Shown here: positions 1 through 42,967 of the stretch, in pieces
Position numbering within the stretch: the first letter of the stretch is position 1
How the letters are laid out: the number at the start of each line of letters is the position of its first letter
Assembly: GCA_947473045.1 (NCBI GenBank)
Contig: CANJCO010000043.1
Location: 1 to 42,967, forward strand
Direction: 5' to 3'
Length of the DNA: 42,967 nt
From: Myxococcales bacterium
Lineage (GTDB): Bacteria > Myxococcota_A > Polyangia > Polyangiales > Polyangiaceae
Made by a program: the position numbers and the translations under genes
The notes under the pieces: model-generated
Told to the model about the DNA's origin: nothing
What the model saw: the letters and a program-made list of their open reading frames with translations, nothing else
The model's database searches: none

Positions 1-1
1 C

Positions 2-1471
2 GACGGGTTCGGCTGCGTCGCGTGCGTGCCGGGCTCCGGATCGTGCAACGGAAACCTCGGCAGCGTCTGCAAGAGCGACGGCAGCGGATACGTCACGAGC
101 GACTGCGATCCCGCCCTCGGACTCACCTGCAATCAAGGCATTTGCACCGGAGACTGCGCCAACGTCGGTCAGAGCTACATCGGCTGCGACTACTACGCCG
201 TGACGCTCCCCAATCCGCTCGTCAATCAGGCCAACTTCTTCGCGTCGGTCTCCATCGCGAACACGGGGTCGAGCACCGCAAAGATCACCGTTACGGGGCC
301 AGCCGCATTCAACCAGACCTACAACGTGGCGGCGGGCGCCATCCAGGAAGTGAAGTTGCCGTGGGAGGTGAACATCTCCACGCAGCAGAACAGCGTGCTC
401 GAAAAGGGTGGCGCGTATCGCATTCGCAGCACCGAGCCCGTGACTGTTTATCAGTTTAACGCCCGCGACTACTTTCTCAACGGCCAGTATTCATACACCA
501 ACGACGCGTCGATCCTGATTCCGGTCAACGCGATGACTGGCAATTACTACGTGGCCACCATGCCGACATGGTCGGGATATCCCGGCAACATTTCGATCGT
601 GGCTACCGCCGACAATACCAGCGTCGACTTCACCCCGAGCAGCACCGTCACCGCTGGCGGCGGCATCGCAGCCAGCGGAAAGAGCACGGTCACGCTCAAC
701 CGCGGCGATGTGCTCGTCATCGCCTCGACGAAGAACTCCGGCGCCGGCACCTATGGCACAGAGCTCAGCGGCGCGCTCGTGAAGGCGAACCAGCCGGTCG
801 AGGTCTTTGGTGGCTCCACCTGTAGCGATATCCCCGCGAACGTTCCGTATTGCGACCACACCGAAGAAGTGCAGTTTCCGCTCGAGACGCTTCGGAGCAA
901 CTACGTCGTAGTTCCGCCGCGCAACGGCGCCAGCCCGAACACGTCCCGCGAGTACGTGCGGCTCGTCGGTACGGTGGCGAACACGACGCTGACCTATGCC
1001 CCGTCCACGCCAGCCGGCGCGCCGGCGACGCTGAACGCGGGGCAAGTGGCGCTCTTCCAGTCCACGGCCGCGTTCGAGGTCAAGAGCTCCAATCCCATCG
1101 CGGTTGGCGAATACATGGAAGGCGAGAGCAATTTCGTGCCGGGCAACGCTGGATCGGGAGATCCAGCAATGAGCATGTGCGTGGCGAAAGACCAGTATCG
1201 CGACGCGTACACGTTCACCGCGCCCAACAACTACGCTCAGAACTGGGCCACGGTGATCGCGCCCGCGAACACCACGGTCACGATCGACGGCGTCAACGTG
1301 GGCGGCTGGGTCGCGATCGGGCTCACCGGTTATTCCTACGCATACGCCTCGCTGTCGCTCGCTCAGAGCAATCACTCCGCCTCCGGGTCTGCGCCGTTCG
1401 GCATCGAGGTCTACGGATACGGCGCCTACACGAGCTACTGGTACCCCGGCGGCCTCAATCTCAAGCGCTGA
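2..1471 (+). CDS. IgGFc-binding-like surface protein, 5' truncated
   Basis: The reading frame is open to the left edge, so the true start lies outside; the GTG at 26 is only an internal codon, because codons upstream of it continue a Cys-rich pattern. The visible 489 residues begin with a Cys-rich stretch (about eleven Cys in the first 65 residues), then a long beta-rich region resembling the IgGFc-binding N-terminal domain family. The order of landmarks (SYIGCDYY, GGAYRIRSTEPVTVYQFNA, YSYTNDASILIP, the final YGYGAYTSYWYPGGLNL) is matched block by block by the protein at 12184-13875, so the two are paralogues. Such proteins are common in myxobacteria and presumed exported to the surface; the ligand is unknown and binding to IgG is not implied. 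No signal peptide can be checked because the N-terminus is missing. Confidence 0.85.
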   Translation, partial: DGFGCVACVPGSGSCNGNLGSVCKSDGSGYVTSDCDPALGLTCNQGICTGDCANVGQSYIGCDYYAVTLPNPLVNQANFFASVSIANTGSSTAKITVTGPAAFNQTYNVAAGAIQEVKLPWEVNISTQQNSVLEKGGAYRIRSTEPVTVYQFNARDYFLNGQYSYTNDASILIPVNAMTGNYYVATMPTWSGYPGNISIVATADNTSVDFTPSSTVTAGGGIAASGKSTVTLNRGDVLVIASTKNSGAGTYGTELSGALVKANQPVEVFGGSTCSDIPANVPYCDHTEEVQFPLETLRSNYVVVPPRNGASPNTSREYVRLVGTVANTTLTYAPSTPAGAPATLNAGQVALFQSTAAFEVKSSNPIAVGEYMEGESNFVPGNAGSGDPAMSMCVAKDQYRDAYTFTAPNNYAQNWATVIAPANTTVTIDGVNVGGWVAIGLTGYSYAYASLSLAQSNHSASGSAPFGIEVYGYGAYTSYWYPGGLNLKR

Positions 1472-1535
1472 CGCGGCGCGAATCACGCTTTCAGCAACAT
1501 TGAGGCGATTTTTGCGGCTAGCGTAGCGGCCTGCA

Positions 1536-3011
1536 ATGGCGAAGGTAACGCAGGCTGCGAAGGTCGGGGCGCTCGTCCTCGCGTCCGCGGCTGGCGCTTA
1601 CGTCATCTACAGCACCATTTCCAAGAACGTGGGCGGCGGAGGCGGCTACCTCATCCACGGCTATCTCGATGACGCGAGCGGGGTCGCCAATCACTCGCGT
1701 GTGACCATCGCGGGCATTGCCGTGGGCACCATCGACTCCATAAAGCTCGAGGGCGGCAAGGCGCGCGTCGACATTCGCGTGTCGGGCGACGTGGCCCTGT
1801 TCGCTGACGCCACGATGGGCAAGAAGGCCTCGAGCCTGCTCGGCGAAAACGTCATCGTCCTTTCCGCGGGCGCGCGCGAGCCCCGCCTCAAGACGGGCGA
1901 CGAGATTCAGGTGCTGCCCGAGCAGGGGTCAGTCGACGAAATCAAGCGGGACGTCGCCGACGTCGCCAAGTTGGTCAAGCTCGTCGCGCAGCAACTGGCC
2001 GCCTCTGTGGGAAGCGATCAGGGGGGCAAGAACATGCGCCTCATCCTGCAAAATCTCGCCGACGCGACCGAGGCGCTCAACACCACGATCCGCGAAAACC
2101 GCGAGGTCATCAAGACCACCCTCGCCACCGTCGACCGCATCACGCGCCAGGGCGAGCCCGAGCTCGTCGACATCCTCAAGAACATTCGCTCCATCAGCGA
2201 AGACATCAGGGGAATCACCGCCGCCGCCACCGGCAAGCCCGGCGCGGGCGCGGGCTCCGACTTGCGCGAGAGCATCGAACACGTCAACCGCGCGAGTCAG
2301 AGTCTGCAGTCGGCCCTCGATCACGTCGATCACGTCGCCGATCGCCTCGATCGCGGAGAGGGCACGCTCGGCCGCCTGTCGAAAGACGACGCGCTCATCA
2401 ACGAAATTCAAGGAGTCGCCGAGGGCGTAAACGATCTCGTCGGCCCCGTCTCGCGCCTGCAGACGGTGGTCGGCCTGCGCAGCGACTACAACTTCCTCGC
2501 CAACACCATCAAGAGCTATGTCGAGGTTCGCCTGCAGCCGCGGGAGGACAAATACTACACGATCGAGCTCATCAACGATCCGCGCGGCAAGACGACCTTC
2601 ACGCAGACCGACGTCGACACGACCAATCCAAACGACCCCGCGCACTACCGCACGATCACGACGACGACGACCGATGCGTTCCGCTTTTCATTGCAGTTTG
2701 CACGCACTTTGGGGCCCGTCACCGGACGCTTCGGCATCAAGGAGTCGACCGGCGGCATGGGCGTCGATCTGCACCTCTTCAACAAGCGCTTCGAGGTCGT
2801 GACCGACCTGTTCGGCTTCGGCGAGGAGATCCAGCCGCGCGTTCGCGTCTATCTCTCCTACCAGTTCATCGATCGCCTCTGGCTGCTCGGCGGTGTCGAT
2901 CACCTGTTTTTGCCGAGCCGCCGCGACTACTTCGTAGGACTGTCGCTGCGTTTTACCGACGACGATCTGAAGACGATATTGCCGTTCGCTCCCGCGGGCC
3001 TCACCAAGTAG
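1536..3011 (+). CDS. MCE (MlaD-type) lipid-transport protein with barrel-like C-terminus
   Basis: 491 residues. An N-terminal membrane anchor (about residues 8-25) is followed by one MCE domain (about 35-130), recognisable by the DDASGVANHSRVTIAGIAVG and ASSLLGENVIVL blocks. MCE proteins form periplasmic rings or tubes that move phospholipids between membranes. After the domain comes a long helical region (about 135-320, rich in heptad-like Asp/Val/Leu patterns), then some 160 residues of alternating polar/hydrophobic strands ending near GLSLRFTDDDLK, which look like an outer-membrane beta-barrel or lipid-facing beta domain. MlaE/MlaF-type permease and ATPase genes are not adjacent. The ATG start is 64 bp after the preceding gene. 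It converges on the PilZ gene with a 5-bp gap. The MCE call is firm; the barrel is inference. Confidence 0.88.
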   Translation: MAKVTQAAKVGALVLASAAGAYVIYSTISKNVGGGGGYLIHGYLDDASGVANHSRVTIAGIAVGTIDSIKLEGGKARVDIRVSGDVALFADATMGKKASSLLGENVIVLSAGAREPRLKTGDEIQVLPEQGSVDEIKRDVADVAKLVKLVAQQLAASVGSDQGGKNMRLILQNLADATEALNTTIRENREVIKTTLATVDRITRQGEPELVDILKNIRSISEDIRGITAAATGKPGAGAGSDLRESIEHVNRASQSLQSALDHVDHVADRLDRGEGTLGRLSKDDALINEIQGVAEGVNDLVGPVSRLQTVVGLRSDYNFLANTIKSYVEVRLQPREDKYYTIELINDPRGKTTFTQTDVDTTNPNDPAHYRTITTTTTDAFRFSLQFARTLGPVTGRFGIKESTGGMGVDLHLFNKRFEVVTDLFGFGEEIQPRVRVYLSYQFIDRLWLLGGVDHLFLPSRRDYFVGLSLRFTDDDLKTILPFAPAGLTK

Positions 3012-3016
3012 CGAGC

Positions 3017-4138
3017 TTATTCGGCGGCGTGGCCGAGCGACTCGTAGCCAGCGCGGTAGCGGTTCAAGTCGTCGCCGAGACCGCCTTCCAGCTTCACGCC
3101 GAAGCCGGGCGGCACGGTCGCCGTCTCGCTTTGACCGAAGGCACGGCGCCACGCCACGCGGCCAACGAGCCGCACGCGGCGATCCGAGCGCGGCGGCCAC
3201 AGCTCGAGCCAGGCCTCCTGACCCGGATCGAGCGGCGCGAGCGTGCGGATGTACAGACCACCGGCGCTGACGTTGTACGTAAAGCCGAGCTCATCGCGCT
3301 CACGACCCGCGGCACGAAATGCGACCGTCGTACCGAAGAGCGCGCGCGGGCTCTCACGGCGCGAGGCGACCTCGAAGCCGAGCTCGTTGGCGAGGAAGAT
3401 CACGTTCTCCGGCGGCGCGAACGCGTCGGTCACAGCGACGCGCGGCTTGCCCGCGAGCTCCGCGCGCGTGGCGGCGATGTGCCTCGGCTCCACGGCGACG
3501 ACCCACGGCTGCGGCGCCGCGCCCGCTCGCTCCGCCAGCACCTCCAGTCCACCGGTCCGCAGCAGCTCCTCGTCCGAGACCACGAGCTTCGCCTCCGGCC
3601 TGCGCGCCGCGGCGGCATCGACCGCGAAGTCGACGTCGAAGCCTCCGTTGAGCAGCACGCGACCGACGACCGCGCGCCACGCAGCGTCGGCGCCTGCGAC
3701 AATCGCGAGGCCTTTGCGACCCGCCGCGAGCGGCTCGCCCTGCTGGCCGCGAGCGAGCGCCCGCAGGCGCGTGCGAAGTCGGTCAGGCTCGCCCGAAGGA
3801 ATGACCTCATCGCCGCCGGCGGAGAAGATTTCGGTGAACGCGAGATCGGACGACTCCGCCGTCAGCGCCATGACCGGCACGTGAGCGTAGGCGCGACGAA
3901 GGCGAACCTTCACGCACGGACTGCTGCCCGAAGGCCCGCCGAGCGGAACGATGATGGCGAGCGGCGCGCGCGCGCCGACCTCGGGGACCTCATCGCCGTC
4001 AGCCTCGACCAGGGCGAGTCCGAGCTCTTCGACGACCGTCCGAAGACTCGAAAGTGCGCCGCCCGAGAGGTCTCCGACGGTCACAACGGGGCGGTCCGTC
4101 AGCTGCGGGTTTCGATCGGACGCGGAGGCAGTCGACAT
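3017..4138 (-). CDS. PilZ-domain protein with two receiver-like modules
   Basis: 373 residues from the ATG at 4138, which has GAGG six bases upstream; a GTG at 4168 would add ten residues. The C-terminal third (about residues 265-365) is a PilZ domain: RESPR (RxxxR) followed by NVSAGG (N/DxSxxG) are the c-di-GMP-binding signatures. The N-terminal two thirds read as two tandem receiver-like folds (about 18-125 and 130-240). The first has IIVPLGG where the phospho-acceptor Asp should be, so it is probably a pseudo-receiver; the second has KLVVSDEE at that place. Role inferred: c-di-GMP-responsive output in motility or polysaccharide control. It lies alone, convergent with the MCE gene. The PilZ part is certain, the receiver folds moderately so. 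Confidence 0.82.
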   Translation of the reverse strand: MSTASASDRNPQLTDRPVVTVGDLSGGALSSLRTVVEELGLALVEADGDEVPEVGARAPLAIIVPLGGPSGSSPCVKVRLRRAYAHVPVMALTAESSDLAFTEIFSAGGDEVIPSGEPDRLRTRLRALARGQQGEPLAAGRKGLAIVAGADAAWRAVVGRVLLNGGFDVDFAVDAAAARRPEAKLVVSDEELLRTGGLEVLAERAGAAPQPWVVAVEPRHIAATRAELAGKPRVAVTDAFAPPENVIFLANELGFEVASRRESPRALFGTTVAFRAAGRERDELGFTYNVSAGGLYIRTLAPLDPGQEAWLELWPPRSDRRVRLVGRVAWRRAFGQSETATVPPGFGVKLEGGLGDDLNRYRAGYESLGHAAE

Positions 4139-4308
4139 GAAGATCCTCACCGGGCGGAGACAGACCACCCGCCATGAAACAGCGAGCAGTCCGGACGAAG
4201 GAAGCGGACCGCGCGAGCCGGCGCGTGACGCTCTGATGACCGCCTACCCATAGCACGCCTTGGGGCCGACAATCGGCGCCGTTGTCCGCGACCGCACCTC
4301 CGGAGATG

Positions 4309-4326
4309 ACTGACCGCAGGGTCAGT
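4309..4326. repeat. Palindrome copy: ACTGACC-GCAG-GGTCAGT
   Basis: A perfect 7-bp inverted repeat with a 4-base loop whose last base is part of the TAA stop codon of the tetraheme lipoprotein gene. The arms are identical to those of the copy at 12171-12188. Confidence 0.7.
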
Positions 4327-6017
4327 TATTGCTTCGGCCTGCCATGACCCGGCCCGAGCACTTCGGGGAGCTTTGCGAGCGCGTCGAACGAATGCACGTG
4401 CGGAGGATGGTGACACGACCGACACGAATCTGCGCCGGGCCGCGCGACAGGAGGCGCGACGGACGGGTTCGCCGCGTGCTTCGACCCGGGGCCGTGGCAA
4501 ACTTCGCACTGCACGGCCTCGAGCTTGTCGACATGCGTGACCGTGCTGCCACCCGGGCGATCGTAGCCGGTAACGTGGCAGCTCACGCAGTCGAGGTTGA
4601 ACTCCTTCGACTGGGCGGACAGCGTGGTGTACGCGCCCTTGTGCGCCGTCTTGTCCCAAACGGCGCGCGCCTCTTCGTGGCAGACGGTGCACTTGTCGAT
4701 GCCCACGTACGAAGCCTCCCCGGGAGCGGGCGCGGGCGGCAACTTGCCGGCGAACGCGAGCTTGTTGGCGGCGTTCACCTTCTTGTAATATGCATGCAAC
4801 TGCGCGTTGACCGCGTCGTCTTTGCCGACGCCCTCGCGAACTTCAACGATCGCGTAGCGGAAGAAGCTGCCAACGGCGGGCGGGGCGGGCGCGTCGAGCG
4901 TCACCTTTTCGGCCTCGAGCCTCGCCAGATCGGCCTTTCGTGCCCCGATGTCGCTGGCGGCGACCTTGCCCTCCCGCTCCCAGATCGCGATCCTTGCGCG
5001 GAGGTCATCGATGCTGCGCATGAGCGCCTGACGCTTCGCCGACAGCGCCAGGCCTGCGCCGTCCTCGAACGTGAAGTCAGCGCCGCGCACGTACAAGTCG
5101 AGCTCGGCGATCGTCTGAAGGTGGTTGCCCGTCTCTGCGATGAGCACGTCGCCGACACGCTCCGGCAGCGGAGTCTCGGAGTTCACGTCTCCGCTCTGAC
5201 TGCTCGAGCCGACGAGCACCGCGGTGAGCGTCGGAACCGCGTCGGCGATGCGCTTGGCTTCTCCGCGCCCGAGGGCGCCCACCGCGATGACGATCTGCGC
5301 GCCTTGTTGACGCACGCTCGCCGCCTCGCGCTTGATGGCTTCGACGGCCGACGAGACGATCACGCCCGAGATCGGGCCCCCGCCCTTGGGATCGTCAAGC
5401 CCGGAGGCACCGACGAAGCCGACTTTGACTCCGCCGATCTCACGCACGACCGAGCCCGCCCACGGCGCAGGGCCCGCGCTGGCCGATGCGTTCGCGACCA
5501 GCATCGCGCCGCCGCTCGCCGAAGCGAGCGCCGCGAGCTCAGGCTGACCCGCCGCCCAGTCATTGCGCCCGGGAGCAAAGCCCACGAAGCCGAGCCCGCC
5601 AAGCACGGCCGCGAGCGTCTCCGCTTTCGTGATCTCCTGTGCGCGCCGCTCATCGCGCAGCGTCGGGTCCATGAAAAAAAGCGGGCCGGCCGCAACCAGC
5701 GCGGCGTTCGGCGCAGTGGCCCGCCCCGCGCGAACCAGGGCTGCTGCGTGATCGAGACCCCCGAGCTGATCTTTGACGCACCCGCACGGCTCGAGCGCGC
5801 CAGCGACGTCGCTCACGAGGTAGAGCCTCAGCGTTGGCGGCCCGATGGCAGCGGCCGCCTCCGCCGCCGGTCGGGGCTGCGACGACTTGCACCCTTCGCA
5901 GGCCACGAGCGCCCCGCCCGACGCCAGCCCCAGCAGCAGCGCTGCGTGGGCGACCAGCCGAGCCGCACGACCTCGTTGCGTTCCGTGCGCCGGCGTTCGA
6001 TCCTTGAAGCGTCTCAT
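4326..6017 (-). CDS. Lipoprotein: degenerate 5'-nucleotidase-like domain fused to tetraheme cytochrome c
   Basis: 563 residues from the ATG at 6017 (a GTG at 6056 would add thirteen). A signal peptide ends in a lipobox (GGALVAC), predicting a lipid-anchored exported protein. Residues about 50-340 resemble the UshA/5'-nucleotidase metallophosphoesterase fold, with the EPCGC and LGGL motifs of the cytochrome-linked branch. The metal ligands are missing: DxH reads DVAG, the GD position reads GP, and GNHD/E reads GRND, so phosphatase activity is unlikely. The last 130 residues hold four CxxCH heme sites (CTVCH, CVSCH, CEVCH, CRSCH) of the cytochrome c554/c' type. Likely an exported electron carrier; partner unknown. 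Divergent from the kinase gene with 86 bp between them. Confidence 0.83.
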   Translation of the reverse strand: MRRFKDRTPAHGTQRGRAARLVAHAALLLGLASGGALVACEGCKSSQPRPAAEAAAAIGPPTLRLYLVSDVAGALEPCGCVKDQLGGLDHAAALVRAGRATAPNAALVAAGPLFFMDPTLRDERRAQEITKAETLAAVLGGLGFVGFAPGRNDWAAGQPELAALASASGGAMLVANASASAGPAPWAGSVVREIGGVKVGFVGASGLDDPKGGGPISGVIVSSAVEAIKREAASVRQQGAQIVIAVGALGRGEAKRIADAVPTLTAVLVGSSSQSGDVNSETPLPERVGDVLIAETGNHLQTIAELDLYVRGADFTFEDGAGLALSAKRQALMRSIDDLRARIAIWEREGKVAASDIGARKADLARLEAEKVTLDAPAPPAVGSFFRYAIVEVREGVGKDDAVNAQLHAYYKKVNAANKLAFAGKLPPAPAPGEASYVGIDKCTVCHEEARAVWDKTAHKGAYTTLSAQSKEFNLDCVSCHVTGYDRPGGSTVTHVDKLEAVQCEVCHGPGSKHAANPSVAPPVARPGADSCRSCHHPPHVHSFDALAKLPEVLGPGHGRPKQ

Positions 6018-6103
6018 GGTTGATCGACCTACGAAATAGTGCCTCTTTCCGCGCACCGCCAGCCCCGTTATCCCGGAACGGTGCGCGCGGCCGCCCAGAG
6101 CTC

Positions 6104-8083
6104 ATGATCCCTCACGACCCAAACATCCAGATTTCGTCTTACGTGCTCGAAGCGAGGCTCGCCGTCGGCGGGACCGCCGAGGTGTTCTTGGCGCGGCATG
6201 CGTCGGGCGAACGGGTCGTGATCAAGCGACTGCTGCCGGAGCTTCTTGGCGACGAAGCCCTGCGCGCCATGTTCCGCCGCGAGGCCGCGCTGCAGGCGGC
6301 GGTTCGGCACGACAACATCGTCGCGGTGCTCGGTTCGGGCGTCGGCGCCCAGAGCGAGCCATTTCTTGTGCTCGAATACGTGGAGGGACTCGACGCTCAC
6401 CGCCTGCTGCGTCGGTTGCGCCTGCACGGCCGCCCGCTGCCCAACGCCCTCGCAGTTCACGTCGTTCGCGAGGTGCTGGCGGCGCTCGGCGCCGTGCACA
6501 GCGCGCGCGATGCCGCGGGCGAAAACCTTGGAATCGTGCATCGCGACGTCACGCCCTCGAACGTGTATTTGGCGCGGAGCGGTCAGGTAAAGCTCGGCGA
6601 TTTCGGCATCGCCTGCGCGCGAGCCCCGAGCGGTTCGGAGCGCGGCACCGAGCTGCGAGGCAAGGCGTCTTATCTCGCGCCCGAGCAGGTAAACGACGAG
6701 CCGTTCGATCTGCGCGCCGACCTGTTCAGCGTCGCATCGGTGCTGGCCGAGATGCTCATCGGCGAGCCGCTCTTCGGCGGCGGCAGCAAACTCGCTGTGC
6801 TTCTGGCCATTCGCGACGGGCACATTGACCCGCTGGTCAGCTATCGGGGCGAGTTGCCTCCGGCGCTCTACGACGTGCTCTTGCGCGCCCTGGCTCGCGA
6901 CCCCGACCGGAGATTCGCCAGCGCCGCTGCGTTCTCTGCGGCGCTCGAACCGTTCGCACCTCCGCGCGACGCAGCGACCCGTGAGCTGTCCGCGCTCGTT
7001 ACGACGGCGGCTGACGAAAGCGAGACCGATCAGACGCGCGCGGCCGAAGCGATTGAAGCCAGCGACGACGACGTTGCCACCGGGCGCATCGACGCGGAGA
7101 CCGCGAGCGATCGCGTCACTGGCGAGTACGCGCAGGTTCCCTCGTTCGTGACCTCACCCGACGGCGTACGGCGCGGCCCATGGGGGTTCGCGCAGCTCGC
7201 GATGGCCCTCGCCACGGGCGCCGTCGGCGGCAACGACGCGATCGCGTATGCCGGCGCGCCGCCAGCCCGCGCAGCCGCGATCAAGGACCTCGCGCGCTTC
7301 CTGCCGCTCACCACGCCGACGACGCGCAGCGTGCAAACTCCGGAAGGCCCCGACGCCTCTTACGCGCTTACGCCGGGCGCCATGCTTTCCATCCTGCTCG
7401 ACGTCCTCGGGCGGAGCGAGACCGCGATGCTCTTCTGCTCGTCCGAGCCGAATGCGCCCGAGCCACGACGCAAAGAACTCTATTTCGTGCGCGGGCGGCT
7501 CGTTCACGTCGCGTCTTCGAACGCGAGCGAGCTGCTCGGCGAATACCTCGTCGGTCGCCGCCGCATCTCACGCGAGGAGCTCAGCCTCGCGCTCGCCGTC
7601 CTGCCACACTATCAGGGCCGCCTCGGAGACACGCTGGTTGCGCTCGGACTCGTGACGGCGGTGGAAGTCTTCCAGGCGATCCGCGATCAGGGACGCGATC
7701 GCGTCGCCGACCTGTTTTCGTGGACGTCTGGCAGCGCGCAGCTTTACCGGGGACAGCTCGCGCAGCACGTCGAGTTTCCGCTCGACCTCGATATCGGGAC
7801 GCTGCTCATCGCCGGCATGGAGAGCCTGTTGTCGGGCGAAGCCGCGATCGACCGCTACCGCCCGCGCCTCGCAGCGAGCGTCGGACCCGCGACGCCTGGG
7901 CGGCCGACGCTCGCCAGCGTAAAGTGGCCGGCGACGATCGCCAGCACGCTCGCCCTGACCCGCACCCCCACGCGCCTGTCCGACCTGCTCGCGAGCGCCA
8001 CGCGCGGCGGAGCGAGCACGACCGGCGCCGTCCTGCGCGCGCTCGAGATTCTCATCGAAGCCCAGCTCGTCGCCTTCCTGTAG
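6104..8083 (+). CDS. Ser/Thr protein kinase with GYF_2-like and DUF4388-like regions
   Basis: 659 residues from the ATG at 6104; an in-frame ATG at 6020 lies almost on the divergent gene's start and is less likely. A complete Hanks-type kinase fills residues about 13-285: glycine loop VGGTAEV, catalytic Lys41, HRD at about 146-148 followed by VTPSN, DFG at about 166, APEQ. It should be active. Then comes an acidic linker, a short GPWGFAQLAMAL block resembling a GYF_2 module (about 355-405), and a DUF4388/PatA-N-like region (about 420-575). There is no obvious transmembrane segment, so it is probably cytoplasmic. In myxobacteria such kinases act in developmental and stress signalling; the substrate cannot be told from here. 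It converges on the thioesterase gene. Confidence 0.9.
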   Translation: MIPHDPNIQISSYVLEARLAVGGTAEVFLARHASGERVVIKRLLPELLGDEALRAMFRREAALQAAVRHDNIVAVLGSGVGAQSEPFLVLEYVEGLDAHRLLRRLRLHGRPLPNALAVHVVREVLAALGAVHSARDAAGENLGIVHRDVTPSNVYLARSGQVKLGDFGIACARAPSGSERGTELRGKASYLAPEQVNDEPFDLRADLFSVASVLAEMLIGEPLFGGGSKLAVLLAIRDGHIDPLVSYRGELPPALYDVLLRALARDPDRRFASAAAFSAALEPFAPPRDAATRELSALVTTAADESETDQTRAAEAIEASDDDVATGRIDAETASDRVTGEYAQVPSFVTSPDGVRRGPWGFAQLAMALATGAVGGNDAIAYAGAPPARAAAIKDLARFLPLTTPTTRSVQTPEGPDASYALTPGAMLSILLDVLGRSETAMLFCSSEPNAPEPRRKELYFVRGRLVHVASSNASELLGEYLVGRRRISREELSLALAVLPHYQGRLGDTLVALGLVTAVEVFQAIRDQGRDRVADLFSWTSGSAQLYRGQLAQHVEFPLDLDIGTLLIAGMESLLSGEAAIDRYRPRLAASVGPATPGRPTLASVKWPATIASTLALTRTPTRLSDLLASATRGGASTTGAVLRALEILIEAQLVAFL

Positions 8084-8127
8084 TCACCGACCACATGCAT
8101 GCATCATGCACGCATACGCCGGCATCG

Positions 8128-8598
8128 TCAGCGGCAGAAGCGCCGCCACGCGTCCGGAATGGGCTGCCCGAGCAGCCGCTCAGCGCCAGACGCGTCGACC
8201 AGCACGAACGCGATTTCGCCCTCGAACACGCACTCGCTGCCCTGATCCAGCGTGACCGCCACGCGCACCGACCGCGTGCCCTGGCTGCTCACTCGCCCCC
8301 TGCCCACGACCTCCGCCCCCAGCCGCACCGGGCGCTTCAACTTGCCCGAGACTTGCGCGGTGAAGCCGAACTTCTCGAGCACGCCAATGATCGTCCACGC
8401 GCCGATCTCGTCGGCGAGCGTAAGCACGAGCCCTCCGTGCATGATGCCGGGAGGCCCTTGATGCAGCTGCCCCGGGGTAAAATAAGTGACCACGGAGTCA
8501 CCTTCGCGCGCAAACGTCAGCCGAAAGCCGGTTGGGTGGTTCGGAGCGCAACCGAAGCAGGGCTGATCGGGGCCGAACAGCTCAGGATCGAGGAGCAT
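8128..8598 (-). CDS. PaaI-like hotdog-fold acyl-CoA thioesterase
   Basis: 156 residues starting at the ATG at 8598, eight bases after the prfB stop codon, so it is probably co-transcribed with prfB. The reading frame stays open far upstream, but that part is antisense-like noise overlapping prfB and has been left out. The HGGLVLTLADEIGAW block (about residues 54-68) is the hotdog helix with the acidic residue used by 4HBT/PaaI thioesterases. The N-terminus has a CFGC motif, seen in related small thioesterases. The likely reaction is hydrolysis of an acyl-CoA thioester in the cytoplasm; the acyl group is unknown. Confidence 0.85.
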   Translation of the reverse strand: MLLDPELFGPDQPCFGCAPNHPTGFRLTFAREGDSVVTYFTPGQLHQGPPGIMHGGLVLTLADEIGAWTIIGVLEKFGFTAQVSGKLKRPVRLGAEVVGRGRVSSQGTRSVRVAVTLDQGSECVFEGEIAFVLVDASGAERLLGQPIPDAWRRFCR

Positions 8599-8606
8599 CG
8601 CTGCGC

Positions 8607-9753
8607 CTATTGGGCGTCGTCGGCCTCGACCGCGCCGCCCTTCTTGAGCGTGCCGCCGGCCGCCTGAAGCAGGTAGTCCTCGATGAACGGATCGATGTCG
8701 CCGTCGAGGACGCCATCGACCGCCCCCGTTTCGTGAGCGGTGCGCGTGTCTTTCACCAGCCGGTACGGCGCGAGCACATAGTTGCGGATCTGACTGCCGA
8801 AGTTGATCGCGCTCTTGGTCGCCTGGAAGGCGTCGTTGGCTGCGTTGCGTCGCTCGAGCTCGAGCTCGTAGAGCTTCATCTTGAGCATCTTCATCGCGTT
8901 GGCGCGGTTTTGATGCTGGCTCCGCTCGGCGCGGCACACGATGTTGAGCCCCGTCGGGATGTGCCTGAGGCGCACCGCGGTCTCGACCTTGTTCACGTTC
9001 TGGCCGCCCTTGCCGCCCGCCCGCATCGTCGTGATCTCGATGTCCTTGTCGTTGACGACGATGTCGATGTCGTCGTCGGTGTCCGGCATGATCTCCACGG
9101 CCGCGAAGGCGGTCTGACGCGTGTGATCGGCGTTGAACGGGCTCATGCGAACGAGGCGGTGGACCCCCATCTCGCCGCGCAGGTAGCCGTAGGCGCTCTC
9201 GCCCTGAACGGTGAATGAGACGGCGTCGATGCCGGCCTCCTCGCCCTCCTGATAGTCCACGATCTCGGTCTTGAAGCCGCGGCGCTCGCACCAGCGCAAG
9301 TACATGCGCAGCAGCATCGCCGCCCAGTCTTTCGCATCGGTGCCGCCCGCGCCCGGGTGAATCGTCACGATCGCGCTGGCGTGATCGGCTGGCCCCGAGA
9401 GCATGCGCTTGAGCTCCATCGACCGCACGCGCCCCGCGACCGCCGGAAGCAGCGCGACGGCCTCATCCATCGTCGCCTCGTCTTCGACCTCGGCGCCCAG
9501 CTCAAACAGCACGCGCACGTCTTCAACGTCGCGTTCGAGCTTCTCAAAAGTTTCGAGCGACTGCTCGAGCGCGGAGCGCTTTCGCGTCACGGTTTGCGCC
9601 TTGCGCGCGTCGTCCCAGAAGCCCTGCACGAGCGTCTGTTCACCGAGCTGATCGATTTGCCGCTTCAGCCTCGGGACGTCAAAGATGCCCCCTTAGCGTC
9701 GTGAGGCGCCTTTGGAGGTCTGCGAGGGAGCTGCGGGCTTCTGAGGGCAACAT
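8607..9753 (-). CDS. prfB: Peptide chain release factor 2 (RF2), programmed +1 frameshift
   Basis: RF2 releases finished proteins at UGA and UAA codons. The class-I motifs are present: SPF (codon recognition) and GGQ inside [11 protein letters not shown] (peptidyl-tRNA hydrolysis). The gene is split between two frames. A 24-codon leader starts at the ATG at 9753 and runs to an in-frame TGA at 9681-9679; skipping one T there continues as [11 protein letters not shown] into the long frame. The GTG at 9629, which begins the uninterrupted frame, is therefore not the real start. The full protein would be 381 residues, slightly longer than typical. The start codon has no strong Shine-Dalgarno. The downstream thioesterase gene follows by eight bases. 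Confidence 0.95.
9678..9693 (-). promoter_or_regulatory. RF2 autoregulatory +1 frameshift site
   Basis: Read on the minus strand: a Shine-Dalgarno-like AGGGGG, three bases (CAT), then CTTTGAC. This is the same layout as the classical prfB site, in which the internal SD pushes the ribosome from CUU to UUU at a slow UGA codon. When RF2 is scarce, termination at UGA is slow, the shift wins and more RF2 is made. The peptide before the site (LRGHL) and after it (DVP) fits the RF2 family on both sides. Confidence 0.95.
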
Positions 9754-9795
9754 GGCGGCGCAATCTGAATGGTTGTGCGCGCCTGCGTCAAGCGG

Positions 9796-10611
9796 TCACG
9801 GCGAAGCCGGAGCGGCGTCGCCTCCGCTCTGCCGCGCAAACCAGAGCGAGAACCAGCCCCCCGTCAGCACATCGAGCGCGCCCGCGCCCTCGATCGCGCG
9901 GAGGTCGGCTTCGATGCGCTCTGCCGATTCGGACGGGGCAGTCGCGGATTCGACGCGCGCCCGCTGCCATTTCGAGAGCGCTTCGAGCGTGTGGTTCGCG
10001 AGGCGAAGTCGCTCGATGAGGCGCTCCGACCGCAGCCGCTCCACCGCCACCTCTTCGTCGGCGAACATCAGGCGATCGAGCTTGAAGAGCGCGCGCGCCT
10101 CGAGCAGCGTTCGATTGCCCGAGTAGAGCCCCGACGACGCGCTGTCGTCGCCCGGGGCCACCGCGTCGTGCGCAGAGCGAAGCACGCGCAAGTGAATTTC
10201 CGGCAGCACTGCGCTCGCTCGCGCACGCGTCGCGACGCTCGCCAAGCGGCCGTCGTCCGCCAACCCCGACCATCTCCACGCAGCAGCGACCGCTTGGCGC
10301 GCGACCGCCGGCGTCACCAGGATGGCCGCCGCAGACGGCATGGGCGAGCGGCGCGGGAGGCTGACCGGCGGGTCAGCCATCGCCGTTGGCGCCGCGGCCG
10401 CGGACTTCGAAGCCATGCGGTCGAGCGGCAACCCGACTGCCGCAAGCACCCCGAAGCCCTGCCCCGACGGCGCCCATGCGACGTAGCCGGTCAGCGAAAA
10501 CCAAAGACCATTTCGCGACTCTGCGTCGCTCAGCGGCGACGCGCGCGCAGCCTTCGCAGCGGCGAGCAAACACACGAGCGAGCAGATGACAGACGACGTG
10601 ATGTGGCGCAT
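9796..10611 (-). CDS. Secreted hypothetical protein
   Basis: 271 residues from the ATG at 10611; an upstream in-frame start at 10647 would add twelve residues ahead of the signal peptide. The first 25 residues (MRHITSS..., then a Leu/Ala core ending ARAS) form a clear Sec signal peptide, with no lipobox. The mature protein is Ala/Arg/Leu-rich, with a long helical stretch near residues 165-245 and a final WFSLWFA segment. I do not recognise a family. It sits between the MFS gene and prfB on the same strand. A copy of the CTGACC-N4-GGTCAG palindrome lies within it and is read as DPPVS. Codon usage resembles its neighbours. Confidence 0.65.
   Translation of the reverse strand: MRHITSSVICSLVCLLAAAKAARASPLSDAESRNGLWFSLTGYVAWAPSGQGFGVLAAVGLPLDRMASKSAAAAPTAMADPPVSLPRRSPMPSAAAILVTPAVARQAVAAAWRWSGLADDGRLASVATRARASAVLPEIHLRVLRSAHDAVAPGDDSASSGLYSGNRTLLEARALFKLDRLMFADEEVAVERLRSERLIERLRLANHTLEALSKWQRARVESATAPSESAERIEADLRAIEGAGALDVLTGGWFSLWFARQSGGDAAPASP
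10359..10378. repeat. Palindrome copy: GGCTGACC-GGCG-GGTCAGCC
   Basis: A perfect 8-bp inverted repeat with a GGCG loop, inside the secreted hypothetical gene. It belongs to a five-copy family in this part of the window. Confidence 0.6.
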
Positions 10612-10684
10612 GGGGCGCGCAATTCCACGCGCCGTGCCAGCGGCCAATCCAGCTGTTTCAGCCTCGTTTCGTCGTGCGTGGCGT

Positions 10685-10704
10685 GGCCCGGACAGCTCCG
10701 GGCC
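10685..10704 (-). terminator. Possible hairpin terminator after the MFS gene
   Basis: GGCCCGGA-CAGC-TCCGGGCC is a perfect 8-bp GC stem with a 4-base loop, 18 bp beyond the MFS stop codon. There is no T-tract after it, so it may be a transcript-end stabiliser or simply a chance GC-rich repeat. Confidence 0.35.
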
Positions 10705-10722
10705 GTCCGGGGGCCAGGCCGA

Positions 10723-12129
10723 TCAGTGCCCCTGTGGCCGGGTCGCCGGGCGCGCGTTCCAAAGCGTGAGCGCCAGGCCAAGGCCGAGTAGCGCGGGCGG
10801 CACCATCGCGATCGGCCAGCTCCGCCAATTGTGCGCATCGTGCGCCGCGGCTCCGTGGGGCAGCACGCGGCCATAGACGAACGCTTGCGTCGCGCTACCA
10901 AGGTAGACAAAGCCGTCGATGATCCCGGTCGCCATGCCCGCTCCGCGCTTGCCGCCGAAGTCAGCCGACGCCGTTCCCGACAGCATGCCGTGCACCCCAA
11001 TGACGCACAGGCTCATGAACACCACCGACCAGCCGAGCGCCGGGCTCCCGAGCACCGCGAGCGCAACGCCGGCGCCCGCGAGCAGGCCCGCGTACAGCAC
11101 AGTGACCACGGGTCCGCGGCGCGAGCCGAACATCGCGTCGGAGATGAACCCGGCGAACACGCCGCCGAGGATGCCGGCCACGCACGTCACAAGGCCCCAG
11201 TTCGAGAACACAAACTCGCTGACGGCGCCGACGTCCTTGGCGTAGCTGCGTCCCCACTTCATCACAGCCTGACGCAGGAACCCCGAGCAGAACTCGATCA
11301 CGACGATCGTCCAGATCACGCGCTGCGAAAACATGCGCTTGGCGAGCGCCCACAGGCCCGGCGTCTCACGTTCGCCTTCATAGCTGGCGTCGCCGGTATC
11401 AAAGTCGGCAAAGCCAGCTTCGCCCGGGCTGTTGCGGATGAGCAGCCAGTCGACCACGAAGAACAACGCGAGCACCCCGGCCGGAACGAAGAACAGCAGC
11501 GGCAGGGAACCAAGCGCCCGATAGAGCGCGGGGATCCAGTCGTAGGCGAAGTAGAGGCCGAGCGAGATGAGGATCCCGAACACGCCGCCGAGAACTCCCC
11601 GCTCACGCGTGTGAAACCACGGGGCGTTGACCTTCACGATCGACACTGCGCCGAAGCTCTGAAAATACATGTTCACGGCCGTCGTGAAAAACAGCCCGTG
11701 CCGAAGCGCGTCACCGCTGACCGAGTTGCGCATCGCGAGGCTGAACAGCACGCCCGTCGCCACGTTGGCGGCAGCAGAACCGCCGGCCGCGAGCAGAATC
11801 GTCGTGCGCCCGCCCCAGCGATCGGTGAGCGGTCCATTGAGCAGAAAAGCGAGGCCGTATACGACCGCGCCGAGTCCGTCGATGTCGCCGAACTGCTGCT
11901 TGCTCAAGAGCCCGAGCCGCTCGAGCTCCGGCTGTACGCCCGACAGGTTGTAGCGACCGAAGTAGAGGAACGCGTAGGTCAGCCCGAGCGGCAGCCAGTT
12001 CATCAGGCGCCGGCGCTTGAACGCCGCCGAATGCCCAAGATCGACCTTCGGCAGCCGAGACAAAACGAAGGCGATGACGCCGAGTAGCAGCAGCAGCGCG
12101 AGGAAGCTCGACGCGGGACCGGATTGCAT
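10723..12129 (-). CDS. MFS transporter, OPA (organophosphate:phosphate antiporter) family
   Basis: 468 residues from the ATG at 12129, chosen because GGAG sits six bases upstream; an ATG at 12141 would add four residues. Twelve hydrophobic segments can be traced. The YFGRYNLSG motif after the first conserved loop, the GPLTDRWGGR loop 2-3 signature and the general layout match the GlpT/UhpT family, which exchanges inorganic phosphate for glycerol-3-phosphate or hexose phosphates. The substrate cannot be fixed from sequence alone. An extra N-terminal hydrophobic segment precedes a KRRR stretch, then the usual family start. It is followed on the same strand by the secreted hypothetical gene. Confidence 0.85.
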   Translation of the reverse strand: MQSGPASSFLALLLLLGVIAFVLSRLPKVDLGHSAAFKRRRLMNWLPLGLTYAFLYFGRYNLSGVQPELERLGLLSKQQFGDIDGLGAVVYGLAFLLNGPLTDRWGGRTTILLAAGGSAAANVATGVLFSLAMRNSVSGDALRHGLFFTTAVNMYFQSFGAVSIVKVNAPWFHTRERGVLGGVFGILISLGLYFAYDWIPALYRALGSLPLLFFVPAGVLALFFVVDWLLIRNSPGEAGFADFDTGDASYEGERETPGLWALAKRMFSQRVIWTIVVIEFCSGFLRQAVMKWGRSYAKDVGAVSEFVFSNWGLVTCVAGILGGVFAGFISDAMFGSRRGPVVTVLYAGLLAGAGVALAVLGSPALGWSVVFMSLCVIGVHGMLSGTASADFGGKRGAGMATGIIDGFVYLGSATQAFVYGRVLPHGAAAHDAHNWRSWPIAMVPPALLGLGLALTLWNARPATRPQGH

Positions 12130-12170
12130 CAGGAACTCCATACAATGGGGCGGAGGCGATGCTCCGCATG

Positions 12171-12188
12171 ACTGACCGGCGGGTCAGT
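12171..12188. repeat. Palindrome copy: ACTGACC-GGCG-GGTCAGT
   Basis: A perfect 7-bp inverted repeat with a GGCG loop. It contains the stop codon (12184-12186) of the IgGFc-like gene and lies just before the MFS gene. A second copy also overlaps a stop codon, at 4309-4326. It could act as a 3'-end hairpin, but there is no T-run. Confidence 0.7.
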
Positions 12189-13875
12189 TTGGCGGCGGCG
12201 GCTCGGGCACCGAAAAGACGCGGAGGTCGAGCCCGCCCGGGTACATGTAGCTGGTCCGCGACCCGTAGCCGTAAACCACGAGGCCAAACGGCGAGGTCGC
12301 GTGAATCTCGTGTCCCTCCGAGCCCGGAGGCAGCTGCACGCTCGCCGTGCTGAACGGCTGACCGCCCACGGGCACGTACGCGCTCTGGGGAATCGCCGTT
12401 CCGTCGAGTGTGATGACGTTGCCCGTGGGCGTGATGACGTCGATCCAGTTCTCGGCGTAGGTCTTGGGCGCGATGAACGTGTAGGTCGATCGGTACTGCT
12501 GCAGCGGCACCGCGGGCGACTGGCTCGGGTCGCCGAGGTCGGGCGAGGGCTCTCCGGCGTCCGGATCGGTCGACCAGTTGGCGTACTCACCCTGCAGATA
12601 CTCCACGACGTTAACGCGCCCGTTGGCGACGATCGCGAAACTCTTGTCGACGTCGGGCAAATCGACGACGTCGCCGGTGTTGAGGACGACTCCGTTTCGT
12701 CCGCTGACCGGCGGGTCAAAGGCGACGAGCGTATTGTCGTACAGCCCCATGATGCGCACCCAAATGTGCTCGGCGTGGGGCGTGTGCGGCAGCGCGACGA
12801 TGAACTGACTGCCGAGTGTCTGCACAGGGAACATGCTCGACTCAAGGTGGTCGCACGCACGCTTGCCCTGAGGAATGAAGGTGCAGCCATGGCCGCCGAA
12901 CGCGAGCACCGGCTGGTCGGCCTTCACGATCGATCCGGAGAGGTCCGAGTTGTAGACGGGCTTGCGCACGTCGCCGACCACCGAAAACATCTCGAGCACG
13001 TCGCCCGAGTCGAGCGTGTACGTGTAGCTGTCTCCGCGGACCATCGTCGCGGGACCGTTGTTCGGCACGCCCTGCACGTTCCCCGCCGGAAACACGGTCA
13101 CGTGCGTGTTGTCGACCGTCGCCGTGATGGCCATAAACCCCGGCGTGGCGCCGAACGAAGGCCAGCCCACCACGCCGTAGTCTCCCGTCGCGACGTTCGC
13201 GGGCAAGAGCAGCGACGCGTCGTTGGAGTACGAAAAGCAGTGGTCGCCGGCACCGCCGTCGCCAAATCCCGGACAACCCGCTCCGGCGTCGATTTCATAT
13301 TCGAGCGCGTTGAACTGGTAGACGCTGACCGGGAGGTCAGTCGTGAGGTGGTAGGCGCCCTTCTTCACGATGCGGCTCGGCCCCGGATCTCCGACCACGG
13401 TATTGTCGTCGAACTGCGGGCCCTTCAGCTCCTTCACCCACGGCAGCGGAATCGCCTGCACCGAGTTCGGCGGAACCTGCACCGAGATGGGCTGCGCGAG
13501 CGCGCCTGCGCTAACGCTGACCGTCACTGCGGTTGAATGCGGATTCGACACCGCCACGGCGTAATCGAATTTCTCGTAGACGGGATTAAGCGTCACCGTC
13601 GGCCAGTAGTCGCAGCCGATGTAGCTGTTGCGGTCCTTCGACTCCTTACAAGTCTCGGGGATCGGTGAGACGCTTCCGCCACCCTCGGTGCTCAGCTGGA
13701 CGTCGCCGAAACCCGGGGTCGCCGAGTCGTCACTCTTGCCGGCGTCGAGCGTCGCATCCGATCCGCCCGAATCTACGGTCGCGACGACGGGCTTGTCGCC
13801 GCCGCCGCACGCCCACAGGATCGCGCCCGTCACGCCAAATGCTGCCGCTACGCCGATAATGCCGAGTTTGCGCAT
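12184..13875 (-). CDS. IgGFc-binding-like lipoprotein
   Basis: 563 residues from the ATG at 13875, four bases after the stop codon of the upstream lipoprotein gene; an in-frame start at 13953 would overlap that gene by 74 bp. A signal peptide ends in a lipobox-like GAILWAC, followed by a Gly/Asp/Ser spacer, so it is predicted to be a lipoprotein. The body is the same beta-rich IgGFc-binding-like domain as in the partial gene at 2-1471: NSYIGCDYW, KKGAYHLTTDLPVSVYQFNA, SYSNDASLLLP, and the C-terminal YGYGSRTSYMYPGGLDLR. A Pro-rich end (EPPPPN) closes it. Probably a surface-exposed structural or adhesive protein; the ligand is unknown. Confidence 0.87.
   Translation of the reverse strand: MRKLGIIGVAAAFGVTGAILWACGGGDKPVVATVDSGGSDATLDAGKSDDSATPGFGDVQLSTEGGGSVSPIPETCKESKDRNSYIGCDYWPTVTLNPVYEKFDYAVAVSNPHSTAVTVSVSAGALAQPISVQVPPNSVQAIPLPWVKELKGPQFDDNTVVGDPGPSRIVKKGAYHLTTDLPVSVYQFNALEYEIDAGAGCPGFGDGGAGDHCFSYSNDASLLLPANVATGDYGVVGWPSFGATPGFMAITATVDNTHVTVFPAGNVQGVPNNGPATMVRGDSYTYTLDSGDVLEMFSVVGDVRKPVYNSDLSGSIVKADQPVLAFGGHGCTFIPQGKRACDHLESSMFPVQTLGSQFIVALPHTPHAEHIWVRIMGLYDNTLVAFDPPVSGRNGVVLNTGDVVDLPDVDKSFAIVANGRVNVVEYLQGEYANWSTDPDAGEPSPDLGDPSQSPAVPLQQYRSTYTFIAPKTYAENWIDVITPTGNVITLDGTAIPQSAYVPVGGQPFSTASVQLPPGSEGHEIHATSPFGLVVYGYGSRTSYMYPGGLDLRVFSVPEPPPPN
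12705..12718. repeat. Palindrome copy: TGACC-GGCG-GGTCA
   Basis: A 5-bp stem with a GGCG loop inside the IgGFc-like gene, read on the coding strand as DPPVS, the same peptide as at 10359-10378 in another gene. The outer pair is lost on the right side. Confidence 0.5.
13325..13340. repeat. Palindrome copy: CTGACC-GGGA-GGTCAG
   Basis: A perfect 6-bp inverted repeat with a GGGA loop inside the IgGFc-like gene, read as DLPVS. It is the least certain member, since the loop differs. Confidence 0.5.
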
Positions 13876-13879
13876 GCTC

Positions 13880-15226
13880 TTACCTACCCGTGACAGGGCT
13901 GCCGATGGAGGCCGAGCCCCAGCGGAAGTTGTCAATGTTGACCGCCGAGTCAAGAATGCCGTCTCCTTCGTCGAAGACGATGAAGCTCAGCGTGAAGGTC
14001 TCGCCCGGTTCGATGGGCGCCGAGGTCTTGAGCCAGTTGGTGGCGCCGCTGCCCTTGTTGAGGTTTCCGACCGTGAGGCTCGTCGTGCCGTACTTGATGT
14101 CGTAGCCGGTGCCCGCGATCGTCGACAGCGGCTGCTGACAAGTGTGGGTGTAGCCGAGTTTGTCGCTCAGCACGACGTCGTTGCAGGCGCTGAAAAACGA
14201 GTTATTGACGTTGATGCGGCCGCCGCCGGGATCGAACGCGATCTGCGTCGGCGCCTGATACTTCTTCGACGTCAGCATGACGAGGAACGTGTCGTTGTAC
14301 CCGCGGCACGCGTACGCCGGGTACTCGGTCGAGAAGAAGTTGAAATCGAACGTGAACGAGCCCGCGTTGATCGGCGCCGTAAGCGTCAGCCGAAGCTCGG
14401 AATAGTCGTGAATGCTGACGTTCGCTTCGTTCTGCCCCTGACCGCACGGGTTCTTGTTTTGCACAGCTGTCAGCGGTGACGGATGCACGAACGTGTTGAG
14501 CAGATCGGTGCCGTCGCCCGGGCGATACCCTGGGGTGTCGGTGAGGTCGTCCGAGATGCCGGTCGACATGAACGCCATGAAGGAGCCCGCGTGGGGAGAA
14601 AAACCGTTGCCCATGTGCTTCGTGATGCGCTTCGAGAGCGACGAGACCGGACCGTACCAAGCAGCCTTGGTGACCACGGTGCACTTGGCGTTGTCGCAGA
14701 TATCTGCGGCGGTTGCGTAGTCGCTCGCGACCGCGCCGTGCCCGGAGACGAGGCTCCCGTCACAGATTCGACGATTGTCGATGACCCCGTCGCAGTCGTT
14801 GTCGATGCCGTCTGTGCCGACCGAGTCTCCCGTCGTGCCGTCAGAGTCGAACGCGCACGGATTGACCAGCGAGTCATGATCGTTGCAGTCACCGGCGCAG
14901 GTCGTAAAGCCGTCGCCGTCGGAGTCGAAACAGTAGCTCGACCCGTCCGGCTTCGCGAAGCCGTCGAACGCGTACGCCGCGTCGGTCCCCGCGGCGGACC
15001 CATCATCGCCAGACCCGCTGTCGGCGCCGAGCGAGCTGTCGACGCCGCCGCTGTCGAACACGAAGAGCGGCGCATCGGCGCCGGCGTCGGGCGAAGAGCC
15101 TCCCGAGCCCGAATCGCCGTCGAACGCTGGATTGGTGCTGTCGCTACACGCCGCCAGCATACCAATCAGCAGCGGCCATCCGAGGTGGGCTGATACGAAC
15201 CGTTCCTTGCTTCTGCGCGTCTTCAT
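13880..15226 (-). CDS. MopE-type repeat and choice-of-anchor-L-like lipoprotein
   Basis: 448 residues; the signal peptide ends with the lipobox GMLAAC, followed by an Asp/Gly/Ser-rich spacer of about 65 residues. Residues about 98-152 form a MopE-type metal-binding repeat (DSDGDGF..CAGDCNDHD ... DGIDNDCDGVIDN), a pattern tied to calcium or copper binding in the family. The rest (about 160-445) matches the myxobacterial choice-of-anchor-L layout, with FNFFSTEYPAY and, near the end, FIVFDEGDGILDSAVNIDNF. The four-base gap to the IgGFc-like gene suggests one transcript, so the pair probably acts together at the cell surface. The exact function is unknown. Confidence 0.85.
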   Translation of the reverse strand: MKTRRSKERFVSAHLGWPLLIGMLAACSDSTNPAFDGDSGSGGSSPDAGADAPLFVFDSGGVDSSLGADSGSGDDGSAAGTDAAYAFDGFAKPDGSSYCFDSDGDGFTTCAGDCNDHDSLVNPCAFDSDGTTGDSVGTDGIDNDCDGVIDNRRICDGSLVSGHGAVASDYATAADICDNAKCTVVTKAAWYGPVSSLSKRITKHMGNGFSPHAGSFMAFMSTGISDDLTDTPGYRPGDGTDLLNTFVHPSPLTAVQNKNPCGQGQNEANVSIHDYSELRLTLTAPINAGSFTFDFNFFSTEYPAYACRGYNDTFLVMLTSKKYQAPTQIAFDPGGGRINVNNSFFSACNDVVLSDKLGYTHTCQQPLSTIAGTGYDIKYGTTSLTVGNLNKGSGATNWLKTSAPIEPGETFTLSFIVFDEGDGILDSAVNIDNFRWGSASIGSPVTGR

Positions 15227-15414
15227 GATCCCTCGAAGCGTATTGGCCAGGTGCGCGGCGAAACGCGCGACGGCAGGCCCGTAAACCGGACCCCTCGGTT
15301 GAAGCTATCAGAGCTGTGCGCGCGGGCCTCCTTCAAAATTGTGCAGCGCCTCAATTGGCCCGGGCTCGCGCCGAAGCCTTGCGCAGCGAGCGCAAACCTG
15401 ACTAGCTGCCGGGC

Positions 15415-16131
15415 GTGGGCAAGGCTCTCGTCACCGCCGTAAACGTCAAAAAGTCGTTCATCCACATGGGTCGCACGCTCGAGGTCCTGCGGGGCATCGA
15501 CGTGTCGATCGATGAAGGCGAAATCGTCGGACTGGTCGGGCAGTCGGGCGCAGGCAAGTCGACGTTTCTGCACTGCCTCGGCACACTCGACGTGCCCACG
15601 AGCGGCTCGCTGAAGATCGCAGGCGAAGAGGTGATGAGCATGAGCGGCGCGCGCCTCGCCGAGCTGCGCAACCGCTCAATCGGGTTCGTGTTCCAGTTTC
15701 ACCACCTGCTGCCTGAATTCAATGCGCTCGAAAACGTGATGATGCCCGGCCTCATCCAGGGCCTTCCGCGCGCCAGGATCGAAGCCCAGGCGCGCGCGCT
15801 TCTCGAAGAAGTGGGGCTCCGCGATCGCGTACTGCACCGGCCCGGCGAGCTGTCTGGCGGAGAGCAGCAGCGCGTCGCGCTGGCGCGATCCCTCGTGCTC
15901 GATCCGAAGCTCATCCTCGCCGATGAACCGACCGGCAACCTCGACTCGGCGACGAGCGATCAGATTCACCAGCTCTTTTTCGACATCAACAAGCAGCGAG
16001 GCACCACGCTGATCGTTGTGACGCATAACCTCGGACTCGCAGCCAGCATGCCCCGGGTCGTCACGCTCAAAGACGGGCGCGTCGAGAAAGACGAAAGACG
16101 CGCGGCAGCGACTCCGCGCGATCCGTCATAG
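15415..16131 (+). CDS. lolD: LolD-type ABC transporter ATP-binding protein
   Basis: 238 residues from a GTG start at 15415. All nucleotide-binding motifs are present: Walker [10 protein letters not shown], the Q-loop at [12 protein letters not shown], the signature LSGGEQQ, Walker [14 protein letters not shown] and the switch His in VVTHN. The [10 protein letters not shown] and TALENV-like (NALENV) wording is that of LolD, the ATPase of the LolCDE machine that releases outer-membrane lipoproteins from the inner membrane; MacB-type ATPases are close relatives. No permease gene (LolC/LolE) adjoins it, so the partner must be encoded elsewhere. It converges on kup with only three bases between stop codons. 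188 bp separate it from the divergent lipoprotein gene. Confidence 0.85.
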
Positions 16132-16134
16132 TCG

Positions 16135-18081
16135 TTAGAGATCGATCTGCGTGCCCAGCTCGAGCACCCGCTCTGGCGGCAGGCAAAAGTGCTCCGACGC
16201 CGAGCGCGCGTTTCGCAACATGAAGCCAAAAATGGCCTCGGTCCAGGCTCCCATCTTGCCACGACCGGTCGCGACCAGCGTCTCGCGACCGATGACATAA
16301 GTGACCGTCGACAAGTCGATCGGCAGGGCGCGCTCGCGCACGGCCCGCTCGAGGAATGCGGGCACATCGGCGGTGTCCATGAAGCCCACGTGCGCAACGA
16401 CTCGATAGAGGCCGGCGCGGGCGTCGAGGGCGATGACATCGACGGCCTGTTCCGGCGCGACGAACGGAACATGCTCGGACACGACGGTCAGAAGCACGAC
16501 CTGCTCGCCGAGCACGCGCAGCTGCGACGCCTGCTGTTCCATCGTGCGCGGAATGCCCTCGCGCAGACTGGCGAGGAAGACGCTCGCCCCCTTCGTGCGC
16601 CCAAGCAGTCGATCGTCGAGCCCTTCGAGAAATCGCGCGACAGGCAGCGTGCGCAGCGACATGCGCTCGGCGAGGAGTCGGCGGCCGCGGCTCCACACCA
16701 GCATGAGCGCGCAAACGACCACCGCGATCGCCACCGGCACATAGCCGCCGTCGACGAACTTGGTGAGGTTGGCGACGAAAAAGGGGATATCGAACAGCAG
16801 AAACAGCGCGAGCAGGGGGGCCGACTTGTAAGCCGGCCATTTCCAGGCTCTGCGCGTGACGTGATAATAGCAAATCGAAGTAATTCCCATGGTTCCGCTC
16901 ACCGCGATTCCATAGGCCGCGGCGAGCCGGCTCGACGCGCGAAAATTCATGACGAGCAGCACGCAGGCGATCGCGAGGGCCCAGTTGAGCTCGGGGAGGT
17001 AAATCTGCCCTTCCGCTTCTCGCGAGGTGTGGCGCACGCTCACCCGAGGAAACATCCCGAGCTGCACCGCCTGCTGGGTCAGCGAAAAAACGCCGCTGAT
17101 CAAGGCCTGTGAGGCAATCACCGTCGCGACGGTCGACAAGCCGACGAGCGCGTAGGTCATCGGCCCGTGCGGCACCTGCGCATAAAACGGATTTTCGATC
17201 TTCTCCGCCGTCGACAGAATGAGCGCACCCTGACCAAAATAGGAGAGCACTAGGGCCGGAAACACCAGGGAGACCCAACTGATGCGAATGGGCTTCGCCC
17301 CGAAATGGCCCATATCCGCGTAGAGCGCTTCGCCGCCCGTCACCGCGAGCACGACAGAGCCAAGGATCGCGAGTCCGCGGACGCCGTGATGGGCGAGGTA
17401 GGACACCCCGTATGAGGGGGAGAGCGCCACCAGCACCCCCGGCGCTTTGACCACGTGAATCGCGCCAAGCACGCCGATGGTGCCAAACCAGACGAGCATG
17501 ACGGGCCCGAACAAGCGCCCGATGCCGCCCGTTCCCTTGCGCTGGATCGCGAAGAGCCCAACGAGGATGACGCACGTGATGGGCACGACATACGGTTGCA
17601 ACTTGTCGGTGGCGACCGCGAGCCCTTCCACGGCCGACAGCACGCTGATCGCCGGCGTGATCGCGCCGTCCCCGTAGAGCAGCGCCGCTCCGATGAGCAC
17701 AAGAACGGTCAGCGGAGTGGCCCCGCCCTTGCGCCCCACAACGCCCGGGACAAGGGCAAGAAGCGCGAGGATGCCCCCTTCGCCGTGGTTGTCGGCCCGC
17801 ATGATGCAGACGAGGTATTTGACCGTGACGACCATCATCAACGACCAAAATATGAGCGAGAGCACACCGAGCACACTCGCCGGCACGTTCCCCACGCCGT
17901 GCTCGCCGTTGACGCACTCGCTGAGCGTATAAAGGGGGCTCGTGCCAATATCGCCAAATACGATGCCGAGCGCGCCGAGGGTGAGCGCGCTCATCGATCC
18001 GTGCGGCGTGTGCGCGGGCGACCCCTCCGCGGGCGGATAGGTCGACGGGGCAAAGGAGTTCGGCGCGGGAGCGTCTGACAT
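16135..18081 (-). CDS. kup: Kup-type potassium uptake protein
   Basis: 648 residues, a full-length KUP/HAK/KT transporter that brings K+ into the cell by K+/H+ symport. The first transmembrane helix carries the family signature GIVFGDIGTSPLYTL. About twelve hydrophobic segments follow, then a soluble C-terminal part of about 170 residues. The N-terminus has a 28-residue Pro/Ser-rich extension before the signature. The start ATG is at 18081, and 23 bp upstream lies a TGACGC/GCGTCA inverted repeat. The stop codon is three bases from that of lolD. No kdp or trk genes adjoin it. Confidence 0.95.
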   Translation of the reverse strand: MSDAPAPNSFAPSTYPPAEGSPAHTPHGSMSALTLGALGIVFGDIGTSPLYTLSECVNGEHGVGNVPASVLGVLSLIFWSLMMVVTVKYLVCIMRADNHGEGGILALLALVPGVVGRKGGATPLTVLVLIGAALLYGDGAITPAISVLSAVEGLAVATDKLQPYVVPITCVILVGLFAIQRKGTGGIGRLFGPVMLVWFGTIGVLGAIHVVKAPGVLVALSPSYGVSYLAHHGVRGLAILGSVVLAVTGGEALYADMGHFGAKPIRISWVSLVFPALVLSYFGQGALILSTAEKIENPFYAQVPHGPMTYALVGLSTVATVIASQALISGVFSLTQQAVQLGMFPRVSVRHTSREAEGQIYLPELNWALAIACVLLVMNFRASSRLAAAYGIAVSGTMGITSICYYHVTRRAWKWPAYKSAPLLALFLLFDIPFFVANLTKFVDGGYVPVAIAVVVCALMLVWSRGRRLLAERMSLRTLPVARFLEGLDDRLLGRTKGASVFLASLREGIPRTMEQQASQLRVLGEQVVLLTVVSEHVPFVAPEQAVDVIALDARAGLYRVVAHVGFMDTADVPAFLERAVRERALPIDLSTVTYVIGRETLVATGRGKMGAWTEAIFGFMLRNARSASEHFCLPPERVLELGTQIDL

Positions 18082-18103
18082 GGCCGTCGCAGCGTAGGGG
18101 AAA

Positions 18104-18120
18104 TGACGCCAGAAGCGTCA
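18104..18120. promoter_or_regulatory. Inverted repeat TGACGC-N5-GCGTCA upstream of kup
   Basis: A perfect 6-bp inverted repeat with a 5-base spacer in the 121-bp divergent region between kup and the glucosaminidase gene, 23 bp before the kup start. Its size and place suit an operator for a dimeric regulator. No cognate regulator is visible. Confidence 0.35.
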
Positions 18121-18202
18121 ATCCGTTGGCGCTCGCTTCGAATTTTTTCCGGCGATTTGTCTCGCGTCAGCCGCGGCGCGATCTTTGCTTTTCGTCTCCG
18201 AC

Positions 18203-19024
18203 ATGAGCCTCGTCGGCGCCGTCTCCACGCAATCCCTCGGCCTCGGCGACGCGCCGAGCGAGACGCGCGCAACGAGCCCGGAGTTCGAAGCTACCCTGCG
18301 CGCGCGCACCGGCGAGGTCTCCGCCGAGCGAACGCCCCTTTCCGGCACACAGGCCGCACGCGCCATCAGCGACGCTTACCGCGCGCGATTCGGTGAAGCG
18401 CCGAGTCAGAAGATGCTCGCCATCCTCGGCGCCCAGTGGTCGCTCGAGACGGGCGGCGGCCGCTCGATGATGAATTTCAACTTCGGCGGGATCAAGGGCA
18501 CCGGCCCGGGCGGCCTCACCGTAAAATACAACACCGTCGAAGGCAGCGGCCCCAGCGAAATCAAAATCAAGGACCGCTTCCGCGCGTACAACAACGCCAC
18601 GGAGGGAGCTGGCGATTACCTTCACGTGCTCGAAAAACGCTTCCCCGGCGCACTGAAAATGGCACGCGCCGGGGACGCGCAAGGCTTCGTTCACGAGCTC
18701 AAACGCGCCGGCTACTTCACGGGCTCAGAGCAGACGTACACCGGCATCGTCACCGACCTCGCCGGCCGAGCCGAACGCGAAGGCTTCGACGCCCTGGGCA
18801 AGTCGACCGGAAGCACGAGCTCCCGCGCAGTGCCCGTCCACAAGGACGCCACCGGAGCGCCTCCCGCGATCGACGACCTGCAGATCGAGCTGCTTCGGAT
18901 GACGCACGCGCTCGACGAAGCCGCGCTCGGCATCATGGGCGCTAAGGAGCCCAGAGCAACGAACGCGAGCGATTGGATGCACGATCTTCGCGCGAATCTC
19001 GAACATTCGCGCCCAGGTCAGTAG
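18203..19024 (+). CDS. FlgJ-like glucosaminidase (peptidoglycan hydrolase)
   Basis: 273 residues from the ATG at 18203; a TTG at 18185 would add six. Residues about 55-190 match the C-terminal glucosaminidase domain of FlgJ (GH73-like): QWSLETGGG with the catalytic-type Glu, NFNFGGIKG, FRAYNNATEGAGDYLHVL and AGYFTGSEQTYTGIV. Such enzymes cut the glycan strands of peptidoglycan. The N-terminus has no clear signal peptide, so export must be by another route or the protein works on lysis; flagellar genes are not visible here. The last seven bases overlap the end of the beta-barrel gene on the other strand. Confidence 0.83.
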   Translation: MSLVGAVSTQSLGLGDAPSETRATSPEFEATLRARTGEVSAERTPLSGTQAARAISDAYRARFGEAPSQKMLAILGAQWSLETGGGRSMMNFNFGGIKGTGPGGLTVKYNTVEGSGPSEIKIKDRFRAYNNATEGAGDYLHVLEKRFPGALKMARAGDAQGFVHELKRAGYFTGSEQTYTGIVTDLAGRAEREGFDALGKSTGSTSSRAVPVHKDATGAPPAIDDLQIELLRMTHALDEAALGIMGAKEPRATNASDWMHDLRANLEHSRPGQ

Positions 19025-20100
19025 CGAAGCGACAGCGACGCGTAGAATTCGGACGACTCGCGAAAGTAGAGATAGGTGTGAGAAACGCCGTCGTGCAGCA
19101 GCGAATTGTAACCAAGGGCCGGGTCACCTTCGGCGACCGCCAAATGGAGATCAGCCTTCACGCCACTCACTTCGGGCAGCTCGTAGGCCACATAAACCTC
19201 GCCGCCGTAGGATTGGGTAATCGGCTGCTGGCTATACTGGGGATCCGCTACCGCGCCGAAAAAGGCCGATTGCGGCTGCGACTGCGGCCGAAGAAACCAC
19301 GTGTAGCCCGTATAGCCTTCAACGCCGATTGTCAGCGGCGCATGAAACGGCATGCGAACGCGCGCCCCAACCGACGCGGAGAAGCCAGCCAGAGGGTTGG
19401 GCGTGGCACCGTTACGCGGGGAGTCGTACTGCTGAAGGAAACCCGTGCCATTCACGCGAAGCGTGGTGTTGACGTACTTGCCCCACGCTTTGTCATACCC
19501 CGCGGTAAGGCGGCCCGCCCCGAGACTGCCCGCCTTATAACTCACGAACGACGTCGGCAACGACACAGACGCGCGCGTCACCAGCTGCGAATGGCCTGGC
19601 AGCTCGAAGTAGTGCCCATAGCGAATGGTCACGTCGTCGAGACGAAATCCGGTTTCGCCCGGGTCGGCGATAAAGCGCTGATAAGCCCCCAGGAATACCG
19701 TCACTGAATCGCTACGCGTCGGAAGCCACGAAGCGTTGGCCTGATAGTAATTAAAGAGCTTATCGGGCCCGAACCCCTGGAGGTCGGTCTGTACAAAGAG
19801 GCGATGCGTCTCGAACCCCGCCCCAACTTCCCAAACGCGCTCCGTGGTTGGACGCTCCGAAGATCGGTCACGGCTGAGCTCATTGCTGTCGGTTGAGGCT
19901 CCGTTGCTGACGCTACCGCCGCTCGAAGACGAAGACTCGGCGTTGCGCTGCCCCTTGACCGAACTCTCCTTGCCGCCAGCGCCCTGCGCGACAGGCCCTG
20001 CAAGCAGCAGCGCCGAAGCGAGGGAAGCGACGAGGACCGCGTGTCGCCCTCGGAGCTTGCGCGCGAGGGGCGACATGGGATTGCGATCCATCGAGGTCAC
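19018..20100 (-). CDS. Predicted outer-membrane beta-barrel protein
   Basis: 360 residues. A Lys/Arg-containing N-terminus and a hydrophobic core ending AQGAGG form a signal peptide, then comes a Ser/Asn/Glu-rich linker (about residues 45-85). From about residue 90 the chain shows alternating beta strands with aromatic girdles and ends FYASLSLRY, the terminal aromatic pattern recognised by the BAM machinery. The family is unknown to me. The GTG start (20100) overlaps the stop codon of the metzincin gene, so the two are translationally coupled; ATGs at 20091 and 20076 are alternatives. It is the last gene of a three-gene operon and may provide the channel or outer-membrane partner of the two lipoproteins. 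Confidence 0.78.
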   Translation of the reverse strand: MTSMDRNPMSPLARKLRGRHAVLVASLASALLLAGPVAQGAGGKESSVKGQRNAESSSSSGGSVSNGASTDSNELSRDRSSERPTTERVWEVGAGFETHRLFVQTDLQGFGPDKLFNYYQANASWLPTRSDSVTVFLGAYQRFIADPGETGFRLDDVTIRYGHYFELPGHSQLVTRASVSLPTSFVSYKAGSLGAGRLTAGYDKAWGKYVNTTLRVNGTGFLQQYDSPRNGATPNPLAGFSASVGARVRMPFHAPLTIGVEGYTGYTWFLRPQSQPQSAFFGAVADPQYSQQPITQSYGGEVYVAYELPEVSGVKADLHLAVAEGDPALGYNSLLHDGVSHTYLYFRESSEFYASLSLRY

Positions 20101-23100
20101 CGATACGTCGTGTAGGCGTCGAGGAAATACTTCATGGGCAACTCGAGCCCGTACGCGCTGCCGGGGTAGGCGCCGTCATCGAGCTGCGTCACCACGTCGT
20201 CGTTATACGCGCGAACAATGATGTACGACGCAGTGTTGCGGTCCTTCAGCACTGCGACGTACTGGTTTCGATCAGGGATATACGACCAGATCCAAACGCG
20301 CTTGTCGGGCCCGACGAACTCGTTGTGCGGGTCGCTCCCGACGCGAGGGTCATAAAGGCAAGTCGACAGATCGTTACACTGGTTGTTCTGAACTGCGATA
20401 TTGCGGAAGTATTCCAGGAAATCCTGAACCCGGTTGAATACCTGCCCGCCGATCCAGTCCCGGACGTCGACGCGTCCGCCGAACGCCGGCGAGTGCGTGT
20501 CCTGCGCAAACTGCGTTACAGCGAGGGGCCGGAAATAGGGATAGACGTTGTACTGCCCGCCCACCATCGAGTCGACTGCGTCCTCCGCCACGGAATTGAA
20601 CGTCGAGTCTCCAAGTCCCTCGTAGCCGGCAAAGTAGGCGCCGGCCTGATTCTGGTCGTAGTTGTCGGCGGGCCAAAGCCCGACCCAGCTTTGCATCGCA
20701 AAGAGCTTATCCAAAATGATGCCCTGTTGCGTGACGTCGCCGAAGAACTTGTCGTAGACGGTGCCGAACGGGCGCTCACCGCTACCCTGCTGAATGATGC
20801 CCTTGTGATAGGCCGCGACCATCTGATTCGCCGAAGAGAGCTCTGCGTTGAACTTGTTGGTCAGCTGGTTGAAGTATTGAAGATCCGATCCGTTCGGATC
20901 AGGATTTTTCACGCCGATTCGGCGCAAGTTGTCAGCGAGCTCGCCGCCGCTCCAATCGTAAACCCAAAGCGACAGGAACCGCTTCATGTCGTAGAGCATG
21001 GTCGCGGGCACGTCGGCGTAACGGGAGTTATCCCAAAACTTGCGATAGACCCTGAAGTTACGCCAGTTGTATCCCCACTCGGAGCTGATGATCTGATTGG
21101 CGATGATCTCGCTCGGTGTGGTCCCCATGTCGCCCTGATGGCAGAGGGGCGTGTACGCGAGGTGATGCTCGTCGCACCGGAGGAATTGAACTTCTTGGCC
21201 GTTTGCAAATCCGAGCGGATCCTTCCAAGGACTCGTCGCCGAGCTCTGACCTGAGATCGCGGTGCCCGACTTTGAGCCGTCCGTGCAGTCAGCGGAGCTG
21301 TTGTCCTTGCAGCTGTTTGCGTAGATCCAACCGATCGCTGCGGTGTCGTAAGGCGCCCACCCCTGATGCCAGAACACGCGGTCGGGAGCAGCGTTGTATT
21401 CCATTACGCTGTTCGAGAGAAACGAGTACCGCGTGCGTCCCGCGCCGTCTTTGTAGGTCGGGAAGTTGGGCTGGTCGACGGACCCCATGAAGTTGTGCTC
21501 GAGACCCATCGCGTGGCCGAACTCGTGCCAAATGACCTGCGTCCAGTACGTGTCGATCAGGTTCTGAACCCACTCGGCCTTCGTCTCCCACTTGCCGGCG
21601 ACGCAATGGCGGGCGTCGCGGGCGATGATCTGCTCGAACGAGAAGGCATCTGGCGCGTCGCGCTTGATGTACGGAGTGCGGGCCACCTTTGCGCGCTCGA
21701 GGTTATGGTGATTCGTCGTGAGCTCGCGCATCCGGTTGAGGAAGCTCGCCGCGTTCGCCAAGCCGTTAGGTCCCTGGTAGGAGTAAGGATCCTTGCCATG
21801 GTCGATATCGGCCGCGCGCTGATGGAACTCAGCCTCGTCCTTCATCATCTTCCAATAGGCGTCAGGCCCGTATACGCCCTTGCCGCCCTCGCGAACGACG
21901 TAGGGGTTCATGTCGGGGTCCGCAAAGATCTCGTACGGCGCCAAGGCGTAGTACGCGTGACGGAAGTCATCGTCCTGCGGCTGAATGAAGTCGCTCGGCC
22001 CAAGCGCCCCATAGGCCGACGCGGGCCGATTGAGGTACTGCTGCATCTTCGAGAAGAGCGTATTTTTGGCGTTCACTGCCTGCAGATCGGTCGCCACAAT
22101 CGGAAGCGTATCGCCATCCTTGCAGTTGGAGGGGCCATCCGCCCACTCGCCGGGAGCGTTTACGCCGTTCGCGGGAGCCGCGCCAATGCTCTGCAGAAAG
22201 GCGTCGATTCGCTGAACGTAATAGTCCTTGATCGCGAAATCGTTGAACACGATCGTGTTCGACAGAATTTCGGCAGTGCGCGGGTCGATGGCGGGCTCGG
22301 TCACCCCAGCAAAACTCGACTGCATATCCCTGTCCGACATCCACCGCAGCCAGTGATAACGAACGTCGCCAAACGCGCGCGGCTTCGCCCCGTCCTCCAG
22401 GTCCTCGTTGTTGTTCTTGAACTCGACGACCGTCTGCGTGCCGTCTGCGTGCTTGGCGCCGGAAGCGACCAGGATCGCGTTCGTCTGCGCCCGAATCGTC
22501 GCAGCGCCCGCCGGCTCACTGTCAGCACAGGCCTTCGTAGATCCTGCGTCGGACGGAGGGGTGCAAAACGACGTCTTATATTTCAGCGGAAAATTGGAGT
22601 CGAAATACCAAACGATGTCCTTCGCCGGATCAAAGCGCAGCACCAGCTCCCGAGACGCGAGCATGCCGCTCGTCTCGTCGCGCGACTCGCTGTACCAGGT
22701 CAGCGGACCATATTTATGCCAGATCGGGTCCTTCTCGGCCAAAACGAGCGGCTTGTAGGTCAGGGCAGAATCAGCGACAGCGCGCCGCATCGAGTACTTA
22801 AGATTCATGGTCACATTGGGGCGCGAAATGGCCACCGCTGGCTGCCACTGCGCTCCGTACGCATCAATGCACTCGGCGAGGTCCGTGCGTAGGGGCACGG
22901 TCACTTGCACGCTCCACGAAAGATAGTCCTGAGTCGGGTCGGCACCCTGCACTTGCTCGACAGACTCCGGCAGGAGCGACGTGGTCGCCTCACCGACGCT
23001 CGCGCAGTGATTGAGCAAGTCGGGCATGCCCATACCAAGCGCGTTCACGTCGCTCAGATCATTCTTCGCAGGATTCAGCTTGACCCACTGGCGCTGCTCC

Positions 23101-23567
23101 CACGGTAGTTCCTGATTCTCCTCGTAGAAGTTCGTCTGCTCGCCATCGAGGTTGACCCGGTATTTAAGATCGACGTTCGAGGCGTTCCACGAATCGAGAA
23201 CCATCGGCGTCTTACCCTGACTCGGAAGCGCAGAGAGCTCCTTCATGTCCACCATCTCGAGGTGGTCCTGGGTTACCCGAAAGCGCACGAGGTTGCCGAT
23301 GCTGTGAGCACCCGCAAAAAAATTCAGGTCACCAAGAGGGTTGGGCGAGGACGTCTCGGTAATCGTCGTGACGAGGTACCAGCCGGAGTCGTCGACGGGC
23401 TTGCCGTTGGCTGCTGCCTCGCCAGGTCGCACGAGGAAGTCCTTTCGGAAATAGACGTTCTCGTTAAAGACGCCGTTGCGGGCAGGACGGCTGGCAACGC
23501 AACCCGAGGCTGACGCCGTTGCGACCAGCGCCGCAAAAGCCAATGTAGCGCGGAGAATGGATTTCAT
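20097..23567 (-). CDS. Metzincin zinc-metalloprotease lipoprotein
   Basis: 1156 residues. A signal peptide ends ATASASGC, a lipobox-like site. At residues 681-691 lies HEFGHAMGLEH, the full HExxHxxGxxH zinc site with catalytic Glu, followed by NF as in EcxA-like proteases. SNSVMEYN about 31 residues later is the Met-turn. So the protease core looks intact, resembling the Met-zincin/EcxA-like (DUF4953) group. Around it are some 650 residues before and 430 after, without recognised domains. It starts 12 bp after the upstream lipoprotein gene. Likely acts in the periplasm or at the surface; the substrate is unknown. The zinc-site call is firm, the family placement moderate. Confidence 0.85.
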   Translation of the reverse strand: MKSILRATLAFAALVATASASGCVASRPARNGVFNENVYFRKDFLVRPGEAAANGKPVDDSGWYLVTTITETSSPNPLGDLNFFAGAHSIGNLVRFRVTQDHLEMVDMKELSALPSQGKTPMVLDSWNASNVDLKYRVNLDGEQTNFYEENQELPWEQRQWVKLNPAKNDLSDVNALGMGMPDLLNHCASVGEATTSLLPESVEQVQGADPTQDYLSWSVQVTVPLRTDLAECIDAYGAQWQPAVAISRPNVTMNLKYSMRRAVADSALTYKPLVLAEKDPIWHKYGPLTWYSESRDETSGMLASRELVLRFDPAKDIVWYFDSNFPLKYKTSFCTPPSDAGSTKACADSEPAGAATIRAQTNAILVASGAKHADGTQTVVEFKNNNEDLEDGAKPRAFGDVRYHWLRWMSDRDMQSSFAGVTEPAIDPRTAEILSNTIVFNDFAIKDYYVQRIDAFLQSIGAAPANGVNAPGEWADGPSNCKDGDTLPIVATDLQAVNAKNTLFSKMQQYLNRPASAYGALGPSDFIQPQDDDFRHAYYALAPYEIFADPDMNPYVVREGGKGVYGPDAYWKMMKDEAEFHQRAADIDHGKDPYSYQGPNGLANAASFLNRMRELTTNHHNLERAKVARTPYIKRDAPDAFSFEQIIARDARHCVAGKWETKAEWVQNLIDTYWTQVIWHEFGHAMGLEHNFMGSVDQPNFPTYKDGAGRTRYSFLSNSVMEYNAAPDRVFWHQGWAPYDTAAIGWIYANSCKDNSSADCTDGSKSGTAISGQSSATSPWKDPLGFANGQEVQFLRCDEHHLAYTPLCHQGDMGTTPSEIIANQIISSEWGYNWRNFRVYRKFWDNSRYADVPATMLYDMKRFLSLWVYDWSGGELADNLRRIGVKNPDPNGSDLQYFNQLTNKFNAELSSANQMVAAYHKGIIQQGSGERPFGTVYDKFFGDVTQQGIILDKLFAMQSWVGLWPADNYDQNQAGAYFAGYEGLGDSTFNSVAEDAVDSMVGGQYNVYPYFRPLAVTQFAQDTHSPAFGGRVDVRDWIGGQVFNRVQDFLEYFRNIAVQNNQCNDLSTCLYDPRVGSDPHNEFVGPDKRVWIWSYIPDRNQYVAVLKDRNTASYIIVRAYNDDVVTQLDDGAYPGSAYGLELPMKYFLDAYTTYR

Positions 23568-23579
23568 GTGGCTCTTACC

Positions 23580-26408
23580 TCACTGCCCTGGAACGAAAAG
23601 AACCGTGTCCACCACGCGGCCGAAGCCGCCGCCCTGCGTGATGCCAAGGCGCACGCCGTACGCGAGCGAGGTGATGTAATCGGGGTAGTTGTTGTAGGGG
23701 CTAAAGCGAACGATCATTCCGCACGCGTCAGACGCCGTTTTGTGTTTCGAGATCCAGTCGAGCAAGCCAGCGACGGGGGCATACATTCGCGCGTGGAGCA
23801 CGGAGTAGGTATCCGGATCGAAGCAAAGGAAGACGTCGCCGAGGTAATCGGTCGTCTCCACGCCAAGGAACTGGACGCCCTTGGTTTGGTCATTCGGGTC
23901 CACAAAGTCGTAGTCGACGTTGGCCGACAGCGTCGTCCCTGAGAAGTCGAGCTGGTAGGTCTCGATGAACTTGTCACGCGTCCCGCTGAGGGCGATCGGG
24001 AAGCCAACGCCAGGCTGCTTCGTCAGCCACGGGATGAGCAAGTCTACGCTCGGATGGTTGCTGTCGAGCGCCGAGAGATAATCGGCCGGGTTGGAGTGTA
24101 TCGGCAGGTGAATCGTCGCTGACTGCAGATTCGGGTACAGCTTCGTCACTGAAATCGGAGAACCACCACCGCTCTGCGTCTTACCGAGAAAGAAATCCGT
24201 GCCGTTGTCAAAAGCGAAGTTCAGATACGGCGTCAGAATCGGCAGGCCATCCTGGCCAAGCTCGGGGTCGAAGTTATCGTCGAGCGGCGGGTTGGCAATC
24301 GCATCAGCCTGATCGACCCAATTCTGCTTGAGCAGCGGGCTGCCAAAAATATTGGTCAAGTATGCGTTTGGCTCTTTGGCGAGCGGCAGCGAGCTGTCGG
24401 TGCGCATCGCCGCGTAGAGCGCAGTCTCGCCGCGGTAGATGTCTCGCGAGTACTGGTAGGCATCGAAAATGCCGTTGCGAACGTCTGCCTCGATCTCAAG
24501 GTCGGTGATGTCCTGTTTGTTCTCGAACGCGTTGTTCGGGTCGGCCTGCGCGAAGCGGCGGTCGACATATTCGGCGATCTCGAACTGTCCAGAACCCACC
24601 GAATCGAAGAAGAAGTCGTTCGGATTGAGCGGGGCGTTGGCCACGTCAGACACCTTGAGTCCTGCGTCGGTCGCCGTGGAGGCCAAGTTGTACTTGACGA
24701 AAGCTGTTGCCCATTGCTTCCAGAAGAAGCGAGCGTCTTGCGCATCGAGCGGCAGCGCGGACACTTTTCCGCCGCCAAGCACAGCCAGCACCCGCGCATA
24801 CACGGTCGGAAACGTGTCCCCCGCGACAACGCACGTCGCCGGGTCGATGGCGTTGTTCTTGAGGCCGTTGCAGATGACCACGTTCTGGTGCCCTGGCTTC
24901 AGGCCGCCCTTCATCGCAGAGGTCGGCGACGTTCCAAACGCGCGAGCGACTTTGCGGAGGTTCGTGTCGTCGACCGGGCCGGTGTTGGACGGATCGAGCG
25001 GGACTACGAAGCCCTCGAGCCCTGTGCAGCCTGCTGCGAACGTGGACGGATTGCCCGTCAGGCAGGCCGGATCGCCGATGGGGTGATTGCCACCGCTGGC
25101 GGCGTTCAGCGCGTTTTGGCTGAGGCGAAGGAATTCGGCGTAGACGAAGCCGGTCCCGTGAATGTCCTTCGGCTGCGTCGGGTCGTTGCTCACGTAGTCG
25201 TTTGCGATCTTTCCCAGCGACGCCTGGTCGATCTGGAACTGAGTCGCCACGTCGTCGTTCGAAGGCTTGTCCTTGTCGTGAACGATGTCGTTCGCCGGGA
25301 GCGTCTTATCAGTAAAGTTTACGTCCACACCGGAGAGGTCAAAGCGAAACCGCTCGTCGCCATGGGAAAGGCCGCCGAGGAGTTTGTTCAGCTCCGTCTG
25401 GTCCGCCATCGCGTTACCGGAGACTTGCACGCAGTCTGCGAGCAGGTCGCCGTAGCTCATTCCCATGTGCATATCGCACGTTTTATTGTTGGGTCCGAGC
25501 GCCGTTTGGATGGCGTGTGGCCCCGAAGCGTCGAGCGACATCCGAGGATTTGCGAGCGAAAACGGCATAATCTTTTCAAGATAAATGTCGAGATAGCTGA
25601 CCGTGTATGGCGTCGGTGGAGCTGCCGTATAGCTCGAGACGCGGACAGCAAAGCCCAACGCCGGAATGAAGATATATGCCTGATCACCGAAGTGTCCGGG
25701 AATGCAGTGCCCGGAAGCCAGACAATCGGTCTCAACCGGAAGCCCGGGAGCGTAGGTCGCAAACAGGGAATCGGTGAGTTCGGTGACCCAGCCAACCATG
25801 TTGGCCTTGTTGACGAAGTCCCACTGCATCGCCGAATAAGGCTGCCCGTTCTTCAAGACAGGGTTGCTCAAGCTGATGTCGAACGTGTCGCCTTTGCGAC
25901 TCTTGAACTTCATGTGCCCGGTGTAACCCGGCTCGAGGCCCATATAGATGATCTTCCGAGTCGAGACTCGATACTCGAAAATGATCTCCTGATTGTCGCC
26001 CCAGGCATTCGTCAAGTTGCCGTCCCCGAACGCGTCGCCGAGGTTCGCGCTCTGGCAATTGTGCGCTTCGGCCTCCTGAACGGTCAGCCCCGGCCAGGTT
26101 GCGTCGCCGGCCATGTTGACGCGCGGCCAACTACCCAACGGGTCGAGTCCGAGCGGGGGAACAATGTCCTTGCCGAACAAGGCCCCCCAAGTCTTCTTCT
26201 TCGTCGGCGCGTCACAGATTTCCTGGAGATTCGTGCCCCCGATGTCGGTGCCGAAGCCTTGGTTTGCGGGATCGGCGGTCCCGCCTCCCTGCCCGTCGTT
26301 CCAGAGTCCGCCGGCGCCGTTCGGCGCAGTGTTAAAGGTCTGCGTCGGGCCGTCTTCGCACGCAGCGCAGACGAGGGAAACTGCAACGAGGGTCACTAGA
26401 CGGCGCAT
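23580..26408 (-). CDS. Large hypothetical lipoprotein, first gene of protease operon
   Basis: 942 residues from the ATG at 26408, preceded by GGAG six bases upstream. The signal peptide ends in the lipobox VCAAC; then comes a Gly/Asn/Thr-rich spacer. I recognise no family. The body is mixed alpha/beta with many aromatic residues, several Cys (for example CDMHMG, CLASGHC, CLTGNPSTFAAGC) and frequent DxN/DxD loops that may bind calcium. It is followed after 12 bp by the metzincin gene and then the beta-barrel gene, all on one strand. Being the first gene with its own 220-bp upstream region, it may be the structural or substrate partner of the protease. No function is claimed. Confidence 0.72.
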   Translation of the reverse strand: MRRLVTLVAVSLVCAACEDGPTQTFNTAPNGAGGLWNDGQGGGTADPANQGFGTDIGGTNLQEICDAPTKKKTWGALFGKDIVPPLGLDPLGSWPRVNMAGDATWPGLTVQEAEAHNCQSANLGDAFGDGNLTNAWGDNQEIIFEYRVSTRKIIYMGLEPGYTGHMKFKSRKGDTFDISLSNPVLKNGQPYSAMQWDFVNKANMVGWVTELTDSLFATYAPGLPVETDCLASGHCIPGHFGDQAYIFIPALGFAVRVSSYTAAPPTPYTVSYLDIYLEKIMPFSLANPRMSLDASGPHAIQTALGPNNKTCDMHMGMSYGDLLADCVQVSGNAMADQTELNKLLGGLSHGDERFRFDLSGVDVNFTDKTLPANDIVHDKDKPSNDDVATQFQIDQASLGKIANDYVSNDPTQPKDIHGTGFVYAEFLRLSQNALNAASGGNHPIGDPACLTGNPSTFAAGCTGLEGFVVPLDPSNTGPVDDTNLRKVARAFGTSPTSAMKGGLKPGHQNVVICNGLKNNAIDPATCVVAGDTFPTVYARVLAVLGGGKVSALPLDAQDARFFWKQWATAFVKYNLASTATDAGLKVSDVANAPLNPNDFFFDSVGSGQFEIAEYVDRRFAQADPNNAFENKQDITDLEIEADVRNGIFDAYQYSRDIYRGETALYAAMRTDSSLPLAKEPNAYLTNIFGSPLLKQNWVDQADAIANPPLDDNFDPELGQDGLPILTPYLNFAFDNGTDFFLGKTQSGGGSPISVTKLYPNLQSATIHLPIHSNPADYLSALDSNHPSVDLLIPWLTKQPGVGFPIALSGTRDKFIETYQLDFSGTTLSANVDYDFVDPNDQTKGVQFLGVETTDYLGDVFLCFDPDTYSVLHARMYAPVAGLLDWISKHKTASDACGMIVRFSPYNNYPDYITSLAYGVRLGITQGGGFGRVVDTVLFVPGQ

Positions 26409-26529
26409 GGGCTCTCCAACTTTTCCTGATGTCGCGCGCTACGCTGGCGGCGACCGAAAACGGGATGCCCATGCGGTTACAGGTTTGCAGGCGCCGACTC
26501 AAGCGCACTCGAATACGTGAGTATGTAAA

Positions 26530-26542
26530 GCCTTTGAAAGGC
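26530..26542. promoter_or_regulatory. Palindrome GCCTTT-G-AAAGGC upstream of the protease operon
   Basis: A perfect 6-bp inverted repeat around one central base, 122 bp before the start of the large lipoprotein gene in the 220-bp intergenic region. It could be an operator. The rest of this region shows nothing I can assign; no convincing -35/-10 pair was found. Confidence 0.3.
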
Positions 26543-26628
26543 GCTGCGTGCGACACAATGCCTCGTTTTTGGCCGGTATTTGCCCAGCGCGCGACGCACA
26601 ATGCCGCCCTCGCACGGGACGATTCGCC

Positions 26629-27267
26629 TCAGAACGTGAACGAAATTAACGGGAGCGACAGGGCCACCTTTTGCTGCGGCGCGGTGACATGGGGATCCGG
26701 CTGCGGGCTGACGGCGCGCGGCGGTAAGACAGGACCATCGAGGCGCGATAGTCGATTTTCTGTCCAGTCGGCCGTGCCCCACACGCCCATTCCAAGAGCT
26801 GCGACGAGCATCAAGCTGCCGGCGAAGAGGAAATCGGTGCGACTCTGACTGCCGACGCCGCCCGCGTCGAAGGCGCCCGACGCGCCCCCGGCTGCGAGGG
26901 TAATCGCGCCCGCAATGCCAATCGCACCGGCGCCCGCAAGCAACCAAAGCCCCCGGCGGGCAATCGCCAAGCTTCCGGGTCTCACGGTCACCGAGAGCGC
27001 GCCGCCCTTTGCGGCGTCAAAAACAAACGGCCTGGACACTGCGATGCCGACGCCGACAATCCGATATTCCCCTGCTGTCCTGGCGACGATATCGCACGGC
27101 GTGACGCAAATGTTCTCCCATGGAGCATCTGGGCCTGCGCGATGCTCGAGATCGGCGACGACGCTACTTTCTAGATGCACTGACACAGGAGCTGGCGGCG
27201 AAGCCATCGCCGAGGACGAAAGAGCTGCCGCGGAACAGAGCGTGATGATGGTGAGGATGTGGCGCAT
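26629..27267 (-). CDS. Small exported membrane protein, unknown function
   Basis: 212 residues from the ATG at 27267; an in-frame start at 27312 would add fifteen residues ahead of the signal peptide. MRHILTI and a Leu/Ala core ending AMAS form the signal peptide. A beta-rich part (about residues 28-95) with two Cys (CVTPC) resembles a PEGA-like region. Then come two hydrophobic segments (near 107-130 and 150-172) and a Pro/Gln-rich tail. This layout recurs in myxobacterial proteins of unknown role. It lies 64 bp downstream of the response regulator gene on the same strand, so co-transcription is possible. No closer assignment can be made. Confidence 0.65.
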   Translation of the reverse strand: MRHILTIITLCSAAALSSSAMASPPAPVSVHLESSVVADLEHRAGPDAPWENICVTPCDIVARTAGEYRIVGVGIAVSRPFVFDAAKGGALSVTVRPGSLAIARRGLWLLAGAGAIGIAGAITLAAGGASGAFDAGGVGSQSRTDFLFAGSLMLVAALGMGVWGTADWTENRLSRLDGPVLPPRAVSPQPDPHVTAPQQKVALSLPLISFTF

Positions 27268-27331
27268 GGCCGCGCATCCATGCACAGAAATTCCCGCAAC
27301 GGCAAGCGTCAACGAAGAAGTTCAGTGCCGA

Positions 27332-28024
27332 CTACTCCAACTCAGCAGCGTCCGCGAATCGATACCCAACTCCGCGGACCGTCTCGATGTACTCGCCCGC
27401 CTCCGCCAACTTTTCCCGGAGGCGTTTCACGTGCGTGTCCACGGTGCGAGTCGTAACGTCTGCCTCCACTCCCCACACATCGGAGAGCAGAGCGCCTCGG
27501 GTTTGGACGCGATTTCTGCGATCGTGCAGCGTCGTCAACAGACGAAACTCCAGAGCAGTCAGCTCTATCTCCTCGTCCCGAACGAATACCCGATGTGCAT
27601 CGCGATCCACCCGTAAGGAGCCAAATTCGATCACCGGCGTATTCACGGGCTGCACCCGACTGCGCCGCAGAATCGCTTGAACGCGGAGCAGCAACTCGCG
27701 AACACTGAAGGGCTTCACGACGTAGTCGTCGGCTCCGAGTTCGAACCCGACGACCCGGTCGATCTCCTCTCCCTTCGCCGTAACCATCATGACGAGGCAT
27801 TCTCGGCTCGCGAGGCCCTTCTTGATTATCTTGCAGATCTCTGTGCCGGGAATATCCGGCAGCATCAAGTCAAGCAGCATCAGCTCCGGACGCTGCTCGT
27901 CGGCGATCCTCAAGGCGTCGGCGCCATTGAACGCCGCGACGACTTCGTGTCCCGCCTGCCGGAGATTGTAGACCAGCACCTGCGACAGGTCCTTCTCGTC
28001 TTCGACTACGAGGATGCGCGCCAT
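27332..28024 (-). CDS. OmpR/PhoB-family response regulator
   Basis: 230 residues from the ATG at 28024; an in-frame upstream start at 28054 adds ten residues before MARILVVEDE and is less likely. The receiver domain (1-118) has the acidic pair ED, the phospho-acceptor Asp in LLDLMLPD, the switch Thr in VTAKG and Lys in VVKPF. The C-terminal winged-helix domain (about 130-225) has ELTALEFRLL and the end motif VRGVGYRF. It should be a two-component transcription factor, activated by phosphorylation. No histidine kinase adjoins it, so its partner is encoded elsewhere. It sits directly after the respiratory operon's terminator on the same strand. Confidence 0.93.
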   Translation of the reverse strand: MARILVVEDEKDLSQVLVYNLRQAGHEVVAAFNGADALRIADEQRPELMLLDLMLPDIPGTEICKIIKKGLASRECLVMMVTAKGEEIDRVVGFELGADDYVVKPFSVRELLLRVQAILRRSRVQPVNTPVIEFGSLRVDRDAHRVFVRDEEIELTALEFRLLTTLHDRRNRVQTRGALLSDVWGVEADVTTRTVDTHVKRLREKLAEAGEYIETVRGVGYRFADAAELE

Positions 28025-28099
28025 AGGGTAGAGCCTAATGCGCACATGTGACACGGCAGTGAAGCGACCGTGTACACCTCGCGACTACGCCGCGCACAA

Positions 28100-28135
28100 A
28101 GCAAAACGGGCGATCCCGCTTAGCGAGACCGCCCG
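28100..28135 (-). terminator. Intrinsic terminator of the respiratory operon
   Basis: An interrupted stem (CGGGCG paired with CGCCCG, then an inner CGC/GCG) around a TTA-type loop, followed on the minus strand by TTTTGCT. It lies about 28 bp beyond the stop codon of the subunit IV-cytochrome c gene and before the response regulator gene. Confidence 0.75.
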
Positions 28136-28163
28136 AATCGGGAACGGCATCTGTAGATTACAA

Positions 28164-28979
28164 CTACTTTGCAGCGGCGCGAATGAGAGCTACCAGCCCC
28201 TTGACGGTCTCGGGCTTCCCCTCGAGATCGGCGTTGGCGACCATGAGCGGACTCAGCCCAGATGCTGCCCCTCCCTTGACGATCACCAGAGCGAGCTGCT
28301 CGTCAGTCTTCGACTTCTGCCAGTCTTTGTCCGCGAAGCTCCGGGGCTTCGGGTTCATCGCAGCAGCAGCAGCGCCGTCTCCCTGCCCGCTCGCGCCGTG
28401 GCAAGTCACGCAGCGCGACGCAAAGAGCGCCTTCGCTTCAGCGGCGGCGTCCTGAGAACCAACGGGGGCGGGACCGACGCCCTTGTCCCCGTGACCGCCG
28501 TCGCCCCCGCCGGTCGCTTTATGCTCCGTGTCAGCGGCGGCGTGATGCTCAGGAGCCTTCGGAGCTACATATCCCCCGGGAGCGACGTCCCCCGTGGCCA
28601 GCGAGAACTTCGCCCCGGCTTGCGTGTCGAGCATCGCGCGATGGCCCGTGTCGTTCGTCGTATAGGCGAAGAACACGCCAATGAAGAGCAGCGAGATAAC
28701 GAGCACGAGCGAGTTAAACCGGTTGTCGTCCTTCAGGTGCATGAAGAACACACACACGAGCACTGCCTTGATCGACGCGACTACAACGGCAACTGCGAGA
28801 TTGGCCGGACCAAGGTGGACTCGGGCGATCCCAACGGTCAGCAGCGTGAAAAATATCAGCGCGAAAAATATGGCGAGGTACTGCCTGTAGGACCCGACGT
28901 GCGCATGCACTTCGCCATCCGCGGCGTGGGCGTGGTCGTCGGAGTGCTCGTGCGGCTCGTGATTGGTAGTGTCACTCAT
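28164..28979 (-). CDS. Cytochrome c oxidase subunit IV fused to a cytochrome c domain
   Basis: 271 residues. A His-rich N-terminus (eight His in the first 28 residues) precedes three hydrophobic segments (about 32-112) typical of the prokaryotic subunit IV of caa3 oxidases (the FFMHLKDDNRF block). A Gly/His/Ala linker leads to a class-I cytochrome c domain (about 180-270) with CVTCHG for heme attachment and a Met ligand candidate in LSPLM. Subunit IV normally has no heme, so this is a fusion. It starts three bases after the stop codon of subunit III and ends the operon. Inferred role: an extra electron relay to the oxidase. Confidence 0.88.
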   Translation of the reverse strand: MSDTTNHEPHEHSDDHAHAADGEVHAHVGSYRQYLAIFFALIFFTLLTVGIARVHLGPANLAVAVVVASIKAVLVCVFFMHLKDDNRFNSLVLVISLLFIGVFFAYTTNDTGHRAMLDTQAGAKFSLATGDVAPGGYVAPKAPEHHAAADTEHKATGGGDGGHGDKGVGPAPVGSQDAAAEAKALFASRCVTCHGASGQGDGAAAAAMNPKPRSFADKDWQKSKTDEQLALVIVKGGAASGLSPLMVANADLEGKPETVKGLVALIRAAAK

Positions 28980-28982
28980 GGC

Positions 28983-29711
28983 TCAGCCCTTGTGCCCCGG
29001 CGGCACGTAGTCGATGAGGTAAAGAAGGGGGAACAGATAGATCCACACCAGGTCGACCAGGTGCCAGTAGAGCGCCGTGATATCGACAGCCGTGAAATAG
29101 CGCTTGGAAAAGTCACCGCGAAGATTGCGCTTGAGAATCCAGATCCACACGCCAATGCCCACGAGGATGTGAATCGCGTGAACTCCGGTCATAACGAAAT
29201 ACAGCGAGAAAAATACGTGGGTGTGGTGGGGAAGCTCCAACGTCTCGGCTACCGGCCCCTTCACGTCCATAGTCAACATGTCGCGCGCAGTGCCGAAGTA
29301 ACTTCCCGGCAGCAAGCCATCTTCAAACTTGTGGTGGTATTCAAAATACTTCACGACAAGGAAGATGAAAGCGCACACGATCGTCGTGACGATCCACAGC
29401 GACGTCTCGTTCTTCTTACCGAGCTGCGAAGAACGAACGGCCAAGGCCGCCGTGAGCGACGAGAAGAGCAGCACGATCGTGTTGACCGTGCCCATCTTCC
29501 AGTTCAGCTCGTGCGAACCTGCCGCAAAGGCGTCGGGGTACCAGTTGCGAAAGATTCCGTAGGCAACGAAGAGGCCGCTGAAGAACAGGAGCTCCTGCCC
29601 AAGGAACGCCCACATGCCCAGCTTCGCAGCGTCGAATTGCTGCGCGGGCGTGTCGAAATGGTGTTGGAGCCACTTCGGGTGGTCGTGCTCTGCGTCGCTG
29701 GCGCTGCTCAT
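28983..29711 (-). CDS. coxC: Cytochrome c oxidase subunit III
   Basis: 242 residues with a His-rich start (EHDHPKWLQHHFD). Five hydrophobic segments and the conserved blocks KLGMWAFLGQELLFFSG, ALYWHLVDLVWIYLFPLLYL near the C-terminus and HHTHVFFSLYFVMTGVHAIH mark subunit III of heme-copper oxidases. It stabilises the catalytic subunit and may guide oxygen entry. The gene follows coxA by 46 bp and precedes the subunit IV fusion by three. Confidence 0.94.
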   Translation of the reverse strand: MSSASDAEHDHPKWLQHHFDTPAQQFDAAKLGMWAFLGQELLFFSGLFVAYGIFRNWYPDAFAAGSHELNWKMGTVNTIVLLFSSLTAALAVRSSQLGKKNETSLWIVTTIVCAFIFLVVKYFEYHHKFEDGLLPGSYFGTARDMLTMDVKGPVAETLELPHHTHVFFSLYFVMTGVHAIHILVGIGVWIWILKRNLRGDFSKRYFTAVDITALYWHLVDLVWIYLFPLLYLIDYVPPGHKG

Positions 29712-29757
29712 CGTTGTGCCTCAAAAAAGAGTGTCATGGTGTCGTGTCGCGCTGCCC

Positions 29758-31434
<1,677 letters not shown>

Positions 31435-31480
31435 GGCTTTATTCGCTCCTGCAGAATCGGTGAGAAAGAGTTCGTGGACC

Positions 31481-32485
31481 CTACTTGAGGGTCTTCATGT
31501 ACGCGATGAGCGCGTCGATCTGCTTGTCGCTGAGAGTGTACGGCGGCATGACGGGGCTGAACCCCGCGACAACCTTCGCATTCGGCTTCAAGATAGACTC
31601 GCGGACGTAGTTCTCGTCGACGACCGCGCTGTCCATTCCCCCTGAAAGAGAGCCGTTTAGCGCGACTGGCTGACCGAACATGCCCTTCCAGGTGGGGCCA
31701 GTCGCCTTGCTCCCATCCACCGAGTGGCAGGTCATGCACGCATTGTCCTTGTAGAGCTTGCTGCCCCACTGAGCCTCGGTGAGGCCATCGGGGCGCTTGG
31801 GTCCCTCTGCCATCATCTTGTCAAAATCGGCCTGCGGAACGACGTGCACCCACGCCATCATCGCCGAGTGCCCTCCAAGGGGAGCCCCCTCGAGCGCCGG
31901 GGCAGCGTTGCCCTCCGGCGCGCCGCAGTACTCGGCGCAATACACGGGCGTATCGCCCAGGACCGTCGGGGTAAACGAGAGCATCGTGTACATCCCGGGA
32001 ACGGCGTCCTTTTTGATGCGCGCCTCCGGCAAGTAGAAACTGTGCAGAACGTCTTGCGCAGAGATGATGAATTTCACCTGCTTGCCCACGGGCACGGTCA
32101 GGTGATTCGGCTCGCTCCGCCCGTTGGGGTAGGTGAAGGTCCAAAGCCACTTCTGGCCGGTAACGCGCACTTCCATCGCGTCGTCGGCTGCCATCGCGTT
32201 TTTGAGGTAGTCGGTGAACCCCGCGTGAAACAGCCAGATGATGAAGAAGACCGGGAGCACGGTCCACGCCGTCTCGAGTACGGGATAGTGCCCCGTCGGG
32301 ATGCGCTTATCCCCCGCCTTGCGCTTGTACTTGAAGGCCCAGTAGACCATCACCACGGTGATGACCACCCAGAAGATCATGCTGAACCACCAGATGAAAT
32401 TGTACATCCAGTCGTAGGACGCCACGTTGGTGGAGACCGAGGGCGGGAGGTCAAAGCTGGTACGCGTCGGGGCAAACATCGTCAT
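31481..32485 (-). CDS. coxB: Cytochrome c oxidase subunit II with fused cytochrome c
   Basis: 334 residues from the ATG at 32485, with AGG eight bases upstream. Two transmembrane helices (about 28-52 and 70-92) precede the CuA domain. CuA ligands: His in VLHSFYLP, Cys183 and Cys187 (CAEYC), His206 and Met209 (GHSAM). Between Cys187 and His206 lie 18 residues, where three are usual: an in-frame insertion of about 15. The C-terminal domain (about 235-334) is a cytochrome c with CMTCH and a Met ligand candidate in SPVMPPY, as in caa3 oxidases. It accepts electrons and passes them to CuA. It starts three bases after the sco stop codon. Confidence 0.94.
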
Positions 32486-32488
32486 GGG

Positions 32489-33436
32489 TCAAACCTGAGT
32501 GGCTTCGAGGCGGGCAAGGTCCCCGCTCTTGGCGTTCGAGTTTTCTTTCGGTGGCGTATTGGTGGGGCCGGGGCCATCGCCGCCGCCCTTGGCATTGCGG
32601 CGCTCGCGCAGCCAAAGAGTCGCCAGGAACCCGCCAAAAACGAGCATCGTGACGACACCACCGAGCTGCATCACGCGCGTCGCAACGAGCGTGTATTTCC
32701 GGTCCTGCGGGTCGTAGTGGTAACAGTAGAGAATGATGCGATCGACCGTCGAGATTGAGCGGCCTTCCGAGGCTTCGAGGAGACCCAGCTTCAAATCGTT
32801 GGGCTCAAACTCGATGCCGTAAAGATAGCGAGCGACCTTTCCGCCAGGCGTCAGCAGCGTCACCGCACTGGGATGCGCATACTCGCCCTGCGCATCAAGC
32901 ACGTAGTTCCAGCCAACCGCGCCCGCCACGCGTCGAATGTTCGCTTCGTTTCCGACGAGGAAGTGCCACCCGGCCTGCCCTTCCGGTCGCCCGTAGGCGC
33001 CAAGCATCGCGGCGCGCTTGTCGGATGCGATGCTCACCGTATCGTGCGGGCTTATGCTCAGTGTGACGACCTGGTACTCGACGCCGGCCGTCCAAGCGAT
33101 TGACTTCATCGCCGACAATGTCGAATTCTGCACGAAGCTGCAGAGCGTTTTGCACGAGTGATAGGCGAGAACGAGAACGACCGGGCGCTTCCCGTCGAAG
33201 TAGTCGCCCAGGCGTACCGCCTTGCCCGTCTCGTCTTGAAACTGGGCATCCGTCGGCAACGCAGCTTTCAAGTGCTCGGTGACGCCAACGTCGACGAGCT
33301 CGGCGGGCATGTTGGCCGGGCCCGGATCGTAGGGGTCGGGGAGTCGCGAAGGCTCCGTAGCGCGCGCGGGCAGCGCGAGGGACAGCGCAAAGGCGGCCAC
33401 CCCCAACGCAGCTGAAAGGCGCGCCACGAAATTCAT
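32489..33436 (-). CDS. sco: SCO1/SenC-family copper chaperone
   Basis: 315 residues from the ATG at 33436, whose A overlaps the stop codon of the upstream gene (TGATG); the frame stays open further upstream but that part overlaps the neighbour and is noise. A signal peptide (residues 1-26) is followed by a thioredoxin-like domain with SCKTLC (CxxxC) and, later, EYAHPSAV with the conserved copper-ligand His. A C-terminal hydrophobic segment (about 265-286) should anchor it with a short cytoplasmic tail. SCO proteins deliver copper to, or keep reduced, the CuA site of subunit II, whose gene follows three bases downstream. Confidence 0.9.
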   Translation of the reverse strand: MNFVARLSAALGVAAFALSLALPARATEPSRLPDPYDPGPANMPAELVDVGVTEHLKAALPTDAQFQDETGKAVRLGDYFDGKRPVVLVLAYHSCKTLCSFVQNSTLSAMKSIAWTAGVEYQVVTLSISPHDTVSIASDKRAAMLGAYGRPEGQAGWHFLVGNEANIRRVAGAVGWNYVLDAQGEYAHPSAVTLLTPGGKVARYLYGIEFEPNDLKLGLLEASEGRSISTVDRIILYCYHYDPQDRKYTLVATRVMQLGGVVTMLVFGGFLATLWLRERRNAKGGGDGPGPTNTPPKENSNAKSGDLARLEATQV

Positions 33437-33981
33437 CAATGACCCGCGTCGCCGGACGTCGCGTGGGTCGCGGACCCGCCGTCGACCACGTGGGTAGCAG
33501 CGGTACGGCCAGCATCGCCAACCGAAGCCACGCCGCCGTCGGCAGCGAGCAGCGCACCACCGTCTGCAGAAAGCGGCGCGCCGCCCTCCCCGCCGTCCGC
33601 GTCGAGCGGCACGCTCGCATCGAACGGAACCACAAAGTTCGCGACGTCGCGCTTCAAACCGTTCCAACCAACCAGCGGCCCCGTCTCGTCGAACTTCGCC
33701 TGCACCGGCGCGATAACGGGCGGCGGGTTCTCGCGCCCCGAGACCGCGAGATTCTTCATCGCGACATCGATGGGCGTCGAACTCTGCGCGAGGTCCTTGC
33801 GCTGCGCCGCCTGCAACGCCCGAAGTTGCTCGGGGGTTGAAGACAGGGATCGCGCGTTCGCCTCGGTCATCTCCACGTAGTAGCTCGTCAAGATGAACTT
33901 GAGCGAGATGAGGATGAAGACCGAGAGAAGCGCCACCGTGATGATGGTCTTGTTTGCGGTGGGTGATTGATCCGACGCCAT
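33436..33981 (-). CDS. Small membrane-anchored protein between actF and sco, unknown
   Basis: 181 residues. One transmembrane segment (about 12-33) is followed by a helical part (about 34-75), a short beta-like part (about 80-125) and a low-complexity Ala/Asp/Gly tail (about 125-181), which is likely disordered. I do not recognise a family. It lies seven bases after actF and its stop codon overlaps the sco start, so it is firmly part of the respiratory operon. By position it might help assembly or join alternative complex III to the oxidase; this is inference only. Confidence 0.75.
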   Translation of the reverse strand: MASDQSPTANKTIITVALLSVFILISLKFILTSYYVEMTEANARSLSSTPEQLRALQAAQRKDLAQSSTPIDVAMKNLAVSGRENPPPVIAPVQAKFDETGPLVGWNGLKRDVANFVVPFDASVPLDADGGEGGAPLSADGGALLAADGGVASVGDAGRTAATHVVDGGSATHATSGDAGH

Positions 33982-33988
33982 GGTTCTC

Positions 33989-35428
33989 TTAAGCGTTCTG
34001 GAACTTGAGGGCGCGCGACAGTCGCGGATCGCCCACAGGGATTAGGGAGTGAGATGCCATGTTGCGGAACACTACGGCCAAGTACGCGCCGACTGCGCCC
34101 AGGAGACACGCAGCGTCGATCCAGCTGAAGGCAAAGTCGTCCTGCTTCGGCAGGTTCGGCATCACGAACCAATAGATTTCGACGACGTGCATCGTCAGGA
34201 TGATCCCCGCGCCAAGCTTCAGCCAGCCGAGCTTCCGCTTGAAGTTGCGCGAGATGATGAGAAAGAAGGGGACCACGAAGTGGAGCCCGACCAGCGCGAG
34301 TCCCACCGGGGCCCACGGGCCAACGTCCCAACGACGATGATACCAGGTCGTCTCCTCGGGAATGCCGGCGTACCAGATCAGCATAAACTGCGAGAAGCTG
34401 ATGTAGGCCCAGAAAACGAGGAAGCCGAACTGCATCTTGCCGAGGTCGTGGAAGTGCTCGACCGTCACTTCCTTCACGAGCATGCCGCTGCTGCGCATCG
34501 ACATCAGCGTCAAAATCAGCACAGCGTGAATGGCCACGAAGCTCGAGGCAAAAAAGTTCACGCCGAAGATGGTCGAATACCAGGAGGGCTCAAGCGACAT
34601 GATCCAGTCGAAGGCCCCGCCCGTGAGGGTGAATGCGAGGAATATCGTCGCGACCGGAGCCATGCTCGCGGTGCCGGCGGTAAGCTTCACGTCCTTCGAT
34701 GTGTCCTGAAGGATCGAGCGGCGAAGCAACCAGCTGCCGAGACCGAACCACACCAGGACGTAGAACACCGACCGTGCGATGAAGAAGTTCTTGTTGAGCC
34801 ACCACGTCTTACGGCTCATGATCTCCTGCTCGAGGAGCTCTTCGGGATCTTCGCGAACTGTCGCGTGCGCCGCATGACCGAGCACCGCGCCGTGTCCTGC
34901 CGGAGCCGGGGCGGCATGGTCGGCAACGGCCGGCATCGCTTGCGAGGGAGCAGGATGCGCGGAGTCGGTGTGCTCTACCTGAGCGAGCATCGAGCTCTCG
35001 CCCATAATGACAGCCGCGTGAGGCGCCTCCGCGCCGCCCTCGTGGTGAGCTCCGACGTGGAGCCAACCCGCGAAGGTGGTGTTCATCGTGAGAATCACCG
35101 GAACGACGAGCGCCAGAAAAACCACAGTGCCGGAGCCAAAGAACTCGGCGGTACGGCGAACGGTCACGCTCCAGCCGGCGCTCGTGAGGTACTGAATGAG
35201 CACCCACATCATCGCGCCGATGGCGATCGTGACCGCAACCAGAAAGCCGAACAGCCATGAATAGGCGAATCGGGTCGGGTTCGACGAATAACCCGCGGCT
35301 GCCCCCGCGAGGCCGAGGGCGGCGAGCACGGCGAATACCTTCCACAAGCCCGACCATTGAGCGTTGAGCCGGTAAGTCGGCGCCTCTTTGGAATTGGCGC
35401 TGCTCTTTTTGTTCTGCTGCTCGCTCAC
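33989..35428 (-). CDS. actF: Alternative complex III subunit ActF
   Basis: 479 residues, a multi-span membrane subunit with about ten hydrophobic segments. The blocks FDWIMSLEPSWYSTIFGVNFF and FWAYISFSQFMLIWYAGIPEET are typical of ActF/ActC-type quinol:electron acceptor oxidoreductase membrane subunits. A loop at about residues 126-195 is unusually long and His/Ala/Pro-rich, with about eleven His. The start ATG overlaps the actE stop codon (ATGA). It is one of the membrane halves thought to support quinol oxidation and possible proton movement. Confidence 0.92.
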   Translation of the reverse strand: MSEQQNKKSSANSKEAPTYRLNAQWSGLWKVFAVLAALGLAGAAAGYSSNPTRFAYSWLFGFLVAVTIAIGAMMWVLIQYLTSAGWSVTVRRTAEFFGSGTVVFLALVVPVILTMNTTFAGWLHVGAHHEGGAEAPHAAVIMGESSMLAQVEHTDSAHPAPSQAMPAVADHAAPAPAGHGAVLGHAAHATVREDPEELLEQEIMSRKTWWLNKNFFIARSVFYVLVWFGLGSWLLRRSILQDTSKDVKLTAGTASMAPVATIFLAFTLTGGAFDWIMSLEPSWYSTIFGVNFFASSFVAIHAVLILTLMSMRSSGMLVKEVTVEHFHDLGKMQFGFLVFWAYISFSQFMLIWYAGIPEETTWYHRRWDVGPWAPVGLALVGLHFVVPFFLIISRNFKRKLGWLKLGAGIILTMHVVEIYWFVMPNLPKQDDFAFSWIDAACLLGAVGAYLAVVFRNMASHSLIPVGDPRLSRALKFQNA

Positions 35429-36045
35429 GGCTTCTTCTCCACGTTCGCGACCTGCGCCTGGCTAACTTCGAGCGCCCGCACATAGGCAACGATCGCCCAG
35501 CGATCCTGCACCGTAGTCTGGGGACCATAGGCGGGCATATTCCCCTTCCCGTTCTCGATCGTCGCGTACAGGCGACCGTCGGGCCAGTGCGAAATACCGA
35601 TTTTGGGATCGTGATAGCTGGGCGGAGCGGGCATCCCCGCGTTCCGCTTCACGACGATGCCGTCGCCCGCGCCGGACAGACCGTGACAGGCCGAGCAATA
35701 GATGCCGTACCGCTCTTTGCCGCGTACAAGCATCGCGTCCATTCCCCCCGAAGCCTTTACGACTTCCGGCGGAATGGTGAGCACGTAGCCAGTGTTGTCC
35801 TCGAGCACACCGGTGGCGACACGCGGGTCGATCTCGTGCTCGCGCGAGATGGTTCCGTCTACCGGAGGCCGCATATTCCGATGATCGGCGAAGTAGTCGT
35901 TCGACTGCTGCATCGAGTACTTCGGCTGGTTGTACATGTTGCGGATCGGAACGATCGGCGGGTCTTCAGACGTCTCACCCCGGCAGCCCGACACTGCGGC
36001 AGCCAAAAGCAAAACGGCGGGCGCTGCGTAGTTCATGCCGCGCAT
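35425..36045 (-). CDS. actE: Alternative complex III monoheme cytochrome ActE
   Basis: 206 residues. A signal peptide ends in the lipobox AAVSGC, so it is a lipid-anchored periplasmic protein. After a linker of some 90 residues comes a class-I cytochrome c domain with CSACHG and a Met ligand candidate in GNMPAY. It is the likely exit point of electrons from the complex towards the oxidase. The start overlaps the actD stop codon by one base (TGATG), and the stop codon overlaps the actF start. Confidence 0.92.
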   Translation of the reverse strand: MRGMNYAAPAVLLLAAAVSGCRGETSEDPPIVPIRNMYNQPKYSMQQSNDYFADHRNMRPPVDGTISREHEIDPRVATGVLEDNTGYVLTIPPEVVKASGGMDAMLVRGKERYGIYCSACHGLSGAGDGIVVKRNAGMPAPPSYHDPKIGISHWPDGRLYATIENGKGNMPAYGPQTTVQDRWAIVAYVRALEVSQAQVANVEKKP

Positions 36046-36740
36046 CAGTGCGTCTCCTCTTTGGGCGACTCGCCAGCGACAGTCTCTTCGACGGCCTCGA
36101 TCGCGTCTGCGTGCGTGGCCTCGAGCAGGACCCGCGTCTTCTTCAGATCAAACTTCGGGTCTTCGGCCTCGACCGAGACGAAGAACTTGTCGTCGGACGC
36201 AGCGCGAAAGCGGTCGCTCTCGAAGATGGGATGGTGATGACGCGGCAGCCGGTTGAGATGGAACATGCCGAACACAGCCGCAAATGCGGAGAGAAGAATC
36301 GTTAGCTCAAACATGATCGGCACGCTCGCGGGGAGCGTGAAGCCAGGCTTTCCGCCAATGATGATCGGATAGTCAACGCCGTTCATCCACCAGATCATGA
36401 GAACGCCGATCGACACCCCGGTCAGGCCGCCGCACAGAACGAGGTATCCAAGCGGCGAATCGGGGAGGCCCATTGCCGCGTCCATTCCGTGAACCGGAAA
36501 CGGAGTGTGGGCATCGAAGTTCTTGTAGCCAGCGTCGCGAAGCTTCTCTGCGGCATGCAGGCACTTGGCCGGAGTTGAGTACTCCGCGAGCAGCAGCGAG
36601 GTTCGCTTTCGCGCGGCTACCGCCTTCGGGGGCGCGGGCAGCTCCTTGGGGCCGATGATAATCGGACCCGCCGGCCGCGGCTTCGCGGGCGCATGGTGCT
36701 CAGAGGCTTCGGTCTTCTTCGGATCGGCAGCCATATTCAT
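36045..36740 (-). CDS. actD: Alternative complex III subunit ActD (DUF3341)
   Basis: 231 residues: a Pro/Ala/Lys-rich N-terminus of about 45 residues, a soluble part with [36 protein letters not shown]-type wording (here spread over residues 50-90), two transmembrane helices (about 97-118 and 140-162) and a C-terminal soluble part. This is the DUF3341/ActD layout. It is a structural membrane subunit without cofactors. Its start overlaps actC's stop codon (ATGA). Confidence 0.92.
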
Positions 36741-38188
36741 TCTCCGGGCGCGAGAGCCGCATCGCTCTCGGCCGCGTGGTCGTGATGTTCGTGATCGCCG
36801 TGTTCTTCAGCGTGGGGGTCTGCCTGAGGAAGCACGCCCTTGATCTCCGCGATCGCGATCATGGGAACCCAGCGGATGAAGAGTAGAAACAGGGTGAAGA
36901 ACAGCCCCAGGGTGCCGAGGTAAGTGCAAACGTCGACGGCTGTGGGGCGGTAGTAGCCCCAGGACGAGGGCAGGAAGTCGCGGTGGAGGGAGGTCACAAT
37001 GATGACGAACCGCTCGAACCACATGCCGATGTTGATGAAAATCGACACCGCAAACATGACCGGGATGCTGGTGCGAAGCTTCTTCGACCAGAACAGCTGC
37101 GGCGATACGACGTTGCAGGTAATCATCGTCCAGTACGCCCAGGAGTAGGGCCCGAACGCGCGGTTCATGAACACGTACTTCTCGTACGGGTTACCCGAGT
37201 ATGCGGCGATGAAGAACTCCATGCCGTACGCGTATCCAACGAGCGTACCGGTAACGAGCATGATCTTGTTCATCAGCTCGAGATGTTTCATCGTGATGAC
37301 GGCCTTCATGCCGTAAACCGCGCGAACGATGAGCATCAAGGTCATGACCATCGCGAAGCCGCTGAAAACGGCTCCCGCGACGAAGTACGGAGGAAAGATC
37401 GTCGTGTGCCAGCCCGGCTCGACCGACGTCGAAAAGTCGAACGAAACGACGCTGTGAACCGAGAGAACCAGCGGCGTCGAGAGCGCCGCGAGGATCATGT
37501 AGGCGCGCTCGTAGTGCTGCCAGTGGCGGTTCGCTCCGCGCCAGCCGAGGGCGAGCGCCCCGTAGGCGGTGGCTCGCACCTTGGCGAATTTGCCGGTCAT
37601 GCCCATCGCGCGGTCGCGCAGGCTGGCGAGGTCGGGAATGAGTCCGACGTACCAGAAGAGCGTCGAGACCGTAAAGTAGGTGCTGACGGCGAAGAGGTCC
37701 CAGATGAGGGGCGACTTGAAGTTCGGCCAGATGGCCATCGAGTTGGGCAGCGGGAACATGTAGTAGGCGAGCCAAGGGCGACCTACGTGAATGCCCGGAA
37801 ACATGAGCGCGCAAATGACGGCAAAGATCGTCATCGCTTCCGCGGCCCGGTTGATGGCGGTGCGCCACTTCTGACGGAAAAGGAACAGAACGGCGCTGAT
37901 CAGCGTCCCGGCGTGGCCGATGCCGATCCACCAGACGAAGTTGGTGATGTCCCACGCCCAGTACACAGGCGCGTTGTTGCCCCAAACTCCGACGCCCTGC
38001 CAAACGAGGTAGCCGACCGCGGCGCCGAAGACACCTGCGAAGCTGGCCGCGATGAAAAGTGCGATCCACCAGTTGCGTGGCGCGCTGCGCTCGGTGACCG
38101 AAGCGACGGTTTCGGTTACGTCGTGGAAGGTCATTCCCTCTTCCGTGAGGGCGACCTCGCCTAGTTCCTTGATGGGGTGCGTGCTCAT
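36737..38188 (-). CDS. actC: Alternative complex III membrane subunit ActC (NrfD-like)
   Basis: 483 residues, NrfD/PsrC family. About ten transmembrane helices; conserved blocks include [27 protein letters not shown]-like [13 protein letters not shown] and SVVSFDFS. It binds quinol next to ActB's iron-sulfur domain and is thought to take part in energy conservation. The C-terminus carries a His/Asp/Glu-rich tail ([19 protein letters not shown]). Both its ends overlap the neighbours by four bases. Confidence 0.94.
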
Positions 38189-41100
38189 CCCATCATCTCC
38201 TTGTTCGGGTTACGAACTTTGCCGAGGTGCAGCGTGCGCGGGTGCGTGCCGAGATCGGCAAGCACCGCGTATCCGCGATCGCTCTTGTGGGCCTTGGCGA
38301 CCTTGCTGCTCGGATCGTTGAGATCTCCGAAGAATATCGCCTCGGAGGGGCAGGCCTGCTGGCACGCCGAGACCACGTCATTTCCGCCGAGGGTCTTGCC
38401 GTCGCGGCGCGCTCCGATTTTTCCTTCTTCGATGCGCTGCACGCAGTAACTGCACTTTTCCATGACGCCGCGCATACGCACGGTTACGTTCGGATTGAAC
38501 TGCATTTTCTCGGTCTCGGGCATGTCGCCGTACATCGGCTCGCCGCGCCAGTTGAGGAAGTTGAACCGACGAACTTTGTAGGGGCAGTTGTTCGCGCAGT
38601 AGCGCGTGCCGATGCAGCGGTTGTAGGCCATGTCGTTGAGGCCTTCAGCGCCGTGGGCCGTCGCATTGACCGGACACACGTTTTCGCAAGGAGCTTCTTC
38701 GCAATGGACGCAGGCGATCGGCTGGAAGATGACGGGCGGATTACCCGGTAGGTTTTGGTCGCCCTCGGTGCCTTCGATCTTGTTGTCGCCCGTGAAATCG
38801 TCGTCGGTGTAGTAGCGATCGATGCGGAGCCAGTGCATCTCGCGGCCGCGGTAGACTTGGTCTTTGCCGACGAACGCAACGTTGTTCTCGCTTGTACAGG
38901 CGACGACGCAGGCGTTGCAGCCCGTGCAGGCATTCATGTCGAACGCCATTCCCCACTTGTGGCCGGTGTACTGCTGGCGGTCCCAGAGCGGCAGGGTCTT
39001 CGGCGTGGGCGACCTGAACTTCGCGAACTCGGGATTCTCGCGGAACTGTTCGAGTGTGGCGTCGAGGGCGATCGGGCGCCCTTCCATGGAGTGATGGTCC
39101 TGAGTCTGAACCAGATCGTACGTCTTGCCCGTAGCGGCGAGCTTCACGCCGTCGGTGAACCCCATGCTCGCTGCGCTTCTCAGTGAGCTGACGTCGAAGC
39201 CGCGCCCGTTGCCGTAGCGCCCTGCGGCGGTGCGACCCCATCCGAGGGCGAGTTGGACGCTGTTGTCGACGAGGCCCGGCTGCACCCAAACGGCGACCTC
39301 GAGGGTGGCTCCGGCCCTGGAGAGGCTGACGACGTCGCCGCTCTTGAGACCGAGGCGCTTCGCCATCTTCGGCGCGATCAGCGCGGCGTTGTCCCAGACC
39401 AGCTTGGTCATCGTGTCGGGGAGTTCTTGCAACCACGGGTTGTTCGCGTGGCGGCCGTCGTGCATTCGCGGGCAGGAAGTAAACGTGATTTCCACGTTTG
39501 AATCGCCGACCGGCGCGCCCTGAGGCTTGAGCTTCGCGAGCGAGGCGGCGACGTCATCGAAGCTCGCGCGGGCGTCGAACTTTACAGAGTTGGAGCGCTC
39601 GACAAGTCCGGTTTGGAGGGCCTTGCTCCAAGCTGACTCGAAGAGGCTCGGCGTGGCGGCCGAAGCGCGAAAGGTGTCCCGAACTACGTCGTAGGGTTTT
39701 GCTGCGACACCTGCGAGCATCGCCCACATTTCGACTTCGCTGCGGCCGCCGTGGAGCGGCGCGATCTGCGGTTGACGAACCGACCAGCTTCCGTCGAGCG
39801 CGCGCCCGTCACCCCACGCTTCGAGTTCGTGCGTCATGGGGATGTGCCACGCTGACTTCTCAGTGGTTTCGTCGACCTTGGCCGACAAATGCACGGAAGT
39901 CTTCACCTTGGCGAGGGCGGTCTTAAAGCCGAGCTCGCCGGGGGCGTCGTAGAAAGGATTGCCGTCGACAATGAACAGCGCGTCGACTTTTCCGCCGTCG
40001 ATATCGGTGACGAGCGCTTTGAGATCCGCAGCGAGGTCAGCGGGTTCGGTCGTATCGGCGACGGGCGCGTAGCTCACGGTGCTGCCGACGTTGTCGAGCG
40101 CGGTGTTGATGGCGTTGACGAGCGCGTGAACCTGGGCGGGTTGACGACGGCCGGCGACGACGACGCTCTTGCCCTTGTTGGCGAGAAGCTCCTTAGCGAC
40201 GACTTTGAGCCACTTTTCAGCGGCGCCCGCGGGCTTTTCGGCCCCGAGCGATGCCTTCACAGTCCCCATCTCGGCTCCGCCGGCGACCAGTTCGGCGGCG
40301 AGCGCGCGCGCGTAGACCTCTACGTCGCGCGCCGGCAAGCGCAGGCGGTGATCGGCGTTCGCTCCAGTGATCGTGGAGCCGGGCTCCACGACGTAGAGGC
40401 GACTCATCGTATCTTCTGCCTTTTCGACTTTGCGACCGCGTGCAAAGAGGCGGCTCGCGCGAACGCTGCCCTGCTCCGTCTGCAGGAAGTCGCAGTCGAG
40501 CGACAGGATGACGCGCGCCTTCTGGAAGTCGGCGAGCGGCATCACAGCCTGGCCGAACGCGAGGCGCGCACCTTCTCGGATGTTGCCTTCGGACACGGGC
40601 GAGTAGGTGTGAACGCGGGCGTGCGGCAAGCGCGCCTTCATGGCTTCTCGCAGACGCACAACCGTCGGCGAAGACGTGGGGCGCATCAGCACGCGCAGCT
40701 TTGCGCCGCCATCGGACTGAGCGGTCGCGAGGACCGCCGCGATCGCGGCCTCGACCTCACTCATGGCGACCTTCTTGCCGCTTTTGAGCGCTGAGTCGCT
40801 TCGGTCCGCGTCGTAGAGGTCCATGACCGAGGCCTGCATGATCAGGTCGGTCGAGCCACCACTCATCGGGTGAAGCTCGTTGCCCTCGATCTTCGTCGGG
40901 CGGCCCTCGTGCGATTCGACCAGCGCGCCGACGAGCTCGCCTCTTGTGTCGATGATCGTCGCGTAGTGATTGGCGACGCCTGGAATGACGTATTCCGGCG
41001 CCTTGGTGTAAGGCAGAATCTTCTCGACGTTGCGACGAATGCAGGCCTGCGAAACGAGCGCGGCCGTGGCCGCACCGAAGCCCATGAAGCCGCGGCGACC

Positions 41101-41277
41101 GAGGCGCGCGGCGGCTTCGTCGGCAGTAGGCTCGACGACGTCTTCTACTGCTCCCGGCATGAACTCGGTGGCTGCGCGAGCGCGAGCGGCCTCACGGTCG
41201 TTGCGCTCTTCCGCGCTCTTCCAAAGCTTGGTCTCTTTAGCGCCGCCAAGGGGCGCGTATGGCTTACGACGGCTCAT
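38185..41277 (-). CDS. actB: Alternative complex III subunit ActB (molybdopterin-like and ferredoxin-like)
   Basis: 1030 residues. The ATG at 41277 is chosen because it overlaps the actA stop codon as ATGA, like other junctions in the operon; a GTG at 41286 would add three. A Tat-type signal (GRRGFMG, about residue 60) ends near a Cys (SQAC), as in other ActB proteins. Residues about 100-740 form a molybdopterin-oxidoreductase-like domain that in this family lacks the cofactor. The C-terminal 250 residues are a ferredoxin-like domain with four Cys clusters: [35 protein letters not shown] and CSYC...CQQAC. These should hold iron-sulfur clusters that pass electrons from quinol to the hemes. Confidence 0.94.
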
Positions 41278-41903
41278 CGGTGGCACCCCGAGCAGTTGAC
41301 GGGCGGATTGACGGTAGGCGGCTTCCAGCCCTGCGGCGCTTGGTCAGGCGTCCACGTCATGTTGGTGACTTGATCTTTCGGGCGAAGATTTGCCGTGGGA
41401 TTGCGGTGGCAGTCGAGGCACCACTGCATCGCGATGGGTTTGTCGAGGCGAACAACCTCCATCTGGTCGATTCGACCATGACAGGTGGCGCAACCGACGC
41501 CGACTGCAACGTGCACGGAGTGGTTGAAGTAGGAGTGTTCGGGCAGCTTGTGAACCTTGACCCACTCGACGGGTTCACCGGTCTTCCAGCTCTCGCGGAC
41601 CGGCGACAGGCGCGCGCTCTCGGTCTTGACGACTGAGTGGCACCCCATGCACGTTTGCGTGGGCGGAATCATCGCGTGCGCCGAGCGTTCGACGTTTGCG
41701 TGGCAGTAGCGACAGTCCATACCCATGGTGCCCGCATGCAGCTTGTGGCTGTACGGCACTGGCTGGACGGGCGCGTACCCGACTTGGAGGTTTTTCGGCG
41801 ACGCGTAATACCAAACCCCGAGAATCACTGCAGTAGCAGCGATCACGGAGCCTGCTGCGGCGACGAGGGGGAGCGAATTGAGCGAGCGAGGGAATAGTTG
41901 CAT
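41274..41903 (-). CDS. actA: Alternative complex III pentaheme cytochrome ActA
   Basis: 209 residues from the ATG at 41903; a TTG at 41948 would add fifteen. One N-terminal transmembrane helix (about 10-33) anchors a periplasmic domain with exactly five CxxCH sites: CRYCH (64), CMGCH (85), CATCH (138), CLDCH (162) and CSGCH (204). This is the pentaheme subunit of alternative complex III, which relays electrons from ActB's iron-sulfur clusters. It is the first gene of the operon; the upstream 239-bp region carries a promoter-like sequence. Its stop codon overlaps the actB start. Confidence 0.94.
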   Translation of the reverse strand: MQLFPRSLNSLPLVAAAGSVIAATAVILGVWYYASPKNLQVGYAPVQPVPYSHKLHAGTMGMDCRYCHANVERSAHAMIPPTQTCMGCHSVVKTESARLSPVRESWKTGEPVEWVKVHKLPEHSYFNHSVHVAVGVGCATCHGRIDQMEVVRLDKPIAMQWCLDCHRNPTANLRPKDQVTNMTWTPDQAPQGWKPPTVNPPVNCSGCHR

Positions 41904-41991
41904 CGGCTTGAGCGCATTACTGAGAAGAGCGCGGGCTGCCCGAAACAAACCCGTGCGCGCCCGTCTACCGAGCGATCAGAATGCGCCCGCA

Positions 41992-42021
41992 CTTATAGGG
42001 GAATTTTCGCTCGCGACACAA
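41992..42021 (-). promoter_or_regulatory. Probable sigma70-type promoter of the act-cox operon
   Basis: On the minus strand, TTGTGT (42021-42016) and TATAAG (41997-41992) are separated by 18 bases, close to the housekeeping -35/-10 consensus. The site is about 90 bp before the actA ATG and stands in the most AT-rich part of the intergenic region. Confidence 0.5.
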
Positions 42022-42078
42022 CCCTTTGATTGAAGGAAAATCGTAGGCGCGCGACGGGGATACGCCCCAAACCGATAT

Positions 42079-42095
42079 CGCGAAAACTATTCGCG
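42079..42095. repeat. Inverted repeat CGCGAA-N5-TTCGCG
   Basis: A perfect 6-bp inverted repeat with a 5-base spacer between the small lipoprotein gene and the act promoter. It may be a hairpin ending the upstream cyoE-lipoprotein transcript or an operator for the act operon; it has no T-run. Confidence 0.35.
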
Positions 42096-42142
42096 CGCGC
42101 GCAGTGTCGGGGAGCGCCCGATGCGGGCCGCGCACGACGCAA

Positions 42143-42565
42143 TCACGGAGCCGCTGCGGCGAGGGCTGCGGCCTCGGTGGCGTGCGTGGGGCAGTCGCGG
42201 GCGAGGAGGTCCGCGTGCAGCTTGCCTGACGCGTGCGAAACCTTCAAAACGCCGGATTTTGTCACGATGAGGGCGCGACCGCTCGCGAACGACGCGGACG
42301 CAGGCAAGTCCGCGCGCACGGCCACCAGGGCGCCCGTATGAAACTCGAATATCGCCGCATCGGGGAGCGACCCTTCGTGACCGGAGGCGGCGCTCCAGTG
42401 CACTGCGTAGTCGTCCCGGGTTGCTTCGCTGGTCCACGTGCCCGGACCGCCAGCGAAGCGTTCGCGCACATCGCGCGGGCTCATTCCGAGACGGACACCG
42501 TAGAAGTCAGGAATCGTCGACGCCGAGCAAGCCGCCAAAACCAGCGCCCATACGGCCAGCTTCAC
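42143..42565 (-). CDS. Small lipoprotein coupled to cyoE, unknown function
   Basis: 140 residues from the GTG at 42565, which overlaps the cyoE stop codon as GTGA; the frame is open further upstream but that part lies over cyoE and is noise. A very short signal peptide (VKLAVWALVLAAC) ends in a clear lipobox. The mature part begins with DFYGVRLGMSPRDVRERF, a helix-type motif seen in small periplasmic proteins, then a beta-rich stretch. The family is unknown to me. Tight coupling to heme O synthase and closeness to the oxidase operon suggest an accessory role in oxidase biogenesis, but this is only context. Confidence 0.72.
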   Translation of the reverse strand: MKLAVWALVLAACSASTIPDFYGVRLGMSPRDVRERFAGGPGTWTSEATRDDYAVHWSAASGHEGSLPDAAIFEFHTGALVAVRADLPASASFASGRALIVTKSGVLKVSHASGKLHADLLARDCPTHATEAAALAAAAP

Positions 42566-42967
42566 CGCGCCCAGCAGCCGATGGCCGCGAAGAGTCCGAC
42601 CAGGTAAACGAGCGAAACGAGAAACGTCGCGCGCGCGCTCTTGATGGATGCATCGGAACGAAGTCCCCACAGGCCGGCGCCGAGGAAGGCGGCGCCAAGA
42701 GCGAGGGCCGCGACCGCGTAGCCGAATTGCGTGATGCGCAGCGGCGCGGGCAACAGGCTCACGCACACGAGGGCTCCGATGTTGCGCACGATGCTGTGAC
42801 GCGTGGCGTGATCGCCCGCGACATTCGGCATCACCTTCAGGCCCGCGCGCCCGTACTCCAGCTTGCGAAACAGCGCGATCGCGTGAAAGTGCGGGATTTG
42901 CCAAAGAAAAAGGATGGCGAAGAGCACGAGCCCGCCCGCCTCGACTTTGCCGGTGGCCGCCGTCCAG
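42562..42967 (-). CDS. cyoE: Protoheme IX farnesyltransferase (heme O synthase), 5' truncated
   Basis: Only the C-terminal 134 residues are visible; the frame runs off the right edge. It begins in WTAATGKVEAGG and continues with LFLWQIPHFHAIALFRKLEYGRAG-type wording (residues spread over 20-45 of the visible part), the conserved UbiA-family blocks of CyoE/CtaB, then three hydrophobic segments. The enzyme adds a farnesyl group to heme b to make heme O, the precursor of heme A needed by the oxidase encoded downstream. The stop codon overlaps the lipoprotein start. Confidence 0.92.
   Translation of the reverse strand, partial: WTAATGKVEAGGLVLFAILFLWQIPHFHAIALFRKLEYGRAGLKVMPNVAGDHATRHSIVRNIGALVCVSLLPAPLRITQFGYAVAALALGAAFLGAGLWGLRSDASIKSARATFLVSLVYLVGLFAAIGCWAR

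Follow-up and report, generated by a model that had tools for sequence, protein, structure and literature searches.

A conserved three-gene locus encoding a large lipoprotein, a DUF4953 metzincin lipoprotein and a predicted outer-membrane barrel in myxobacteria

Introduction

The closest described counterparts of the locus reported here join an outer-membrane barrel to an extracytoplasmic peptidase or to surface lipoproteins. In amyloid secretion by Pseudomonas, the barrel FapF, which has 12 strands and a disordered N-terminal stretch, is encoded together with FapD, a soluble, periplasmic C39 cysteine peptidase. Secretion through FapF requires active FapD (PMC5557850). In the Sus-like complexes of Bacteroidota, surface lipoproteins (a binder and a hydrolase) work with an outer-membrane channel, the large TonB-dependent SusC barrel with its plug. 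The COG4313 channel (4rl8) is a further point of comparison; we know of no protease and lipoprotein that accompany it. In Bacteroidetes, a short acidic motif after the lipidated cysteine sends lipoproteins to the surface; this lipoprotein export signal (LES) is defined as K-(D/E)2 or Q-A-(D/E)2 (PMC5080379). The proteases of the DUF4953 family have almost no literature.

Here we describe three adjoining genes, termed A, B and C, from a Myxococcales bacterium (assembly GCA_947473045.1, contig CANJCO010000043.1, forward-strand positions 1-42,967). This whole stretch of 42,967 nucleotides is referred to as the window. The protease family of B and the barrel fold class of C are already known; neither the family of large lipoproteins to which A belongs nor the module of three genes seems to have been described before.

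Results

Three tightly joined genes on the minus strand

Gene A (23580-26408, minus strand, ATG start) encodes a lipoprotein of 942 aa, gene B (20097-23567, minus strand, ATG start) a lipoprotein metzincin of 1156 aa, and gene C (19018-20100, minus strand) a predicted outer-membrane barrel protein of 360 aa that reads from a GTG start and has an alternative in-frame ATG start at 20076. A and B are separated by an intergenic gap of 12 bp (23568-23579), and the stop of B overlaps the start of C by 4 bp (GTGA, 20097-20100); a comparable 4-bp B-C overlap occurs at a locus of the same genus (L057). The preliminary description of this DNA had reported the three minus-strand frames, the gap and the overlap, and all coordinates were exact on re-checking. 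Homologues of A, B and C share these boundaries, which indicates genuine genes as opposed to chance open reading frames. A and B have lipoprotein signal peptides, and their lipoboxes read VCAAC followed by EDGP in A and SASGC followed by VASRP in B. A scan for promoters and terminators gave counts no higher than chance, and no RNA families or tRNA were found in the window.

The three genes are conserved as a block

An alignment of B was used to search the genomes of 84,980 species, yielding 27 loci that are practically all myxobacterial by title. In 27/27 loci the gene immediately upstream of B was A, at a distance of 5-83 bp (median 23), and C adjoined the A-B pair in 22 of the 25 loci that could be evaluated because the contig continues. 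Of these 22 loci, 20 have the order A-B-C and two (L069 and L079) the order C-A-B. Three intact A-B pairs had no neighbouring C, and in each case the genome has C elsewhere: on another contig for L075 (genome G031), at L062 for L076, and at L061 for L086 (genome G011). Adjacency of the trio was retained in bacteria down to about 17-30% protein identity. Most loci come from metagenome-assembled genomes, so that contig ends restrict some of these calls, and the start positions of some homologues are approximate.

Presence and absence of the genes followed the same pattern. Among 284 genomes of the phylum, 19 carry A, 18 carry B and 16 carry C (above 70 bits), and A was present in every genome with B or a strong C (Fisher p about 1e-23 to 1e-27). 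Incomplete trios in this sample (G207, G227 and G306) are contig breaks. The trio is patchy, occurring in about 7% of the sampled genomes, which indicates that it does not serve a core function. Pairwise distances correlated between A and B (r 0.957), B and C (0.926) and A and C (0.932), values reached by 0 of 2000 permutations; this correlation is due in part to the genomes' shared ancestry. The preliminary description had proposed a single system made up of the three proteins and had named conservation of the block as the check. The outcome is strongly positive: adjacency, joint presence and absence, and correlated divergence all support one system, and homologues of the three genes are not found mostly apart.

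Individual records add some detail. A single-contig genome of 10,327,335 bases carries the genes in the order A-B-C (G048:C1:481126-487842). One locus titled as a Klebsiella pneumoniae metagenome-assembled genome (L077, CAMDBH010000008.1) carries a full myxobacterial trio, and the label of the record is probably wrong. At L074:9950-13233, B falls into two frames that overlap, owing to a frameshift or an assembly error.

No conserved flanking gene emerged when all flanking genes of 28 loci were clustered, which indicates that the trio itself is the unit. In the window, a convergent gene at 18185-19024 (plus strand) carries a glucosaminidase domain (PF01832, E 3.6e-10). The preliminary description had noted this gene at the end of the operon and implied a link; the gene and its domain are present as described, but it is not a conserved neighbour elsewhere, and it was rejected as a part of the system for that reason. 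Upstream of A and on the same strand lies an OmpR/PhoB-type response regulator (27332-28054), with a gene for a small signal-peptide protein between them; at other loci the trio does not have this regulator as a conserved neighbour. The window also contains a respiratory cluster (29758-41948, minus strand) encoding cytochrome oxidase subunits I and II, cytochrome c, alternative complex III (ActD, NrfD-like and Fe-S/molybdopterin-like subunits) and a multihaem cytochrome. Two IgGFc_binding (PF17517) genes (26-1471 and 12184-13953) lie within 14 kb of each other on opposite strands. A search for plasmid carriage of A or B gave no match. No match to known anti-phage defence proteins was obtained with PADLOC at E<=0.01, and the trio was rejected as a defence system on this basis.

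Gene A encodes a large lipoprotein without a recognised family

The preliminary description had assigned the 942-aa lipoprotein to no recognised family, and profile searches bear this out. None of the 30 members of the A family has a significant match in Pfam, and A has no match in NCBIfam or among PDB sequences; in these searches A thus did not turn out to belong to a known family with an unrelated role. The AF2 model of the 942 residues is confident (pLDDT 83, pTM 0.87). A Foldseek search of the PDB with this whole model gave no match at E<=0.001, though single domains may have known folds. The best hit in the PDB (E 0.25) and the best among viral structures (E 0.15) are both meaningless. 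In a second fold comparison, residues 80-277 matched YfeY (2qzb) with Z 7.0, a value that is usual for models that match nothing clearly. A relationship to B, as a duplicated or dead protease, was rejected at a profile-profile probability of 0.5%. A appears to represent a new lipoprotein family and possibly a new fold.

A evolves faster than B, with identities of 31-49% versus 47-60% when the most distant member is excluded. The length of family members ranges from about 760 to 1180 residues, with large lineage-specific insertions. Eight non-lipid cysteines are conserved, a sequence feature that suggests disulfides formed outside the cytoplasm.

Gene B encodes a DUF4953 metzincin

B scored 33.3 bits against the DUF4953 Met-zincin profile (PF16313; cut-off 24.2), and the profile matches 27 of the 29 members of the B family. 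Scores for M66 (19.0 bits, cut-off 20.6), M10 (16.8, cut-off 24) and M43 (13.6, cut-off 23) remained below the Pfam thresholds. The intact zinc site and Met-turn claimed in the preliminary description were both located in B: the zinc-binding motif HEFGHAMGLEH spans residues 681-691 (21495-21527, minus strand), and the Met-turn SVMEY spans residues 720-724 (21396-21410, minus strand). H681, E682 and H685 are present in 28/28 aligned members and H691 in 27/27; Met722 and Tyr724 are present in 27/27, and G688 is found in 23/27, with Ser in the other four. Judged by its sequence, B belongs to the DUF4953 Met-zincin family and is a predicted protease.

The genome from which the window derives also encodes two long-form DUF4953 lipoproteins of about 1450-1500 aa (L059:5688-10193 and L060:5603-9949). 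Like the DUF4953 lipoproteins, B has HExxHxxGxxH, the Met-turn and the lipobox, and with these two long forms it has in common the lipid-anchor/N-terminal region, a segment in the middle and the catalytic region. B is shorter, however, makes up a subfamily of its own and has A as its partner in every case, whereas the long forms stand beside unrelated genes. Neither of the two has an A-like or C neighbour, which indicates that this type of protease does not generally need such a partner.

Conserved segments adjoin the lipid anchors of A and B

The lipidated Cys17 of A and the following four residues form the sequence CEDGP (26346-26360, minus strand), which is near-invariant in the family. It is the sole five-residue run in A conserved at at least 88%, and it is exact in 27 of the 29 N-terminally complete members even though the family drops to about 17% identity. 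One exception is the divergent L078. The other is L056 (L056:6891-9983, G011:C73), a solo A copy that has neither B nor C in its vicinity and whose anchor reads CGGGSDN; the same genome has two A-B pairs. The CEDGP region is predicted to be disordered. When codon matches to CEDGP were collected from 20 related genomes, only A proteins clearly carried it behind a lipoprotein signal peptide, with one ambiguous open reading frame, so that CEDGP was ruled out as a sorting signal in general use among these bacteria.

The corresponding segment of B is CVASRPARNG (23472-23501, minus strand), with the family consensus C-[VA]-x-x-R-P-x-R-N-G. A similar segment is kept in the long-form DUF4953 relatives, where the anchors read CAQERDPIN or CQERDPIN.

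CEDGP resembles the LES of Bacteroidetes in that strongly conserved acidic residues directly follow the lipidated cysteine. It differs in lacking K or Q-A before the acidic pair, so that C-E-D-G-P falls outside the LES consensus, and in being confined to one family where the LES is used by many lipoproteins. The comparison is one of analogy, not of membership, and we regard CEDGP as a putative anchor signal.

Gene C encodes a predicted 12-stranded outer-membrane barrel

The preliminary description had attributed to C a signal peptide and a terminal aromatic barrel signature. Both were recovered: C has an N-terminal signal peptide and ends in SLRY. The AF2 model has a mean pLDDT of 70, and most of its strands reach 85-95. 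In this model the signal peptide and a Gly/Ser-rich stretch predicted to be disordered precede 12 long strands, and the beta-barrel domain (19021-19836, minus strand) comprises about 270 residues. C thus combines the features expected of an outer-membrane barrel, namely a signal peptide, amphipathic strands that close into a barrel in the model, and a terminal aromatic residue. No significant Pfam family was found among 23 members of the C family, and C had no sequence match among PDB chains.

The C model gave 153 PDB fold matches at E<=0.001, the top-ranked of which are outer-membrane barrels. The best PDB match was the COG4313 channel 4rl8 (Z 18.6, rmsd 3.6, 243 aligned, 10% identity), followed closely by FapF (Z 17.4, about 10-11% identity) and then by autotransporter barrels (Z 15-16). 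The model therefore predicts a 12-stranded outer-membrane barrel most like channel proteins; the likeness to the COG4313 channel is one of fold, at 10% identity and with no Pfam family matching C. Because the closest matches of C include a small-molecule channel and a polypeptide exporter whose scores lie within about 1 Z unit, the fold of C does not fix the direction of transport.

Discussion

A, B and C almost certainly constitute one functional unit of the cell envelope. How this unit works can be proposed only tentatively, and the specific mechanism outlined here is open to considerable doubt. A and B would be located at the outer membrane, where they probably face the outside and may dock to C via the conserved segments beside their lipid anchors. 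B would cleave proteins outside the cytoplasm, and A may select or hold the substrate or serve as a scaffold; a role for A as substrate selector is suggested by its faster change than B, its large lineage-specific insertions and its variable length. C would anchor the A-B pair, conduct peptides or a polypeptide through the membrane, or do both. Consistent with this proposal are the invariant catalytic residues and the PF16313 score above cut-off of B, the channel-like model of C, the lipoboxes and conserved anchor segments, and the loss of CEDGP in the solo A copy.

The preliminary description had suggested processing or release of surface proteins as the joint function. Degradation and harvesting of external protein would fit at least as well, and we favour it, only slightly, over the maturation of proteins that the cell itself secretes; we rank harvesting slightly first, followed by processing or secretion, by display alone and by independent function of the three proteins. 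As an idea, the proposed unit recalls the Sus-like complexes, in which surface lipoproteins work with an outer-membrane channel. The resemblance does not extend to the components: C, with 12 predicted strands in about 270 residues, is not a large TonB-dependent barrel with a plug, A does not match SusD, and the substrate of the trio would be protein.

A rather unlikely alternative is that C serves as the exit conduit for a polypeptide and that B, together with A, trims, matures or releases this or other surface proteins, in the manner of FapD and FapF. The fold of C is nearly as close to FapF as to any solved structure, both proteins have a disordered stretch ahead of the barrel (predicted in C), both are encoded with an extracytoplasmic peptidase, and FapF-dependent secretion requires the activity of that peptidase (PMC5557850). 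Against this reading, no conserved gene for a secreted substrate lies beside the trio, and amyloid-subunit genes are absent from it. No sequence relationship between C and FapF was found (about 10% identity), and no coiled coil before the barrel is seen in the model of C. The peptidases differ in class, B being a large lipoprotein metzincin and FapD a soluble C39 cysteine peptidase, and the trio includes two lipoproteins.

It is less likely still that the conserved role of the locus is protease display, with C delivering A and B to the surface, or holding them there, via their anchor segments. This would explain why CEDGP is the best-conserved run in A, why as a lipobox it is confined to A proteins in the 20 related genomes (the ambiguous frame apart) and why the solo copy has lost it, and surface export by a short signal after the lipid cysteine has a precedent in Bacteroidetes (PMC5080379). 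CEDGP nevertheless lies outside the published K-(D/E)2 and Q-A-(D/E)2 signals, the anchor region is predicted to be disordered, its loss is seen in one solo copy, and the long-form metzincins have a conserved anchor segment although they lack A and C.

The least likely reading, an improbable one, is that the three are co-regulated but independent envelope proteins without a joint complex. Proteins under common regulation would show the same adjacency and co-distribution even if they had no contact, an operon may encode products with nothing in common, and second A-B pairs occur without C beside them. Against this stand the strict co-occurrence across the 284 genomes, the persistence of adjacency at 17-30% identity although every flanking gene differs, and the presence of C elsewhere in the genome whenever a pair has no neighbouring C.

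A bolder and distinctly speculative reading would be a new protease machine of the outer membrane in Myxococcota, in which the 12-stranded barrel recognises CEDGP and displays the metzincin together with a large, substrate-selecting lipoprotein of new fold. In Myxococcota, where the route of lipoproteins to the cell surface is little understood, the trio is of interest as a compact envelope module, inherited strictly as a set, that brings with it a new family of lipoproteins and a putative signal at the lipid anchor.
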